The position numbers and the translations under genes were made by a program. The notes below the pieces were generated by a model that searched no databases, had not been told where the DNA came from, and saw only the letters and a program-made list of their open reading frames with translations. Positions 1 through 64,000 of a DNA stretch of 64,000 bases are shown here, piece by piece. Origin of the DNA: Halieaceae bacterium (GTDB lineage: Bacteria > Pseudomonadota > Gammaproteobacteria > Pseudomonadales > Halieaceae); assembly GCA_902631395.1 (NCBI GenBank), contig CACOYM010000003.1, positions 62,001-126,000 of the forward strand. Direction: 5' to 3'. Position 1 is the stretch's first letter; each line of letters starts with the position of its first letter.

Positions 1-3
1 ATT

Positions 4-1086
4 TTGGCCGTCAACGACGACTTGCCGCTCCGAACCGACGGGCCTGTTCATTCTGGCAAAGTGCGATCGGTGTACTGGTTAACCGAAGCGGATAGTGCAC
101 GTCTCATTTCGGAGCGTCACTACGCGGTAGCGCCCGATTCGCAGCTTGCGGTCATGGTTATCAGTGACCGTATTTCGGCCTTTGATTGTATGTGGCATGG
201 GGAGGGTGGATTGGCGGGCGTGCCTGGCAAGGGTGCCTCGTTAAACGCGATTTCGCACTTCTGGTTTACGCAATTTCAGCACGCTGGATTAGCGCGCAGC
301 CACATTTTGGAAGTGCCACACCCCCTAGTATGGATCGTTCAGCGTGCGCAGCCTCTCCTGCTGGAAGCTATTGCGCGGCGCTTCATCACAGGTTCCATGT
401 GGCGTGCCTATGAGCAGGGCGCGAGAGAGTTTTGTGGCAACCAGCTTCCCGATAATCTGCATGCCAATCAGAAATTGAGCGAAACATTAGTTACGCCCTC
501 CACGAAAGGCGTGATGCGGGGTTTGGATGGAATACCCGAAGCGGACGATACCAACGTCTCACGTGCACAGCTCTTACAGCACTGGCGGGAATTTGGTTTT
601 CGTTCGCCCGATGACATTGACTATTACGAGATGTTGTTGAGGCAGGGTGCAGGACTCATTGCTTCACACCTCTCCCCGCTGGAGCTGATGTTGGTGGATA
701 CCAAGTTCGAATTTGGTTATGCCAAAGACATTGCAGGCGATGAGCAGCTGATCTACATGGACGAGGTAGGGACTCCCGACTCGTCCCGGATTTGGGACGC
801 TGTGGAATATCGAGGCGGGCGAGTGGTGGAGAACAGCAAGGAGGAGTTTCGACAAGCGCTCCTGCGGCACGTCAAAGATCCACAGCTTTTGCTGGATCAC
901 ACGCGCTTTGCAGAGCGCAAGCAGTTCGCGGCGGCGCACGCGTTGCCAGCTGGCATGCTGCACTCCTTGTCGGATACCTATCGTGCCGTGGCTGCGCGCA
1001 TTACAGGGCATCCAATAGCAATCCCTCAGGATCCTCGCCAGACTATGATCTCGATGCTAGATGATCAGTTTGCACTGGTGCGCTGA
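4..1086 (+). CDS. purC: Phosphoribosylaminoimidazole-succinocarboxamide synthase (PurC), long form
   Basis: SAICAR synthetase of purine synthesis: it joins CAIR and aspartate using ATP in the cytoplasm. The protein shows the family's early GKVRSVY strand, the ISDRISAFD segment near residue 55 and GLIASHLSPLELMLVDTKFE in the middle, then the YMDEVGTPDSSR segment. At about 360 residues it belongs to the long class seen in several marine Gammaproteobacteria rather than the ~237-residue E. coli form. The first visible start is TTG at base 4; no ribosome site can be judged because the window begins there, so the true start may lie upstream. The next gene follows after 24 bases. Confidence 0.93.
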   Translation: MAVNDDLPLRTDGPVHSGKVRSVYWLTEADSARLISERHYAVAPDSQLAVMVISDRISAFDCMWHGEGGLAGVPGKGASLNAISHFWFTQFQHAGLARSHILEVPHPLVWIVQRAQPLLLEAIARRFITGSMWRAYEQGAREFCGNQLPDNLHANQKLSETLVTPSTKGVMRGLDGIPEADDTNVSRAQLLQHWREFGFRSPDDIDYYEMLLRQGAGLIASHLSPLELMLVDTKFEFGYAKDIAGDEQLIYMDEVGTPDSSRIWDAVEYRGGRVVENSKEEFRQALLRHVKDPQLLLDHTRFAERKQFAAAHALPAGMLHSLSDTYRAVAARITGHPIAIPQDPRQTMISMLDDQFALVR

Positions 1087-1110
1087 TCCTTTTATGCCGT
1101 AGGAGCTTGC

Positions 1111-1509
1111 ATGCCAACTTTCAAATTGACCGATTCGTTGTCAGTCGCCGCCCAGATAACACCGCAGGATATTCCCCAGCTGGTTGATAAGGGATTCACT
1201 ACCGTTGTGTGTAATAGACCAGATAACGAGGTGCCTGGTCAGTCCTCGATGGACGAGATTGAAGAGGCCTGCAATGCTGCGGGTCTGCTTTTTGTTAGGT
1301 ATCCAGTGAATGCGATGAGCTTTCCCGGCCCTGATCTCGATGGCCTCGCAGAGTTGTTTGATGATTCGAGCCAGTCCGTCCTAGCTTATTGCCGCACCGG
1401 CACTCGATGCGCCAATTTATGGGTCGCAACACGCGCTGAGGCAGACCTGCTTGAGGCGGTAAGCGTCGCGCGAGGTATTGGCTTCGATTTAAGCATGGTG
1501 GTGCGATGA
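1111..1509 (+). CDS. TIGR01244 family (DUF442) phosphatase-like / sulfur transferase protein
   Basis: A 132-residue cytoplasmic protein of the beta-lactamase-hydrolase-like DUF442 family, which has a dual-specificity-phosphatase fold. It shows the family's N-terminal VAAQITPQDI, the VVCNRPDNE segment, and a P-loop-like YCRTGTRCANLW around residues 93-104, where the first Cys would be the nucleophile. The ATG at 1111 has TAGGAG nine bases upstream. Family members often sit with sulfide or persulfide metabolism genes; none are here, and the only same-strand neighbour is purC. Exact reaction unknown. Confidence 0.8.
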   Translation: MPTFKLTDSLSVAAQITPQDIPQLVDKGFTTVVCNRPDNEVPGQSSMDEIEEACNAAGLLFVRYPVNAMSFPGPDLDGLAELFDDSSQSVLAYCRTGTRCANLWVATRAEADLLEAVSVARGIGFDLSMVVR

Positions 1510-1549
1510 TCGTTGCTGCGACACTGCGATCGTCCTCGAAGGCGCCCTC

Positions 1550-2071
1550 TCACGCCACCGTGGCAAGTAATTTCTCTAGTGCTCCGCGCGCATCTGCGCC
1601 CCAATTGGCCTTGGGTATGTCACTTAACGTAAGCATGTCATCGTTAACTACAACATGCTCGGGATGGTGGGCTTCGGCAATCGTTGCATAGACCTGTAGA
1701 GACGATTCCTCTGGCCCCGCGCATAACTCGTAGACCCTGATGACGAGTTCACTGCCTGCCAAGGCCTTCTCGCCAGCCAGCTGGGCGAAGCCGTCACCAC
1801 ACAAAGTGACACCCTCTACCAACATGTTGCGTGACAGCGTGAGCCCAGCGTCCTTCAGGGTGCTCCCAATACTGTGTCCCTGGCGAATAAGTGTATCGGC
1901 GTTGGCGAGTGGCGCTGGCGCGGGAGTCGAGAAATGTGTGACCGCGAGAGTGCGGCAAACATCCACGCCGTCATGGTGACTGCAAAGACTTGCCAGACGG
2001 TAGTGGTCGTCCTGATGTAACACCCGCACGGCATAGCTGCCGAAGCGGGCTAGGATTTGTTCGCTGTTCAC
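1550..2071 (-). CDS. Hypothetical protein, 173 residues
   Basis: I do not recognise this family. The predicted protein is soluble, with no signal peptide or membrane span. A central half contains alternating Ser/Leu-rich and Gly-rich stretches (TLSRNMLVEGVTLCGDG) and the C-terminus has an Asp-rich VVVNDDMLTLSD motif. It starts with GTG at 2071, overlapping by four bases (GTGA) the stop of a 48-residue ORF on the same strand, which suggests translational coupling of the two. It is convergent with the preceding gene, whose stop lies 40 bases away. Confidence 0.55.
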   Translation of the reverse strand: MNSEQILARFGSYAVRVLHQDDHYRLASLCSHHDGVDVCRTLAVTHFSTPAPAPLANADTLIRQGHSIGSTLKDAGLTLSRNMLVEGVTLCGDGFAQLAGEKALAGSELVIRVYELCAGPEESSLQVYATIAEAHHPEHVVVNDDMLTLSDIPKANWGADARGALEKLLATVA

Positions 2072-2214
2072 GCGGTGAAAATCCCTTGCAGGCCGATGTA
2101 AAGAAACGAGGGGGTCTGGTAACTGCCCACCTCGAATGCGGACGGCACACTAACCTGCTCGCCATTAATCTGCAATCTGTCAGTGGTTTGATTGAGACCG
2201 AGCTGGGGTATCAT
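2068..2214 (-). CDS. Small hypothetical protein, 48 residues
   Basis: A short ORF beginning MIPQLGLNQT and ending LGLQGIFTA, with a GVS-type alternation of polar and hydrophobic residues but no recognisable domain. It is supported by its GTGA overlap with the downstream 173-residue gene and by a modest GAGCGG ribosome site upstream of the ATG at 2214. A longer in-frame version to 2307 exists, but it would run into the divergent promoter region of the M20 gene. Function unknown; the pair may be one unit. Confidence 0.4.
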   Translation of the reverse strand: MIPQLGLNQTTDRLQINGEQVSVPSAFEVGSYQTPSFLYIGLQGIFTA

Positions 2215-2290
2215 CAGCCGCTCTAAAGTGTTGGAACGGCGCGGCCAGAGTATTCCCGCTCGATCAATCCACTCGCATAAGAGACACGCC

Positions 2291-3610
2291 ATGAACATGA
2301 AACGCACTCTTCTTATCTCATTAACGGCGCTGATAATTAATAATGTACACGCTGTAGAGCCGCTGGGTGATGCTATTCGTCGTGCCTACGACGCTAAACT
2401 GAGAGATCTGTTCCTGTATTTTCATCAGAACCCCGAGCTCTCGACGATGGAGTATAAAACTTCCGCTCGATTGGCAGATGAGTTGGCGTCGCTCGGCTAC
2501 ACGGTGCATCGCAATGTCGGCGGGACAGGTATTGTTGCCCTGCTTAAAAATGGTGAAGGGCCGCTGGTGATGTTCAGGGCTGACATGGACGGCCTGCCGG
2601 TTGAGGAGAAATCAGGTCTGGCGTACGCGTCGCGTGCCAAGCAGATTGATCCCAACGGTAATGTGGTGTTCGTCATGCACGCATGCGGGCACGATGTGCA
2701 TATCACCAGCCTGGTGGGGACGGCCCAGATCATGGCGGATCGGCGCGACGAGTGGCGAGGCACGCTAATGCTGATTGGTCAGCCCGCAGAGGAGCGGGTG
2801 ATGGGTGCTGCGGCGATGCGTGCCGATAATGTCTGGCGTCGCTTTGGACAGCCTGACTACGCGATGGCCTTTCACGTAACGTCGGCCATGCCGACAGGCA
2901 TGTTGGGCGCGTCAGTGGATTCCCCGTACTCGGGTGCGGATACGGTTGATATTTATATTACTGGGGTAGGCGCCCATGGCGCTTCACCTCACCGCGGCGT
3001 CGACCCGATCGTGCTGGGCTCCCAGATCGTGATGGGGCTTCAGACAGTGGTGAGCAGAACTCTGCCGCCCAGACGTCCTGGAGTCATCACCGTGGGCGCG
3101 TTTCATAGCGGTACCAAGCACAACATCATTTCCGACGCCGCCCATTTGCAGTTGACCGTGCGGAGTGAGTCGGGTTCGGATCGAAGGTTGCTGTTGGATG
3201 GTATTCGCAGAGTTGCTGAGAATATGGGACGGGTCGCAGGTTTGCCCGAGGAGTTGCTCCCGAGGGTGGTGGTGTCAGATGAGAGTGTGCCGCCGACACT
3301 TAACGACAAGGCGCTGACAGAACGCGTAATAGCGCTATGGAGCGGGCATTTTGGGAAAAGTGCTCTGTTTTCTGGGGAGAGATTGGGAATGGGGGCAGAG
3401 GATTTCCCGCTCTTTACCGTTAACCCCTATATACCCAGTCTTTATTTCGCGGTCGGTGGGACCCCGCCTGAGGATTTCGTGACTGAGCAGAGCGGCGGTG
3501 CCCCGGTTCCCTCCCACCATTCACCGCTGTTTAAAATTGATCCCGATGCGTCCGTGACATTGGGGGTGGAGGCGTCTGTGTCTGCGCTTCTTGAGTTAAT
3601 GAGACAGTGA
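2291..3610 (+). CDS. M20 family amidohydrolase (M20D-like), exported
   Basis: A zinc amidohydrolase of the hippurate/IAA-amino-acid hydrolase class, expected to cleave N-acyl amino acids. Residues 1-21 form a Sec signal peptide ending NNVHA, so it acts in the periplasm. Metal-site motifs are HACGHD at about 130-135, the GAEDFP motif near the C-terminus and SHHSPLFKID. The start at 2291 is preferred over an upstream in-frame one because it begins the signal peptide. Its TGA overlaps the GTG of a decayed cytochrome b561 gene. About 439 residues, normal for the family. Confidence 0.85.
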   Translation: MNMKRTLLISLTALIINNVHAVEPLGDAIRRAYDAKLRDLFLYFHQNPELSTMEYKTSARLADELASLGYTVHRNVGGTGIVALLKNGEGPLVMFRADMDGLPVEEKSGLAYASRAKQIDPNGNVVFVMHACGHDVHITSLVGTAQIMADRRDEWRGTLMLIGQPAEERVMGAAAMRADNVWRRFGQPDYAMAFHVTSAMPTGMLGASVDSPYSGADTVDIYITGVGAHGASPHRGVDPIVLGSQIVMGLQTVVSRTLPPRRPGVITVGAFHSGTKHNIISDAAHLQLTVRSESGSDRRLLLDGIRRVAENMGRVAGLPEELLPRVVVSDESVPPTLNDKALTERVIALWSGHFGKSALFSGERLGMGAEDFPLFTVNPYIPSLYFAVGGTPPEDFVTEQSGGAPVPSHHSPLFKIDPDASVTLGVEASVSALLELMRQ

Positions 3611-3886
3611 CTTCATTGGACGAGCCCACCGTTGCGATCCGTTATCCTGTCTGGGATCTGACGCTCCGGTTGCTTCACTGGTATTTACCACCCGCTACTG
3701 TCGTCATGTGGTGGAGTGGCGCACGGCGTGAATGGAAATTAATGCGCGGGTTCGCAACGATTGCTTATCTCGCAGCTTGGAGGCATTGTTCAGAGGTTTA
3801 TCGGCAGTGAGTAGGTGCGTTTAAGGTGGTCCTTGCGGGGTCCTCGCGAAAGTCGACGCTATTTACTATTAAAGGGAATTCTCTGA
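3607..3886 (+). pseudogene. Cytochrome b561 family gene, truncated and frameshifted
   Basis: The first 67 codons read like the N-terminus of a b-type cytochrome of the Ni-hydrogenase/b561 kind: PVWDLTLRLLHWYLPPATVV with the haem-ligand type His in LLHW, then the first membrane span and a second hydrophobic stretch. Around 3785 the similarity moves to the next frame (RFIGSE, a stop, VRLRW, LRGPRE), matching the usual 'GSR.ARF..FVRGP' segment of the family. One frameshift and one in-frame stop are thus visible, and the downstream helices are missing. The GTG start overlaps the M20 stop. Confidence 0.65.
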
Positions 3887-4365
3887 GGCACAACTTGCAG
3901 GGTGCGCTGTCGGTAATCGGGGTTTAAGCGCTGTCGGTAGCAGAGACTGCGTCGGGCACCGAGAGCGTCGACTATATTTTTTTAGGGCGCCCTTTTCTAA
4001 CTGGTCCGCGTTATTCAGTTGGTTTGCCCAGGTGGTTGATAGGACGTCATCCAAAATTCTGACCGAAACAATGTCGCCTATGGGCTCGAATGTCATGCTC
4101 ATTTAAGCAAAGTAGGATTGGCAGTGGGATTGCTGGGGCTCGGATTAGTCAATTTAAGCCGACGCTGAGGCGGACAGCGGACTTACACCAAGCGAGGTAA
4201 CAACAAGCGTCTTTGTCTCCACGGTGTGAGCCCCTCATTTGTTGGGCTGGCTTTTCATTTCCTGCGTTGCTGATACTTTAATACGAGATGCCAAACGCTA
4301 TCCCAAAAAGGGGAGTGAGTCGCTACCCCGAGAAGGTTTACACTTTCGCTGTCACTGGAGATGTC
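3887..4365. other. Intergenic stretch without a recognisable gene
   Basis: This 479-base stretch follows the decayed cytochrome gene. I see no coding frame with family-like sequence on either strand; a 77-codon minus-strand frame at 3869-4102 has low-complexity, non-protein-like content. It probably contains further eroded sequence plus the promoter of the omega-aminotransferase gene that starts at 4366. Confidence 0.4.
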
Positions 4366-5682
4366 ATGTCTGAATCATTACCACTCGATGCTTACTGGAT
4401 GCCATATACGGGGAACCGCCAGTTCAAGCAGGACCCTCGCATCATTGTCGGCGCGGAAGGCGTGTGGTTTACCGACGATCGTGGAAGACGGATTCTAGAT
4501 GGACATTCCGGGCTGTGGACGTCTGGACTGGGTCACGGCCACCCTGAAGTCTCCAAAGCCGTTGCGGAGCAAATTGATACGCTGGATTTTGCGCCGCCGT
4601 TTCAGTTCGGCCATCCGGCCGCTTTCAAGCTGGCGGACAAGCTCAGACAACTGATGCCCGGCGATCTTAACTATGCGTTTTTCACCAACTCGGGCTCGGA
4701 ATCAGCGGATACGTCACTCAAAATGGCGCGCGCCTACTGGCGACTCAAAGGACAGCCAGCTAAAACGCGCTTCATTGGGCGCCAAAAGGGCTACCACGGC
4801 GTGAACTATGGCGGCACGGCGGTCGGCGGCATTGGCGCCAATCGGAAGCCCTTTGGACAATCATTGGAGGTAGATCACCTCCGCCACACCATGCTGCCTG
4901 AGAACGCTTTCTGTCGAGGCATGCCCAAACAGGGTGCACACCTTGCGGAGGAGCTTGCCGAGCTGATTATGCTGCACGATGCCTCTACAATCGCCGCGGT
5001 CATTGTGGAGCCCATGGCAGGGTCAGCGGGAGTTATTCCGCCGCCAACCGGCTATCTGCAGCGCCTTCGGGAACTGTGCGATCAGCACGAGATTTTGCTG
5101 ATTTTTGATGAGGTGATCACGGGGCTGGGTCGCTGCGGCGCTTACACCGGCGCCGAGGCGTTTGGCGTGACCCCCGATATCCTGAATCTTGCGAAGCAGA
5201 TCACAAACGGTGCGGTCCCCATGGGGGCCGTCATGGCAACGCCTGAGATTTACGACACCTTTATGGCGCACGGTGGACCGGATTACTCGCTGGAATTCGC
5301 GCATGGCTATACCTACTCGGGGCACCCAGTTGCTTGCGCTGCCGGTTTGGCGGCACTCGAGGTTTTGGTACGCGATCAGTTGCCAGCTCGTGTCGCTGAG
5401 GAGGCTCCGTTTTGGGAGTCCTTGCTGCACGATTCTCTGGCAGAGAGACCACATGTTATGGACGTTCGCAACTATGGCTTCGCCGGTGCACTGACCTTGG
5501 AGGCCTACCACGGGGAACCCCTGCGGCGACCATTTGAGGTGGCGATGCGCATGTGGGAGAAAGGTTTTCTGGTGCGCTACGGCGGCGACACTATTCAGCT
5601 GGCGCCTCACTTTGTGATGGAGCGCGAGCAGATGACGTCTTTGGTGGTGGCGCTCTCCGAAGCACTCGAAGAGCTAGCCTAG
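4366..5682 (+). CDS. Omega-amino acid--pyruvate aminotransferase (class III, PLP)
   Basis: A fold-type I, class III transaminase of about 438 residues, most like the beta-alanine:pyruvate aminotransferases. It starts with the typical DAYWMPYTGNRQFK, contains the NSGSESADTSLKMARAYW cofactor-binding segment, GYHGVNYGGT, IFDEVITGLGR and the PLP lysine in LNLAKQITNGAVPMGAV. Start 4366 is preferred over the in-frame ATG 78 bases upstream because it matches the family N-terminus and has GGAG in front of it. The stop codon lies inside the first copy of a 24-base tandem repeat. The likely amino donor is an omega-amino acid. Confidence 0.9.
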   Translation: MSESLPLDAYWMPYTGNRQFKQDPRIIVGAEGVWFTDDRGRRILDGHSGLWTSGLGHGHPEVSKAVAEQIDTLDFAPPFQFGHPAAFKLADKLRQLMPGDLNYAFFTNSGSESADTSLKMARAYWRLKGQPAKTRFIGRQKGYHGVNYGGTAVGGIGANRKPFGQSLEVDHLRHTMLPENAFCRGMPKQGAHLAEELAELIMLHDASTIAAVIVEPMAGSAGVIPPPTGYLQRLRELCDQHEILLIFDEVITGLGRCGAYTGAEAFGVTPDILNLAKQITNGAVPMGAVMATPEIYDTFMAHGGPDYSLEFAHGYTYSGHPVACAAGLAALEVLVRDQLPARVAEEAPFWESLLHDSLAERPHVMDVRNYGFAGALTLEAYHGEPLRRPFEVAMRMWEKGFLVRYGGDTIQLAPHFVMEREQMTSLVVALSEALEELA

Positions 5683-5721
5683 AGGGCCTTGTCTGGTCTA
5701 GCCTAGAGGGCTTTGTCTGAT
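5674..5721. repeat. 24-base tandem duplication at convergent stop codons
   Basis: Two adjacent 24-base copies (5674-5697 and 5698-5721) differ at two positions. Each contains CTAG, which is a TAG stop on both strands. The plus-strand aminotransferase stops in copy one and the minus-strand DUF885 gene stops in copy two. Before duplication the two genes probably shared a four-base CTAG overlap, like the one still present at 13819-13822. Confidence 0.85.
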
Positions 5722-7556
5722 GAGAGTGGGGCCACCTGTGGCGACTCAGCGATAGCTCTTGCCAACCAGGCATCCATCCGTTCTTCTAGGACATCCAACG
5801 GCAAGGCGCCGGCACCTAACATTTCGTCGTGGAAGGCGCGAATATCAAATTGATCGCGCAGTGCAGCTTCAGCTTCGCTTCGCAGCTCCAGCATTTTCAG
5901 TTGTCCAATTTTGTACGCCAACGCCTGACCCGGCCAACCGATGTAGCGATCAATTTCATTGACGATATCCGCCTCGGTCTTGGCGGCATTGGCCAGAAAG
6001 TAATCGATGGCGCGCTGGCGATTCCAGCCGAAATAGTGCAGGCCGGTATCCACGACCAGACGCACGGCTCGCCACATGTCGTAGACCAATTGGCCGTAGC
6101 GAGAATAGGGGTCCGTATACAGGCCCATGTCGTACCCCAGTCGTTCCGAGTAAAGGCCCCAGCCTTCAATAAATGCCGTGAAACCGCCATTGCGTCTGAA
6201 TTCAGGTAGCCCGGTAAGCTCCTGAGCGAGTGCAATCTGGAGATGATGACCGGGTACGCTCTCGTGTACGCTCAAAACCTCCATTTCGAACTTTGGCCGC
6301 GTTTCAGGTTGGTAAAGATTGACGTAATACCATCCCGGACGGGAGCCATCTGCGGCCGGTCGCATATAGTAGGCGGTGGTCGTATCGGGCGCCTCCTCGT
6401 CTGGTATAGGTCGCACGCCATATGGAGCGCGAGGAAGCTTTCCGAATAGCTTGACCAACCCGGGGTCCAGCCGTTTAGAGACAGCTTGGTAGCCCTCAAG
6501 AAGCGCCTCAGGGCTGTCATAATAAAACTGAGGATCTGTTCTCAGAAAAGTATTGAACGCTGTAATGTCGCCGTCGAATCCGACCTCTCCGATCACTGCT
6601 TCCATCTCTCCGCGAATTCGCTCTACTTCCTTCAATCCAATTTCATGAATCTCGTCGGGCGTCATGTTTGTTGTGGTGAAGTGATGGGCGAGACGGGCGT
6701 AAACTTGCTTGCCGCCGGGCAACGATCCGATGCCGGGCGCACGTGCTGCGGGGAGGTAACGCTCCTGCAAGAACGTCAACAGCTCAGTAAAAGCGGGCTT
6801 TATGTCCTCGTCAATTATCTGGCGAGCTGTTTCTTGCAATGCTTCTCTTTGCGACGCGTCGAGGTGCTGTGGCAGTGCTGTGAAAGCCCGAAAAAATGGA
6901 CTGTCTGAGGCATCGCCGTCGAGCAAGTTTTGAATTTGTGTTGGTACGCGGGACATAACGATCTTTGCCTGCGTACGTTCTTTTTCAAGACCTTCAGCGA
7001 GAAGGGCTTGGAATTGCGCCAGCTGCTCCGGTAGGTTTCGCAGTCGGGTTAGCCAATCAAGATGGTCTTGCTCGGTCTCCATTGGCAAGTAATCGACCAT
7101 ACTGTGCCAGTGTTGTGGACCGGAGCGCATATCCAGTGCGATCAAATGCAGACCGTCCTCGAATTCACTTCTATTCTCGCGCAGCTCACGGAGCAGCATG
7201 GCCCGGTTCAGGCGACCATCGGCGGTGAGCGTAGCAGGCTCGATTTGCTCGAGCTGACTGACAAAACGTCCCTCATCTTCGTAACGCGAACGGAATGCCG
7301 CGGGACTCCGATCAGTCCATAGCGCGTTCCCCGAACGATCGCCGTACTCAAGTCGTCTTTCAGGGTATTGCTCAAGCACCCACTGCCAATGGCGTTCGAT
7401 TACCTCTTCCAGATAGGTGTCATCTGCGCGAGCAAAGGGCGCATTGTGCGGCGACAGGGCGAGGCACAGCAGACAAGTGATCAGACTGGTCATCCCATTT
7501 ATGCTTGTTGGAGATTTTCTCAGATTCGGGTGGTTACGTTTCATAGTGCAATTCAT
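5703..7556 (-). CDS. DUF885 family metalloprotease-like protein, exported
   Basis: A ~617-residue member of the DUF885 family, related to thermolysin-like metallopeptidases. The N-terminus carries a signal peptide whose hydrophobic core is SLITCLLCLALS and which would end near FARA, so the mature protein is periplasmic or exported. The zinc motif HESVPGHHLQ lies near residue 430, followed by the conserved FIEGWGLYSERLG. The mature protein is full length for the family. Physiological substrate is unknown. Several ATGs exist at the start; the second (five codons in) would serve equally well. Confidence 0.85.
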   Translation of the reverse strand: MNCTMKRNHPNLRKSPTSINGMTSLITCLLCLALSPHNAPFARADDTYLEEVIERHWQWVLEQYPERRLEYGDRSGNALWTDRSPAAFRSRYEDEGRFVSQLEQIEPATLTADGRLNRAMLLRELRENRSEFEDGLHLIALDMRSGPQHWHSMVDYLPMETEQDHLDWLTRLRNLPEQLAQFQALLAEGLEKERTQAKIVMSRVPTQIQNLLDGDASDSPFFRAFTALPQHLDASQREALQETARQIIDEDIKPAFTELLTFLQERYLPAARAPGIGSLPGGKQVYARLAHHFTTTNMTPDEIHEIGLKEVERIRGEMEAVIGEVGFDGDITAFNTFLRTDPQFYYDSPEALLEGYQAVSKRLDPGLVKLFGKLPRAPYGVRPIPDEEAPDTTTAYYMRPAADGSRPGWYYVNLYQPETRPKFEMEVLSVHESVPGHHLQIALAQELTGLPEFRRNGGFTAFIEGWGLYSERLGYDMGLYTDPYSRYGQLVYDMWRAVRLVVDTGLHYFGWNRQRAIDYFLANAAKTEADIVNEIDRYIGWPGQALAYKIGQLKMLELRSEAEAALRDQFDIRAFHDEMLGAGALPLDVLEERMDAWLARAIAESPQVAPLSSDKAL

Positions 7557-7660
7557 TGCGCCGAGCTATCGTGTTGTTTTTCGCAAACCAGACGAGCTTG
7601 ATGCGCTTTGGCCCTGTGATGAGAGCACGGGGCATAAAAGGTGCTTGTCCCCTGTGTCAG

Positions 7661-8809
7661 CTACCGCCCTAGTATGGATCGCGCCACGAGTTCACGCATG
7701 ATCTCCGAAGAGCCGCCATAAATGGTTTGAATACGTGCATCGACATAAAAGCGGGAGATGGGGTATTCCGACGTGTAGCCATAGCCGCCGAAAAGCTGCA
7801 GGCATTGATCGGCGACTCGGCACTGCATTTCGCAGCTTGCTAGCTTGAGCATGGCTGCGTTGTCGGCCGTTAGAGTCCCGCTGGCATAGTCCCGTGCGCA
7901 CTGCTCGTAGAACGCACGATTGACGGCGATGTCAGTTTTGACCTCGGCCAGCTTAAAGCGCGTGTTTTGAAACTGCCCGACCTTTTGGCCAAAGGCTTCA
8001 CGCTCCTGAACGTATTGCACGGTGATATCCATTGCACCTTCAGAGGCGGCGATCGCCTGTGCGGCAATACCCAGTCTCTCGCGAGGCAACTCCTCCATCA
8101 TAATGACAAAGCCGCGGTTTTCTTCGCCCAGAAGCGCATTGGCAGGCAGGCGCACGTCATTGAAGAATAGCAGCGCGGTGTCTGATGTGTGCTGACCGAT
8201 CTTTTCGATTTTTTTTGATTTCTCGAAGCCGGCAGAGTGTGCGTCAACCAAAAACAGTGACGTGCCTTTGGCGCCTTTACCGGGATCGGTAATCGCCGCC
8301 ACGATGACGAGATCAGCGTGGATTCCGTTGGTGATAAAAATTTTTGAACCATTCAGTATCCATTCATCTCCATCGCGAACGGCATTGGTGCGGATGCTCT
8401 GGACGTCTGATCCTGCGCCTGGCTCGGTCATTGCCAAAGCTCCCACGATCTCGCCTTTCGCCATGCGCGGCAGCCAATATGTCTTTTGTTCTTCGGTGCC
8501 GTGACGACTTAGATAGGGTGCAACGATGTTGTTGTGAATGCCGTACCCCGATGCGAAGCCACCAAATCCCATCTCTGATAACGCTTCTATCATTGCGAGA
8601 GTGACATGGGGTGATGTGCCTGCTCCGCCGAACTGCTCGTCCATATCGGGGCAAAGCAGTCCTGCCTCACCAAGCCGATTCCACAGCTCGCGTGGGACCA
8701 TGCGGTTCTCTTCCCACTGCTCGTAGTGGGGTGTAATTTCTTTCTCGAACGCGCGGCGTGCCATGTCCCTAAACAGGGTCAATTCGTTCAGATCAACGGC
8801 TTGGTTCAT
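7661..8809 (-). CDS. Acyl-CoA dehydrogenase
   Basis: A ~382-residue FAD enzyme introducing a double bond into an acyl-CoA. It shows AMTEPGAGSDVQSIRT (FAD/substrate loop), WILNGSKIFITNG, and the C-terminal LFGGYGYTSEYP and RIQTIYGGSSEIMRE. In that last loop a Gly replaces the Glu used as base by medium-chain enzymes, so the base may instead be the Glu of PRERLGIA, as in isovaleryl-CoA and long-chain enzymes. The start at 8809 is preferred because it matches family N-termini and has GGGGT upstream. It is divergent from an aldehyde dehydrogenase. Confidence 0.9.
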   Translation of the reverse strand: MNQAVDLNELTLFRDMARRAFEKEITPHYEQWEENRMVPRELWNRLGEAGLLCPDMDEQFGGAGTSPHVTLAMIEALSEMGFGGFASGYGIHNNIVAPYLSRHGTEEQKTYWLPRMAKGEIVGALAMTEPGAGSDVQSIRTNAVRDGDEWILNGSKIFITNGIHADLVIVAAITDPGKGAKGTSLFLVDAHSAGFEKSKKIEKIGQHTSDTALLFFNDVRLPANALLGEENRGFVIMMEELPRERLGIAAQAIAASEGAMDITVQYVQEREAFGQKVGQFQNTRFKLAEVKTDIAVNRAFYEQCARDYASGTLTADNAAMLKLASCEMQCRVADQCLQLFGGYGYTSEYPISRFYVDARIQTIYGGSSEIMRELVARSILGR

Positions 8810-9127
8810 TATTTTACCCCAAAAAAATTTTTGGCTGGCCGCGTAGTATGAAGAAACTGCGCGGCTAGCACAAAACCTCATCGGAGAAACATCTGTAAAT
8901 TCATCTGGACCCAAAGAGTTTGCCCCTGCACTCTTCGATCAACTGCGCACGCATTCTCCAAAGCAGGTGGCGCTGCCACCCGATCGTATGGAGGAATTAT
9001 TGGGCTTCTCCATTCATCCCCCCCTTTTACACTTATGGGGTATTCTGACGGGGTGCATCTACAGTGCGTGCGGATTTGGCTTACGCTGCCGCCTTGTATC
9101 GACATCACAAAAATTATCGAGGTCACC
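8810..9127. promoter_or_regulatory. Divergent intergenic region between acyl-CoA dehydrogenase and aldehyde dehydrogenase
   Basis: These 318 bases separate two divergent genes and must hold both promoters. In-frame extensions of both genes enter the region but do not look like protein. I could not identify a convincing -35/-10 pair or a clear operator dyad. Confidence 0.4.
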
Positions 9128-10558
9128 ATGCGAGATTACACACAGTTCTACATTAACGGCCAGTGGGCTGACCCTGTTACGCCAAAGACCCTAGATGTTC
9201 TAGACCCTTCGACCGAGGAAGTCTGCGCCATGATCTCTCTGGGTGCCGAGGCCGATGTAGACATGGCAGTTGCCGCGGCGAAGGCAGCTTTCGAGCCGTT
9301 CAGTCAGACTAGTGTTGAAGAGCGTGTCGGCATGCTGGAGCGGATGGCAAAAATTTTCCAGCGCCGCATCGGCGAATTTGCTGAGGCGGTTCGTTTGGAA
9401 ATGGGTGCGCCCATCAAACTTGCGAGTACTGCACAGGCCTACGCGGGGCTCGGTCACATCACAGAGGCGGCGAAAATTCTCAAAACGTATTCTTTTACTG
9501 AGGACCTCGGCCCACACCGTGTTGTGAAAGAGCCCATCGGCGTCTGCGGGATGATTACACCTTGGAATTGGCCGCTGAATCAGGTCAGCTGCAAAGTCGC
9601 GCCCGCACTGGCGGTAGGTTGCACAATGGTACTTAAGCCCAGCGAAGTGGCGCCCCTGTCTGCGTATCTATATGCCGAAATTATGGACGAGGCAGGGGTG
9701 CCTGCAGGTGTTTTCAATCTGGTGAATGGTGATGGTCCGACCGTGGGTGAGGCCCTATCGCGTCACCCCGATATCGATATGATGTCCTTTACAGGCTCAA
9801 CTCGCGCTGGCTCACTGGTTGCCCAGAACGCGGCCCCCACTGTGAAACGGGTCACGCAGGAATTAGGCGGGAAGTCACCGAATATTATTCTCGACGATGC
9901 AGATCTGGAGGCGGCGGTTACCCGCGGTGTGGTGCACATGTATAACAACACCGGACAGTCGTGTAACGCACCATCGCGTATGCTCGTGCCTCGTGCGTTA
10001 TTGGCGGATGCCGAGGCGATCGCCGCAAAGGTCACGGAGTCTGTGGTTATTGGCGCAACCGGCGATGACACGACGACGATGGGCCCAGTCGTTTCCAAAG
10101 TCCAGTGGGACAAGATACAGGGCCTGATTGAGGCTGGTATTAACGAGGGTGCCAAGGTGGTCTGTGGTGGGCCGGGCTTACCCGATGGTATCGAGCGCGG
10201 TTACTACGTGAAGCCAACCGTGTTTTCCGAGGTCGCCAACGACATGACCATTGCTCAGCAGGAGATATTTGGTCCAGTGTTGGCGATGTTGCCTTACGAC
10301 AGTGAAGAAGAAGCGATTCAGATTGCCAACGATACGCCCTACGGCTTAGCCGGTTATGTACAAAGTGGTGACCTTGATCACGCTCGTTTAGTAGCCTCCC
10401 GTATTCGCGCAGGTAACGTCCACATCAACGGTGCGTCTCCTGGAATGGATGTGCCCTTCGGGGGTTACAAGCAGTCAGGTAATGGCCGTGAATGGGGTTC
10501 ACATGGTTTTACCGATTACTTGGAAATCAAAGCGATCTCGGGCTTCAAAGCAGCTTGA
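9128..10558 (+). CDS. NAD(P)-dependent aldehyde dehydrogenase
   Basis: A standard ALDH-superfamily enzyme of 476 residues that oxidises an aldehyde to its acid. It has the TPWNWPLNQVSCKVAPAL segment, the catalytic Glu in QELGGKSPN, the nucleophilic Cys in GQSCNAPSR and EIFGPVLAMLPYD. The start at 9128 gives the usual YINGQWADP N-terminus and is preceded by GAGGT. It is 25 bases upstream of glpK and probably co-transcribed with it. Substrate not predictable; linkage to glycerol kinase suggests a small aldehyde such as glyceraldehyde, but this is inference. Confidence 0.9.
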   Translation: MRDYTQFYINGQWADPVTPKTLDVLDPSTEEVCAMISLGAEADVDMAVAAAKAAFEPFSQTSVEERVGMLERMAKIFQRRIGEFAEAVRLEMGAPIKLASTAQAYAGLGHITEAAKILKTYSFTEDLGPHRVVKEPIGVCGMITPWNWPLNQVSCKVAPALAVGCTMVLKPSEVAPLSAYLYAEIMDEAGVPAGVFNLVNGDGPTVGEALSRHPDIDMMSFTGSTRAGSLVAQNAAPTVKRVTQELGGKSPNIILDDADLEAAVTRGVVHMYNNTGQSCNAPSRMLVPRALLADAEAIAAKVTESVVIGATGDDTTTMGPVVSKVQWDKIQGLIEAGINEGAKVVCGGPGLPDGIERGYYVKPTVFSEVANDMTIAQQEIFGPVLAMLPYDSEEEAIQIANDTPYGLAGYVQSGDLDHARLVASRIRAGNVHINGASPGMDVPFGGYKQSGNGREWGSHGFTDYLEIKAISGFKAA

Positions 10559-10583
10559 GTCGCGTAGGTAAAGAGCGTTTGCC

Positions 10584-12077
10584 ATGAAGGCGATTCTGGC
10601 GATCGACCAGGGCACCACGGGCACGACTGTCGCGGTCATGAGTACTCGTGGAGTTTTGCTTGGCAGCGTCAATTATGAGTTCCCTCAAATTTATCCCAAG
10701 CCCGGTTGGGTGGAACATGATCCTGAGGCCATTTGGTCGTCGGTTCTGAAGGGTATCCGGGCGGTATTTCGCAAGGGGTTATGCAAAGCCGCAGACGTTG
10801 CCTGTATAGGCATCACCAATCAACGTGAAACGTCACTGCTGTGGGAGCGACGCACCGGCAAACCCTTGGGAAATGCCATCGTTTGGCAGTGTCGGCGCAC
10901 GGCGGCGTTTTGCGAAGGGCTCCAAAAAAAGGGCGTTGAGCCGATGGTGCGTGACAGGACGGGTTTAGTGCTCGATCCGTACTTTTCGGCGAGCAAGTTC
11001 CGCTGGTTGCTGAACGACATAGACGGTGTAAGGGGTCGCGCACGCCGCGGCGAGGTTGCCGCCGGCACGATTGATGCCTATTTACTGGCAAGATTGACCG
11101 GTGGTCTGGTGCATGCAACGGATGTGTCCAATGCGTCCCGCACTTCGTTAATGAACCTGCGCACCTTGGATTGGGACCCTGATCTTCTCAAGCTTTTCAG
11201 TGTTCCGCACAATATTCTGCCGGACATTATCCCGTCCAGTGGTGACTTGGGTCGCACTTTGGGAGTGCCAGGGTTGCCTGACGGTCTACCAATCTCCGGT
11301 ATCGCCGGAGATCAGCAGTCCGCACTCTTCGGACAGGCGGGGTTCGAGAGAGGTGCGGCTAAATGCACGTTCGGGACTGGCTCCTTTATTCTCATGAATA
11401 CGGGTCAAGACCGAATGCACAGTGACGCCGGATTGCTCAGCACTGTTGCCTGGCAGTTGCCAGGGCAGCAGTCAGCGGTGTACGCCCTGGAGGGGGGTGC
11501 TTTCATCTGCGGCGCGGCAGTTCAGTGGTTGCGTGACGGATTGGGCATCATCAAGCGTGCACAAGACATTGAACGTTTGGCTGCGTCCGTTCCCGACGCT
11601 AACGGTGTTGAGTTTGTACCGGCACTGACAGGGTTGGGGGCGCCGCATTGGGACCCGGCTGCGCGAGGCGTGATATCGGGATTGACTCGGGGCGCTACGG
11701 CCGCCCATATTGCCCGCGCAACGCTAGAGGCGATGGCGCTCCAGAATGTCGACATTCTGCGGGCTATGGAGCGTGATCTCGCAAGACGGATGAGCGATCT
11801 TAGGGTGGATGGTGGTGCTTCCACCAACAATATGCTGATGCAGCTGCAGGCTGATTACCTGGGCAGAGCCATTGTCCGCCCGATGATCATCGAGACGACC
11901 GTGGTGGGGGCTTGCTTTCTTGCCGGGCTCGGTGTGGGGGTCTGGAAGAACACCGAGGCTTTGGCAAAAGTTTGGCGAGCGGATCAATCGTTCCCTGCTC
12001 GAATGACAACGGGCGCCCGGCGCCGAAGGCTGTCATCTTGGCAGCATGCGGTTGATCGCGTTAAATCGGTAGGGTGA
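10584..12077 (+). CDS. glpK: Glycerol kinase
   Basis: FGGY-family kinase of 497 residues that phosphorylates glycerol to glycerol 3-phosphate. It begins with ILAIDQGTTGT, and contains CIGITNQRET, the DRTGLVLDPYFSASK substrate segment and the C-terminal LRVDGGASTNNMLMQLQADYLG. Length and motifs match bacterial GlpK. No glpF, glpD or glpR is in the window; instead an aldehyde dehydrogenase precedes it and a small zinc-ribbon gene follows after seven bases. The Cys-rich ends seen in some regulators are absent. Confidence 0.95.
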   Translation: MKAILAIDQGTTGTTVAVMSTRGVLLGSVNYEFPQIYPKPGWVEHDPEAIWSSVLKGIRAVFRKGLCKAADVACIGITNQRETSLLWERRTGKPLGNAIVWQCRRTAAFCEGLQKKGVEPMVRDRTGLVLDPYFSASKFRWLLNDIDGVRGRARRGEVAAGTIDAYLLARLTGGLVHATDVSNASRTSLMNLRTLDWDPDLLKLFSVPHNILPDIIPSSGDLGRTLGVPGLPDGLPISGIAGDQQSALFGQAGFERGAAKCTFGTGSFILMNTGQDRMHSDAGLLSTVAWQLPGQQSAVYALEGGAFICGAAVQWLRDGLGIIKRAQDIERLAASVPDANGVEFVPALTGLGAPHWDPAARGVISGLTRGATAAHIARATLEAMALQNVDILRAMERDLARRMSDLRVDGGASTNNMLMQLQADYLGRAIVRPMIIETTVVGACFLAGLGVGVWKNTEALAKVWRADQSFPARMTTGARRRRLSSWQHAVDRVKSVG

Positions 12078-12084
12078 TCGATTA

Positions 12085-12264
12085 ATGGCAGATGTGGTCC
12101 CGTTTTCTCGGGCAAAAAAAAAGAAGTGGGATCAAACGATGTGCCGCAATGGTCACCACAGGTGGCGCCCGGTCAAATCTGATCCTTTTGCCGTTCATCG
12201 AGGCGAGTTAATTACGCGTTTTCGTTGTGAGCGCTGCGGAAAAGAGCGGACTAAAGCGACCTAA
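12085..12264 (+). CDS. Small zinc-ribbon-like protein, 59 residues
   Basis: A short ORF seven bases after glpK that reads as a compact zinc-binding protein. After a basic stretch (RAKKKKW) come a CRNGHHRW motif at about residues 20-27 and a CERCG motif at 48-52, giving a C-x3-H...C-x2-C set of possible ligands. The RPVKSDPFAVHRGELITRFRC linker resembles short bacterial zinc ribbons of unknown role. The gene lies at the operon end; no obvious Shine-Dalgarno is visible beyond AGGGTGATC, so reinitiation after glpK is likely. Confidence 0.6.
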   Translation: MADVVPFSRAKKKKWDQTMCRNGHHRWRPVKSDPFAVHRGELITRFRCERCGKERTKAT

Positions 12265-12323
12265 GCCAGCTCGCTCCACTAGCCTCCCTAGACGTCCGAG
12301 GAGCATCGTGTGACAACTTCTTG

Positions 12324-12340
12324 TGCAAGAGCTGATTGCA
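12324..12340. promoter_or_regulatory. Possible operator dyad upstream of an aminotransferase gene
   Basis: The sequence TGCAA-N7-TTGCA is a perfect five-base inverted repeat about 140 bases before the aminotransferase start at 12479. A second short dyad (ACAA-CTTC-TTGT) lies directly upstream. Either could bind a regulator, but chance occurrence is possible. Confidence 0.25.
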
Positions 12341-12478
12341 GAAACGCCCAGTTGTGAGCGACGTCCTCCCTAGCATAGTCAGAGATTTAAAACCTCTAGG
12401 TAGTAGTTGTGGCGTGCGAGAGTCGATAGACTGCTCGCAGCAACAAAGAGCTGCGCGTGGACATGGGGAGTGAGACGC

Positions 12479-13822
12479 ATGACTGCCATGATTTATCCGA
12501 CAACTAACCCGTCACTGTCCGAGCAAATGCTGGTGGCGCGGGCAGAAGGGCCCTACATCTTCGATAAGCAGGGCAAGCGCTACCTCGAGGGTATGGCGGG
12601 ACTTTGGTGCACGGCACTGGGTTACGGCAATAAGGAGATAATAGAGGTAGCCGAGCGACAGATGCGCGAGCTCAGTTTTAGTCATATGTTTGGCGGGAAA
12701 ACACACGCCTCAGCAATGGAGCTCGCCGACAAGCTGTCGGCAATGGTGCCGATGTCTGATGGTCGGGTGTTCTTGGGTAACTCTGGGTCTGACGCCAATG
12801 ACACGCTTCTCAAACTGATCCGCTATCACGCAGAAGCCTCCGGACAGCCTGAGCGCTTCAAGGTAATAGCCAGAGAGCAGGGCTACCACGGGGTAACGCT
12901 GGCCTCTGCTGCACTCACCGCCATTCCGACAAATCATGCGCACTTTCAGCTGCCTTTCGAAGCACTGGGCGTTCTGAGAACGGGCTCGGCTCACTACTAC
13001 CGTGGTGCGATTGAAGGCGAGACCGAGGCAGACTTTGTGGCGCGTCGCGCCGACGAGTTGGAGTCCCTAATTTTAGCTGAAGGGCCCGACACTATTGCGG
13101 CGATGATCGCAGAGCCCGTGAGTGGTGCAGGGGGTGTGATTGTTCCGCCGTCCGGTTATTTCGAGGCGATTCAGGCAGTTCTGGATCGCTACGGCATCTG
13201 GTTATGGGACGATGAGGTGATATGCGGGTTTGGACGTCTCGGGGAGGATTTCGGCGCCAATAAAATGGCTATGCGACCCCAACTGATGACGCTGGCTAAG
13301 GCGTTGTCGTCGGCTTACGTGCCAGTATCAGCCGCCATCGTACAGGGTGATATCGCCGACTGCATCAATGCTTCCGCGACGGAAGTTGGGGTATTCGGTC
13401 ACGGTTATACCTACAGCGGTCATCCACTGGGGTGTGCGGTTGCAAGTAAGGTTATCGATATATACGTCCGCGATCGCATATTCGATCATGCGAAGGAGGT
13501 AGGCGGTTATTTGCAGTCGCGCCTGACAGAATTCGCAGATCATCCTCTGGTAGGTGAGGTATCCGGCGTCGGCATGATTGGTGCCTTGGAGCTTGTGGCT
13601 GACAAGGAATCCAAAAAGCCCTTCGAGGGTATGAAAGTTGGGCAGTTTTGCGCAAAAGCCGCAGAAGAGAACGGGCTGGTGATCCGGCCTCTCGGTGGCA
13701 ACCGTGTTGCGCTGTGTCCGCCTCTCATCATCGGGCCTGAGCACGTTGACGAGATCGGTGAAAAGCTGGGCGCAGCATTGAACACCACACTCGATTGGGT
13801 GACGGCGCAAGGCCTTCGCTAG
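12479..13822 (+). CDS. Class III aminotransferase (putrescine/omega-amino acid type)
   Basis: A PLP transaminase of about 447 residues close to the SpuC-like putrescine--pyruvate and related omega-amino acid transaminases. It shows the RYLEGMAGLWCTALGYGN opening, LGNSGSDANDTLLKL, GYHGVTLASAALT, LWDDEVICGFGRLGE and the PLP lysine in TLAKALSSAYVPVSA. The ATG at 12479 is preceded by GGGGAG at a proper distance. Its TAG stop shares a CTAG with the stop of pspF on the other strand. Distinct from the other class III enzyme at 4366, so two omega-transaminases are present. Confidence 0.9.
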   Translation: MTAMIYPTTNPSLSEQMLVARAEGPYIFDKQGKRYLEGMAGLWCTALGYGNKEIIEVAERQMRELSFSHMFGGKTHASAMELADKLSAMVPMSDGRVFLGNSGSDANDTLLKLIRYHAEASGQPERFKVIAREQGYHGVTLASAALTAIPTNHAHFQLPFEALGVLRTGSAHYYRGAIEGETEADFVARRADELESLILAEGPDTIAAMIAEPVSGAGGVIVPPSGYFEAIQAVLDRYGIWLWDDEVICGFGRLGEDFGANKMAMRPQLMTLAKALSSAYVPVSAAIVQGDIADCINASATEVGVFGHGYTYSGHPLGCAVASKVIDIYVRDRIFDHAKEVGGYLQSRLTEFADHPLVGEVSGVGMIGALELVADKESKKPFEGMKVGQFCAKAAEENGLVIRPLGGNRVALCPPLIIGPEHVDEIGEKLGAALNTTLDWVTAQGLR

Positions 13823-14904
13823 CGTTTGCCTCGGCTGCGGCGGGTGGTCAGGCCGTGCTTACGAACCAGCGCGCGCATCTGATTGTAATTGAGTCCGAGT
13901 AAATCCGAGGCGTCGCTCTGACGCTGATGGGCAGCGTCCAGTGCCCGCTCCAGCCATGACAGCTCCTCGTCGTGGAGTTGCTGTTTGAGATCTATGGGCC
14001 ATAGGGTCCGCGTTTGCGAGGAAGGCGCGAACTCATATGACGACGCAGCATCGGCCACTAGGCGATGCTGCTCATATACGTTGCGAGCGGCGTCTGGCGC
14101 ATCGGGGTCTAGGGGTGAGCTTGCTCTCTGATGAAACGGGTTGATCACAATCTCGGCTATAGGGCGTTCGGCCTCCACCGCCCTAAACAAAGATCGCTCG
14201 ACGACATTTTTTAGTTCGCGAATATTGCCGGGCCAGCAATATGATTGAAGCTGCCGGACGGCGGCCTTGGTGAATCCAGGGAAGTATTCCCACCCGAGTT
14301 CCCGACACATCCGCATGCCGAAATGATGAGCGAGTTCCATTAGGTCATCGTCACGCTTTCTTAATGGTGGCAAGGCCACCACGTCGAAGCTCAGACGATC
14401 TAATAAATCCCAACGAAAAAGACCGGCGTCAGCCATCGCCGGCAGGTCCGCATTGGTTGCGCCTACCAGTCGAACATCTACCCGCAGTGTTTTCTGACCG
14501 CCGACCCGCTCAAATTCACCGTACTCAATAACTCGCAGGAGTTTCTCTTGAAGCCGAGGCGACATCGTTGCGAGTTCGTCTAGGAATAGCGTTCCGCCGT
14601 CGGTGAGTTCAAATCGCCCGATGTGTCGCTTGGTAGCGCCAGTAAATGCGCCTGCCTCATGGCCAAAAAGTTCGCTCTCAAGCAGAGTTTCGGTGACAGC
14701 GCTGCAGTTAATTTTCGTGAACGCCTGATTCCATCGGGGGGACAAATAGTGCAGACGCTCGGCGGCAAGCTCCTTCCCCGTACCGCGCTCACCCACAATG
14801 AGGACAGGACGGTCAATGCCGGCGAGCCTCGATATGTGGTCCAAAGCGGCTGCCAGAGCGGTCGATTCACCAATGATCGTAGGGGCCTGATTGACCATCA
14901 TCAA
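13819..14904 (-). CDS. pspF: PspF, sigma-54 dependent activator of the phage-shock operon
   Basis: A bacterial enhancer-binding protein of about 361 residues with no N-terminal receiver domain, as is typical for PspF. The AAA+ domain has Walker A GERGTGKE (38-45), the sigma-54 contacting GAFTGA loop (85-90), Walker B GGTLFLDE (103-110) and the [14 protein letters not shown] sensor II region. The C-terminus carries a Fis-type helix-turn-helix ([24 protein letters not shown]). In the known system PspA inhibits PspF. It is divergent from the psp operon it should activate. Three ATGs are clustered at the start. Confidence 0.95.
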
Positions 14905-14939
14905 ACAATACCCTAATAAAGGTGAAAAATCGATTATAT

Positions 14940-14978
14940 AAAGGCTTAAATAACCTTTACGTCTTTTATCTGTAAGGG
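14940..14978. promoter_or_regulatory. Possible PspF upstream activating sites
   Basis: Between pspF and the psp operon lie two overlapping dyads: AAAGG-N9-CCTTT (14940-14958) and CCTTTAC-N11-GTAAGGG (14954-14978, one mismatch). They are 40-80 bases upstream of the sigma-54 type promoter, where an enhancer protein would bind. Assignment to PspF rests on position only. Confidence 0.4.
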
Positions 14979-15020
14979 ATTTTTCTTATAAGCATATGTA
15001 TTGTAATGAAAATTTACTTC

Positions 15021-15036
15021 TAGCACAGATTTCGCA
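15021..15036 (+). promoter_or_regulatory. Sigma-54 (-24/-12) promoter of the psp operon
   Basis: TAGCAC-N5-TCGCA matches the sigma-54 consensus TGGCAC-N5-TTGCA with the correct spacing and the key GC in the -12 element; the -24 has AG where GG is usual. It lies about 55 bases before the first gene of the operon and faces away from pspF, as expected for a PspF-controlled promoter. Confidence 0.7.
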
Positions 15037-15090
15037 AGGATGTATGTATACAGGTAAAACCGACCTGTTGGACCAAGGGGTCGGTTCAAC

Positions 15091-15333
15091 ATGCACAGAG
15101 GGAAAAATGAAACGGATGTAATCGACGAGAGAGCTTTGGTTTATTTGGCAGTGCTGTTCGTATGCAGCGCTCTGGCGGTACTTTCAGGCGCAGCGCGTGC
15201 CGCCGCGACTTCTGGTTTTGTGACGGCGTCATTAGAGGGCGCCTATTGGATTGGCAATACCTTGGCCGCACGTTACCGAGCGTCAGTTGAACCGGTTAAC
15301 GAGGACGAGGGGTCGGATCGCTATGCGCATTAA
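15091..15333 (+). CDS. Small membrane protein at the head of the psp operon, 80 residues
   Basis: An 80-residue protein with one hydrophobic segment (about residues 16-36, ALVYLAVLFVCSALAVLSG) followed by a small-residue-rich helix and an acidic, charged tail ending DEGSDRYAH. It is the first gene after the sigma-54 promoter and overlaps the next small gene by 11 bases, so it is almost certainly co-transcribed with pspA. It is not PspG, PspD or another Psp component I know. A role at the inner membrane, perhaps sensing or anchoring, is inference. The ribosome site is weak. Confidence 0.6.
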   Translation: MHRGKNETDVIDERALVYLAVLFVCSALAVLSGAARAAATSGFVTASLEGAYWIGNTLAARYRASVEPVNEDEGSDRYAH

Positions 15334-15541
15334 TGGCAGTAATATCAGTCATCTGTCGATAGCCTCGCGCGTAAGCGCGCTACTTATTGAGGGCTGTGGA
15401 ATGGTTACGGTAGTGAGTGAACAGGTACGGAGCGATTACGCGCTGTGTATCGACAAACGAGAAGCGGGAGGAGGGGCTCCTGAGGTGGCGGCGCTCGACT
15501 ACGTGGACGTCAGCGAAGTGGCGACAACGGACAAGGGATAG
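15323..15541 (+). CDS. Small hypothetical protein of the psp operon, 72 residues
   Basis: A 72-residue protein starting MRINGSNISHLSIASR, with a hydrophobic but not membrane-length centre (SALLIEGCGMVTVV), and an acidic C-terminal half. It overlaps the end of the preceding small membrane protein gene and stops 12 bases before pspA, so it belongs to the PspF regulon here. I recognise no domain. A longer in-frame start at 15251 would overlap the previous gene heavily and has less protein-like sequence, so 15323 is preferred. Confidence 0.55.
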   Translation: MRINGSNISHLSIASRVSALLIEGCGMVTVVSEQVRSDYALCIDKREAGGGAPEVAALDYVDVSEVATTDKG

Positions 15542-15553
15542 AGGGAGAGAAAC

Positions 15554-16264
15554 ATGGGAATCTTTTCACGGATATCGGACATCGTGAATTCCAATCTGAA
15601 CGCAATGTGTGACAGTGCCGAGGATCCGGAAAAAATGATTCGCCTGATTATTCAGGAAATGGAGGACACGCTGGTCGAGGTGAGAAGCGCTTCTGCCCGC
15701 GTCATTGCAGACCAGAAGGCCACGGTGCGGCGGCGGGATCGGATTGCCGCTGAGGTCGTTAACTGGGAGGAGAAGGCAAAACTCGCTGTCTCAAAAGGCC
15801 GCGACGACTTGGCTAAGGCTGCCCTACAAGAGCGACGCTCGGTGGAGGAATCGCTGCGCATTATCGAGGAGGAGCTTTCCTCGTCTGGTGAGCACATTGC
15901 GCAGCTCAACGAAGAGGTTGGCCAACTGCAGCAGAAACTCGATGACGCCAAGGCTAAACAAAAAGCGATCCTCCTCAGAAGCAAAGCTGCCAGCTCTAGA
16001 ATGCAAGTGAAAAAACAAGTGCAGCGCAACGAGTTGGATAATGCCTTTGCCAAGTTCGAGCGTTTCGAACGTAAGGTGGATAACCTCGAAGGGGAATTGC
16101 GGGCCATGGATCTGGGCCGAGATACTGCGTCTAGTCTGGCTGCAGAGATTGACGCGCTCGGTGAAGACGACTGGCTGAATGATGAATTGTTGCGCATAAA
16201 GGACGCTGTGGCGGATACCGAGACGCCCGGCGACAGCGGCAGCGGTGCGGCGCAGTCGTCATAA
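15554..16264 (+). CDS. pspA: Phage shock protein A
   Basis: PspA/IM30 (ESCRT-III superfamily) protein of 236 residues. It begins with the amphipathic helix MGIFSRISDIVNSNLNAM that binds stressed inner membrane, followed by DPEKMIRLIIQEMEDTLVEVRS and long coiled-coil helices to about residue 190. In the family it both stabilises membrane and restrains PspF. The gene has GAGGGAGAG before its ATG, is preceded by two small genes on the same operon, and is followed by pspB after 76 bases. Confidence 0.97.
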   Translation: MGIFSRISDIVNSNLNAMCDSAEDPEKMIRLIIQEMEDTLVEVRSASARVIADQKATVRRRDRIAAEVVNWEEKAKLAVSKGRDDLAKAALQERRSVEESLRIIEEELSSSGEHIAQLNEEVGQLQQKLDDAKAKQKAILLRSKAASSRMQVKKQVQRNELDNAFAKFERFERKVDNLEGELRAMDLGRDTASSLAAEIDALGEDDWLNDELLRIKDAVADTETPGDSGSGAAQSS

Positions 16265-16340
16265 GTCTTGCTGGCATAATCGAAACCAGAGGCGATGGGG
16301 CCGTCTGTGATCGGCAGGCGGTTATCGATAGGGAGAGTAA

Positions 16341-16601
16341 ATGAACCCTTTTGAAGTGTTGTTCGTGCCGATGGTGCTGTTTATCGTAATCGTGGCACCC
16401 ACCTGGATTGTGATGCACTACCGGAGCGTTAACCGGTCCAGTAGTCAGCTCAGCGAGGACGATCGTCAGGCACTAGAGGAGATGCTGGTTGCGGTGGATC
16501 AAATGGCGGATCGAATCGATTCACTGGAATCCATCTTGGATGCTGATCATCCCAACTGGCGAGAGGACGCAGACGCTGCGGCTAAAGAGGAGGGGCGGTA
16601 A
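16341..16601 (+). CDS. pspB: Phage shock protein B
   Basis: An 86-residue inner-membrane protein with one N-terminal span (about residues 4-24, EVLFVPMVLFIVIVAPTWIV) and a cytoplasmic amphipathic helix (SEDDRQALEEMLVAVDQMADRIDSLESILD), the standard PspB layout. With PspC it senses envelope stress and draws PspA away from PspF. Its stop overlaps the start of pspC by one base (TAATG), suggesting coupled translation. GGGAGAG lies upstream of the ATG. Confidence 0.95.
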   Translation: MNPFEVLFVPMVLFIVIVAPTWIVMHYRSVNRSSSQLSEDDRQALEEMLVAVDQMADRIDSLESILDADHPNWREDADAAAKEEGR

Positions 16602-17059
16602 TGTCTGAACGGCAACGAAGTTTTGGTGAAAGTCGGCGACGAGGGTGGGGCATGGGGTTATACCGTGACCGCTCTGAAGGCTGGATAGGTGGGGTCTGTG
16701 CCGGTCTGGCAGCTCATTGGGATGTCCCGAATTGGGTGGTTAGGCTGGCAGCGATTGCGCTACTGATGTTCACCGGATCGCTCGCGTTTTGGTTGTATGT
16801 AACTGCTTGGGTTGCTGTCGCCCCAAAGGCTTCTCGTTGGTCAGATTTGCCTGAGGAGGAGATCGAGATCGATATGGAATACGACGAGGACCGCCATACT
16901 TATCGTCGCAAAACAGTGTTTCGTTATACCGATGCACCTGCTGTGCGTGTGCGCAAGGCTAAGGAGCGTGTTGCTCGGGCAGCGAGTCGCATTCAGGCGA
17001 TGGAGCGCTACGTCACCTCAAGGCAGTACGATCTGAATCGGGAGTTCTCGAAGCTTTAG
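16601..17059 (+). CDS. pspC: Phage shock protein C
   Basis: A PspC-domain inner-membrane protein of 152 residues. The domain starts at about residue 19 with LYRDRSEGWIGGVCAGLAAHWDVPNWVVRL and includes a membrane span (IALLMFTGSLAFWLYVTAWV). The C-terminal part is a soluble, basic helix-rich tail, as in E. coli PspC. It acts with PspB upstream of PspA-PspF signalling. It is the last gene of the operon; a weak hairpin followed by TTTTTT at 17061-17095 may end transcription. Confidence 0.95.
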   Translation: MSERQRSFGESRRRGWGMGLYRDRSEGWIGGVCAGLAAHWDVPNWVVRLAAIALLMFTGSLAFWLYVTAWVAVAPKASRWSDLPEEEIEIDMEYDEDRHTYRRKTVFRYTDAPAVRVRKAKERVARAASRIQAMERYVTSRQYDLNREFSKL

Positions 17060-17409
17060 CGCCGGAAGCCTCGGGTTGTAATAAGCGGCTTTTTTGACGT
17101 AAGGCACCTGCAAGTCTGGTAAGTCAGTTCAGGAGCGAGGCCCGCTAAGAGTGAAGCGGCCTAAAGGCCGCCTCTGATGACGTTCCGAGCTCTCGTTGAG
17201 CACGTGCCGTTAGTCCCGCGCGTGTTAATGGCAGGCACCGAAAGAGTGCTGTCCAAATACAGCTATCACCGCGCACCCTCAGCGCCTCACCTCCCCATTG
17301 TTTATGCTGGCACGCGTCTATCTTGACTCCCCGCGATGAAACGTCCTTAGAGTGCGATGGGGTGGAGAAAAGCGCTAAACTCCGGCACCCAAATGGTAAC
17401 GAGTGATCG
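17060..17409. other. Intergenic region with a GC-rich hairpin
   Basis: This 350-base stretch after pspC has no coding frame I can support. It holds a weak terminator-like structure at 17061-17095 (GCCG/CGGC stem, run of six T) and a perfect hairpin GCGGCC-TAAA-GGCCGC at 17156-17171, which lacks a T-run. It must also contain the promoter of the alpha/beta hydrolase gene. Confidence 0.45.
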
Positions 17410-18198
17410 ATGCTGCAAGCTGTATTTTCGCACGCCAACGGATATCCCTCCGGCGCGTACACGCTTTTGTTTGACGCACTCGAAGAGAGAGGGCTCCCCG
17501 ACGTTACGCCGTTCGATCATCGACCTTTATGGTCTGAGGATCCTGCCCCGACTTTTTTATCGTGGCGAACTTATGCACAGGATCTGATAGATCACCTTGA
17601 GGGCTCAGCGCACCCCATTTGGCTGGTCGGCCATTCAATGGGCGCTGCTGCCGGCGTGCTCGCCAACCAGATGAGGCCCGACCTATTTGCGGGACTTGTT
17701 CTCATTGATCCGGTCCTACCGCCTACCTCAGTGTGGCTCATGGCGCGGGTCATGAATTTTCTGCGACCTAATGGCACTGCGATCGTGCAGCGGGCACTCA
17801 AACGCCCGCACCATTTTGAAAGCTCTGAATCTGCATATTCGTTTTATCGCGCAAAAAGGGTGTTTTCTGATTTCAACGATGAGGCGCTCAAAGCTTATGT
17901 GATGGCTGCGCACAGTGATAATGGTGAGGGCGTAAACCTCCGTTACTCGGGTGCCTGGGAGGCCTGCGTTTATCGATCGGTGCCCAGGGTCGCAGGTGCC
18001 CTTAGGTCCATTGATAAACCCTGTCTAGTAATCGCAGGTGAGCAGTCTAACGTGCTCACGCCGAGAACAGTGAGTTGGATCCAGCGTTGCAACCAATGCA
18101 TCGATTTTCAGGTAACCGAGGGGGGACATTTGTTGCCTTTAGAGGCTCCCGATCGGTGCGCGGACATGGTAGCTTCTTACGTGTTTGCGAACGTTTAA
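17410..18198 (+). CDS. Alpha/beta hydrolase
   Basis: A soluble alpha/beta-fold hydrolase of 262 residues. It opens with FSHANGYPSGAY (oxyanion-hole region), has the nucleophile elbow GHSMGAAAG near residue 76, IDPVLPP, and the C-terminal VTEGGHLLPLEAP with the catalytic His. The DKPCLVIAGEQSNVLTP segment would carry the acid residue region. The fold is certain, the substrate is not: esters, lactones or lipid-like thioesters are all possible. It stands alone, between the psp operon and ppk1. Confidence 0.85.
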   Translation: MLQAVFSHANGYPSGAYTLLFDALEERGLPDVTPFDHRPLWSEDPAPTFLSWRTYAQDLIDHLEGSAHPIWLVGHSMGAAAGVLANQMRPDLFAGLVLIDPVLPPTSVWLMARVMNFLRPNGTAIVQRALKRPHHFESSESAYSFYRAKRVFSDFNDEALKAYVMAAHSDNGEGVNLRYSGAWEACVYRSVPRVAGALRSIDKPCLVIAGEQSNVLTPRTVSWIQRCNQCIDFQVTEGGHLLPLEAPDRCADMVASYVFANV

Positions 18199-18403
18199 AA
18201 ACCGCGCAGCATGCAAGCCTGGTTGAGGCCTAACGTAGCGCTGCGGTCGGCACTAGCGCCTAATTGGTTATTGTCTGGGATGGCAGGTCGTTGCCTTGTT
18301 GGGCTTGTGAGAGAGTAAAGTTCGAGCAGCTAAGCTCGAGCCGATGGGGTCTTGGACTAGGGCCATTGCAACTCGCCAAATCCTCGTTCGGATCCGATGG
18401 TGA

Positions 18404-18421
18404 ATGTCATCAAAGTGTGAG
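18404..18421 (+). promoter_or_regulatory. Weak Pho-box-like sequence upstream of ppk1
   Basis: ATGTCATCAAAGTGTGAG agrees with the 18-base PhoB box (two CTGTCAT-like halves) at about 13 positions. It lies 64 bases before the preferred ppk1 start, a sensible place given that polyphosphate kinase genes are often PhoB-controlled. The match is imperfect, especially in the second half. Confidence 0.22.
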
Positions 18422-18484
18422 TAGGATCGACGGGTGAGAATGAGCGGTGTAAGCGAATCTGCCTCGGAAGACGGGAGGTTACAG

Positions 18485-20629
18485 ATGATTAACCCTGTGC
18501 AATCGCGTTTGGCCGATGTGAACGATCAGATTTTGTTTCCTCGAGAAATTAGCTGGCTGTCGTTCAATGCAAGAGTTTTGCAAGAGGCCCGCAACGTCGA
18601 CGTGCCACTCGTTCAGCGAGTGCGATATCTGGGCATTTTCTCTAACAATCTGGATGAATTTTTCCGTGTCCGCGTGGCTGAAGTGCGCCGTTTGATTTCG
18701 GTCTCCCGTGGGACCGAGCGACAGGCCGCAAAAGATCTCTTGCAATTGATTCAGAGAGAAGTAGTCGCACTTCAAAAAGAGTTCGATGCAATTTATGCGT
18801 CACTGATGAGCGAGCTCCAAAAGCAAAAAATTTTCCTGATTAACGAGCGGCAGCTCGATGAGGGACAGGCCGAGTTTGTGCAGCACTTCTTTCGCAACAC
18901 GGTGTTGCCCGAGTTGGAGCCGATTTTATTGGATGAGTCCCTCGCGATACCCCATCTTGCCGACGAGTCATTATATTTGGCGGTAATGATTAAGAGCCAT
19001 GAAGGAGAGAAATTCGCCGTTTTGGAGGTGCCCTCGGAACAGCTGGGGCGGTTTATTGAGATTCCGAGACAGAAAGGCCGGCGCAAGGGGACGGTTTTCA
19101 TTACCTTGGATAACGTGATTCGAGCATGCTTGCCTCAGGTTTTTCGGGGCGTCTTTAATATTTCCTCGGTCAGGGCTTACTGCTTTAAGTTTTCAAGGGA
19201 TGCTGAGTTGGAACTGGATCCGTCGATTGATGAGAGCTTGATCGAAAAAATGGCATCGAGCCTGAAACAGCGCCGTAAGGCTGATGCGGTCCGTTTCGTT
19301 TACGACAGAACTATGCCGGAGGCCCTGCTAAACGCTTTGCGGAAAAGTTTTGGCTTTGGACGTTACGACAGCATGATTCCTGGAGGCCGATACCACAACT
19401 CAAAGGATTTTTTGTTCTTCCCAAACCCGGGAGGTAAGGCATTGGAGTATCGACCTCACCCTCCGATTAATATTCCCGAGATTGATGACCCGGCCAGTAT
19501 CTTCGATGTTATTCGGGAGAGAGATGTACTGCTTTATTTTCCTTATCACCCGTTCGACTATATCGTCGATGTACTCAAGACCGCGGCACTGGATCCCAGT
19601 GTCTCGTCGATCAAGATCTGCTTGTATCGGACCGCTAATAATTCTCGCATCGCAGAGGCCCTGATTAACGCCTTGCATAATGGCAAGCGTGTTACGGCTG
19701 TAGTGGAGTTGGCCGCGCGTTTTGATGAACATGCAAATATCGAAATAGCGCATCGGCTCACTGAGGCGGGCGTCGAGGTGATCTTCGGCATCCCTGGCCT
19801 TAAGGTTCACTGCAAGCTTTTTTCGATAGAGCGTAAAGAGCAGGGAGTGACTCGTTACTACAGCCATGTTGGCACTGGAAACTTTAACGAGAAGACAGCT
19901 CGTCTCTACACGGATTTTTCTCTGCTTACCTCAGAAAAGACGGTCGGCGAGGATGTTGCGTCTGTTTTCGAGTTCCTTAAATACAACTACCGCATACCCG
20001 AATACAAAACGCTCTTGGTATCCCCGCACAGTTCTCGCTCTGGGCTAATGGCTCGTATAAATCGTGAGATCGAGCATGCGAAGCAGGGGTATCGCGCCAT
20101 GATGACGCTGAAATGCAACAACCTCGTTGATCGCCAATTCACCATGAAATTGTACGAAGCCAGTCAGGCTGGTGTTCAGATCCGCTTGATTGTGCGGGGC
20201 ATGTGCTCATTGCTTCCTGGCGTGAGAGGCATCTCCGACAAAATTCAGGCGATCAGCATCATTGACCGATACCTTGAGCATCCCAGGGTCTATGTTTTCC
20301 ATAATCGGGGAGTACCTGAATATTTATTGGGCTCTGCAGATTTGATGACCCGGAATATCGATTATCGAGTTGAGGTGCTGTGCCCCATTAAAGACCCGGA
20401 TGTTCAGGAAGTGCTCCAGGATATTCTGGATCAGCAATGGCATGACAACGTTAAAGCGCGCGTGCTGAATGAGGCTCAGGATAATAAGATGGTGGGGAGA
20501 GCCAAGACTGCCACGGCGCTGCGCTCCCAGGAAACGATTCATCGTTACTTGCAAACAGGCAGGAAGCCCAGAATGCCACGCTCGCTGATGAGGCAGGTCT
20601 CACGCCGCCGAAGATCGATCTCTGGCTGA
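18485..20629 (+). CDS. ppk1: Polyphosphate kinase 1
   Basis: PPK1, which makes inorganic polyphosphate from ATP at the inner membrane. The protein opens with the PPK N-terminal domain (PREISWLSFNARVLQEA, FSNNLDEFFRVRVAEVRR), then YFPYHPFDYIVDVLKTAALDP, the active-site KVHCKLF with the autophosphorylated His, and the second catalytic domain with GTGNFNEKTARLYTDF and HNRGVPEYLLGSADLMTRN. The start at 18485 is chosen because GGGAGG sits six bases upstream; in-frame GTG 18434 and ATG 18440 lack such a site. About 714 residues, normal for the family. Confidence 0.96.
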   Translation: MINPVQSRLADVNDQILFPREISWLSFNARVLQEARNVDVPLVQRVRYLGIFSNNLDEFFRVRVAEVRRLISVSRGTERQAAKDLLQLIQREVVALQKEFDAIYASLMSELQKQKIFLINERQLDEGQAEFVQHFFRNTVLPELEPILLDESLAIPHLADESLYLAVMIKSHEGEKFAVLEVPSEQLGRFIEIPRQKGRRKGTVFITLDNVIRACLPQVFRGVFNISSVRAYCFKFSRDAELELDPSIDESLIEKMASSLKQRRKADAVRFVYDRTMPEALLNALRKSFGFGRYDSMIPGGRYHNSKDFLFFPNPGGKALEYRPHPPINIPEIDDPASIFDVIRERDVLLYFPYHPFDYIVDVLKTAALDPSVSSIKICLYRTANNSRIAEALINALHNGKRVTAVVELAARFDEHANIEIAHRLTEAGVEVIFGIPGLKVHCKLFSIERKEQGVTRYYSHVGTGNFNEKTARLYTDFSLLTSEKTVGEDVASVFEFLKYNYRIPEYKTLLVSPHSSRSGLMARINREIEHAKQGYRAMMTLKCNNLVDRQFTMKLYEASQAGVQIRLIVRGMCSLLPGVRGISDKIQAISIIDRYLEHPRVYVFHNRGVPEYLLGSADLMTRNIDYRVEVLCPIKDPDVQEVLQDILDQQWHDNVKARVLNEAQDNKMVGRAKTATALRSQETIHRYLQTGRKPRMPRSLMRQVSRRRRSISG

Positions 20630-20645
20630 CAAACTCGATTTATCG

Positions 20646-21506
20646 TTAGGTGCCATCAAATAGCCATGGAGTCAGTTCCGCTTGGTTCAGTATGACGATC
20701 TGCTGAGCATGAGGGTGTCGATCCTCTGGATTAAGGTTAATTTGTAACAACTTGATCACGTAGGGGAGTAACCTTGCGCGGGCTCGCAGCGATAAACGCA
20801 GGTCCAGCATGTCGAAATCGTGTGCCACTACTTGTTGCTGTTGCTCTGATAGCCTCGGGTCGGGAGCAATCCTAACTTCCACGTACTTGTGCCAATCCGA
20901 ATCATTTTCAGCGGTGTGCTCTGAAGAATCCATGATGTCGGGCTCGCCCCGGAATCTACTGAGGACAAAATCTCGGTAGTCTTGATTTTTCTCGCACCAG
21001 CCGCGGACGTGCCAGCGCAATCCAGTCCAAACCAAAGTGTGTGGCACGATGACGCGCCCCTCTCTGTTGGGCCGGTTTAGCGAAACGTAGTCTACGTCCA
21101 CGCGACGGTGATCACGCGCAGCCTGCAGTAGAGGCCGCAAAATGAGCGGCGGTATATGTCGGCGTGGTGCGGTGAGTGCCTCGGTACTGAGAAACGCCTG
21201 AGGCAGTTGGCCGAGAATCTGCTGCATGTCACCGAAGCCTGCTACGATCTCCAGATACTCTTCGGCCTCCCCTCGGCTGACTTTGGGTGCGAAGTCAGCG
21301 CTGGGGCGGTAGCCTTTTGCATTCGGATCATATTCTAGGTTGCCCGGTCCGATCGAGCGCTTGTAGTTGCTTATATCTTTGCTTGCCTGCTGGCGACCGA
21401 TGCCAAACACGTCACACAGATGTCGTGTTGTGAGCCGCCCTTCCCACATCGCGACGATTTCGATAAGGCGGTATCTGAGCAGTTGTTCCCAGCGTGTGTT
21501 GCTCAT
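20646..21506 (-). CDS. WYL-domain transcriptional regulator, CapW/BrxR-like
   Basis: A 286-residue regulator with an N-terminal winged helix-turn-helix (RYRLIEIVAMWEGRLTTRHL, FGIGRQQASKDISNYKRS), a central WYL domain (about 115-200: VDVDYVSLN, VPHTLVWTGLRWHVRGWCE, FVLSRF) and a C-terminal WCX-like part. This layout and the GIGRQQASKDI helix are those of CapW and BrxR, regulators that often control CBASS or BREX phage defence. No defence genes are visible here: neighbours are ppk1 (convergent) and a drug exporter. It may sense nucleic acid or a nucleotide ligand; its target here is unknown. Confidence 0.85.
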   Translation of the reverse strand: MSNTRWEQLLRYRLIEIVAMWEGRLTTRHLCDVFGIGRQQASKDISNYKRSIGPGNLEYDPNAKGYRPSADFAPKVSRGEAEEYLEIVAGFGDMQQILGQLPQAFLSTEALTAPRRHIPPLILRPLLQAARDHRRVDVDYVSLNRPNREGRVIVPHTLVWTGLRWHVRGWCEKNQDYRDFVLSRFRGEPDIMDSSEHTAENDSDWHKYVEVRIAPDPRLSEQQQQVVAHDFDMLDLRLSLRARARLLPYVIKLLQINLNPEDRHPHAQQIVILNQAELTPWLFDGT

Positions 21507-21600
21507 ATTGTCCCTTCAGTTTTGCGTTGCGCTCTGACTTGGTGAAGTGTTGTTAGCCATTTTGGTGTGACAGTCCTTGGCATCATCCCACAAGAAAACG

Positions 21601-22809
21601 TTACTGAAGAAACGCACTTTGTTTTGCGGTGCCTCGTGACAAGATAAATCCTCCGACCGCGATGATGGCACAAATCAAAGTGATCATCGCCGGCTCAATC
21701 AATCTGCCACGGTAAAGGGTGCCCGCTACTGCACCTATTGCTGCAGCGATAAGCGCATGGGTAGAGCCGTAAACGGCAGAAGCAGCACCGGCGCGTTCTG
21801 TGTACAACGAAATAGCGCCCATAGAGGCATTGGCCGAAGTCAGACCCACGCCAAGGAAGAATAGCGACGACAATCCTGCCATGAGTGCGAGGAACTGTTC
21901 GGCCGAGGGTGCCAGAATGGTTATGATGGCGGCGGTGAGCAGACTGATAAGCAGACCAGTCCGAAGCGTGGCGTCAAGACCAAACCTTACGACGACCCGT
22001 GCGTTGATAAGGCTACCCGTCATGAAGCCCAGCACAGTCAACGCAAATGCAACTCCAAACTGTTCGGTCTGGATGTTAAAGACATCGGGTAAAAAATACG
22101 CCACCGTCGACAGGTAGCAAAATACAGCGGCAAACGAAAAAGATCCCGCCAACTGATAGCCCAAGAACGTGGGGTTACAGAGCATCTCTCTGAATCCCGT
22201 AAGCACTCCCCTGATAGTCAGTTTCGGTGCACCATGCGCCGGGGCGGTCTCCGGAAAACGAATCAGTGCGGTGAGAATGATGAGAGCAAATATGGCCAGT
22301 GCCAGGAACACGGCAGGCCATTGGAAAAACCGCAATACGAGAACTCCAATGCTTGGAGCCACCAAGGGGATCACTGCCATAGCGCCTGACAGAGCCGACA
22401 TAACCTGAGCGGCTCGATTTCCCTCATAGCGGTCCCTGACGATCGCGCGCGCGATGACGGGGCCACTGGCTGCCGCTGCGCCTTGCAGGCCTCGGAACGC
22501 CCACATCATTTCCATACTCTGTGCCACTGCGCAGAGCACCGATGTGACGAGGAAACACAGCGTCCCTGTGCGCACCACCGGCAAGCGACCAAAGTGATCC
22601 GATAATGGACCGAAAACAAGCTGTCCAAGAGCCAGGCCAATCATGAATACGCTGAGTGTCAGCTGGCCGTCAGCTTGATTACCTGCTAGGTCGGCGATCA
22701 TGTACGGAATAGCGGGTAGATAGAGGTCTGTGCCGATTGCGGCATACGCCACAAGTCCGACAAGTGTGGTGTAAGTCAGAAGCTCCCCAGCTTGGGGCGG
22801 TGGTTTCAA
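21601..22809 (-). CDS. Bcr/CflA-type multidrug efflux MFS transporter
   Basis: A 402-residue major-facilitator protein with twelve predicted membrane spans. Typical features are the GTDLYLPAIPYMIADL opening of the Bcr/CflA group, motif A in LVFGPLSDHFGRLPV and the RAIVRDRYEG loop between helices 4 and 5. Such proteins export drugs or small peptides by proton antiport. Its ATG overlaps by four bases the stop of the preceding 117-residue gene, so the two are translationally coupled. The downstream WYL regulator gene on the same strand could be co-transcribed. Confidence 0.88.
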   Translation of the reverse strand: MKPPPQAGELLTYTTLVGLVAYAAIGTDLYLPAIPYMIADLAGNQADGQLTLSVFMIGLALGQLVFGPLSDHFGRLPVVRTGTLCFLVTSVLCAVAQSMEMMWAFRGLQGAAAASGPVIARAIVRDRYEGNRAAQVMSALSGAMAVIPLVAPSIGVLVLRFFQWPAVFLALAIFALIILTALIRFPETAPAHGAPKLTIRGVLTGFREMLCNPTFLGYQLAGSFSFAAVFCYLSTVAYFLPDVFNIQTEQFGVAFALTVLGFMTGSLINARVVVRFGLDATLRTGLLISLLTAAIITILAPSAEQFLALMAGLSSLFFLGVGLTSANASMGAISLYTERAGAASAVYGSTHALIAAAIGAVAGTLYRGRLIEPAMITLICAIIAVGGFILSRGTAKQSAFLQ

Positions 22810-23159
22810 TTCAAGGTCGCGCTTTGGAGCTCTACAACTGGACAGTTTTCCGGTACGAAAAATTGCCCGTTCTCTGCGTCCATCACATCTAGGCCAATCG
22901 CCTTGTTATTGGAAAAAAGGGCCACGCGCATCACGTAAGTGGCGTGCTGGTTCTTCATCTCCATGAGCTGAAATAACTGGACCTCTGCACCTTCTGCGTC
23001 TGCTGCCTGTGAAGCGACTTGCTCCATGTAGGTTTTGGCCTGTTTGGCCTCCATGGGCGTCAACGGTTTTTCCAGAATGGCATTGAGCATGGCACTGACG
23101 GACGCCTGATTGTGCTCTGCCAACAGCGTTGACTGCACTTTAGTCTGCAGTTCGGTCAT
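22806..23159 (-). CDS. Hypothetical protein, 117 residues
   Basis: A soluble 117-residue protein of unknown family. The first half is helical and polar (KVQSTLLAEHNQASVSAML, MEAKQAKTYMEQVASQ), the second looks like a small beta-rich domain (YVMRVALFSNNKAIGLDV). No signal peptide or metal motif is seen. It has a good AGAGGGA ribosome site and is coupled to the Bcr/CflA transporter gene by an ATGA overlap, so a role linked to that exporter is possible but unproven. Confidence 0.6.
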   Translation of the reverse strand: MTELQTKVQSTLLAEHNQASVSAMLNAILEKPLTPMEAKQAKTYMEQVASQAADAEGAEVQLFQLMEMKNQHATYVMRVALFSNNKAIGLDVMDAENGQFFVPENCPVVELQSATLN

Positions 23160-23425
23160 GTTTTTCCCTCTGGATAAGATTCAGGCAGTCGCGCGAGCGG
23201 CGCGTAGTGTAGCATCGTTTCGCGATCAGCCGTAATTTTAAAAAAATATATTAAAAACAACGCTTTAAAGTATTTATTTTGGTTTTTTTCATGTATGAGA
23301 AGTGCCGGTTGCAGATTCATAATCAAACCTATCACCGTTCGAATATGCGCTTCCCTGCGGTTTGCCAGTGCAACATTTCATTGGGCCAGTAGCACGCTCT
23401 GCTCAATAACCACCGCACCTGTTTC

Positions 23426-23454
23426 TTGACCTTTGATTTCACTAAACCTAAGCT
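23426..23454 (+). promoter_or_regulatory. Sigma-70 promoter of the tRNA-Arg gene
   Basis: TTGACC (-35), a 17-base spacer and TAAGCT (-10) end eight bases before the mature tRNA. The GC-rich stretch just after the -10 is typical of stringently controlled stable-RNA promoters. Confidence 0.65.
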
Positions 23455-23462
23455 TCGCGCCT

Positions 23463-23539
23463 CCGCCCGTAGCTCAGCTGGATAGAGCACCAGGCTTCGA
23501 ACCTGGGTGTCGGGAGTTCGAATCTCTCCGGGCGGGCCA
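23463..23539 (+). tRNA. tRNA-Arg (anticodon TCG)
   Basis: A complete 77-base tRNA. The acceptor arms CCGCCCG and CGGGCGG pair perfectly, the D arm is GCTC...GAGC, the anticodon stem CCAGG/CCTGG closes loop CTTCGAA with anticodon TCG at 23497-23499, the variable loop is GTGTC and the T arm carries TTCGAAT. The discriminator G and the CCA end are encoded. It reads CGA (and related) arginine codons. Confidence 0.95.
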
Positions 23540-23580
23540 CCTCTCCTCACGCCTACTCGCAAGGTGTTGAAAACGCTACC

Positions 23581-23596
23581 CATATAAATTTATATG
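23581..23596. repeat. Perfect 16-base AT-rich palindrome
   Basis: CATATAAATTTATATG is a perfect palindrome about 40 bases after the tRNA gene. It might be an operator or a structural element; it lacks the GC stem and T-run of a terminator. Confidence 0.4.
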
Positions 23597-23731
23597 CCGC
23601 CCATAAAACGAAGCTACCGACCCTGTATCGTTGTTAAGCAGAGAGCAATATGGACATGTGATCCTAGGTTAGTGGCGTGGGCTCTGACTTGACCTTAAAT
23701 TGTGACCTCGACCAAGGGCTGCGCATCATTT

Positions 23732-24763
23732 TTAAAGACTTTCTTCAGGTCTAAGATCCATCGCCACCACATTTTTGCCAATCGTCGCGCCGCGCATCAT
23801 CTCGCTGTAGGCCCAGCCAGCGTTCGGCAAGCCCTGAGTGATGTTCTCAAGGATTTTGATTTCTCCTGAACGGACCCACTCATGGAGCTGCTGTGAGGCA
23901 GCGGGTACCTTGTCCATATACGTATAGAGCAGGAAGCCCTTCATGGTGAGTTCTCTCTCCACTAGCTTCCACATATTGTAGATCGGGGTTGGATTGTCTT
24001 GGTGGTTATAGTCGCTGATCATGCCGCAGCCAATTACTCGGCCAAACGTCTTCATGCACTGCAGGGCTGCGTCGAGTGTATTGCCCCCGACATTGTCAAA
24101 GTAGACGTCGACGCCCTCGGGACAAGCGTCAGTGATAGCTGTTTTGAGATCGCCGCAGGATTTGTAATTGATCGCTGCGGAAGCACCGAGGGTTTGAGTT
24201 ATAAGAGTCGCCTTATCGTCGCCGCCAACAACGCCCACAACTTTACAACCTCGCAGGTTTGCAATCTGGGTTGCCATCGAACCGGTCGCGCCTGCGGCAG
24301 CGCTAATCAGCACTGTCTCGCCCGCTTGAATTTTGCCTATTTCGTGAAGCCCTACGTATGCAGTGTGCCCTGAGCCTCCCAAGCCACCAGAGTAGTAGGA
24401 GAGTGGGATGTCGGGCTCAGGTGACAACTTTGACAGCAGAGCGGTGTTGGCGTCGCTGAGTGAATAATCCTCCCAGTGATGCAAACCAAAAATAATATCC
24501 CCAGATTCAAAGCCGTCTAGGTGCGAGGAGATGACTTTGGCCACCGAAGGGCCTCTTATTGCGCCGCCTAGAGGGATCGGCTCAAAGTAATTGGCTATAC
24601 CGTCGAGCCAACTGCGAATAGCGGCTTCGAGCGAGAAGAATAGATTGCGCACCAGCATCTGCCCTTCGCCGGGTTCTGCGACGGATGTCTCGATCAGTTC
24701 AAAGTCCTCGGGCAGTGGCACACCGGTTGGATAACTCTTTAAAACGACTTGTCGATTGAGCAT
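23732..24763 (-). CDS. NADP-dependent MDR oxidoreductase (CurA/prostaglandin reductase-like)
   Basis: A 343-residue zinc-free medium-chain dehydrogenase/reductase that reduces the double bond of enones. It opens NRQVVLKSYPTGVPLPEDFEL, as in CurA and leukotriene B4 dehydrogenases, and shows the nucleotide-binding VLISAAAGATGSMATQIANL, followed by GVDVYFDNVGG and MKGFLLY. No structural or catalytic zinc cysteines are present. The start at 24763 fits the family; an in-frame ATG at 24835 would add 24 atypical residues. It lies divergent from the SnoaL/Rieske pair. Confidence 0.86.
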   Translation of the reverse strand: MLNRQVVLKSYPTGVPLPEDFELIETSVAEPGEGQMLVRNLFFSLEAAIRSWLDGIANYFEPIPLGGAIRGPSVAKVISSHLDGFESGDIIFGLHHWEDYSLSDANTALLSKLSPEPDIPLSYYSGGLGGSGHTAYVGLHEIGKIQAGETVLISAAAGATGSMATQIANLRGCKVVGVVGGDDKATLITQTLGASAAINYKSCGDLKTAITDACPEGVDVYFDNVGGNTLDAALQCMKTFGRVIGCGMISDYNHQDNPTPIYNMWKLVERELTMKGFLLYTYMDKVPAASQQLHEWVRSGEIKILENITQGLPNAGWAYSEMMRGATIGKNVVAMDLRPEESL

Positions 24764-24911
24764 CTTCTTTTTCGCTTTGCTGATACCGTTTGTTATTCGC
24801 ACAGTGGCGTAGAGACGTGATATTGTCCGGGTCAAAAAATTGGGCGCTAGTCTAGTGTCTACAGAAAAAGTGTGGTTCGCTCGATACCACTGAAACGGAG
24901 AGGTAGCGGTA

Positions 24912-25526
24912 ATGGGCTATGCTGTGCACCGACTGCTAATAATCAACGCGCTACTACACTTGTGCATCGTGGTATCCGCTGTTAAGGCTGATGAGCATGA
25001 TGTCGCCATTATGGTGGCCAAGCAAAATATTGAATATTTGCAGCGATTGTACGCGCGAGCCACTGACCAGATCGGAACCAATTTGCCGGAGAATATAGAG
25101 GCTGGCCGGGAGGTTTATCACCGGATATTCACCTCTGACGCGACGATTAGGGCCAGCGATCCCAGCGGCTCGCAATTTTCTGTGACGGGTCCGGATGAGT
25201 GGGTCAAAGTGGTCGACGGTGCGCTCTCTGTTTTTGACTCGACGCAGCACCTGTTAGGCACGCAGATCGTAGAGTTAGAGAGCATGCCCGATGCTGACGG
25301 GCGGGCTGGCAAGGGCAAAATGAGTAGTTTCCTGCAGGCGTGGCATCAAGATGATGACCGCGTTATCGATATTTATTTGGGCACTTATTTCAGCAAAGTT
25401 CGATACACCAAAGGAGTGGGCTGGCAAATATATGATATGCAGCTCGAGAAGGTGGCCGGCGAAGTCATTCACAAGCGCCCACAGAGCCCTGAACTGAAAA
25501 TAACCAGTGAACTGGATAGAAAATGA
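24912..25526 (+). CDS. Exported SnoaL/NTF2-like protein upstream of a Rieske oxygenase
   Basis: A 204-residue protein with an N-terminal signal peptide (core LLIINALLHLCIVVS, likely cut after VKA), then an NTF2-like cone fold: NIEYLQRLYARATDQIG helix, IFTSDATIRASDP, FSVTGPDEWVKVV and a C-terminal beta sheet ending GWQIYDMQLEKVAGEV. Rieske oxygenase beta subunits also use this fold, but an exported one is not expected to partner a cytoplasmic alpha subunit. The gene overlaps the Rieske gene by four bases (ATGA). GAGAGGTAG lies upstream of the ATG. Confidence 0.7.
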   Translation: MGYAVHRLLIINALLHLCIVVSAVKADEHDVAIMVAKQNIEYLQRLYARATDQIGTNLPENIEAGREVYHRIFTSDATIRASDPSGSQFSVTGPDEWVKVVDGALSVFDSTQHLLGTQIVELESMPDADGRAGKGKMSSFLQAWHQDDDRVIDIYLGTYFSKVRYTKGVGWQIYDMQLEKVAGEVIHKRPQSPELKITSELDRK

Positions 25527-26857
25527 ACGCCGCTAACCCTATTACCCTAAAGCGCGCGCTTAGTCGGCCACCTAAAGAGGCCGAACTTCAGCTGCGCGGG
25601 GATGTTGTTACCAGTGATCGCTATACCTCTCCAGATTATCTAATGCGCGAGTTCCTAAAGGTGTGGCATACCGTGTGGAACATCGGGGGTGTGGCTTATC
25701 AAATGCCTGAGCCTGGCGACTATCTGACCACTGAGTTGGGAATTGACTCCATCATTATGGTACGTCAGGAGGATGGCTCTGCTAAGGCCTTTTTCAACTC
25801 CTGTCCTCATCGAGGCACACGTATCACCGAAGCTGAAGATGGCCACGTTCGTGAATTTTCGTGCCCTTACCACGGGTGGACCTTTGATCGCGCTGGAGTA
25901 GTGACTTCAGTACCTGATGAGGAGGACTTTGTCGAGAGTCCCTGCGGAAAGGCCCGGCTGAAGGAAATGCGATGTGAGGAGCGATTCGGGTTGATTTGGT
26001 ACAATTTTGATCCCGACGCGCCGACCTTAGAAACCAGTCTGGGCAGAGCGATCTGCCGTGAGCTTGAATCGCACCGAATCGAGGACATGCTCCGGGTACT
26101 CGATATGACGGCAGAAACGCACAGCAACTGGAAAATCATTACCGATAACTTCAATGAGGCCTACCACGTTAAAGTGTTGCACCCGGAGCTGATCCCATAT
26201 GTCGCGGCTGATTACGAAGATTGTCAGTTTGACTGCTTCCCAAATGGCCACAACCGCGGATGGTTTCCCTCTTTTATGCCCTCCGTTCAGTATCGCAGCG
26301 ATGCCATCGGTGAGCCTTTGAAAAGTATGGCTGCCGCCTGGAGTGTGAACAGTGACGATTACGTAGGACGGGAGAGCTGGCAGCGGTTGCGGATTGATAT
26401 TCAGGCGGCAAAGCGAGAGCGTGGCGAGGCGCTTGGGTATGCTCACTACAGCTACCGCGCCGACTATCAGCTCACTGACTACGTGATTTACAATCTGTTC
26501 CCTAATAACGTTATTACGGTGGGTCCGGACGGTGTCCAGCTCCTGCGCCCGCGACCGCACCCCACGGATCCGGCGCAATGCCTCTTTGATCACTGGTGGA
26601 TGGTCAATCGAGTCGAAGGACAGTCTATGACACCTTCACCAGCGGGGGGGCCGGATCTGCCTGTCGAAGATGCGTTCCACGAGCATTTTAAGTATGGCGA
26701 AAAAACGCTGGGCACTACCGCCGATCAGGACCTTAGCATTGCGGAGATGCAGCAAAAGGGTTTGGGATCGGCGGGTTTTCAAGGGTATTGGATGCCCAAT
26801 CAGGAGCGGCGCGTCCAGGCTTTCCACGAGCATCTAAACGATTTGATGTCCGACTAA
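25523..26857 (+). CDS. Rieske non-haem iron aromatic ring-hydroxylating oxygenase, alpha subunit
   Basis: A 444-residue oxygenase component. The Rieske [2Fe-2S] ligands are C94/H96 and C114/H117 (CPHRG and CPYHGW), and the mononuclear iron site is in DNFNEAYHVKVLH with H215 and H220. It would hydroxylate or demethylate a substrate with electrons from a ferredoxin reductase that is not encoded nearby. No ordinary beta subunit is present; the coupled upstream gene encodes an exported NTF2-fold protein. The substrate cannot be told from sequence; aromatic acids, steroids and N-methyl compounds are all possible. Confidence 0.9.
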   Translation: MNAANPITLKRALSRPPKEAELQLRGDVVTSDRYTSPDYLMREFLKVWHTVWNIGGVAYQMPEPGDYLTTELGIDSIIMVRQEDGSAKAFFNSCPHRGTRITEAEDGHVREFSCPYHGWTFDRAGVVTSVPDEEDFVESPCGKARLKEMRCEERFGLIWYNFDPDAPTLETSLGRAICRELESHRIEDMLRVLDMTAETHSNWKIITDNFNEAYHVKVLHPELIPYVAADYEDCQFDCFPNGHNRGWFPSFMPSVQYRSDAIGEPLKSMAAAWSVNSDDYVGRESWQRLRIDIQAAKRERGEALGYAHYSYRADYQLTDYVIYNLFPNNVITVGPDGVQLLRPRPHPTDPAQCLFDHWWMVNRVEGQSMTPSPAGGPDLPVEDAFHEHFKYGEKTLGTTADQDLSIAEMQQKGLGSAGFQGYWMPNQERRVQAFHEHLNDLMSD

Positions 26858-27161
26858 AGGTGTCTCCTTCCGAATTTGCGCGGGCCGCTGTGGAATCCTG
26901 CGGATAAATCCGGTTGACAATTAGTAATCAGCCTTTGGGCGAAGCCTGTATGGATCAGTGCCCAAAGTTGCTGCACTGGGACAGGCAGTTCCAGAGGTCG
27001 ATACAAATTTGTCCAGCGTAAGGGGCAGATTGGTGGAGAGTAATCCCAACTCGTGGCGCTCGCGTGACAATCGCCTCGGTTTTCGTTCTCGCTCTCTCGA
27101 GAGCTGCGCATGGCAAACCTATGCTCGTTCTGAGGGTGCCGGCTTGAGCAGATGTAATTGC
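26858..27161. other. Intergenic region between Rieske and AGCS transporter genes
   Basis: This 304-base stretch separates two convergent genes. Short frames on both strands look non-coding. I see no convincing terminator hairpin with a T-run, repeat or RNA gene. Confidence 0.4.
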
Positions 27162-28529
27162 TCAGGTGTCTGGCGCTTTAAGGTTGCCAGAGAGCGAAGC
27201 AAAATAATCTCGACTAGCCGCCAAAACTTGTGGCGCGAGTAAAATAGAGCTCACCATCGTGGGAATGGCCATTAGGCCGTAGCATGCCGAGATCAGGTTG
27301 AACACCACGTCAATACTGACGGTCGCGCCAAAAATAACGGAGAGCACAAAGAACCAACGGAACCAGCGTTGCCACCGGGCACCAGCTAGGAAACCGAAGC
27401 ATTTAGCCCCAAAATACCAGCCGGCAAACATGGTTGTCATGCTCAGTATCAGGGCGACGAGGCCCAGCAGTACTAGTCCGACTGTCCCCATCTCACTCTG
27501 GAAGGCGTAGGCAGTCAGATTAATGCCCGACAGTTCTCTGGGTTCCCGCCAATCGCCCGCCAGCAGGATCACGACAGCAGTACAGGTGCATACGATTAGG
27601 GTGTCAAAGACAGGTCCAAGTGTTGCCAGCATGCCCTCGCGAATAGGTTCATTGGTCTTTGCGGCACCATGCGCCATGACCTCGGTCCCGACACCGGCTT
27701 CATTTGAAAAGGCGCCGCGACTAATACCGATGAGCAAAACCCCCAGAAACCCGCCACCTACGGCGCTTGGCGACAGGGCCTCACGGATGATGGCTACCAA
27801 AATTCCGGGCACAGCAGATAGGTTGTTGGCAACGACCCATAGCGTCATTAGTAAGTAAACAGCCACCATCGTGGGTAGCATTGCTACTGCTACATTGGCG
27901 ACTCTCGGCAAGCCGCCGAAGATGACGACCCCCACGACGGCAGCTAAACACGTGCCGATGAGAAGAGATGCCCAGGCCGGCGCAGCGTCGCCGAATGTGG
28001 CGCCTTCAATGAGCGCTGTCAGTTGATTGGCCTGAAAGATAGGGAGTGTGCCGATCAGGCCTGCCAGCGAAAAAAGTACTGCAAGGCCATAAAAAGGTTT
28101 GGGCAGGGCTTCCCGGATAACGTACATCGGCCCCCCCTGCAGGGTGCCTAACGAATCTCTGCCGCGGTACATCACGCCTAATGAGCAGGTAAAAAATTTG
28201 GTCGCAATGCCCACAATCGCTGATACCCACATCCAGAAAACCGCGCCTGGACCACCTGCAACGATTGCCAGTGCGACACCCGCAATGTTGCCGAGCCCCA
28301 TTGTGTTCGAGAGTGCCGTGGCTAAGGCTTGTCGGTGCGAGACCTCACCGGCGGCATCTGGTGTGTCGTAGCGTCCCAGCAGTACCGCAAGACCATGTCC
28401 CATGTATCGGTAAGGCGCGGCTTTGGATGCAACAAAAAAAAACAGCCCACCGCCGAGGAGCAACGTTACAAGTGGAGTGCCCCAGACTAGATTAGCAAAT
28501 TTTTCAGCGAAGGTTTGCAGGTCGAACAT
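27162..28529 (-). CDS. Alanine/glycine:cation symporter (AGCS family)
   Basis: A 455-residue secondary transporter that imports alanine or glycine with sodium or protons. It shows the AGCS features GNIAGVALAI near residue 75, MYVIREALPKPF and the signature GAFSNEAGVGTEVMAHGA, and about eleven membrane segments. It starts at the ATG at 28529, without a strong ribosome site, and stands alone. Divergent from an MHS-type MFS transporter 80 bases away. Confidence 0.92.
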   Translation of the reverse strand: MFDLQTFAEKFANLVWGTPLVTLLLGGGLFFFVASKAAPYRYMGHGLAVLLGRYDTPDAAGEVSHRQALATALSNTMGLGNIAGVALAIVAGGPGAVFWMWVSAIVGIATKFFTCSLGVMYRGRDSLGTLQGGPMYVIREALPKPFYGLAVLFSLAGLIGTLPIFQANQLTALIEGATFGDAAPAWASLLIGTCLAAVVGVVIFGGLPRVANVAVAMLPTMVAVYLLMTLWVVANNLSAVPGILVAIIREALSPSAVGGGFLGVLLIGISRGAFSNEAGVGTEVMAHGAAKTNEPIREGMLATLGPVFDTLIVCTCTAVVILLAGDWREPRELSGINLTAYAFQSEMGTVGLVLLGLVALILSMTTMFAGWYFGAKCFGFLAGARWQRWFRWFFVLSVIFGATVSIDVVFNLISACYGLMAIPTMVSSILLAPQVLAASRDYFASLSGNLKAPDT

Positions 28530-28609
28530 GCTGGAGGCTCAGCCGTCGCGCGTTGGGTGTCGAGTCATGTTAATTTTGCGCAGTCAGCGGATTATAGAAG
28601 GTATGCGGT

Positions 28610-29920
28610 ATGAGTTCAGAGCCGACCAAGCAGCAAAACATGCGCCGGGTTGCGCTGACGTCCCTGGCTGGCACCAGCATTGAGTGGTACGACTTCTTTC
28701 TTTACGGCACCGCGGCGGCCGTGATTTTCCCGACGGCATTTTTTCCTCAAGACTTGCCACCCATGGTGCTACTCATTATCTCTTTCAGCACCTTCGCGGT
28801 GGGTTTTATTGCGAGGCCGTTGGGAGGCGTTGTGTTTGGACATTTCGGCGACCAAGTGGGGCGGAAGCGCACGCTGGTTATTGCTTTAATGATGATGGGG
28901 GTAGCTACGACCCTCATAGGCCTTCTGCCCAACTATCAATCGATAGGGATTGCGGCGCCGCTTTTGTTGGTGGCGCTCCGATTTGTTCAGGGGTTAGCGG
29001 TCGGTGGGCAATGGGGCGGTGCAATGCTCCTGGTCACTGAGAGCGCGCCATCTGAGCAACGTGGGTGGTACGGCGCCTACGCGCAAGCGGGCGCCGCGGT
29101 CGGGGTGATCCTGGCTAACCTCGCTTTTCTTGTCGTGAGTACCTCGATGAGTGACGAGGCGTTTGTGGAGTGGGGTTGGAGGCTGCCCTTCATCGCCAGC
29201 ATCGTGCTGATCGGTATTTCGCTTTATGTGCAGCTACGGATGGAAGATACCGAGGCTTTCAGGGCGTTGCAGGCTGCTCGGGCAGGAGGTGAGGAGCAGT
29301 TGGCGGTGATCAAGTCTCCCGTGTTGGAGGCTATCCGGCGCTATCCACGCCGCATCATGCTTGCTGCGGGTGCGTTTTTGTCGGTGCAGGTTACCTTTTA
29401 CATCCTTATCGCTTTTGTAGTGGCGTACGGACTGAATTCGCCCTCTGTCGATTTGACGCGCGACCAAATACTGACTTCGGTCTTGATTGCGGCGGCGGCC
29501 ATGATCCCTGCGTTGTTCTATTTTTCTGGATTGTCTGACAGGGTGGGACGGAAGCAAGTTTATCGGTTAGGGGCGATTTTGACTGGCGTTTGGGGCTTCA
29601 TGCTTTTCCCGATGATTGATACGGGAAGCCCGATCATGATTACGCTGGCAGTCACGGTCGGCATGATTTTTCTCGGCATGCAATATGGGCCACAGGCCGC
29701 CTATTTCACGGAGCTATTTTCCACAGAGGTGCGCTATTCGGGAGCTTCACTGGGTTATCAGATCGGTGCGATCCTGGGTGGCGCTTTGGCGCCGACCATA
29801 GCTGTACTGCTGTGGGACGAGCTGGGAATTTTCTATGTGTCGGTTTATATCTTGTTGGCTGCAAGCCTGACGCTCTGGTCGCTGGCGCAGCTTGAGGAAA
29901 CGAGTGGACGAACGCTCTAG
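28610..29920 (+). CDS. Metabolite:H+ symporter (MHS family MFS transporter)
   Basis: A 436-residue MFS protein of the MHS subfamily (ProP/ShiA/KgtP type), which imports organic acids, osmolytes or aromatic acids with protons. It has SIEWYDFFLYGTAAAVIFP in the first helix, motif A in VVFGHFGDQVGRKRTLV, the GLAVGGQWGGAMLLV helix 4 segment and FSGLSDRVGRKQVY between helices 8 and 9. Twelve spans. Ribosome site GAAGGT. Its solute is not evident; betaine or an aromatic acid is plausible. Confidence 0.9.
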   Translation: MSSEPTKQQNMRRVALTSLAGTSIEWYDFFLYGTAAAVIFPTAFFPQDLPPMVLLIISFSTFAVGFIARPLGGVVFGHFGDQVGRKRTLVIALMMMGVATTLIGLLPNYQSIGIAAPLLLVALRFVQGLAVGGQWGGAMLLVTESAPSEQRGWYGAYAQAGAAVGVILANLAFLVVSTSMSDEAFVEWGWRLPFIASIVLIGISLYVQLRMEDTEAFRALQAARAGGEEQLAVIKSPVLEAIRRYPRRIMLAAGAFLSVQVTFYILIAFVVAYGLNSPSVDLTRDQILTSVLIAAAAMIPALFYFSGLSDRVGRKQVYRLGAILTGVWGFMLFPMIDTGSPIMITLAVTVGMIFLGMQYGPQAAYFTELFSTEVRYSGASLGYQIGAILGGALAPTIAVLLWDELGIFYVSVYILLAASLTLWSLAQLEETSGRTL

Positions 29921-29965
29921 CACCGGTTTGGATGACGACAGCTTGGCCGGCTTAAGCTGGGGTGG

Positions 29966-30442
29966 TTAAGCAATGCTCTCTCTAAGCGGCCGCAATGCGT
30001 GTATTGGCCGGGCAGATAACAGGCCCGCAGCCCGAAGTCGGGGCACTTCAATCGCAGGGCAGCGGTCGGCCACCAGTTGCAGACCAGCATCTACCGCAGT
30101 GCGCTCCGCCTCAACATTAACGACTCCTAATTGTGTCCACATCGCGGGGATCCCAGCATCCACGACATCTTGTGTGACTCCAGGTAGTGACGCAGCATCG
30201 CGAAAAATATCTGCCATGTCGACGGTTGTCGGGAGTTCCGCCACATAGGCGTACACCGTTTGTCCGAGCAGTTTTTGCCCTGCGAGGCCTGGATTTACGG
30301 GCAGGACCTCGTAGCCCTCGTCGAGAAGGAATTGCATCACCCGATGACTGGGTCGCTTGGGCTTGGCGCTGGCACCAATCAAGGCGATTCGCTTTGCGGT
30401 GGAGAGCAGTGTGGCGATCGTCTCGTCGGATTCAAGCAACAT
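29966..30442 (-). CDS. CoA-binding protein (YccU-like)
   Basis: A ~158-residue Rossmann-fold protein of the CoA_binding_2 family: IALIGASAKPKRPSHRVM at the nucleotide loop, then VLPVNPGLAGQ and VDMADIFRDAASLP. Family members bind CoA but have no established enzyme activity. The ATG at 30442 lies eight bases after the stop of the enoyl-CoA hydratase gene, so both are probably one transcript; an in-frame start at 30478 would overlap that gene. Confidence 0.85.
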   Translation of the reverse strand: MLLESDETIATLLSTAKRIALIGASAKPKRPSHRVMQFLLDEGYEVLPVNPGLAGQKLLGQTVYAYVAELPTTVDMADIFRDAASLPGVTQDVVDAGIPAMWTQLGVVNVEAERTAVDAGLQLVADRCPAIEVPRLRAAGLLSARPIHALRPLRESIA

Positions 30443-30449
30443 CCAGAGC

Positions 30450-31253
30450 TCAATCCCAATCCGGTGCGCGCTTCTCAAGAAAGGCCGAAATGCCCTCTCT
30501 GGCGTCGCCCTCTGATGTCAGACTCTCTCGCATGACGCGGTTCGCCACCTCGAAGGCCTTGTCGATTGGCATCTCTAACTGCTGATAAAAAGTAGCCTTA
30601 CCGCGGCTAATACTCTCCAAGGATCGCGAGGCTATTTTGGTCGCTAAGTCACGCGTCACTCCCTCTAGATCGGGCGCCCGCACAGACCGGTTGATGAGCC
30701 CGAACCGCTCGGCCGTGGCGGCATCGAACTGGTCTCCGGTGAGCGCCATTTCCAATGCATGCTTTCGTGAGAGATTCCGGCCGATTCCGACCAGCGGCGT
30801 GGTGCAGAAGGCGCCAATGTTCACGCCCGGCGTGCAGAAGGTGGCGTCTTCGGAGGCAATCGCCAGATCGCAGGCAGAGACCAGCTGGCAGCCCGCCGCG
30901 CTGGCGACTCCCTGTACACAGGCAACGATGGGTTTGGGGGCATGTAGGATGCTAGTCATCATCGCGGCGCAATCCTGCAATAACTGATCTATTCGCGCTT
31001 CCCATGCGGTTTGATTCTCACCGTCACGGCGCCGGGTCTCGAGCAGGTCGTGTCCCGCGCTAAAGGCAGAGCCGAGTGCTCTGATTACAATTACCCGAAT
31101 ACCGGGATCCGCGCTCCCTGCGGCGATGGCCCCCGTGAGTGCGGCGATCATGTCACTACATAGAGGATTGCAGCGCTCCGGCCGATTCAACGTGAGCCAC
31201 AGGACCGCTTCCTCAGTGTTGGCTGCTATAAAAGTATCTTTCCCTGTCTGCAT
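30450..31253 (-). CDS. Enoyl-CoA hydratase/isomerase family protein
   Basis: A 267-residue crotonase-fold protein. The two oxyanion-hole segments are SAFSAGHDLLETRR (about 65-78) and CVQGVASAAGCQLVSACDLAIASEDATF. One of the usual catalytic Glu positions cannot be assigned from the motifs seen, so hydratase versus isomerase is open. It is followed on the same strand by the CoA-binding protein gene. The ATG at 31253 is weakly supported by a GGGAAAG site. Its promoter region adjoins a decayed VOC gene. Confidence 0.85.
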   Translation of the reverse strand: MQTGKDTFIAANTEEAVLWLTLNRPERCNPLCSDMIAALTGAIAAGSADPGIRVIVIRALGSAFSAGHDLLETRRRDGENQTAWEARIDQLLQDCAAMMTSILHAPKPIVACVQGVASAAGCQLVSACDLAIASEDATFCTPGVNIGAFCTTPLVGIGRNLSRKHALEMALTGDQFDAATAERFGLINRSVRAPDLEGVTRDLATKIASRSLESISRGKATFYQQLEMPIDKAFEVANRVMRESLTSEGDAREGISAFLEKRAPDWD

Positions 31254-31543
31254 TTTCTACTTAAGGCGTGGGCCGTGTGGTTGGGAGTATTACACCCCGG
31301 TAGCGAAGCAGCACATTATCATGACGCTGTACTGATGCCACGGTGTTTGCGGCACGCCGCCAGCAGGTATTTGCAGCGAACGGAGCACGCGATGAGGCCC
31401 TTTGGGATGTCGGATCGCGTTAAGGCGATGGGACGCTGAGAGAGATAATGGGATAAATCGTAGGCGTTTGCCATTAGGGCACGGCCGACTGCCAGATTGC
31501 TCGGCAGGCCTTGGTCCGTTAACCAGGCGTCGGAAAAGGGGCC

Positions 31544-32266
31544 ATGCATCTCATCGAGTGGAATGTCGCCCCTGATTCCGTGCGCACGGGGGCGCAAGTA
31601 TTCGATTAGTGCTCCAAAAATCCTTGATATCTATGTCGATGATCTGCCAAATCGGATTGCTCAATTGGCGGAGCAAGGGATGGTTTTCCGCAATGAGAAG
31701 GACAGTGAAGCGGTTTCCCCCGACGGAGTTCACTTCCGGAAGATCCATTTAGCGGGCCACTATAATATTAATATCGCGTTTCTTGAGGTGATCGGCGGTG
31801 AGGAACTTATCCCCGCAAAGTTAATCTGTGGTGTTGGTGCCTCGGTTTGCATCGTGCAAGATCCGGCGGCTGAAAACGCTTCTGTGAGACGATTTCGGGC
31901 GTGTCTTTCTTTCATAATAATATTCGAGATGGGCCTGAGATCGAAGCGATGATTGGTCTGCCGTTTTGCTGCACTATGTAAGGGGGTATCTGGTCCGAGC
32001 CCCGAGAGGTGTTGGGCGAGTTGGAGCTCGTCACCTGTCAGGGCACTGACGGTGCAGATCGCTTCCCGTGGGCCCGGCCGGGTGCCCGGGAACTCACGCA
32101 CCTAAACTGGTGGGTGGATGACCTAGGTGCCTTTGCCTCGCACCTTTAAGAGAAGGGAGTGCCATACCGGCTCTTACGCGCAGGGGAGACGCTGATAAAG
32201 TCGTCTTTTAAAGAGATATTCTAGTCACTCGCGGGTCTAGCACTGGAATGCCATCAACGGATCTGA
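31544..32266 (+). pseudogene. Decayed VOC-family (glyoxalase/dioxygenase-fold) gene
   Basis: Three reading frames together give a VOC-like protein. Frame one: MHLIEWNVAPDSVRTGAQ then a stop. Frame two, from about 31611: APKILDIYVDDLPNRIAQLA, FRKIHLAGHYNINIAFLEV, the core of a VOC half. Frame three, from about 31903: FFHNNIRDGPEIEAMIGLPF, a stop, ELELVTCQGTDGADRFPWAR, LTHLNWWVDDLGAFASHL, another stop, EKGVPYRLLRAGETL and a further stop. At least two frameshifts and three or four nonsense codons are present. Upstream sequence from about 31320 may be the eroded N-terminal part. Confidence 0.7.
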
Positions 32267-32537
32267 TCAATCGGGCGCTTTATCTAATCTGTGTCCCACA
32301 TCGCGGATAGATCGCTCAATAAGCCTTTGTGAGCCGAGTCAGTCTTGACGGTTTCCAGTGAGTGCATACCTTGGAAAATCGGAGAGAGTTCGCTCTCATC
32401 TTGCCTGATGCCGTTTTGTCCCCTTCTATTAACCAGAGTGGAAGGGGCATACCCCTTCTGGAGTAGCGGAAATGATTTCAATTGTGGGGCGGTATCGGTA
32501 GCATCGGCCGCGATTCCACGAATCCTGGAGCGCCCTG
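32267..32537. promoter_or_regulatory. Upstream region of the sox-like operon
   Basis: These 271 bases precede the aldehyde dehydrogenase that heads the sarcosine-oxidase-like operon and must carry its promoter. I saw no convincing -35/-10 pair, sigma-54 site or regulator gene nearby, so control of the operon is unknown. Confidence 0.35.
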
Positions 32538-33977
32538 ATGGCGGAGCAAAAAGCCCTACATATCAACGGTAACTGGGTCACCACTTCTGACACCGTCGTT
32601 AACACAAATCCCTCTGACACCAACGATGTGATCGGTGAATATGCTCAGGCCAGTTCGGACCATGTAAAAGACGCCCTGGCCGCTGCCAACCGGGCGGTGG
32701 CGGAATGGGGGGTGTCTCCGATAGAGACGCGCTACCGGGTGCTTATGGCCATTGGTGATGAGTTACTTGAGCGCAGCGCCGAACTCGGTGCGCTATTGGC
32801 CCGTGAAGAGGGCAAAACCCGCGCGGAAGGCATCGGAGAGGTGTATCGCTCTGGGCAGTTCTTTCATTATTTTGCCGCTGAGGTGCATCGCCAGATTGAT
32901 GACCGGGCGGATTCGGTGCGCCCGGGCGTGGAGATCGAAACGCGTCGTGAGCCTGTGGGTGTGGTCGCGATTATCAGCCCGTGGAATTTTCCCATGGCGA
33001 CCGCGGTGTGGAAAATCGCGCCGGCGCTGGCCTTTGGTAACGCCGTTATCTTGAAGCCGGCCAATCTCGTGCCCGCAAGTGCCTGGGCTCTGACCGAGAT
33101 AATCTCCAGGCAGGGTCTGCCTGATGGCACATTTAATCTTCTCATGGGCGGGGGCGATACGGTGGGTGACCACATCATTCACAGCGACCAGATTCATGCG
33201 GTGTCATTCACGGGCTCGTTGCCGGTTGGCAAACAGGTCGCGGCCGCGACTGCTGCGAATCTGGTGAAGTGCCAGCTTGAGATGGGTTCCAAAAACGCGC
33301 TAATTGTGGCGGCTGATGCTGATCTGGATGTGGCCGTTAACGCGGCATTCATCGGCGCATACAGCGGTACGGGGCAAAAATGCACCGCCTCATCACGCCT
33401 GATTGTGGATGAAAGCGTGCACGACGCCTTCGTCGAAAAATTGAGGGCCAAGCTGGCCTCGGTCACGGTGGGCCACGCCTTGGAAGAGGGTGTTGATATT
33501 GGTCCAGTGGCCTCAGAGGTGCAGCTCAACGAGAATCTGGCCTGGATCGAACGAGGAGTAAAGGAGGGGGCGACTCTACTCTGCGGCGGCGAGCGGCTAG
33601 TTTTGCCTGCGCCCGGCTACTACATGTCGCCGGCGCTATTTGTCGATACCGACAACGACATGGCAATCAATCGGGAAGAGCTTTTTGCGCCGATCGCCTG
33701 CGTAATAAGTGCCAAGGATTACGAGCACGCGCTGTCGATACTCAACGACACCAACTTTGGTCTCACTGCCGGTATCGTGACCCAATCGCTGGCTAAGGCG
33801 TCTGATTTCAAAAAGCGCGCGGTGAGCGGCTGTGTGATGGTGAATCTGCCAACGGCGGGAACCGATTACCATGTGCCTTTCGGCGGGCGTAAGGACTCCA
33901 GCTTTGGTCCGCGTGAGCAAGGCCAATACGCGCGTGAGTTCTACACCACGATCAAAACGACCTACCTTCAGGCCTAA
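32538..33977 (+). CDS. Aldehyde dehydrogenase heading the sox-like operon
   Basis: A 479-residue ALDH with SPWNFPMATAVWKIAPALAF, catalytic Glu in LEMGSKN and nucleophile Cys in GQKCTASSR. The overall style (ALHINGNWV, LKPANLVPASAW) is nearest to alpha-ketoglutarate-semialdehyde and related semialdehyde dehydrogenases, which finish hydroxyproline and aldarate breakdown; that substrate is inference. It is followed after 13 bases by the M19-like gene. In the operon it could oxidise the aldehyde released by the amine oxidase or a ring-opened intermediate. Confidence 0.85.
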   Translation: MAEQKALHINGNWVTTSDTVVNTNPSDTNDVIGEYAQASSDHVKDALAAANRAVAEWGVSPIETRYRVLMAIGDELLERSAELGALLAREEGKTRAEGIGEVYRSGQFFHYFAAEVHRQIDDRADSVRPGVEIETRREPVGVVAIISPWNFPMATAVWKIAPALAFGNAVILKPANLVPASAWALTEIISRQGLPDGTFNLLMGGGDTVGDHIIHSDQIHAVSFTGSLPVGKQVAAATAANLVKCQLEMGSKNALIVAADADLDVAVNAAFIGAYSGTGQKCTASSRLIVDESVHDAFVEKLRAKLASVTVGHALEEGVDIGPVASEVQLNENLAWIERGVKEGATLLCGGERLVLPAPGYYMSPALFVDTDNDMAINREELFAPIACVISAKDYEHALSILNDTNFGLTAGIVTQSLAKASDFKKRAVSGCVMVNLPTAGTDYHVPFGGRKDSSFGPREQGQYAREFYTTIKTTYLQA

Positions 33978-33990
33978 TTGCGGAGCGCGT

Positions 33991-35007
33991 GTGAACTCTG
34001 ATTGGACAGTTATCGACGGCCTGCAGTACTCGGCCTGGTCGCGCGAGATCTTCGAGCAGATGCACGAAGGCGGCCTTAATGCAGTCCACGTCACCATTGC
34101 CTACCACGAGAACACGCGCGAGACCTTGACGCGTTTTGGGGAATGGAACCAGCGCTTCGAGACGTACCCTGATCTGATACGGCCCGTGTATGAGCCGGCG
34201 GATATTGACCGCGCCAAGGCAGAAGGGCGCATAGGCATAATTTTTGGTGCGCAGAACTGTTCGCCGATCGAGGACGAGATCCGTTTGGTTGAGGTGATGC
34301 GTCGCCTCGGCCTCATGATCATGCAACTCACTTACAACAACCAGAGCCTGCTCGCCTGCGGTTGCTACGAGAAGGAGGACAGTGGGTTGACCCGCTTTGG
34401 CCAGCAGGTTGTCCGCGAGATGAACCGGGTCGGAATGGTGGTCGATATGTCGCACAGTGCTGAGCGATCTACTCTGGAAGCGATCGACTACTCAGAGCAG
34501 CCGGTCATTATTTCCCACGCGAACCCCAGTCACTTTCATCCGGCGCTCCGCAACAAGTCCGATAAGGTACTCGACGCGGTTGCCGCTAATGAGGGACTAC
34601 TCGGCTTCTCGTTATACCCCTTCCATCTCATGCACGGGCCGCAGTGCACGCTAGAGAGTTTCGCTGACATGGTTGCCTGGACTGCTGACCGTATGGGCGT
34701 TAATCGCATCGGCTTTGGCTCGGATCTCTGTCAGGCGCAACCGCAGTCGGTGTTGGAGTGGATGCGGGTTGGCCGCTGGTCCAAGGTCGTGGATTACGGT
34801 GAGGGCTCTGCCGATAACTCCGGCTGGCCCGAGCAGCTTAGCTGGTTTGCGGATAATCGTGACTTCCCGGGTATCGTGAGTGCGCTTCGCGGCAAAGGCT
34901 TTTCGGAGGAAGAGTTGGGTTTGATCATCGGTGGCAACTGGGTGGATCTCTTAAAGCGCGTCGCGCAGTCATCCTCAGCACCCTCGGAAAGCGGCGCCGA
35001 GCAATGA
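33991..35007 (+). CDS. M19 (membrane dipeptidase)-family protein with altered metal site
   Basis: A 338-residue homologue of renal dipeptidases. The two later zinc His motifs are present (VVDMSHSAERS and VIISHANPSH), but the family's N-terminal His-x-Asp pair is replaced (IDGLQYSAW) and the bridging Glu position reads FGAQNCSP. It may bind one metal or none, so dipeptidase activity should not be assumed. Homologues occur beside glycine betaine/dimethylglycine genes in Pseudomonas, which fits the sox-like genes here. GTG start at 33991 with CGGAG upstream; overlaps the next gene by ATGA. Confidence 0.8.
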   Translation: MNSDWTVIDGLQYSAWSREIFEQMHEGGLNAVHVTIAYHENTRETLTRFGEWNQRFETYPDLIRPVYEPADIDRAKAEGRIGIIFGAQNCSPIEDEIRLVEVMRRLGLMIMQLTYNNQSLLACGCYEKEDSGLTRFGQQVVREMNRVGMVVDMSHSAERSTLEAIDYSEQPVIISHANPSHFHPALRNKSDKVLDAVAANEGLLGFSLYPFHLMHGPQCTLESFADMVAWTADRMGVNRIGFGSDLCQAQPQSVLEWMRVGRWSKVVDYGEGSADNSGWPEQLSWFADNRDFPGIVSALRGKGFSEEELGLIIGGNWVDLLKRVAQSSSAPSESGAEQ

Positions 35008-36740
35008 CGGAGCTGACCAACGCCTTTGAAGAATCCGCACTGCCGCTAAGGTCACCCGCGACGGTCATGGATCTTGAACGGCTGGGGTCATTTTCGCCGA
35101 CGAGATTGAGCTTTGCGCGCAGGCTCACGCGCATGATGTTCGAGCAGAAATGGCAGGCGTCCTGCACACAATTTGAGCTCAATGCCTCCGGTCATGGGTC
35201 TGCGGTGTATCGCTTGCAAACACCGACGCACCGATATCACGTAGTGATCTTTTCCCAGTATCTCGAGGGCCAAAGACGCACCGACAGGGTGATTGCCGAG
35301 GCCTGGGATTTAACCTTCTGTCTGGTGGAGGGTGAGGTCGACGCCGATCTGATGTCGGCGATGTCGGCTAACGTGCCGTTACAGGAGGCGGGGCGCCAGC
35401 ATCCCAAATTGTTGGTGATCTCGCGCGCGAATAAGTCGGTGCGCAACTTTGAGGTATTCGTCTCTGCGTTGGCATCAGGCCAACAGCCTGATATCGAATA
35501 CGTCAAAGAAGCTGGCTATCTCTACCGCACCACCGCGGTTTACGGTAATGGCAAATTTGGGATCGCGGATTACGATCGCATCAAAGGGTGTGAGGATTTT
35601 CAGCAGCCCTTTTCCGCGCAAATGGCAGCGGTGTATGTGCTGCGCGAGTTTTCGGTCCAGCAGGTCGAGCACATCGCCAGGGCGAGAGATTCGGTCCGCG
35701 CTGTGACCTTGAAAACAGACACGCGACGCTATCTGGGCATCGGTAATTCCACAGGGCTTGGAATGGCGCCTTTTTTGATCAATCACCCGCAGTTGATCAG
35801 TCAGTGGGTGTGGGCGCGAGAACGGGCGCTTGCTGTCGCAGTGTCGCAGCTTCCCAAAGAGAGCGACCGGGAGAAAATAGTCGCTCTGTGCCGCCGTGCC
35901 ATAGCCTATCTGGCCGATACCCGCGTTGAAGACGAGCCCCAACGAGTGCGTAATGGCGAGGCGCAGGCCGAACTCATGCAGGTGATGGCTTGGCTGGAGC
36001 AGGTGCCGCTGGATGACACCCTGTGGCAACAGCTACTCAAATGGGCGCAGACACAGCTGTCACTCGAGACCCAAGAATTGCTCACTACGCTGCTCATTGA
36101 GCTTTATCCTCAGCAAGTCGATTCGTTAAACGATGCGATGTTTGCTGACGAAAATCTCGATTTGACTCCTGACATGCCGCTGATTCAGCTCAAGCAGATT
36201 CTGGAGACGCATTTTGATTGGGCAATTCACGCTAATTATGAGTGCGAGGACGCGCGGTACTGGTTCTGGTACCAGTCGGCAGAAAAGGAGGAGCCGCGGC
36301 TCGGTGTGAGAGGGGAAGAATTGGGTGAGGAAAAGGAGCTCGCGCTCGCCATCGCCCCAACAACCCAGCGCGTTTACCGTGATCTCGTTGAATTGTTGCA
36401 TGCACAGCCCCGTGCGCTGACCGTTGATTTGGTAATCGCATTTCCCGAGCACATGCGGGTCATCCGTCGCATACAGACTATGGCCGCTACGGTGTATGGA
36501 GAGATCAGAGCCAATTTATGGCACCGCGACATGAAGCCCATGCATTTGTTGCGCGCCAAGCTGTCGTTCTTAGGTGCACACCGATTCGATCCTCGGGGCG
36601 AACGCTGGGTGAGGGTGACGTTTTTTCAGGGAGCTCCACTACTGAGAGACTACGAGGACGCCGCGGCGCCGCCGGAGGTGTTTGATGACTGGAGTTTTCC
36701 AGTAGCGCCCGGTGCGGAATTCACGGCTGCAGTGCCATGA
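35004..36740 (+). CDS. Large protein of unknown family in the sox-like operon, 578 residues
   Basis: I do not recognise this family. The protein is soluble with no signal peptide or membrane span. Visible landmarks are LGSFSPTRLSFARRLTRMMF near the start, HRYHVVIFSQYLEGQRRTDR, YLYRTTAVYGNGKFGIADYD around residue 180, GIGNSTGLGMAPFLINHP around 250, a long helical Gln/Leu-rich middle and a C-terminal RVTFFQGAPLLRDYED. The glycine-rich GNSTGLGMAP might be a ligand loop. It is coupled by ATGA overlaps to the M19-like gene before and the DUF3726 gene after, so it works in the same pathway. Confidence 0.7.
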   Translation: MTELTNAFEESALPLRSPATVMDLERLGSFSPTRLSFARRLTRMMFEQKWQASCTQFELNASGHGSAVYRLQTPTHRYHVVIFSQYLEGQRRTDRVIAEAWDLTFCLVEGEVDADLMSAMSANVPLQEAGRQHPKLLVISRANKSVRNFEVFVSALASGQQPDIEYVKEAGYLYRTTAVYGNGKFGIADYDRIKGCEDFQQPFSAQMAAVYVLREFSVQQVEHIARARDSVRAVTLKTDTRRYLGIGNSTGLGMAPFLINHPQLISQWVWARERALAVAVSQLPKESDREKIVALCRRAIAYLADTRVEDEPQRVRNGEAQAELMQVMAWLEQVPLDDTLWQQLLKWAQTQLSLETQELLTTLLIELYPQQVDSLNDAMFADENLDLTPDMPLIQLKQILETHFDWAIHANYECEDARYWFWYQSAEKEEPRLGVRGEELGEEKELALAIAPTTQRVYRDLVELLHAQPRALTVDLVIAFPEHMRVIRRIQTMAATVYGEIRANLWHRDMKPMHLLRAKLSFLGAHRFDPRGERWVRVTFFQGAPLLRDYEDAAAPPEVFDDWSFPVAPGAEFTAAVP

Positions 36741-37492
36741 AAATCTCTCTCAATGAGTTGCAGTCGGTCTGCCGCAAAGCCTTCGCCGGGATGGGGTTTG
36801 AAGCAGGGCATGCCGATGACGCCGCGGCGATGGTGGCGTGGATGCAGAGCTACGGGCTCGACGGCATGAAGGCGCTCAACGAGGGGCTTGAGTGTGTGGT
36901 GGCATCCGCGGCATTAGCCAGACCAAATGTGATTTATCAGGACGCTGATCTGGCTGTCGTGGATGGACAGCACATGAGCGTGCTGTCGTCCGGCAATCTG
37001 GCGCTGGAGTTGGCGTTCGCCAAGGCACGAATTCGCGGTCTGGCCGTTATCAAGATTCGGCACTGTCGTCAGCGCCAACTTATCATGGGGTATCTGTCCC
37101 GGCTTGCTGATCGCGGTATGAACGTGACGGCATTTTGGCGCCACTCCCAGACACCGATCACTGAACAGGTCGTGGGTTTTCGTGCCAGCTCGGCGGTGCC
37201 TTCCATAAGAGTTTTCGAGCTGGCCGATACGCCTGAGGATGATGTCCCGAATGATGGTATTACCATTGTGATGGCAAACCACTTCGATCTGTTGCCCAAG
37301 ATTCGCTCGGAGGATGAGTACGAATTGCTTGCCTGTCACGACGAGGCCGATTTGTTAGCGGCTAGGCATCAGGCATTGGCTGAGGGACTCACCGTTGACC
37401 CTGAGATCTGGCAGCAGCTCAGGGGTTTTGCTGCGAAAACGTTGGTTGAAGCGTCTGAGCAATCGCGCTCCGATGCAGGGCCCGCAGAATGA
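36737..37492 (+). CDS. DUF3726 protein (Ldh2-related)
   Basis: A 251-residue protein of the DUF3726 family. It begins MKISLNELQSVCRKAFAGMGF and has AAAMVAWMQSYGLDGM, resembling the N-terminal part of Ldh2/malate-type dehydrogenases, then IKIRHCRQRQLIMGYLSRLA and VMANHFDLLPKIRS. The second half of an Ldh2 enzyme, needed for nicotinamide nucleotide binding, is not evident. Families of this kind sit next to sarcosine-oxidase-like genes in marine bacteria; no activity is known to me. Both ends overlap neighbours by ATGA. Confidence 0.75.
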   Translation: MKISLNELQSVCRKAFAGMGFEAGHADDAAAMVAWMQSYGLDGMKALNEGLECVVASAALARPNVIYQDADLAVVDGQHMSVLSSGNLALELAFAKARIRGLAVIKIRHCRQRQLIMGYLSRLADRGMNVTAFWRHSQTPITEQVVGFRASSAVPSIRVFELADTPEDDVPNDGITIVMANHFDLLPKIRSEDEYELLACHDEADLLAARHQALAEGLTVDPEIWQQLRGFAAKTLVEASEQSRSDAGPAE

Positions 37493-37665
37493 GCGCGATT
37501 TTAGCGCTGGCAATGGGAGTCAATGATTTGGCTCGCAAGAGTGATGTCGTGGTGTGTATCGCAACGGCGCCATCGCAATGGTGCGACGAGCGGATCGCAA
37601 CTAATTCCGAGGGGTGCCACGGACCGTTACTTGGTGGTCTGTATTTTGCTGAGCGAGGCATCTAG
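37489..37665 (+). CDS. Small ORF between DUF3726 and soxB-like genes, 58 residues
   Basis: A 58-residue reading frame that starts in an ATGA overlap with the DUF3726 stop and ends two bases before the soxB-like ATG, so it fills the gap exactly. The product begins MSAILALAMGVNDLARKS and contains three cysteines (VVVCIATAPSQWCDE, SEGCHGP) and GGLYFAERG. No domain is recognised. It could be a small subunit or chaperone of the oxidase, or the remnant of a longer gene. Confidence 0.5.
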   Translation: MSAILALAMGVNDLARKSDVVVCIATAPSQWCDERIATNSEGCHGPLLGGLYFAERGI

Positions 37666-37667
37666 TC

Positions 37668-38915
37668 ATGCCGTTCTCACTCTTGAAATTCGGTCTGTAC
37701 AAAGATTACCCGTTTGAGCAAATCGCCGACTTACCGGGCCCCACTGATCTTAAGCAATATTACGACGTGGTGATCATCGGTGGCGGGGGACACGGCATCG
37801 CGACTGCCTATTACCTCGCTAAATATCACGGCATCACGAATGTCGCGGTGCTGGAAAAATCTTATTTGGGTGGCGGCAACACAGCACGCAACACGGCGGT
37901 CATTCGCTCCAATTACCTTACCTCAGCGGGCGTCCGTTTCTACACCGAATCGGTGAAGCTGTTCGAGCGGCTATCCAACGAATTTGATTTCAATATCATG
38001 TACTCGAGACGGGGGCAGCTGACGCTAGCGCATACCGATACCACTGTTAGGGCGTTTCGCCAGCGGGCTGAGGTCAACAAGCATTTTGGTGGTCGCACTG
38101 AACTGATCGATCGGCAGGCGGTGGGCGAGCTGTTGCCCAGCCTCAATTTAGATCCTGCTGGTTTGCCAATACTCGCTGGCCTCTGGCACCTTGATGGCGC
38201 CACCGCGCGCCATGACGCTGTCGCCTGGGGTTATGCCAAGGGCGCCACGCAGTGTGGCGTGGAGTTGCATCAGCTGACAGAGGTCACTGGTATCGATATT
38301 GAAGCGGGGCGCGTCACCGGTGTGCAAACCAATCGCGGGCGGGTAGCTTGCGGCTGTGTGGTGCAGGCCGTTTCGGGCCTCAGCGCGGAAGTCTCAAGAA
38401 TGGCCGGCTTTCCACTGCCGATTGTGGCGTACCCTTTGCAAGCCATGGTGACCCAGCCGGTCAAGCCTTTCTTGGATCCCCACGTGAGTTCTTCTGCGCT
38501 CCATTGTTATGTTCACCAGACTAGTCGCGGCGAGATTGTGATTGGTGGTGGGTCTGACCCGTACCCGCTGTATGGCACGCGTTCCACGCTCGAGCTGAAA
38601 GAGGGCTTGATCGGGTCTGCGGTAGAGATGTTCCCGTTCATGAGTGAGATGCGCCTCATGCGCCAATGGGCGGGGATCACCGACATGACCAGCGACTACA
38701 GTCCGATCATGGGGTTGAGTCCCGTCGAGAACTATTATCTGGACGCGGGGTGGGGTACCTGGGGCTTCAAAGCAACGCCTATTTGTGGCGTCACCATGGC
38801 TGAACTGGTGGCTTCCGGTGGCAAGGTGCCTGATCTTATTTCGCCCTTTAGTCTCGATCGTTTCGATGCCTTTCGGCAAGTAAACGAGATGGGCGCCACG
38901 GCGGCGAGTCACTAG
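37668..38915 (+). CDS. Sarcosine oxidase subunit beta-like (FAD amine oxidase)
   Basis: A 415-residue DAO-fold flavoprotein. The FAD-binding VVIIGGGGHGIATAYYLAKY lies at 34-53 and GGGNTARNTAVIRSNY at 68-83 is typical of heterotetrameric sarcosine oxidases; His182 in RHDAVAWG probably corresponds to the residue that holds FMN covalently in that enzyme. The C-terminus has GWGTWGFKATPICG. The complex would oxidise the C-N bond of an N-methyl or secondary amine and pass formaldehyde or an imine to the alpha subunit. Eight bases separate it from the delta-like gene. Confidence 0.85.
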   Translation: MPFSLLKFGLYKDYPFEQIADLPGPTDLKQYYDVVIIGGGGHGIATAYYLAKYHGITNVAVLEKSYLGGGNTARNTAVIRSNYLTSAGVRFYTESVKLFERLSNEFDFNIMYSRRGQLTLAHTDTTVRAFRQRAEVNKHFGGRTELIDRQAVGELLPSLNLDPAGLPILAGLWHLDGATARHDAVAWGYAKGATQCGVELHQLTEVTGIDIEAGRVTGVQTNRGRVACGCVVQAVSGLSAEVSRMAGFPLPIVAYPLQAMVTQPVKPFLDPHVSSSALHCYVHQTSRGEIVIGGGSDPYPLYGTRSTLELKEGLIGSAVEMFPFMSEMRLMRQWAGITDMTSDYSPIMGLSPVENYYLDAGWGTWGFKATPICGVTMAELVASGGKVPDLISPFSLDRFDAFRQVNEMGATAASH

Positions 38916-38923
38916 GTGGCGGT

Positions 38924-39226
38924 TTGAAAATCCTCACTTGCCCTTTGAATGGCCCGCGCAATATCGCCGAGTTCACCTATGGCGGTCAGGTGAAGCCCAT
39001 GCCCAATCCGACCGAGGCCACGGATCAAGAGTGGGCGCATTACGTGTTTTATGGTGACAACCACATTGGCGTAGTGCGCGAGTGGTGGATGCACACGCCC
39101 AGTGGTTACTGGTTCATCGTTGAAAGGCATAACCAAACCGATGAGGTGATGCGCACCTATGACCCGGCAGAACTGTTTGATCCGGGTTCTTCGCCCGCGA
39201 CGGAACCAGTGCAGGCCGATCCGTGA
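38924..39226 (+). CDS. Sarcosine oxidase subunit delta-like, without full zinc site
   Basis: A 100-residue SoxD-family subunit: CPLNGPRNIAEFTYGG at the N-terminus, ATDQEWAHYVFYGDN, REWWMHTPSGYWFIVERH and EVMRTYDPAE. In characterised SoxD three Cys and one His hold zinc; here only the first Cys and the His remain, with Asn and Tyr at the other positions, so zinc binding is doubtful. It starts at a TTG (38924), since no ATG fits the family N-terminus. It overlaps the alpha-like gene by four bases (GTGA). Confidence 0.8.
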   Translation: MKILTCPLNGPRNIAEFTYGGQVKPMPNPTEATDQEWAHYVFYGDNHIGVVREWWMHTPSGYWFIVERHNQTDEVMRTYDPAELFDPGSSPATEPVQADP

Positions 39227-42120
39227 CGGAGCGATTGCCACTGCCCTACGGCAGCCGCATCAAGCGGGATACTCCGGTGAGCGCGCGTTTTGACGGGCGC
39301 GAATTGCCCGCGTTGGAGGGCGATACCGTTGCGTCTGCCCTGGTGGCCAGCGGACAGTGGGTGATCTCGCGGTCCTTTAAGTACCACCGACCGCGGGGTC
39401 CGCTGACCATGGCGGGGCATGACGCCAACACGCTGGTGCAGACGCGGGCGGCGCCCAATCGCCTTGCAGATGAATTACCCATCGCCGATTACCCCGAGAC
39501 CACGGCTCAGAACTTATCGGGCAGCTTGATGGCGGATCGTAGTGCCATCATCGACTGGTTTGGTCGCTTCCTGCCTGTAGGTTTTTACTACCGTGCCTTT
39601 TACCGACCGTTCGGCGTGTGGCACTGGTGGGAGCGAATGATTCGCAAAGCAGCTGGGCTTGGTGTGGCCAATCTGTCTGCCAGCCCTCACTACCAGGACA
39701 AGCAGTATCTGTTTTGCGATGTGGCGGTGGTCGGTGCGGGCCCTGCTGGTCTCAGTGCTGCGCTAAAGGCGGCGGAGGGTGGTGCCTCGGTTTTGCTTGT
39801 CGATGAAGAGCCTGAGTTAGGCGGCTCTCTGACGTATCACCGCTTTGCCATCGATAGTGATGCGGTGCGAAGCGAGGCGGAGACGCTCATCGCTAAAGTT
39901 GCATCGCATCCTCGTATCAAAGTGCTTACCCATGCACTCTGTAACGGCTGGTTTACCGATCATTATTTGCCCGTGATTCAGGGCGATCGCCTATTCAAGG
40001 TACGCGCCAAAAGTTGTGTGTTGGCGACAGGCATCAGTGAGCAGCACGTGGTGTTTCGGAACAACGATCTCCCCGGAGTGGTGCTTTGTAGTGCGCTTGA
40101 GCGCCTGCTCAACCATTATGCGGTGGCACCTCAGGGAGAGCTGGTGGTGCTTGCGGGGAATGACCAGGCCTGGATGACCGCGCTCACCGCGGCAGAGGCG
40201 GGCTTGCCTGTTGCGGCAGTCGTGGATCTCCGCGACGCACCGGACGACGCAGCGTTGCTGGCTGAAGCGAATGCGCGGGGCATGACGGTCTACATGGGCG
40301 CCACGGTTTACACTGCGCGACGTGATTCAGAGAGTCAGTCGTTGTGCGCTGTCGACATTCATCACATCGACAGTCAGGGCGAGGTGGGTGAGCTGATCGC
40401 GCAAACAGATTGCGCGGTTCTGGCTATGAGTGCGGGCTTTATGCCGGCGTACCAGCTGGCGTGTCAGGCCGGGGCAAAACTCGACTATGACGACGGCCGC
40501 GCGGCCTTTTCTTTAAGCGGGCTTCCTGCAGGACTCTTTTTGGCTGGCAGCGTGAACAGCATGTACGCGCTGGATGCGGTGTTAGCCGATGGTCGCAACG
40601 CGGCGCGCGCCGCGCTGCGATGCATTGATATGACCGCCGACGAGGATGAGTCCGTCACCTGCGCGGCGCAGGTGAATCACTCCTGGCCCATCTTTCCTCA
40701 TCCAAAGGGCAGAGAATTTGTCGATTTCGACGAGGACCTGCAGATCAAAGACATCGTCAACGCGACCAGGCTGGGTTATCGCGATGTGCAGTTGGTAAAA
40801 CGCTACTCAACGGTGGGTATGGGGCCCTCGCAGGGTCGGCACGCTGCGCTACCGACAGCTCGGTTGGTGGCAAAAGCCACTGAGCGCACAGTGAGTGAGA
40901 CCGGCGTCACCACGGCCCGACCTCCGGTCAAGCCCGAGGCGCTGGGGCACATTGCCGGCCGACGTTTCCACCCCCATCGCCACACGGCGATCGCGGACCG
41001 GCATGCTGCTGCTGGCGCGCAGTGGATGCCTGTGGGCCTCTGGGGGCGACCGGCATTCTATGGTGAGCCAAACTACAAGCAGCGCTGCGTGGCTGAGGAG
41101 GTCACGGCGGTGAGGACCGGTGTCGGTGTGATCGACGTCAGCACCTTAGGTGGTATTGAGCTTCGCGGTCCCGACGCTGCCGAGTTCATGAATCGTTTCT
41201 ATACCTATGGGTTCCTTAAGCAGCCCGTAGGACGCACCCGTTACGCCGTATTGGTGAGTGAGCAAGGCGTGGTCATGGACGATGGTGTCGCCGCGCGCCT
41301 CGCAGAAGATCGATTTTATGTCACCGCGACGACGGGCGGTGTCGACCGAGTGTATCGCGAGATGCTGCGCTGGAACGCCCAGTGGCGACTTTCCGTCGAC
41401 ATCACAAATCTTACGGCGGCCCTCTCGGCGATTAATATTGCAGGCCCTGATTCTCGCGCGGTAATTGAGGCATTGGATTGTTCGATTGATCTCAGCGCTG
41501 ACGCCTTTCCTTACCTCTGTTGCAGAGAAGGGGATGTGGCTGGTGTTCCCGCGTGTCTTATGCGGGTCGGGTTCGTGGGGGAGTTGGGTTACGAGCTCCA
41601 CGTGCCTAGCCTGTTTGCCGCCGCGCTGTGGGACGCGGTCATGGAGGCCGGCGAGCCATGGCGAATCAAACCCTTTGGTGTTGAGGCTCAGCGTCTGCTG
41701 CGTTTAGAGAAGGGCCACATCATTGTCGGGCAGGACACAGATGGCATGACACACCCTAGTGAAGTGGGGCTGGACTGGGCGATAAATCGCAGCAAGCCTG
41801 ATTTTGTGGGGCGCCGCTCGGTGGATATCCTCGCGGCTTCCGCGCCCATCCGGCAACTGGTCGGGTTTTCGCTGGAACTCACAGCGCCCAAACCCTTGGA
41901 AGGGCACTTGGTGATCAAGGATGGCGATATCGTGGGTAACGTTACTTCCTGTGCGGTCTCGCCCTCGCTCAATCAGATTATCGGGCTGGCCTACGCGCAC
42001 CCAGACACTGCGAACCCGGGCGATCGAATTGCGATTCGTACTGAGGGTGGTGTGCTGGTGCAGGCTCGAGTTGAAGGCCTTCCATTTTACGACCCGCAAA
42101 ACGCGAGGCAAGCGTTATGA
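39223..42120 (+). CDS. Sarcosine oxidase subunit alpha-like
   Basis: A 965-residue protein laid out like SoxA: an N-terminal ferredoxin-like domain without iron-sulfur Cys (about 14-105, with FKYHRPRGPLTMAGHDANTL), an NAD-binding Rossmann fold (DVAVVGAGPAGLSAALKAAE near 165), and a C-terminal GcvT-like folate domain from about 570 (YKQRCVAEEVTAVRTGVGVIDVS, LRLEKGHIIVGQDTDGMTHP, GLDWAINRSKPDFVG). The folate domain would capture the one-carbon unit. GTG start; both ends overlap neighbouring sox-like genes. Confidence 0.87.
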   Translation: MTERLPLPYGSRIKRDTPVSARFDGRELPALEGDTVASALVASGQWVISRSFKYHRPRGPLTMAGHDANTLVQTRAAPNRLADELPIADYPETTAQNLSGSLMADRSAIIDWFGRFLPVGFYYRAFYRPFGVWHWWERMIRKAAGLGVANLSASPHYQDKQYLFCDVAVVGAGPAGLSAALKAAEGGASVLLVDEEPELGGSLTYHRFAIDSDAVRSEAETLIAKVASHPRIKVLTHALCNGWFTDHYLPVIQGDRLFKVRAKSCVLATGISEQHVVFRNNDLPGVVLCSALERLLNHYAVAPQGELVVLAGNDQAWMTALTAAEAGLPVAAVVDLRDAPDDAALLAEANARGMTVYMGATVYTARRDSESQSLCAVDIHHIDSQGEVGELIAQTDCAVLAMSAGFMPAYQLACQAGAKLDYDDGRAAFSLSGLPAGLFLAGSVNSMYALDAVLADGRNAARAALRCIDMTADEDESVTCAAQVNHSWPIFPHPKGREFVDFDEDLQIKDIVNATRLGYRDVQLVKRYSTVGMGPSQGRHAALPTARLVAKATERTVSETGVTTARPPVKPEALGHIAGRRFHPHRHTAIADRHAAAGAQWMPVGLWGRPAFYGEPNYKQRCVAEEVTAVRTGVGVIDVSTLGGIELRGPDAAEFMNRFYTYGFLKQPVGRTRYAVLVSEQGVVMDDGVAARLAEDRFYVTATTGGVDRVYREMLRWNAQWRLSVDITNLTAALSAINIAGPDSRAVIEALDCSIDLSADAFPYLCCREGDVAGVPACLMRVGFVGELGYELHVPSLFAAALWDAVMEAGEPWRIKPFGVEAQRLLRLEKGHIIVGQDTDGMTHPSEVGLDWAINRSKPDFVGRRSVDILAASAPIRQLVGFSLELTAPKPLEGHLVIKDGDIVGNVTSCAVSPSLNQIIGLAYAHPDTANPGDRIAIRTEGGVLVQARVEGLPFYDPQNARQAL

Positions 42121-42674
42121 GCCTGCGAAGTCCGCTAGAAGGCAGAGGGATGATCGAGGGGCACGGTGGGCTTCGACTGATTGATCTCACGCTTGCGCGT
42201 CGAGGGGGATTGCGGGGCAGCGGTGCTCGGGAGTGGTTATTGAGTCAGGGGCATACAGTGCCTGCTGCGCCGAATCAGATTGTGGCCAGCGGCGAATCGG
42301 ACTCAGTGATGTCGCTGAGTCATCGCGAGTTTTGGCTGTTACAACCGAATTGTGGGGCCTCTTCAGCCCGACCGGCAGCCGTGGCAGTCGCGGCAGGCAT
42401 CTGGCCGTTATACTGCCAGCACAGTCATGCGTGGCTGCAGGTGGCAGGAGAGCCACGGGCCGAGATCATGGCGAAGCTCTGTGGCGTGGATCTCTCAGAA
42501 GCTGCGTTTCCGCAAGGTAGTGTGGCCCAGACGCAAGTTGCTAGGGTGTCGGTGATTGTCGCCGCCCATCAGGATCAAGACGGCCGGTCCGTTTTTTCAA
42601 TTTTCGTAGACCAATCCCTCGCCCGCTATCTATGGGAGGTGATTTCAGATGCGATGAAAGAGTGGCTCGGGTAG
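42117..42674 (+). CDS. Sarcosine oxidase subunit gamma-like
   Basis: A 185-residue subunit of the SoxG family, recognised from its position and its GcvT-related pattern (RLIDLTLARRGGLRGSGAREWL, WPLYCQHSHAWLQVAG, KLCGVDLSEAAFPQGSVAQT, DQSLARYLWEVISDAM). It has no enzyme site of its own and completes the heterotetramer. It starts in an ATGA overlap with the alpha-like gene and ends two bases before a convergent Ldh2-like gene, so it closes the operon. Confidence 0.75.
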   Translation: MSLRSPLEGRGMIEGHGGLRLIDLTLARRGGLRGSGAREWLLSQGHTVPAAPNQIVASGESDSVMSLSHREFWLLQPNCGASSARPAAVAVAAGIWPLYCQHSHAWLQVAGEPRAEIMAKLCGVDLSEAAFPQGSVAQTQVARVSVIVAAHQDQDGRSVFSIFVDQSLARYLWEVISDAMKEWLG

Positions 42675-42676
42675 CG

Positions 42677-43678
42677 CTAGCCGCCGGCCGCCAGCGTCTC
42701 GATTTGCTCCAATAGCGTCTCCGGTACTTCAACGCCCTCTGTCTCATGCTTCAGGCGCTCAGCCCCGCGGCGTGCGCCGGGGATCCGCACATCATTGCCT
42801 TCAGTGAGCGCGCTGAACATGGTCTCAAGGTGAGGAACAAAACCGGTGCCGAAAAATTCCGGATCCATCGCGATAATGGTTTGGCCCACATTGGGGGGGC
42901 CGCCTTCGGTGTTCGCGAACATCGAGGCCTCGTAGGAGCAGTTGCTACCAGTGAGTACACCTGCGAGTACATCCACCATTAAGCCCAGACCAAAGCCTTT
43001 GGGCCCGCCCACTGGGAGTTGCGCGCCTTTAAGTCCCGCCGCTGGGTCCGTGGTGGGGTTGCCATCCGGATCGATCGCATGGCCGAGCTCAATCTCGCGG
43101 CCTTCCGCGGCGGCGCGCACCAGATTCACGCGTGCGGTCGAGGCAGTAGCCATATCGATCACTAGTGGCTCATCACCTGCGCGCGGGGCGCCCATCGCAA
43201 AGGGATTGGTGCCAAAGAAGGGCACCCTGCCACCGTGCGCTGCCACGGCTTTGGAGCTGTTGGCGAACATCAATGACACAAAACCCTCGCGTGCGAGGCG
43301 TCGCACAAACCACCCTAGCACGCCCGCCGATGAAGACTGATGAATCGACATTAGCCCCACACCCTGAGAACGGGTCGTCTCGATGAGCCGCCCCTCGGCA
43401 ATCACATAAGCGTGGTGGCAAAAGCCAAAATCCGCATCGATCACGGTGGTCGATTCTGAGGTTTTGACTATTTTTGGTACCGCGGCTGGATTCACTTTGC
43501 CGCAGCGAAGATGCTTGAGGTACAGATGCAGATAGCCAAGTCCCACATTGCGGATGCCCTCGGCCTCCGCGTCCATGATCTCTTCGGCAACGATGGTTGC
43601 TTGTTCGTCACTGGCACCGGCGCGCTTAAGCGCATCAAAGCAGAGCGCTTCAATCTGATCGAGGGTGAGTACAGGCAT
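42677..43678 (-). CDS. Ldh2/malate dehydrogenase-family NAD(P)-dependent oxidoreductase
   Basis: A 333-residue enzyme of the LDH2/MDG2 family, which acts on 2-oxo acids or cyclic imino acids such as delta-1-pyrroline-2-carboxylate. It shows LYLKHLRCGK, MSIHQSSSAGVLGWFVRRLA, AAHGGRVPFFGTNPFAMGAPR and VGGPKGFGLGLMVDVLAGVLTG. Next to a sox-like amine oxidase an imino acid reductase role is attractive but inferred. Convergent with the oxidase operon, two bases from its end; the SDR gene upstream on the same strand could share a transcript. Confidence 0.85.
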   Translation of the reverse strand: MPVLTLDQIEALCFDALKRAGASDEQATIVAEEIMDAEAEGIRNVGLGYLHLYLKHLRCGKVNPAAVPKIVKTSESTTVIDADFGFCHHAYVIAEGRLIETTRSQGVGLMSIHQSSSAGVLGWFVRRLAREGFVSLMFANSSKAVAAHGGRVPFFGTNPFAMGAPRAGDEPLVIDMATASTARVNLVRAAAEGREIELGHAIDPDGNPTTDPAAGLKGAQLPVGGPKGFGLGLMVDVLAGVLTGSNCSYEASMFANTEGGPPNVGQTIIAMDPEFFGTGFVPHLETMFSALTEGNDVRIPGARRGAERLKHETEGVEVPETLLEQIETLAAGG

Positions 43679-43778
43679 TGCTGGCTCCTTGATTCAGCCC
43701 AAATTGTGTCGAAAAGCAGCGTTACCTGCAGATAGGCATGTGGTCAGCGGCGTTGAGCGCGGGAGGTCCAACTGCTTG

Positions 43779-44534
43779 TTAAATCGCGGTCCAGCCACCA
43801 TCGACAGAGAACAGCATACCCGTCACGAAGCTAGAGGCATCGCTCGCCAGCCACATAGCGGCCATGGCCACGTCTTCAGGGGTACCGAGCCGATTCATAG
43901 GATGACGACTTGCAAGGTGTGCGCGACCTTCCTCAGGAACGGACTCTCTCAGTAAGGGCGTGTCAATGAAGCCGGGGCAGATCGCGTTAATGCGAATTCC
44001 CGATTCGCCATATTCCACCGCCGTGTTGCGAGTCAGGCCGCCCACTGCGTACTTTGAGGCGACATACAGCCCCGCACCGGGAAAGGTAGTTTTGCTTAAA
44101 GCCGAAGCCATGTTGATGATGTGTCCTGAACCGGCAGAGGACATGATTTTGAGACTCTCGCGCATACAGAGCCACACACCCTTAAGATTGATGCTCATGA
44201 GTCGATCGTAGTCGGCCTCGTCGGTTTCCCCAAGCGGCACCAGCGGTGAGCCGACGCCAGCGTTATTCAGCACAATATCTAGTGACCCCATAGCTTTTGC
44301 AGTGTTGGCGAAGAAGCCTGCTACCTCAGCTGAGTCGGCCACGTCACATAATTGGGCATAGTGTTTTCCGCCAATGGCTACGAGCCTGGCCAATGCCTTG
44401 TCCAGCCTCGCCTGCTCCACGTCACATATAGCGACGTCCGCCCCGGCAGTCACAAAAGCCTCAGCACAGGCCAGGCCAATGCCGGCGCCTGCGCCGGTAA
44501 TAAGAATTTTTTTACCTTTCAGCGACAGTTCCAC
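43779..44534 (-). CDS. Short-chain dehydrogenase/reductase
   Basis: A classical SDR of 251 residues. It has the TGAGAGIGLACAEAF nucleotide loop, LNNAGVGSPLVP, the catalytic YVASK with preceding Ser in NMASALSKT, and the C-terminal MLFSVDGGW. The CDVEQARLDK after the second strand suggests NAD preference. It is 100 bases upstream of the Ldh2-like gene on the same strand, and divergent from a thiolase. Substrate unknown. Confidence 0.87.
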   Translation of the reverse strand: MELSLKGKKILITGAGAGIGLACAEAFVTAGADVAICDVEQARLDKALARLVAIGGKHYAQLCDVADSAEVAGFFANTAKAMGSLDIVLNNAGVGSPLVPLGETDEADYDRLMSINLKGVWLCMRESLKIMSSAGSGHIINMASALSKTTFPGAGLYVASKYAVGGLTRNTAVEYGESGIRINAICPGFIDTPLLRESVPEEGRAHLASRHPMNRLGTPEDVAMAAMWLASDASSFVTGMLFSVDGGWTAI

Positions 44535-44716
44535 GATGTGCTCCCTCGATTAACTCAGCGATAGAGAATACTCGGTCTGACCGCTTTGCGCTCACCCCGG
44601 CAGCCCTTAAAAGTTTTTGTGGCACCAGCGGTGGGTGTAGATCAAACTAAAGGGCTGATTATGCAGTCGGAGGAGCGAATGTTAGCTTGCTACCGATCCC
44701 TACAAGGAGTTCCATC

Positions 44717-45907
44717 ATGTCGCATGCTGTGATCGTCGATAGCATTCGCACCGGGCTGACCAAGTCGTTCCGAGGCAGTTTTAACCTGACCCGGTCGGAC
44801 GACATGGTGGCGCACCTTATCGATGCGCTGCTGGACAGGAACCGCAAGGTGGATGCAACCCAGGTCGACGATGTGATTCTTGGCGCCGCAAGTCAAACCG
44901 GCGAGCAAAGCCATAATCTGGCTCGCATGGCAGCAGTGCTCTCTCGTTTACCCATCGAAACAACAGGAACGACGGTTAGTCGCTTCTGTGCATCGGGTCT
45001 TCAAACTATTGCCATGGCGGCTCAGCAAATCGACTCGGGCTTCGCCAATGTCATGATCGCGGGCGGGGTCGAATCAATCTCAATGCGTCAGCGTCAGGAG
45101 CCGGGTGCGTTTGAACATAATCCCCGCTTTCAGGAGGTGAAGCCTGCTATTTACATGGAAATGGGCCATACCGCCGAAGTCGTGGCGGAGCGCTACGGTG
45201 TATCGCGTGAGGAGCAGGATGCCTATGCCCTTCAAAGCCAACATCGCTATGGTGAGGCGTTGCGTAAGAATCTGCTAGTCGATGAGATCGTGCCAATCCC
45301 GACGACGATGCAGGTAACGGATCGCGAGAGTGGCGATACCCGGCTTCAGGCGGTGACAGTTTCGGCAGATGAGTGTCAGCGTCCTGATACGACGGCAGAG
45401 GGGCTCGCCTCGCTCAAGCCTGTGTTCAACGAAAATGGCTCTGTGACCGCCGGCAATGCATCGCAGTTAAGTGACGGTGCGTCAATGACGCTACTCATGT
45501 CGCCCACGCTCGCCGATAGTCTGGCGATCGAACCGTTAGGCGCATTCCTCGGTTTTGTGACGGCAGGTTGCGAGCCTGACGAGATGGGCGTAGGTCCGGT
45601 TTTTGCGATCCCAAAGTTACTGGAAAGAGCGGGCCTCACAATGGAGGACATCGACCTCTGGGAACTCAATGAAGCCTTTGCATCACAGTGCGTTTACTGC
45701 CGGGACCAGTTGGGTATTGATAATGATCGCTACAATGTGAACGGTGGCAGCATTGCCATTGGCCACCCCTTTGGAATGACAGGTTCCCGGCTTGTGGGTC
45801 ATGCATTGCGAGAGCTGCGTCGCCGCGGCGGACGTTATGGTGTTGTCTCAATGTGCGTGGCGGGTGGTCAGGGTGCTGCGGGCTTGATCGAGGCTTTCTC
45901 AGCATAG
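44717..45907 (+). CDS. Acetyl-CoA acyltransferase (thiolase)
   Basis: A 396-residue degradative-type thiolase. The nucleophile is C91 in SRFCASGLQTIAM, the second His and Cys lie in IAIGHPFGMTGSRLVGH and CVAGGQGAAG. ELNEAFASQ is also present. It would cleave 3-oxoacyl-CoA in beta-oxidation. The start at 44717 gives a normal N-terminus (SHAVIVDSIRTG) with AAGGAG ten bases upstream; a longer frame from 44687 is less likely. No fadB-like partner is adjacent. Confidence 0.92.
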   Translation: MSHAVIVDSIRTGLTKSFRGSFNLTRSDDMVAHLIDALLDRNRKVDATQVDDVILGAASQTGEQSHNLARMAAVLSRLPIETTGTTVSRFCASGLQTIAMAAQQIDSGFANVMIAGGVESISMRQRQEPGAFEHNPRFQEVKPAIYMEMGHTAEVVAERYGVSREEQDAYALQSQHRYGEALRKNLLVDEIVPIPTTMQVTDRESGDTRLQAVTVSADECQRPDTTAEGLASLKPVFNENGSVTAGNASQLSDGASMTLLMSPTLADSLAIEPLGAFLGFVTAGCEPDEMGVGPVFAIPKLLERAGLTMEDIDLWELNEAFASQCVYCRDQLGIDNDRYNVNGGSIAIGHPFGMTGSRLVGHALRELRRRGGRYGVVSMCVAGGQGAAGLIEAFSA

Positions 45908-45955
45908 TCCGATTGCGAAGACTAGCCTCAGGCTTCCGGCGAGAGGTATAAATCC

Positions 45956-46915
45956 ATGCAGTTCGATGTCTATAACGGCGATGCAGACGGGATTTGCTCT
46001 CTGCTGCAGCTGCGGCTCGAAAACCCGCTGATGGCAGAGCGCGTGACCGGCGTTAAGCGGGACATTTCGCTATTGGAGCGTGTGCAGGCGAATGCCGGTG
46101 ACCACGTCACGGTGCTCGATATCTCCATGGCCAAAAATAGAGAGGCATTGAATCGTCTTTTGCAGCGCGGCGTGAAAATAGACTACGTGGATCATCACGC
46201 ATTCGGTGATATGCCGGTTCATAAGAATCTCAATGCGACCATCAGCGAGGCCCCAGAGGTCTGTACTGCACTTATAGTTAATGGTCGTTTGCGGGGTGCC
46301 CGGGTCGAGTGGGCCATCACCGGTGCCTTTGGAGACAATCTGGATGAACCAGCTCGGCAAATGGCTGCCAAAGCGAACCTGTCAGCGCCTGAAATAAAAC
46401 AGCTCCGTGAGCTCGGGATTTGCATTAACTACAACGGCTACGGACCGTCGCTGGAGGATCTGCACTTCCATCCTGACAGTTTGTATTCTGCGCTATACGA
46501 GGCAGGGAACCCGGCCGCATTTCTGCACTCAGAGGCGTTCAGGCAGTTGCAGGTGGGGTATCAGGAGGATGTCGCAGCATTCCAAGCATTAGCGCCCTCG
46601 CATGAAGAGCCGGGCTTTGCCACATATCAGCTACCGAATGCGGCGTGGGCGCGCCGTGTAAGCGGCGTTTTTAGCAACGAGTTGGTCCGTGCCTACCCTA
46701 GCAGAGCACACGCAGTCCTGACGGAGTTGGAAGATGGTGCTTTTTTAGTGAGCGTGAGAGCGCCTTTCGAACGGCGCACCGGTGCCGAAGCGGTATGTTC
46801 ACAGTTTGCCACCGGTGGCGGCCGTGAGGCAGCGGCGGGGATTAATAGACTGCCTAAGACTGAGATTGAACGATTGATTGAGGCGCTGGCCGCCCAATAC
46901 GGTCGCCAGCGTTAG
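45956..46915 (+). CDS. DHH-family phosphoesterase
   Basis: A 319-residue DHH/DHHA1 protein. It opens FDVYNGDADGICSLLQL (DHH motif I), has VLDISMAKNR and the namesake YVDHHAFGD, and a C-terminal DHHA1 region with ATGGGREAAAGI. Such enzymes use two Mn2+ to hydrolyse cyclic dinucleotides, nanoRNA or polyphosphate-like substrates. This one lacks the membrane, PAS or CBS domains of GdpP-type proteins. It lies five bases from a convergent monooxygenase gene. Substrate unclear. Confidence 0.8.
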   Translation: MQFDVYNGDADGICSLLQLRLENPLMAERVTGVKRDISLLERVQANAGDHVTVLDISMAKNREALNRLLQRGVKIDYVDHHAFGDMPVHKNLNATISEAPEVCTALIVNGRLRGARVEWAITGAFGDNLDEPARQMAAKANLSAPEIKQLRELGICINYNGYGPSLEDLHFHPDSLYSALYEAGNPAAFLHSEAFRQLQVGYQEDVAAFQALAPSHEEPGFATYQLPNAAWARRVSGVFSNELVRAYPSRAHAVLTELEDGAFLVSVRAPFERRTGAEAVCSQFATGGGREAAAGINRLPKTEIERLIEALAAQYGRQR

Positions 46916-46920
46916 AGGAT

Positions 46921-48543
46921 TTAGGCTGCACGGTTGCTGAACGACAACTCCGGGAAGCCGTCTTCTGCTGACTCGCGCAATTTTCCGTAGTAGACATGCG
47001 CGCCACCAAAATAGACCAGCACGCGCGGCTTTCTCTGCTCTAAATTGGCGCCCATCATCCAGGAGTTTACTTTGTCTCCCTGAGCCATCAGGGTCTGTTC
47101 ATGAATCTCAGCGGTGTGCGCTGACCATTCATCTTCGGCCTCTTGGCTTGGCTGGAAGAGGTCGTGGCCTTCTGATTCCATTTTTTGTATGCAGTCCGTG
47201 ATGTAGGCCACGTTCTGCTCGATGGATGTCGGCAGGTTGGCGAAGGGTGCCTGAGGGCCGGTAATCATAAAGAAGTTAGGGTAGCCGGCAGCGTAGACAC
47301 CCATAATCGACTTCGATTCTTCGTCCCACTTCTCCCGCAGCGTGCGCCCATCGCTGCCGCGGATGTCAATCGCTTCCAGCGCTCCGGTGTAGGCCTGGAA
47401 GCCAGTTGCCAATACGATGATGTCGAACTCGTAAAGATTCTCGGTCGTTTGTATGCCGGTCTCGGCGATCTCCTGGATCGGCTCACGGTCTTTGATGTCA
47501 ACGAGCTTCACGTTGTCGCGGTTGTAGGCCTCGTAGTAGCCGTGATCTAGAGGCGGGCGCTTGGCAAATAGCGGGTACCCCTTGGGTGTCAGTAGCTCGG
47601 CCAGCTCGGGATCGTTGACCTTTTCTTTGATTTTGCTGGTGATGAAATCGGAGGCCATTTGATTCGCTTCTGCGCTGCCCAGCAGGTCATCGAATGTCTC
47701 AAATACCCAACGGAAGCTACCTTTCCAATGCTCCTCAAAGATGCGCTGAACTTCCTCTGGTGGTGTATCCACGGCGTTGCGTCCCGGCGGCTGTTCGAAA
47801 GCCATACCGAACATGTGGTTGCGAGCCTTGGCGATAATTTCGTCGTAGTTGTCTTTAATCTCTTTTTCCCACTCAGGCGTCATATCTTTCTGCATGGCGG
47901 GTAAGACAAAATTGGGAGTGCGCTGGAATACCGTTACCTGTGCGGCGGTTTTCGCAATCTCTGGCAGCATCTGTACTGTTGTAGCGCCCGCGCCAATGAT
48001 GCCGACGCGCTTGCCCGCCACGTCGAGGCCTTCAGGCCACCGGGAAGAGTGGAAAATGGGTCCCGTGAAGCGGTCTTGTCCTGAAATGTTTGGCAGCACG
48101 GGATGTGAAATCATGCCCATGGCGCTGATGAAATACTTAGCGGTGTGGACTTTCCCGCCCTGAGTGCGGACGACCCATAACCCCGTATCATTGTCGAACT
48201 CGGCACTCTCGACTTCCGTACTCAACTGGAACATGGGCCACAGCGAGAACTTATCCATAACGAACTTGAGATAGTTTTGCGTCTCCTCCCCGCCCGAATA
48301 GCGTTTGCTCCAAGACCACTCCTGAAGCACTTCTTTCGAGAAGGTCAGGCAGTAGTAGTAGGACTCACTGTCAGTGGCCGCGCCGGGATACTTGTTCCAG
48401 GCCCAGGTGCCCCCCACGTCGCTGGCACGATCAAACACCTTCACGTTGAAGCCCGCTTCACGAAGGTGGTAGCTCAAGGAGATACCGGCGAAGCCAGCAC
48501 CCACAGCAATCACATCGTAATCGGCGGTATGTGTCGTACTCAT
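46921..48543 (-). CDS. Flavin monooxygenase of the Baeyer-Villiger type
   Basis: A 540-residue FAD- and NADPH-dependent monooxygenase. The first dinucleotide motif is AVGAGFAGISLSYHL (13-27), the second VGIIGAGATTVQMLPEI, and between them FTGPIFHSSRW (159-169) fits the Baeyer-Villiger fingerprint F-x-G-x3-H-x3-W. It would insert oxygen next to a ketone, giving an ester or lactone. The start at 48543 has AGGAGAAAG upstream; an in-frame ATG 57 bases further out is less likely. It is divergent from the F420 operon. Confidence 0.9.
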   Translation of the reverse strand: MSTTHTADYDVIAVGAGFAGISLSYHLREAGFNVKVFDRASDVGGTWAWNKYPGAATDSESYYYCLTFSKEVLQEWSWSKRYSGGEETQNYLKFVMDKFSLWPMFQLSTEVESAEFDNDTGLWVVRTQGGKVHTAKYFISAMGMISHPVLPNISGQDRFTGPIFHSSRWPEGLDVAGKRVGIIGAGATTVQMLPEIAKTAAQVTVFQRTPNFVLPAMQKDMTPEWEKEIKDNYDEIIAKARNHMFGMAFEQPPGRNAVDTPPEEVQRIFEEHWKGSFRWVFETFDDLLGSAEANQMASDFITSKIKEKVNDPELAELLTPKGYPLFAKRPPLDHGYYEAYNRDNVKLVDIKDREPIQEIAETGIQTTENLYEFDIIVLATGFQAYTGALEAIDIRGSDGRTLREKWDEESKSIMGVYAAGYPNFFMITGPQAPFANLPTSIEQNVAYITDCIQKMESEGHDLFQPSQEAEDEWSAHTAEIHEQTLMAQGDKVNSWMMGANLEQRKPRVLVYFGGAHVYYGKLRESAEDGFPELSFSNRAA

Positions 48544-48752
48544 AACTTTCTCCTGCTCACTGTAGCTCCTGCTAGGCGGCTGATACTCCAGTACACTCAC
48601 GGTCTGTGCGGTCGATTCACCGCTTTTTTTCGCTCGGCTCTTGCCTCGAGCCAGTCTGAGCTAAACTTACTTGTGTTCAGCAAGTCGCGATCGTAACTAT
48701 CGCCAACGCCCTGAACCTTGTCAACGATCACTCCACAATAGAGGTTAAACAT

Positions 48753-49430
48753 ATGTCTTCCAACACATCTCCGTCGATCGGTATCGTCGGCGGCACAGGT
48801 GATCTCGGGCGCGGTCTGGCCCTCCGCCTGGCCAAGGCGGGACACGCCATCTGGGTAGGGTCTCGAAAAGCAGAGCAGGCCCATGAAGCCGCCGACGCGC
48901 TCAAGGCGGAGCTGGTGAGTCGGAATGTCGCTGAGCCCAAGATTGATGGCATGGATAATGTCGCGGCCGCAGAGCGCGGCGACATCGTGTTTGTCACCGT
49001 GCCTTTTGGCGCGCACACGCCGACGTTAGAGAGCATTCGTGAAGCAGTGCATGGTAAGGTACTAGTCGATGTCACTGTGCCGTTGGTGCCCCCGCGTGTT
49101 GCGAGAGTGCAACTGCCCTCTGAGGGAAGTGCGGGCATGATTGCCCAGACGCTTTTGGGCGAAGACGTTCATGTAGTGAGTGCCTTTCAAAATGTTGCGG
49201 CGGCGCACCTGCAGGCGGACATGGAAATTCCCTGCGACGTTCTTGTGACCGGTAATGAGAAAGCGGCCCGCCAGACGGTTATCGACCTCATCGAGGCGAT
49301 CGGTATGCGTGGATTCCATGCTGGGCTGATTCACAACGCAGCTGCCGCGGAAGCGCTCACATCCGTGCTGATCAACATCAACAAACAGTACAAGACCCAT
49401 GCCGGCCTGCGTCTGACCGGTATTGAGTGA
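48753..49430 (+). CDS. npdG: NADPH:F420 oxidoreductase
   Basis: A 225-residue Fno/NpdG-type enzyme that moves hydride between NADPH and coenzyme F420. The Rossmann loop is GIVGGTGDLGRGLALRLAKAG (10-30) with WVGSRKAEQ, where the SR suggests NADP preference; AFQNVAAAHLQ and GFHAGLIHNAAAAEALTSVL follow family style. It heads the F420 biosynthesis operon, so the cell can reduce the cofactor it makes. AGAGG lies before the ATG. Its end overlaps or abuts the cofE start. Confidence 0.93.
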   Translation: MSSNTSPSIGIVGGTGDLGRGLALRLAKAGHAIWVGSRKAEQAHEAADALKAELVSRNVAEPKIDGMDNVAAAERGDIVFVTVPFGAHTPTLESIREAVHGKVLVDVTVPLVPPRVARVQLPSEGSAGMIAQTLLGEDVHVVSAFQNVAAAHLQADMEIPCDVLVTGNEKAARQTVIDLIEAIGMRGFHAGLIHNAAAAEALTSVLININKQYKTHAGLRLTGIE

Positions 49431-49434
49431 TCCT

Positions 49435-50217
49435 GTGGCCGCAGGGGAGATGCATCTGACGCCGCTGGACGGTTTTCCCGCGGTGAGGCCTGGCGATGCA
49501 CTGGCTGAACTGATTGTGAGTAACTTACGCCGGCAATCATTGAGTGCCGGTGGCGGCGTGCCCGTGCTGGTTGTGGCCCAAAAAGTGGTATCGAAAGCCG
49601 AGGGCCGTGTGGTGTGCCTCCACGACGTTGAGGTCTCAGACGACGCACTACGGCTTGCAAAAGAGACAGGTAAGGACCCACGCGTTGTCGAACTCATTCT
49701 TCAGGAATCACGGTCAGTCATCCGCGTGCGCCCTGGACTGATTATCACGGAGCACCGGACTGGCCATATTGCCGCCAACGCCGGCATCGATGCCTCGAAT
49801 ACGGGCGTCGCTGCCGAGACAGGTGATGAGGTCGTGCTGCTTTGGCCTCGGGATCCGGATGCCAGCGCTCGGAAATTATCCGAGACAGTGTCCCAAGCCC
49901 TCGGGTACCACGTTCCTGTAGTGATCAACGATAGTCTGGGTCGTCCCTGGAGGATGGGCACGGTCGGTTTCGCAATCGGCGTTGCCGGTCTGGAGCCGGT
50001 GTGGGATCAGGTTGGAGAGCAGGATCTGGATGGGCGCACGATGCAGGTCACGGCACCCGCTATGGCGGATGCACTGGCGGCGGCCGCGTCGCTGGTTCAG
50101 GGGGAGACCGACCAGGGCACGCCCGTTGTCTGGGCGGAGGGCTGCCCCCTCCGAGTGAGCGAGCAGGCATCTTCAAGAGCGTTGCTCAGGGCGGTGCAGC
50201 AGGACATGTTCCGCTAA
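49435..50217 (+). CDS. cofE: F420-0:gamma-glutamyl ligase CofE
   Basis: A ~260-residue CofE that adds glutamates to F420-0 using GTP. It shows LTPLDGFPAVRPGDALAELI, VVAQKVVSKAEGRVV, GLIITEHRTGHIAANAGIDASN and VVINDSLGRPWRMGTVGFAIG. It ends after the ligase domain, so the FMN reductase half fused in mycobacterial FbiB is absent. Starts are unclear: TTG 49423, GTG 49435 and ATG 49450 are all in frame; the last fits archaeal CofE best but has a cramped ribosome site. Its TAA overlaps the cofD ATG by one base. Confidence 0.92.
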   Translation: MAAGEMHLTPLDGFPAVRPGDALAELIVSNLRRQSLSAGGGVPVLVVAQKVVSKAEGRVVCLHDVEVSDDALRLAKETGKDPRVVELILQESRSVIRVRPGLIITEHRTGHIAANAGIDASNTGVAAETGDEVVLLWPRDPDASARKLSETVSQALGYHVPVVINDSLGRPWRMGTVGFAIGVAGLEPVWDQVGEQDLDGRTMQVTAPAMADALAAAASLVQGETDQGTPVVWAEGCPLRVSEQASSRALLRAVQQDMFR

Positions 50218-51209
50218 TGGTCTCGGCAGTCGACGACATGTCGCAGGCGCCGCTGGTGTTGTTGAGTGGTGGCGGGGGTGGCGCTCTACTCGCCGCCATA
50301 CTCTCGAAATGCACTGTGCAACGACCCGTGATCGTGGTGACCAACACAGGTGATGACTTTGAACATTTGGGCCTGCTGATCTGCCCCGATACCGACAGCG
50401 TGCTGTACGCCACGTCGGGCAAGCTCGATCGGGCCAAGGGATGGGGTCGCGAGGGCGAAAGTTGGCAGGTGCTTGACGCGATTCAGGCCATGGCCGGGCC
50501 GTCTTGGTTTCAATTGGGGGACAAGGATCTGGCGCTACACCTGATGCGTGCGGAGCAACTGCGCGATGGTTCCGATTTGGCTGGCGTGACACAGTTGCTG
50601 TCGGAACGTCTAGGTGTCCCCGAGGGCATGATCGTGGTCCCCGCCACGGAGCAATCAGTCCGGACGCGGGTTGTGACGGAGGAGGGGGAGCTCGCGTTTC
50701 AGGAATACTTTGTTGGCCGGCGCTGTGAGCCCGCACTGCGGGATGTGGTGTATGAAGGTATTGAGGGTGCCAGCCCCAGCCCTTCAATGTTGGCGGCCTT
50801 GGATACCTGCATCGATGGGCCCGTCGATGTCGTGCTTGGCCCCTCCAATCCCTTTCTGAGTCTTTGCCCGATTCTGGACATCCCGGGGATGTTGAGCGAG
50901 CTCCGTAAAAGGGCTCGCAGGGTCGTAGCGATCTCGCCCATTATCGGCGGTCGTGCTTTGAAAGGCCCTGCCGCGAAAATCATGATTGAGCTGGGCCTGC
51001 CGGCTTCCGCGCCGGCGTGGACACAATGGGTAAAGCAGCGATATCCCGGATTCGTGGACACATGGGTATGGGATGAGATGGACCGGGGGCTTATCGCGAC
51101 GTTGTCGGAGCCACACGATGTGCGCGTGACAGATACCGTGATGTCGAAGCCCGGTGTCAGCGCGGCCTTTGCACAGTGGCTGCTTGAGGTATGCAGCGTT
51201 GCGCCTTGA
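50217..51209 (+). CDS. cofD: 2-phospho-L-lactate (or analogue) transferase CofD/FbiA
   Basis: A 330-residue CofD that joins FO to the phospho-acid moiety delivered by CofC. It has the glycine loop LVLLSGGGGGALLAAIL (13-29), VTNTGDDFEHLGL (41-53) with PDTDSVLYATSG, and GPSNPFLSLCPIL plus ISPIIGGRALKGPAAKIM, all typical. The start ATG overlaps the cofE stop (TAATG); another in-frame ATG is 21 bases later. Its end overlaps the cofC start by about 11 bases, indicating coupled translation. Confidence 0.93.
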   Translation: MVSAVDDMSQAPLVLLSGGGGGALLAAILSKCTVQRPVIVVTNTGDDFEHLGLLICPDTDSVLYATSGKLDRAKGWGREGESWQVLDAIQAMAGPSWFQLGDKDLALHLMRAEQLRDGSDLAGVTQLLSERLGVPEGMIVVPATEQSVRTRVVTEEGELAFQEYFVGRRCEPALRDVVYEGIEGASPSPSMLAALDTCIDGPVDVVLGPSNPFLSLCPILDIPGMLSELRKRARRVVAISPIIGGRALKGPAAKIMIELGLPASAPAWTQWVKQRYPGFVDTWVWDEMDRGLIATLSEPHDVRVTDTVMSKPGVSAAFAQWLLEVCSVAP

Positions 51210-51870
51210 AGTGGTCATCGCACTCAAAACAGTCAGCCATGCCAAGCGACGACTCAGTGTCGCGCTCACTGATGATGCGCGAGAAGCGCTGGTAGTGGCC
51301 ATGGCATTAGACGTGATCGCCAGCCTGTCTGCTTCTCGGGAAATCTTGGCCATTAATGTAATCTGCGGTGACGGCTGGGCTCATCTCAATAGCCTCCCTC
51401 CACCTGTCAGAATCTGGCGGGAACCCGATGGGCACGACGGAGGTATGGTTGGCGCATTGGAGTGGGTTGCCAGTCAAGTGGATAGCGAGGCCCTGCTTTT
51501 CATACACGGGGATCTGCCGTTTGTTGATTCAAATGACGTCACGTTACTGGCGTCGGCAGCCGCGCTGGAGTATGCGGTAGTCTCACCCGATCGATCGCAT
51601 ATGGGGACCAACGCTTTGCTTCGATGGCAGTCGCAGTCCCTGCCGTTGGCGTTTGGTGAGAATAGTTACGCGCGACATCTCGCAGTCATGGAAACTGCTG
51701 GATTGCATTGGCGTGAGGTGACCACAGCGGGTTTAGAAATGGATATCGACGAGCCAGCTGATCTCCAGCTTTTAGCGGATCACAGTGCAAGGCTGGGCAA
51801 ACATACAGCTGCTTGGCGGCAGCGTTACGGTGATTGTTTGTTCAAGGACGCTACCCAAAAGGTGCTCTAA
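51199..51870 (+). CDS. cofC: Phospho-acid guanylyltransferase CofC/FbiD
   Basis: A ~223-residue nucleotidyltransferase that activates a phospho-acid with GTP for CofD. It opens RLEVVIALKTVSHAKRRLS, has the FIHGDLPFVD metal-binding motif at 102-110, and DRSHMGTNALL and LEMDIDEPADLQLL near the end. Depending on lineage the substrate is 2-phospholactate, PEP or 3-phosphoglycerate; I cannot assign it here. The preferred start is TTG at 51199, since the in-frame GTG 51154 would overlap cofD by 56 bases and adds non-family sequence. Confidence 0.88.
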   Translation: MRLEVVIALKTVSHAKRRLSVALTDDAREALVVAMALDVIASLSASREILAINVICGDGWAHLNSLPPPVRIWREPDGHDGGMVGALEWVASQVDSEALLFIHGDLPFVDSNDVTLLASAAALEYAVVSPDRSHMGTNALLRWQSQSLPLAFGENSYARHLAVMETAGLHWREVTTAGLEMDIDEPADLQLLADHSARLGKHTAAWRQRYGDCLFKDATQKVL

Positions 51871-51890
51871 GACGTTAGAGTGGGGTGCAT

Positions 51891-54305
51891 ATGGGGGCAG
51901 TGCATATTGATAATAACGGGGCGCCGATGATTGTCGCGCTACCCGATGGGGGAGACGTGGTTGCCATGGGTGACGTGCGCAGCAGCCGCGCACGTGCCAT
52001 TCGCGATCAACATTACTCCCGGAATGTGACTTTCAGTCCCAAGGTGTTTATTCCGGTCACGCAGCTGTGCAGGGATGTCTGTCACTACTGCACGTTTGCC
52101 AAGACACCTTCTCGGCTGCATGCGTTGTATCTCGAGCTAGATGACATCCTTGCCACGGTGCGAGAAGGGGCGGAAGCTGGGTGCCGCGAGGTATTGCTGA
52201 CGCTGGGCGAGAAACCTGAGCTACGCTACCGCGCGGCGCGCGAGTGGCTCGAATCCCGCGGTCATTGCAGCACGGTCGATTACGTCGCCGCAGTGGCGCA
52301 GCGCATTCTCGAAGAAACTGGCCTGCTTCCTCATATCAACGCGGGCACACTGAGTCGGAGCGAGCTGCGACAACTCCGTTCGGTTTCGGCGTCTATGGGA
52401 TTGATGTTGGAAAGTGGCGCGCCTCGGTTGTGTCAGCGAGGCGGCCCGCATTTTGGCTCGCCTGATAAAAAGCCGTTCCGCCGGTGGCTGACACTGGCGC
52501 GAGCCGGCGCTTTGCGTGTACCGATGACAACCGGACTGCTGGTGGGAATTGGCGAGACGAGAGAGGAGCGGCTTCGTGACTTGGAGGATATTCGGCGTTT
52601 GCATGAGCGTTATGGGCACATTCAGGAAGTGATTATCCAGAACTTTTGCCCCAAGCCCGGGACGCTGATGGCCGAGGCAGATCAGGCCAGTCTGAAGGAA
52701 TTGCTGTGGACGGTAGTGCAGGCCCGTTTGCTCCTACCGCCGGAGATAAGCATTCAGGCTCCTCCGAATCTCAGCCCTGGCCAGCTCGGTCAGTTGATTG
52801 ATGCAGGCATTAACGATTGGGGTGGCGTGTCGCCAGTGACACCGGATTATGTGAACCCTGAGGCGCCTTGGCCGAGTCTTAATGCACTGCGTGCTGCTAC
52901 GCAGGCCAAGGACAAGCGCCTTGTGTCAAGGCTCACGGTGTATCCGCAGTATCTGCAATCCCCTGAATGGGTCGATTCTCGGGTGCGACGATATGTTCTG
53001 CAGTGGGCAGATGCTGAAGGCTTCGTGCGCGGTGACGATTGGCGTGCCGGTGTGTCCACCCGTCCGCCAGCACAATTAAAAAAACCGCTCGGGCGAGTCG
53101 ATACCGGCATTGCCGGTATACTGGATGCTTGCCTGCGCGATCAGGCGATTGACGAGACGGCGACACTGGCCCTCTTTAGTGCCCGCGATGCTGACATGGA
53201 GGCTGTGTGCCAGGCCGCTGACGAGCTGCGACAAAGTCAGGTAGGTGATGCCGTCACGTATGTGGTGAATCGCAACATCAATTACACCAACGTTTGTCAG
53301 TACAGCTGCCGCTTTTGTGCTTTCTCCAAGGGAGGGGGTGAAGTGGCGGCGGATCGCGCGGCTTACGATCTAGACGCCGAAGAGTTACATAGCAGGGTCA
53401 TTGAGGCCGCCGAGATGGGCGCGACGGAGGTTTGTTTGCAGGGTGGGATTCACCCTGATTATACCGGACAAACCTATGTCGATATTGTGCAAACCGTTAG
53501 ACGGGCTGCGCCGCGAATGCACATTCACGCTTTTTCACCCCTTGAGATCGATCAGGGCGCTAAGACCCTAGGCATGCCCGTCGATGAATATCTCGGACTG
53601 TTAAAGACGTCGGGATTAGACTCGTTACCGGGTACAGCGGCTGAGGTGCTTGATGCCGGCGTGCGGCGCGTTTTGTGTCCTGATAAGGTCTCGACAGATC
53701 GATGGTTGGAGATTATGGCTGCGGCTCATAAGCAGGGATTGTTCAGCACTGCCACGATTATGTTTGGGCATGTGGACAGCCCTGCTGCCTGGGTGCGTCA
53801 TTGGCGGCGAATTATTGCATTACAAGAACAGACTGGTGGTTTCAGCGAGGTGGTGCCGCTGCCATTTGTGGCGGCGGGTGCGCCGATCTTTCGTAAGGGG
53901 GAGGCTAGGCCCGGGCCCACTTGGCGCGAGGCGCGCTTGATGCACGCAGTGACTCGTCTGATTGTAGGGCGGGTGATTCCTAATGTGCAGGCTTCGTGGG
54001 TTAAGCTGGGGCACCAAGGCGCAATTGAGATGCTCTCGGCAGGCGCAAACGACTTGGGTGGGGTGCTCATCAATGAGAGTATTACGCGCGCAGCGGGGGC
54101 GGCGCATGGTCAGATGTGGTCGGGTAAGGAAATGCGCGCTGCAATTAGCGGCTGCGGTCGTCATCCGCAGCAGCGCAATACCCGTTACGAGCCGGTGGAG
54201 GTGAGTATGCCAAGTTCACTAGCAACCATACCGCTGCATTGGGTCACTCCCACTCCTACACCGGCGGGACGGCGCGCAACGCCAAAAAATCGCGCTGTCA
54301 TTTGA
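51891..54305 (+). CDS. fbiC: Bifunctional FO synthase (CofG-CofH fusion, FbiC-like)
   Basis: A ~804-residue fusion of two radical SAM enzymes that makes the deazaflavin FO from a flavin-pathway pyrimidine and tyrosine. The CofG half has its [4Fe-4S] Cys at 60, 64 and 67 (CRDVCHYC) with KPSRL-type context; the CofH half has Cys at 469, 473 and 476 (CQYSCRFC). Single-chain FO synthases are typical of actinobacteria, so transfer from such a source is plausible. It ends the F420 operon. ATG 51891 has GGGG upstream; GTG 51885 is an alternative. Confidence 0.94.
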   Translation: MGAVHIDNNGAPMIVALPDGGDVVAMGDVRSSRARAIRDQHYSRNVTFSPKVFIPVTQLCRDVCHYCTFAKTPSRLHALYLELDDILATVREGAEAGCREVLLTLGEKPELRYRAAREWLESRGHCSTVDYVAAVAQRILEETGLLPHINAGTLSRSELRQLRSVSASMGLMLESGAPRLCQRGGPHFGSPDKKPFRRWLTLARAGALRVPMTTGLLVGIGETREERLRDLEDIRRLHERYGHIQEVIIQNFCPKPGTLMAEADQASLKELLWTVVQARLLLPPEISIQAPPNLSPGQLGQLIDAGINDWGGVSPVTPDYVNPEAPWPSLNALRAATQAKDKRLVSRLTVYPQYLQSPEWVDSRVRRYVLQWADAEGFVRGDDWRAGVSTRPPAQLKKPLGRVDTGIAGILDACLRDQAIDETATLALFSARDADMEAVCQAADELRQSQVGDAVTYVVNRNINYTNVCQYSCRFCAFSKGGGEVAADRAAYDLDAEELHSRVIEAAEMGATEVCLQGGIHPDYTGQTYVDIVQTVRRAAPRMHIHAFSPLEIDQGAKTLGMPVDEYLGLLKTSGLDSLPGTAAEVLDAGVRRVLCPDKVSTDRWLEIMAAAHKQGLFSTATIMFGHVDSPAAWVRHWRRIIALQEQTGGFSEVVPLPFVAAGAPIFRKGEARPGPTWREARLMHAVTRLIVGRVIPNVQASWVKLGHQGAIEMLSAGANDLGGVLINESITRAAGAAHGQMWSGKEMRAAISGCGRHPQQRNTRYEPVEVSMPSSLATIPLHWVTPTPTPAGRRATPKNRAVI

Positions 54306-54450
54306 TCTATGGGGCTTGACCCTTTTTGGGGAATCTGGCTTGCTAGCAACAAGCAAGGTAACTCGGCATTGCCTGCGGTTGCGATGAAAAGGCCGCACTA
54401 AAATAACATCGCTAATCGACATTGCGTTTTGCTGAGTAGAGGGGACAGAC

Positions 54451-54921
54451 ATGGGCGATGAGTTGGCGGTTCGCATCGATCGACTTGAGTCGAGGTATGA
54501 GATCGAAGCGCTCGTAAGTAACTATTGCCATGGTTTCGACAAACGAGATTTTGCCCGCTTCCTGTCCATCTGGTGGGAGGAGTGCATTTGGAAAATCGGT
54601 CCCCCTTTTGGTAATTTCAGTGGGCACGACGGTATCCACAAAGCCATTCATCAAGTGCTGTGGCCTGCTTGGGCGCAATCGCAGCATGTTACGTCTAATT
54701 TGGTGCTGGAGTTCAGTGACGCAGATGATGCAAAAGGTATTTGCGACGTGGACTGTATGGGATTGCTGACTGACAGTGCTGAGGCGACTTTCGTCGGCGC
54801 GACTTACAAAGATCGTTACCAGCGTCGTGACGGCTGCTGGAAGATTCTCGAGAGGGAAGTCTCCATCCACTACTTCAATCCCTTCCCAGGTACGACATTG
54901 AGTGCTCCGGAGGCCAAATAA
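54451..54921 (+). CDS. SnoaL-like (NTF2-fold) protein
   Basis: A 156-residue cytoplasmic NTF2-like protein. It opens with a helix (RIDRLESRYEIEALVSNYCHGFDKRDF), then WEECIWKIGPPFGNFSGHDGI and a beta sheet with FVGATYKDRYQRRDGCWKILEREVSIHYFNPF. This is the layout of SnoaL_4-type proteins, which include dehydratases and isomerases of terpenoid and steroid metabolism. It has AGGGGAC upstream of ATG, 145 bases after fbiC, and precedes a TonB receptor. Substrate unknown. Confidence 0.8.
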   Translation: MGDELAVRIDRLESRYEIEALVSNYCHGFDKRDFARFLSIWWEECIWKIGPPFGNFSGHDGIHKAIHQVLWPAWAQSQHVTSNLVLEFSDADDAKGICDVDCMGLLTDSAEATFVGATYKDRYQRRDGCWKILEREVSIHYFNPFPGTTLSAPEAK

Positions 54922-55006
54922 TATTTAGAAGCCAATACGAGTTGCGGCGGCGGGTTCGACGGGCTGCCAAAGCGACTCACCCATTCAAAAAAAAGAGGTT
55001 TTTGCC

Positions 55007-57244
55007 ATGAGAGAAATTTTAAGTAAACGGTTATTAAGTGCAGCGGTGCTGGCCGCCTCGACGGCGTTGCCCGTCGCGCCGGTGTTTGCGCAGAGTGGCG
55101 TTCTGGAGGAGGTGGTCGTCACCTCAAGGAAGCGAACGGAAAACCTCCAAGACGTTGGCTTTGCTGTCAGCGCATTGACCAGGAGCGAAATTGAAGGTCA
55201 GTTTGCGCGAGATATCACTGATCTCGCGAATATATCGCCCAATATTGTGATCGACGATACTGCCCAGGGCCCCGGAGGCGTGGCAGCCATCTTCATCCGC
55301 GGTATTGGCGTTGCCGACGTTGAGAAGAACTTCGATCCGGCGGTAGCAGTCGTAGTCGATAATATGTTTATTGGCTCAAACGCGGGCAGTTTGTTGCGCA
55401 GCATTGATCTTGAAAGCATGGAGGTTCTGCGTGGGCCGCAGGGTACGTTGTTCGGACGGAACACGATTGGTGGCGCGATCAACATCACTCGCTCACGGCC
55501 GACCGGTGAGCTGGGCGGCAAGCTGCGTGTAGGCTATGAGAAATATGACACCTTCTATACCGATGGTATTTTCAACTTCGGCGTAACCGACAACCTCGCA
55601 GTAAAATTATCCGTAGCAAAACGCGATCAGCAAGAAGGCTATTACGATAACGACTACGTCGGTCGCGATGTAGGCCGCAACGATTACCAGTCATTCGGTT
55701 TCAATGCTCTGTGGGCCCCAACAGATTCGCTTGAGATCGAATATACCGGGCAGTTCGAGGATACCGACCAAGACACTCCGCCGCTGTTGAATACGGGGCA
55801 AAATCGCCACCTGTTCTGCTCGGCCTATGGTTATTGCTCGCCGAGTCAGGACTCGACCATTACGGGCAGTCGTTACAAGACGGCAAATGTGGGTTACATA
55901 CCGCCCGACCCCGGTGGCGCTGCTTTTGCGGCCTCATCACCTGATCAGGCCCGAGAGGCGGAAATGCTAGCAACCTTCGATGCTGACACGCATATAATTG
56001 AGGCGCGTTGGCAGGCAACGGATTCCATCAAGATCGACTACATCTTCGGCTCTTATGAATCTGATGAGACGATTATTTCGAACTGGGACGGCACGCCCGA
56101 ATTCCTCTACGGTACTGACAGGCCGGCTACTTATGAGCAGACCACCCATGAGATTCGCCTTTCGTGGGATAACGGCGGTTCGATCAATGCGGTTGTGGGC
56201 GGCTACTTATGGGATTCAGAGTATGAGATCCCGCTCCGCAGTTGGGTTGGATTTGTTGTGCCAGGCACTATCCTGGACCTGCTGCAAAACTCTCGTCAGG
56301 AAAGTGAGTCTCAGGCCGTGTTTGCCGACGTCGACTGGCGTGTCTCTGACAACCTGACGCTGAACTTTGGCGGTCGTTACACCAAGGACGATAAAGAGAC
56401 CTTCCAGACCGGCATGGTGAACGCGACGAACGAAGAGTCTTGGAGTGAGTTCACTCCCAGAGCTGGGCTCCGCTACCAGTTCTCCGACAGCCTAATGGCA
56501 TTTGCAACTTACTCCACGGGCTACCGGGCAGGTGGTTTTAACGGCCGCGTTAATTCGGTAGAGGAGGCTACGCAGCCCTACGACCCCGAGACGGTCAACA
56601 ACTTCGAAGTTGGTATCAAGTCAGAGTGGATGGACAGCCGTCTCCGATTCAACGCGTCCTACTTTGTCATGGATTACGAGGACAAGCAGGAGGAACTGCA
56701 GTTGCCGTCCGATACTGGTACCGGCCAGAAAACTGTGGTGACCAATGCTTCCGAGGCGACAATACAAGGACTCGAACTCGAACTGCAGGCGCTGATTGGT
56801 GAAGGGCTGTCCATCCGGGCAAATGTGGGGTGGCTCGATACGGAGTACGACAATTTTCAGTACACCGATGCCGTTTCTTCAGAGACAGTGGACCTCAGCT
56901 ATCTTGAGTTCCGCCGGGCGCCAGACATGACGGCGACAATCGATGCCACTTATGAGTGGGACACTGCATATGGCCGTGCCTGGATTCGCGGTGCGTATCA
57001 CTACCTAGGTGAGCACTGGGTTAATGTGACGAATTCACCAGAGCTTGAGAACGATGATCAGGGTTTGCTGGACGCATCTGTGAACTTCGAGATGAGCAAT
57101 TGGCGCTTCGCTCTGTTCGGCCGAAATCTGTCGGATGAAGATGGTTACACCCATGGCTACGACGTGGCAGGACTCTGGTCTTATGCGGCGGTCAGAGCGC
57201 CACGTACCTTTGGTGTTGAGGCCATTTATGAGTTCGGCAACTGA
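55007..57244 (+). CDS. TonB-dependent outer-membrane receptor
   Basis: A 745-residue receptor. Residues 1-28 form a signal peptide ending VFA, followed at once by a TonB-box-like LEEVVVTSRKR. The plug domain has DITDLANISPNIVI, FIRGIGVADVEKNFDPAVAVVVD and VLRGPQGTLFGRNTIGGAINI; the rest is a beta barrel with repeated aromatic strands and SFGFNAL, YSTGYRAGGFNGRV and LGEHWVN. An extracellular loop holds a CSAYGYC pair. Homologues take up siderophores or complex organic carbon; its oxidative neighbours favour the latter. A terminator follows. Confidence 0.93.
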   Translation: MREILSKRLLSAAVLAASTALPVAPVFAQSGVLEEVVVTSRKRTENLQDVGFAVSALTRSEIEGQFARDITDLANISPNIVIDDTAQGPGGVAAIFIRGIGVADVEKNFDPAVAVVVDNMFIGSNAGSLLRSIDLESMEVLRGPQGTLFGRNTIGGAINITRSRPTGELGGKLRVGYEKYDTFYTDGIFNFGVTDNLAVKLSVAKRDQQEGYYDNDYVGRDVGRNDYQSFGFNALWAPTDSLEIEYTGQFEDTDQDTPPLLNTGQNRHLFCSAYGYCSPSQDSTITGSRYKTANVGYIPPDPGGAAFAASSPDQAREAEMLATFDADTHIIEARWQATDSIKIDYIFGSYESDETIISNWDGTPEFLYGTDRPATYEQTTHEIRLSWDNGGSINAVVGGYLWDSEYEIPLRSWVGFVVPGTILDLLQNSRQESESQAVFADVDWRVSDNLTLNFGGRYTKDDKETFQTGMVNATNEESWSEFTPRAGLRYQFSDSLMAFATYSTGYRAGGFNGRVNSVEEATQPYDPETVNNFEVGIKSEWMDSRLRFNASYFVMDYEDKQEELQLPSDTGTGQKTVVTNASEATIQGLELELQALIGEGLSIRANVGWLDTEYDNFQYTDAVSSETVDLSYLEFRRAPDMTATIDATYEWDTAYGRAWIRGAYHYLGEHWVNVTNSPELENDDQGLLDASVNFEMSNWRFALFGRNLSDEDGYTHGYDVAGLWSYAAVRAPRTFGVEAIYEFGN

Positions 57245-57283
57245 GTGTTATTGCCGCTGACCGTGAAAAAAGAAGGTTGATTC

Positions 57284-57313
57284 GGGCCCGCTCTTGAGCG
57301 GGCCCAGATTTTT
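57284..57313 (+). terminator. Rho-independent terminator after the TonB receptor gene
   Basis: GGGCCCGC (57284-57291) and GCGGGCCC (57298-57305) form a perfect eight-base stem with a six-base loop, followed by AGATTTTT. It ends 12 bases before the next SDR gene, whose AAGGAGG lies just beyond, so the two genes may be separated or joined only by read-through. Confidence 0.75.
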
Positions 57314-57325
57314 AAGGAGGTAGAA

Positions 57326-58171
57326 GTGAGTCGACGGCTGGAAGGAAGGGTCGCGGTGATCACAGGTGCGGCTAGTGGTATTGGCGCGGCTACGGCAAAG
57401 ACTTTTATAGAGCAGGGGGCCCGTGTCGTGCTAGGAGACATTCAGGAGGATGCCGGCGCGAGTATTGCCGCAACGCTGGGTGGGGCAAGACACGCTATCT
57501 TTCGCCACTGTAATGTCACGGCGGAGGCTGAGGTAGAGGCCCTAGTAGAGGCAGCCGTATCCGAGTTTGGGCAGATCGATGTAATGTTTAATTGCGCAGG
57601 CATAGTGGGTGCTGTGGGGCCTATGTCGACGATGCCGGCTGACGAGTGGAAACTCACGATTGATATTATGGTCCATGGTGTTTTTTACGGCATGAAGCAC
57701 GCCAGCCGACACATGAAAGTGGCTGGTAAGGGTTCTATTATCAGCATGTCCAGCACCGCGGGTGTCATGGGAGGATTGGGTCCCCATGCCTATACCGCTG
57801 CGAAGCATGCAGTAGTGGGTATGACGAAAAACCTCGCGGCCGAGGTGGGTAGATTTGGCGTCCGAGTGAATTGTATTGCGCCCTCTGGTATGGCAACCCC
57901 TATGGTGGCAGACGTGATGACCGGGGACCATCAAAAACTGGATGAGACGATTGCGGCACTTGCCGACGCGTCGCCCTTGAAAGGGCGAGCGGGATTGGCA
58001 CAGGATGTGGCAAATGCTGCTATGTGGTTGGCCAGCGAGGAATCAGGCTACACCAGCGGCATGACGCTGACAGTGGATGCAGGCTATACAACCGGTTCTA
58101 GGGTAGAGCCGCCCGCCTTTGCCGAGTATCAGCCAATGATTCGTGAGGCCGGGCGCTCGGGCATCGACTGA
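57326..58171 (+). CDS. Short-chain dehydrogenase/reductase
   Basis: A 281-residue classical SDR. It has ITGAASGIGAATAKTFIEQG, LGDIQED with an acidic residue favouring NAD, FNCAGIVGAVGP, the catalytic Ser in SMSSTAGVMGG and YTAAKHAVVGM, then GMTLTVDAGY. A C-terminal tail (SRVEPPAFAEYQPMIREAG) extends beyond the usual end. It starts with GTG, preceded by a strong AAGGAGG. It is convergent with the PQQ dehydrogenase and may oxidise the same compound's alcohol. Confidence 0.88.
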   Translation: MSRRLEGRVAVITGAASGIGAATAKTFIEQGARVVLGDIQEDAGASIAATLGGARHAIFRHCNVTAEAEVEALVEAAVSEFGQIDVMFNCAGIVGAVGPMSTMPADEWKLTIDIMVHGVFYGMKHASRHMKVAGKGSIISMSSTAGVMGGLGPHAYTAAKHAVVGMTKNLAAEVGRFGVRVNCIAPSGMATPMVADVMTGDHQKLDETIAALADASPLKGRAGLAQDVANAAMWLASEESGYTSGMTLTVDAGYTTGSRVEPPAFAEYQPMIREAGRSGID

Positions 58172-58175
58172 TTAC

Positions 58176-60245
58176 TCAGTCGGGCAAACTGAAGACAAAC
58201 AGCCCCTGTCCGTCTGGGGGCTGATAAATATCAGGGAAGATAACCGCGGTCAGCGCCCGGAACACGCCAATACCTGCCGGTACGGCCACATACTGCTTCG
58301 TGTCAGCCTCGAAGGTTATAGGGTACCCATGCGCTGGCGCGGGCAAACGGGTAGACCAGCGAACCTCTCCTGTTTCGGTATCAAAGGCCTGAAAGCGACG
58401 ATCGAGATCGCCAATAAAGAGCAGCCCGCCGTCAGTCGATAGCGCGCCGCTCAGGAACAGCGCCTCCTGTTCGACGCGCCACTTTACTTCCATCGTGCGC
58501 ACATCAATCGCGAGCAGTGAACCGACTTTTCCCTCTTTACCGGGCATCGGATAGGTCGCTACATCGGCACCATAGCCACCACCACCCGGACCTAGATCCA
58601 CCTCTCGAGGTGTCATATCCGAGCACAGCTGGTGAACGGGCACGAACAGCAGATTATGGCTGGCATCGAAAGTGGCTGATTGCCAGTTGTGGCCACCGTA
58701 GATGCCCGGACAGGCTGTGTAAGTATCGCCAATGCCGGCGGTGGCTATGTCTTGTCTGTAGGTGAGTTCACCAGTGCTACGATCCACCTCGAAGATCGTT
58801 TGATCCATGGTGTCGAGAAGGTCAATGTAATCGCCTGTGGCGCGATTTAGCTTCCACAAGATGCCATCTTTACCCATGGTAAGTAGCGCCGGCGTGGTAT
58901 CAATGTCTGCCAGAATGCGTTCGAAGCCCACCTCCATGTCGATGGTCTCACCAGGGATATGCTGAAAATGCCAAACCAATTCTCCGGTCTTAGGGCGCAG
59001 TGCAAGGGTAGAATTGGTGTAAAGAGCCGCGTCATCCACTGACATCCCTCTGCTGGGGGCAGCCCAAGGTTTGGGTTGAGATGTGCCAAAGTATACGAGG
59101 TCCAGATTAGGGTCGTAAGAGCCCGCGATCCAGACGTCGCCACCGCCACGCCTGTCGGGGTCTACATCGCCCCAAGTGGCGTACTCGGGCGTGCCGGGCA
59201 GCGCCAGCGTCGAGGTGCGCCACAGCTCCTTACCCGTCTCGGGGTCATGGCCAGTGATAAAGCAACCAGACTGGGTAAAGAGCTCACAACCATTGATACC
59301 GCTTACCACAACGTCATTTGCCACAATGGGTCCGGCACTGTGCGTGAAAGCCTCGCGATAGTCGGCTTTTTGCGTGCGCCACAGTTGGCGTCCGGTCCGT
59401 GCATCAATGGCCACCAGCGCCGCGTCGTAGGTCGCGAGGAACAAGCGGTCCTGCCAGATCGCGATATTTCGCGTCGGACCGCCCAGCATTTTTGAGGCGG
59501 AAGGGAACGGGTACTGATATTCCCAAATGAGATCCCCTGACGCAGCATCAATAGCCTGAATCTTGTTATGCGGGTGCGTCAGAAACATTACTCCGTCTCT
59601 GACAAGTGGTGTGGGTTGATTGCTGCCGCTGTGCATGGCCATGGACCAGCTTAGGCTGAGTTGGCCGACGTTCTCCCCTGTGATCTGTGTCAGTGGGCTG
59701 TGACTGTGGCCGTCAGGCGTGCGACGCCAGTTCAGCCAGTCTTTTGGTGCCGGTGCATTAAGTTCTTCTGTGGTTACTGGGCGGAACAGATCAGCTGTCC
59801 GCATGATGTAGGTGCCCGCGTTGCGGGCCAGATCCATGACGCTGCTCGCGCCAGAGAACTCGACGGCGTCAGGTGTGTCGAGCTCGATAGTCTGGAGGTC
59901 AGTAACCGTTCTTTTGAGGCGTGCGTCGTCAGTGATAGAGGACTGGCTAATCACATATTCCGTTATGGCGGTGTGTTGCGCGACCGATAAGGAGCCGGAA
60001 GTACCGGGCGGCATTTCCTGTATTTGATAAGCCGACAGATCCGACGCAGTCTGATCAGACCACTTCTCGCTGAAAGCGGGTCCGGTCAGAGCAGAGCCGT
60101 GCGCGGAGCCTCTCAGTGTCGCCGAATGACAGGTCGCGCAGTGCTCAGCATACAGCGCCTCACCGGAATTTGCGCCCGACGTAGATGACGCGGACACAAT
60201 AAAACTCACACAAATTGATGACATAAGTTGCTTGCGCTTGCCCAT
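58176..60245 (-). CDS. PQQ-dependent dehydrogenase with N-terminal cytochrome c domain
   Basis: A ~689-residue periplasmic quinohaemoprotein. A signal peptide (ICVSFIVSASSTSGA) precedes a haem c domain with CATCH at 36-40 and the Met region MPPGTSGS. The rest is a PQQ eight-blade propeller with W-motifs (IDAASGDLIWEYQY, IDARTGRQLWRTQ, DPETGKELWRTS, LRPKTGELVWHF). Having cytochrome c in front, not behind, recalls polyvinyl-alcohol dehydrogenases rather than ethanol dehydrogenases. The usual adjacent Cys pair is not seen. The start at 60245 has GGGGGA upstream. No PQQ synthesis genes are in the window. Confidence 0.88.
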   Translation of the reverse strand: MGKRKQLMSSICVSFIVSASSTSGANSGEALYAEHCATCHSATLRGSAHGSALTGPAFSEKWSDQTASDLSAYQIQEMPPGTSGSLSVAQHTAITEYVISQSSITDDARLKRTVTDLQTIELDTPDAVEFSGASSVMDLARNAGTYIMRTADLFRPVTTEELNAPAPKDWLNWRRTPDGHSHSPLTQITGENVGQLSLSWSMAMHSGSNQPTPLVRDGVMFLTHPHNKIQAIDAASGDLIWEYQYPFPSASKMLGGPTRNIAIWQDRLFLATYDAALVAIDARTGRQLWRTQKADYREAFTHSAGPIVANDVVVSGINGCELFTQSGCFITGHDPETGKELWRTSTLALPGTPEYATWGDVDPDRRGGGDVWIAGSYDPNLDLVYFGTSQPKPWAAPSRGMSVDDAALYTNSTLALRPKTGELVWHFQHIPGETIDMEVGFERILADIDTTPALLTMGKDGILWKLNRATGDYIDLLDTMDQTIFEVDRSTGELTYRQDIATAGIGDTYTACPGIYGGHNWQSATFDASHNLLFVPVHQLCSDMTPREVDLGPGGGGYGADVATYPMPGKEGKVGSLLAIDVRTMEVKWRVEQEALFLSGALSTDGGLLFIGDLDRRFQAFDTETGEVRWSTRLPAPAHGYPITFEADTKQYVAVPAGIGVFRALTAVIFPDIYQPPDGQGLFVFSLPD

Positions 60246-60325
60246 GACAATCCCCCGGGTTGTCGTCGGTGCCGATCCTAGAGAACATCGGCGCATGTGC
60301 CGGCTTCCCGCTGTACGTCGCGGGG

Positions 60326-61618
60326 CTAGCTGGCCAAGAAGTGGCCGTATTTCTTAAGGGCTTTTTCTTTCATTGTCGGCGAATGATAGCTCGGGAACAA
60401 GGCGTCGTGGGCGGAATGATGCCGCAGCACAGCTTTGGCGACCGCTACTTTATGCACCTCTGTTGGCCCGTCCACGACGCCCAACTCCGGGATGTTCGCC
60501 CACATGGTCGCGAGAGGCGTCTCGTCTGAGCTGCCCAGGCTCCCGTGCAAGTGCATTGCACGAGATACAATCTCGACCAGTACCTTCGGTGTAGCCGCTT
60601 TAATGGCGGCGATCTCTTTGCGTACCTCTCGGTTGTACTCCTTATGTTTGTCGATTAGCCAGGCGGTGTAGAGAACATGCAGCCTGTACTGCATCATCAT
60701 CGTGTAGGCATCGGCGATCTTTTCTTGGGTCATTTGCTTATCGGCGAGCAATTCCCCTTTAGTGCGGCGGCTCAACGCGCGTTCACACATCATATCAATG
60801 GCCTTGCGGATGACGCCTACCGTTCGCATGGCGTGATGAACACGACCGCCACCGAGTCGGGTTTGTGCGACGAGAAAACCCTGTCCCTCATTGCCTAGCA
60901 GATTGTCTGCAGGAACGCGGCAATCCGTGAAGGAAATGTAGGCGTGGACGCCATCTCCTTGCTCAACATAGGGTCCGACTGCGGAGTTGCGGATGATTTC
61001 CATGCCTCGTGTACCTTGCTCAACAAGGAAGATCGAGGCCCCCTCATGGATTGGAACGCCTGCGTTGGTGACAACCATGACAAGTAAGAATTCTGAGAAT
61101 CGGGCATGTGAGGCAAACCACTTCTCTCCGTTGATGACCCAGTCGTCTCCATCGCGTGTTGCCGTGCACAAGAACTCACCGGGATCCGCACCGGCTTGCG
61201 GTTCGGTCATCGAATAGCATGAGGCGATCTCGGCATTGAGCAGGGGTTTAAGATATTTTTCTTTCTGCTCCGCGGTCCCGAACTTGGCAAGAATTTCCGC
61301 GTTACCGGAGTCAGGTGCCTGGCAGCCAAACACGCTCGGTCCAAAGCGGCTGCGCCCGAGGATCTCGTTCATCAGTCCCAGACTGACCTGACCGTATCCT
61401 TGGCCACCCAGCTCAGGCTCCAGATGGCAAGCCCACAGGCGCTTCTCCTTCACGATTTCGCGAAGCGGCGCCATCGCTGCGAAAGCTGGCGATTTGGGGT
61501 CCCAAGGGTCGCCCGGCTCACGGAAAACCAGATCCAAGGGTTCGATCTCTTCTCGGGTAAACTCGTCGATCCAGTCCAGTGACGCTTGAAAGTCAGAGTC
61601 TGTTTCAAATGACCACAC
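60326..61618 (-). CDS. Acyl-CoA dehydrogenase (ACAD10/11-like)
   Basis: A 430-residue acyl-CoA dehydrogenase. It has SMTEPQAGADPGEFLCTA, WVINGEKWFASHA, NLLGNEGQGFLVAQTRLGGGRVHHAMRTVG and the C-terminal VVDGPTEVHKVAVAK of the ACAD10/11 group. It starts with GTG at 61618, supported by a very good AGGAGGT. An APH-like gene downstream of the next SDR matches the kinase domain fused in eukaryotic ACAD10/11, so the set may handle hydroxyacyl-CoA together. Separated from the PQQ gene by 80 bases. Confidence 0.9.
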   Translation of the reverse strand: MWSFETDSDFQASLDWIDEFTREEIEPLDLVFREPGDPWDPKSPAFAAMAPLREIVKEKRLWACHLEPELGGQGYGQVSLGLMNEILGRSRFGPSVFGCQAPDSGNAEILAKFGTAEQKEKYLKPLLNAEIASCYSMTEPQAGADPGEFLCTATRDGDDWVINGEKWFASHARFSEFLLVMVVTNAGVPIHEGASIFLVEQGTRGMEIIRNSAVGPYVEQGDGVHAYISFTDCRVPADNLLGNEGQGFLVAQTRLGGGRVHHAMRTVGVIRKAIDMMCERALSRRTKGELLADKQMTQEKIADAYTMMMQYRLHVLYTAWLIDKHKEYNREVRKEIAAIKAATPKVLVEIVSRAMHLHGSLGSSDETPLATMWANIPELGVVDGPTEVHKVAVAKAVLRHHSAHDALFPSYHSPTMKEKALKKYGHFLAS

Positions 61619-61784
61619 GCCGCTACCTCCTGAGGGATTCGGGCTTAAAAAAGGAATCTGAGGCCGCGCACAGGCTTGCCAAATCAGGTCGACAGTTTAG
61701 ACTTGCTAGACGCAAACAAGCAACGAAACCGATAAGAAAGTCAGAGATTTGCGGCGCTTCGCGGGCGTAAAACTGGGAGTTTAA

Positions 61785-62516
61785 ATGGCAGCTGACGCAA
61801 AAGTTTGGGTCGTGACGGGGGCGTCGCGGGGGATCGGTGCGGCCATAGCTGCCGTTGCTGCCGAGTCAGGTCATCACGTCGCGCTCATTGCACGTGGTGA
61901 GTCAGTGTTAAGCGTCGCAGGCGCGCTAGGTGAATCAGCATCGGGCTGGCAATGCGATGTCGCAAACGGTGAATCTGTTGCCTCAACCGTTGAGCAGATT
62001 GCGGAACGGTATGGGCACCTTGATGTGGTGGTCAACAACGCTGGGGTGCACCGTGGCGGCAAAGTTCAGCGTCTCACTGACGATGCGTGGCAAGAGGTGT
62101 TACAAGTGAATTTGAGTGGCGCCATGAGCATGACCCGGTCTGCACTCCCATACATGGACTCAGGCGGGGCCATCATTAATGTTGGCGCAGTGGTCGGGTT
62201 TCGGGGTTTTCCGGGTGACGCGGCCTACGCTTCGTCGAAGGCCGGCGTGTCAGGGCTTACCAAAGCGCTGGCGATCGAGTTGGCGCCCAAGGCGATCACT
62301 GCCAACTTGGTCATCCCAGGCTTGGTGTTAACCGAGATGACTTCGGAGTTGAGTGAGAGTGCACTGGATAAAATGACTCAGCAAATCCCGCTCCGACGCT
62401 TTGCGGGGGAGCGTGAAATCGCTGAAGTGGTCTATTGGGTTGCGCAGAGCCGCTATATGACGGGGGCCTGTGTGCCCGTCGACGGCGGTCTGCTGTCCAG
62501 CTTCGGTGTGATGTGA
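61785..62516 (+). CDS. Short-chain dehydrogenase/reductase (FabG-like)
   Basis: A 243-residue SDR with VTGASRGIGAAIAAVAAESG, VNNAGVHRGGKV, YASSKAGVSGL and the C-terminal GACVPVDGGLL, typical of 3-oxoacyl reductases. IARGES after the second strand fits NADP. GGAG precedes the ATG. Its TGA overlaps the ATG of the APH-like gene by one base, so the two are translated together. Divergent from the acyl-CoA dehydrogenase gene. Confidence 0.87.
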   Translation: MAADAKVWVVTGASRGIGAAIAAVAAESGHHVALIARGESVLSVAGALGESASGWQCDVANGESVASTVEQIAERYGHLDVVVNNAGVHRGGKVQRLTDDAWQEVLQVNLSGAMSMTRSALPYMDSGGAIINVGAVVGFRGFPGDAAYASSKAGVSGLTKALAIELAPKAITANLVIPGLVLTEMTSELSESALDKMTQQIPLRRFAGEREIAEVVYWVAQSRYMTGACVPVDGGLLSSFGVM

Positions 62517-63541
62517 TGAGCGTTGAGTCGACGCAACAGGTTGCAACGTGGCTTCAAAAAAATCTGGATTGGAAAGCGGCTGAATTTGTATCGGCTCTGA
62601 GCGGCGGAAATTCCAATCTCACCTGGCGATTCCGTGACGGAGATCGGGCATGCGTCGTCAGAACGCCGCCGGCTAACGATATATCGCCCACCTCGGCCCG
62701 GGGAATACAGCGCGAGGCGCAAATTTTGACGGCCATTGCGGATTTCCCGGTCCGAGCGCCGGCGGTATTGGGCTGGTGTGACGACGCGACGGTCATTGGT
62801 CGGCCGTTCCTGGTTCAGGAGTGGATCAACGGCGTGGCGATTACAGATCAGTTGCCTGACGCCTATGCGGAAGATCAGGGAGCAGCGAGTAGGCTGGGTG
62901 AGAATCTGGTTGATCAGTTGGCGGCTTTGCATTCTGTGCCGGCCGACTTGCCCGCACTGCAGAAACTAGGACACCCCGAGCGCTTTCTAGAACGGCAAAT
63001 TGAGCGCTGGCTGGGTGTGCGAGGCGAAAATGCCGTGCGCGACCTCCCTGAGTTATTTGCTTTGGGTGAATGGCTCGGGCGCAGTGTGCCGCCCACGATG
63101 ACCCCCGGCGTGATTCACGGCGATTACCACCTCGATAATACTCTGGCATCGCTGGAGCGCCCGGAGATTTTGGCCATCATTGATTGGGAATTAGCGACGG
63201 TAGGTGACTGTCACATGGATTTGGCGCTGATGCTCATGTTCTGGGGCGACTACCGAACGCAAGATCCACCCGCTTTCCAGGCGCTGCAGGCAGTCTCCCG
63301 TGGCGCCTGCACGGTTAGCCGGAGAGAGCTTGCTGGTCGATGGGCCGAGACGCTAGGTCGCCCTCTACATCACATGAATTTCTACATGGCGCTGGCATTT
63401 TGGCGGCTGGCCGCCATCATCGAAGGCGCCTATGGACTGTATGTCGAAGGTAAGCTCGATTCTGACTACGCACGCGGACTTGAGTACGACGTCCCTGCAC
63501 TGCTGGCCGAGGCCAAGGCCGCCGCGGCTGGGGATTGGTAG
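62516..63541 (+). CDS. APH-family phosphotransferase (ACAD10/11 kinase-like)
   Basis: A 341-residue protein of the aminoglycoside-phosphotransferase-like kinase fold. It has LSGGNSNLTWRFRDGDRACVVRTPP (nucleotide loop), QEWINGV, the catalytic HGDYHLDNTL and the metal-binding IIDWELATVGD. In bacteria this type usually neighbours acyl-CoA dehydrogenases, and in animals is fused to them; there the kinase phosphorylates 4-hydroxyacyl-CoA. Here an ACAD10/11-like enzyme and an acyl-CoA ligase are adjacent. The start follows from the TGATG overlap with the SDR gene. Confidence 0.87.
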   Translation: MSVESTQQVATWLQKNLDWKAAEFVSALSGGNSNLTWRFRDGDRACVVRTPPANDISPTSARGIQREAQILTAIADFPVRAPAVLGWCDDATVIGRPFLVQEWINGVAITDQLPDAYAEDQGAASRLGENLVDQLAALHSVPADLPALQKLGHPERFLERQIERWLGVRGENAVRDLPELFALGEWLGRSVPPTMTPGVIHGDYHLDNTLASLERPEILAIIDWELATVGDCHMDLALMLMFWGDYRTQDPPAFQALQAVSRGACTVSRRELAGRWAETLGRPLHHMNFYMALAFWRLAAIIEGAYGLYVEGKLDSDYARGLEYDVPALLAEAKAAAAGDW

Positions 63542-63546
63542 CCAAA

Positions 63547-64000
63547 ATGCTGAGTACCATGATGAACACGCCGCTAGGGGTGAGGACGCTACACCGGTTC
63601 GGAGCGCGGCATTTCAGCACCAGTCGCGTGGGTGACTACGATGGTGAGCAAATTCACTGGCATAGTTATGCGGAAATTGACTCGAACAGTGCGCGTGTTG
63701 CAAACGGTTTGACACGCCTGGGCATTTTGCCCGGGGACCGTGTCGCCACATTCATGTGGAACAGCAGCCAGCATCTTGAGATTTATCTGGCAGTGCCGTC
63801 ACTTGGCGCGGTGTTGCATACCGTAAATTGTAGGCTCTCTGCAGAGCACATCGCTTACATCATTAATCATGCTGCCGACCGATTTGTGATTCTCGACGCG
63901 CGATTGATCGACATCTTTCTGCCGGTCCTGCCACTTATTCCCGATGTCGAACATGTGATTGTGTCGGGAACAGGCTGCGACGTTGCCGCGCTGAATGATC
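63547..64000 (+). CDS. AMP-dependent acyl-CoA synthetase, N-terminal part (cut by window end)
   Basis: The first 151 residues of an ANL-superfamily ligase. It opens MMNTPLGVRTLHRFGARHF, then YAEIDSNSARVANGLTRLGI, GDRVATFMWNSSQHLEIYLAV and LGAVLHTVNCRLSAEHIAYI, which match medium/long-chain fatty-acyl-CoA ligases. The P-loop and catalytic motifs lie beyond the window. It starts five bases after the APH-like gene and so belongs to the same transcript; a weak ribosome site fits coupling. Confidence 0.85.
   Translation, partial: MLSTMMNTPLGVRTLHRFGARHFSTSRVGDYDGEQIHWHSYAEIDSNSARVANGLTRLGILPGDRVATFMWNSSQHLEIYLAVPSLGAVLHTVNCRLSAEHIAYIINHAADRFVILDARLIDIFLPVLPLIPDVEHVIVSGTGCDVAALND

Follow-up and report, generated by a model that had tools for sequence, protein, structure and literature searches.

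Gene organization of the locus

The window, a stretch of 64,000 nucleotides, spans contig positions 62001-126000 of a 2.3 Mb assembly (60 contigs, 88.8% complete), and the closest named relatives found are Halieaceae and Luminiphilus MAGs. It contains a plus-strand operon whose reading frames and protein families, as judged from its ORFs and from Pfam and NCBIfam profiles, are those that the original prediction had given. The operon opens with an aldehyde dehydrogenase gene (ALDH, 32538-33977), for which the best NCBIfam models, alpha-ketoglutaric and 2,5-dioxovalerate semialdehyde dehydrogenases, score below cut-off. It continues with an M19 dipeptidase-family protein with an altered metal site (33991-35007; GTG start, with an alternative in-frame ATG at 33871); a conserved core gene of 578 codons belonging to no known family, here called U578 (35004-36740); a DUF3726 protein that also resembles the first part of Ldh_2 (36737-37492); and a 58-amino acid ORF of doubtful coding value (37489-37665). 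Four further genes encode a SoxB-like protein (37668-38915), which from its position in a tree is probably a subunit of N-methylglutamate (NMG) dehydrogenase; a SoxD-like subunit (38924-39226); a SoxA-like subunit with a folate-binding GCV_T domain (39223-42120); and a SoxG-like subunit (42117-42674).

Consecutive genes overlap at five of the eight junctions (M19/U578, U578/DUF3726, DUF3726/58-aa ORF, soxD/soxA and soxA/soxG) and are separated at the others by 13 nt (ALDH/M19), 2 nt (58-aa ORF/soxB) and, with an assumed TTG start for soxD at 38924, 8 nt (soxB/soxD). The original prediction had ATGA/GTGA overlaps throughout; they stand at the first five junctions and not at the three gapped ones. 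It had also placed an Ldh2-type enzyme beside the set. An Ldh2-family oxidoreductase gene (42677-43678) does sit two bases from the soxG stop, but on the minus strand, convergent with soxG and therefore outside the operon transcript.

The 58-aa ORF has counterparts, noted by eye, in two relatives (L021 and L022), where frames also run from the DUF3726 stop through to soxB; the sequence diverges among relatives and comprises only about 28 codons in a third (L024). In some relatives a BCCT transporter gene occupies its place. Just upstream of the operon, the remnant of a glyoxalase-superfamily gene is spread over three pieces in two frames (window positions 31472-32260), and the same gene is intact in L021 (6426-7382). 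A SnoaL-like protein and a Rieske ring-hydroxylating oxygenase alpha subunit are encoded 5.7 kb before the operon (24912-26857). Elsewhere, a coenzyme F420 gene run (48753-54305) encodes an F420-dependent NADP oxidoreductase-like protein, F420 ligase, CofD, CofC and a radical SAM protein with a CofH C-terminal region.

Conservation of the U578 block and its altered M19 protein

U578 matched no Pfam or NCBIfam model, nothing among PDB sequences with a better E value than 0.95, and nothing convincing in PHROGs. A family sample of 100 genomes has it in 17 and a phylum sample of 398 in 29, each count including the genome of the window. It was also located at 72 loci among assembled genome contigs, and 168 of the 72,556 plasmid records contain it, 165 of them matching at least 80% of its length. 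Comparison of these neighbourhoods revealed that ALDH, altered M19, U578 and DUF3726 recur as a block in Halomonas, Marinobacter, Vibrio, roseobacters, rhizobia and Halieaceae, usually accompanied by a LysR regulator and a betaine transporter. The original prediction had named, as the outcome that would count against it, a known sarcosine/dimethylglycine pathway beside unconserved genes; what the comparison found is that the unknown genes travel with the set.

Gene order around the block varies by lineage. Halomonas and Marinobacter have LysR followed by ALDH-M19-BCCT-U578-DUF3726, often with RidA. In Phaeobacter, soxBDAG and two regulators precede ALDH-M19-BCCT-U578-DUF3726-Ldh2; Aliiroseovarius also combines soxBDAG with the block, its BCCT gene standing after Ldh2; and Alisedimentitalea has the block as in Aliiroseovarius, without sox genes within the stretch examined. 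In Aminobacter the block is joined by an ABC transporter annotated for glycine betaine. On a Mesorhizobium plasmid (L127), U578 and DUF3726 are fused into a single protein of 814 amino acids, which suggests that the two act jointly. This is the only real fusion: candidates at L103/L217, L105/L176 and L124 proved to be long open frames with no in-frame partner.

For counting, we dropped U578 loci with less than 4.5 kb upstream or less than 3 kb downstream, or with identical U578 DNA. This left 97 loci, of which 79 carry an ALDH gene within 5 kb; the 18 without it were set aside. M19 is found at all 79 ALDH-type loci, LysR at 74, DUF3726 at 69, BCCT at 68, RidA at 47, Ldh2 at 17 and soxB at 11.

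The zinc ligands of M19 enzymes are an HxD motif, a bridging glutamate, two histidines and an aspartate. In an alignment of 128 rows, some of them from overlapping loci, the position of the bridging glutamate is glutamine in every row; the first histidine position is leucine in all 127 readable rows, and the aspartate position that follows is tyrosine or cysteine. The later two histidines are kept (in 127 and 128 of 128 rows), as is the aspartate (128 of 128). The alteration that the original prediction had seen in the M19 protein is thus common to its aligned relatives, both at the bridging glutamate and at the N-terminal HxD positions, and the alignment indicates a fixed change of the metal site, not decay. 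The nearest solved relative of the window protein, 2i5g, shares the same changes when aligned and is presumably the P. aeruginosa pepD protein.

Clusters of dgcAB and pepD in Pseudomonas aeruginosa and Vibrio natriegens offer a comparison, for there too a predicted dipeptidase gene adjoins an N-demethylation system, according to the accessible text of PMC12093977; together with the M19 gene here, this means that such proteins recur beside N-demethylation systems. By contrast with the present operon, the same text names a hypothetical protein in those clusters and has no U578 or DUF3726 (PMC12093977).

The SoxBDAG-like genes and a probable source of N-methylglutamate

The four sox-like genes encode FAD oxidoreductase and folate-binding domains recognised by Pfam and NCBIfam, and their subunit set, order and domains are those of heterotetrameric sarcosine oxidase. 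The solved structures nearest to SoxB and SoxA are likewise sarcosine oxidases (2gag and 1vrq). On these grounds, plain oxidation of sarcosine or dimethylglycine, with the other genes incidental, deserves consideration. All four subunits, however, score below the curated Sox cut-offs (soxA 834.5 against 1164, soxB 458.9 against 529.45, soxD 64.8 against 116.5 and soxG 46.5 against 143.95); the set has conserved partners; and queries for SHMT, purU, folD and gmaS found no match in the whole window, as the original prediction had held for serine hydroxymethyltransferase and folate genes.

We built a SoxB tree from 55 rows, left from 62 copies after duplicates of other stretches were dropped, and repeated it with 54 rows, leaving out the longest branch. 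The window SoxB falls into a clade of 16 rows (clade I, support 100/100, recovered in the 54-row tree) with sequences from Halieaceae, Natronospirillum and the four genomes G107, G154, G257 and G289. SHMT-linked oxidases (L154, L183 and L189) belong neither to this clade nor to the second one described below. The trees, together with the scores below cut-off, led us to reject plain sarcosine oxidation, which we regard as very improbable; from its sequence relationships, the operon would instead have an N-methyl amino acid as a likely intermediate, a cyclic or N-methyl amino acid having been suggested as the substrate in the original prediction. The one-carbon genes purU and folD adjoin two clade-I rows; purU is therefore not a discriminating partner.

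What, then, do the relatives of this enzyme do? In a sample of 299 genomes, the SoxA matches listed are led by those of G289 (60% identity), G257 (58%), G154 (52%) and G107 (50%), the others reaching at most 43%. The genes that come after soxBDAG in G107 encode two regulators, a glutamine amidotransferase and a glutamate-synthase-type protein, and gmaS (TIGR03105, over cut-off) is also among them; the whole corresponds to the N-methylglutamate pathway. About 12 kb at most separates soxBDAG, folD and purU from mgsC, mgsA and gmaS in G257, and in G289 gmaS and mgsA are about 20 kb from soxBDAG, with no mgsC in the stretches examined. The gmaS gene of G154 adjoins a different copy of sox on a separate contig, and none is near the clade-I row. 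Because members of the SoxB clade in two genomes adjoin NMG synthase and gmaS, we read the window's SoxBDAG as probably an NMG dehydrogenase (Mgd) and not a sarcosine oxidase, a label that depends on which genes adjoin sox in relatives whose SoxA is 50-60% identical; among clade-I rows, gmaS occurs within the same examined stretch only for G107, which sits on a long branch.

The SoxB proteins encoded beside U578 in Phaeobacter and Aliiroseovarius fall into a second clade (clade II, 8 rows, support 100/100). Four of its rows share a locus with gmaS, within 12 kb (L180 and L191) or 17 kb (L181 and L182); two others (L194 and L198) have no gmaS nearby, and the genome of the latter (G166) has none over cut-off. 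The presence of two separate lineages of the NMG-dehydrogenase type beside the same block points to NMG as a shared intermediate.

The likeness to MgdABCD of the methylamine pathway raises the possibility that the operon belongs to the NMG pathway of methylamine assimilation (gmaS, mgs and mgd), since copies linked to gmaS and mgs sit in the same clade as the window's set. The window's set differs in being linked to U578 and its partners, and gmaS over cut-off is missing from all 19 family genomes tested, that of the window included; it was detected in 9 of 18 genomes of another set that includes the gmaS/sox relatives. Since gmaS does not exceed its cut-off anywhere in the window's genome, and the window itself gave no match, we rejected methylamine assimilation, which we consider extremely improbable.

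The window's genus provides a further clue. Eighteen of its genomes were in the family sample, the window's own included, and soxB was looked for in 16 of them; neither of the other two (G088 and G098) has U578. U578 is present in 13 of the 16, and each of these 13 also carries soxB with at least 80% identity (split into two pieces in G092). None of the three genomes without U578 has a soxB of the window type, one of them (G049) having only a 46% copy. In G060 the two genes are on separate contigs although the contig of U578 continues for about 39 kb downstream of it, so that close linkage alone does not explain their co-occurrence; they are also on different contigs in G080, G083, G087 and G094, where contig ends are possibly the cause. 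Given this co-occurrence and the missing gmaS in the family genomes tested, the U578 block, and not methylamine, is probably the source of NMG.

A possible imine branch point and a proposed route from homarine to glutamate

The accessory genes of the block divide along a line that bears on its chemistry. Among the 79 ALDH-type loci, 47 have RidA alone, 19 have Ldh2 or sox, 13 have neither and none has both, with table thresholds chosen after the pattern had been noticed; nor do any of the 18 loci without ALDH combine RidA with Ldh2 or sox. As many as 35 of the 47 RidA loci come from one search set, mostly Halomonas and Marinobacter, and so are not independent. The split is also seen inside one family (f56, presumed roseobacters), with RidA at L211, L212 and L221 and Ldh2 at L213, L214 and L219, and between named plasmids, Sulfitobacter having RidA and Phaeobacter, Aliiroseovarius and Alisedimentitalea having Ldh2. 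Of 31 U578-bearing genomes, 8 have no soxB at 1e-60 (three of genus g35 and five of genus g55, with Vibrio-like loci); RidA is at the locus in 7 of these, and the eighth locus is near a contig end. Against a strict rule, four genomes (G145, G182, G198 and G418) have a RidA locus and soxB elsewhere. That RidA and Ldh2/sox never occur together at the loci counted suggests an imine branch point: such a split would be expected if lineages either reduce or hydrolyse an N-methyl imine.

In a comparison with PDB sequences, the nearest solved relative of the Ldh2 protein is the imine reductase DpkA. According to the accessible text of PMC6775277, the native reaction of DpkA is the reduction of a cyclic imine, and the enzyme also forms N-methyl amino acids, starting from 2-oxo acids and methylamine. 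The family is encoded on the operon strand in several roseobacters and rhizobia. His54 of the DpkA catalytic site is histidine in five of six alphaproteobacterial Ldh2 rows (L124 being the one without it) and valine in all four Halieaceae rows, which counts against DpkA-like imine reduction in the latter.

From these comparisons of sequence and gene neighbourhood, we think it likely that the operon serves the catabolism of an imported N-methyl betaine, with homarine as the most likely substrate, which is degraded via NMG to glutamate. Homarine is N-methylpicolinate, and its conversion to NMG loses one ring carbon; ring opening, aldehyde oxidation, hydrolysis at a formamide-like bond and imine reduction would account for this. 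The substrate and the chemistry of U578 are what we infer from this picture, and the individual steps follow from protein families and the carbon count: firstly, U578 and DUF3726 would attack and open the N-methylpyridinium ring; secondly, ALDH would oxidise the resulting aldehyde; thirdly, the altered M19 protein would hydrolyse a C-N (formamide-like) bond, whereby the sixth ring carbon may leave as formate, to give an N-methyl imine or enamine of 2-oxoglutarate. The DpkA-like Ldh2 enzyme would reduce this imine to NMG, which SoxBDAG (Mgd) would demethylate to glutamate and a C1 unit; relatives that have RidA would instead hydrolyse the imine, yielding 2-oxoglutarate and methylamine. Ring opening is the weakest of these steps, since U578 has no known relative, and Pfam recognised no known ring-opening enzyme in the operon.

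A homarine operon is reportedly named homABCDER, with N-methylglutamate and glutamate as its products; the conserved set of five enzymes (ALDH, M19, U578, DUF3726 and Ldh2) and a LysR regulator would fit A-E and R. Breakdown of another N-methylpyridinium carboxylate, trigonelline (tgn genes), involves ring opening by a two-part flavin monooxygenase and an aldehyde dehydrogenase; no such monooxygenase was recognised in the window operon. The accessible part of PMC13390433 describes homarine as a ubiquitous marine metabolite, states that NMG dehydrogenase takes part in its catabolism, and cites a paper on the conserved homarine pathway (Nat Microbiol 2026, 11:1531). The operon thus probably represents a pathway that was described in 2026, and the earlier statement that no pathway had been assigned to this gene set is probably wrong; its list of candidate substrates did include homarine and N-methylglutamate, both of which figure in the present best reading. 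Searches of a literature made up mostly of papers outside subscription returned no paper for DUF3726 and none for homABCDER, and general searches of the same scope did not find the RidA/Ldh2 alternation, the two Mgd lineages or the fixed M19 change in print, which the 2026 homarine paper may contain.

Several observations speak against the homarine reading. Thirteen of the 79 loci have neither RidA nor Ldh2/sox; the Ldh2 gene of the window is convergent, on the other strand; and the window departs from the homarine pathway in having no linked LysR or BCCT gene. In the 89% complete assembly the best BCCT match is a distant one (35%), and a search at 1e-20 gave no LysR.

The same NMG-to-glutamate outlet could serve a different substrate, with N-methylproline or proline betaine yielding N-methylglutamate semialdehyde, which ALDH would oxidise to NMG. 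Although the semialdehyde-type ALDH, the linked BCCT and betaine ABC transporters, and the Rieske-oxygenase and FAD-oxidoreductase modules near the block in Phaeobacter and Pseudomonas MPC6 would all suit this route, it leaves no role for U578, DUF3726 and M19, nor for an alpha-imine handled by RidA or Ldh2, and the Rieske module is not a constant partner of the block; we judge it unlikely. We would also give little credence to another N-methylpyridinium or N-methyl ring compound, for instance a pyridine betaine that is isomeric or carries substituents: the existence of ALDH-less U578 paralogue clusters means that the enzyme set may serve several substrates, but the only link between Mgd and such a compound found in the literature, in the accessible part of PMC13390433, is homarine.

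If the homarine reading is true, it places the pathway in Halieaceae, with two separate Mgd lineages beside one block, and suggests that relatives differ in whether they release methylamine or a folate-bound C1 unit. Genes leading from homarine to glutamate would matter for marine carbon and nitrogen cycling because homarine is called a ubiquitous marine metabolite (PMC13390433).

More tentatively, and with somewhat less than even confidence, we propose that U578, the Ldh2-like DUF3726 protein and the metal-altered M19 protein may constitute an uncharacterised system for opening N-alkyl heteroaromatic betaines, in which the imine would be resolved in one of two mutually exclusive ways, by reduction to NMG and folate-linked demethylation or by RidA-assisted hydrolysis to 2-oxoglutarate and methylamine, and that ALDH-less paralogues would apply the same chemistry elsewhere.

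U578 clusters without ALDH, mostly with M19, were seen at L178, L210, L215-L217, L220, L222-L226, L228 and L231, and may act on other substrates; four genomes (G182, G198, G282 and G418) have clusters of both types. A distant U578 homologue (31%) on S. meliloti pSymB lies beside an M19 protein, an ABC transporter and an IclR regulator, which give no clue to its substrate. Another homologue (32%) is encoded on a haloarchaeal plasmid of Natrinema versiforme (L130, 10091-15285), where its neighbours are an Ldh2-like protein of 317 amino acids, an aldehyde dehydrogenase and a BCCT transporter.
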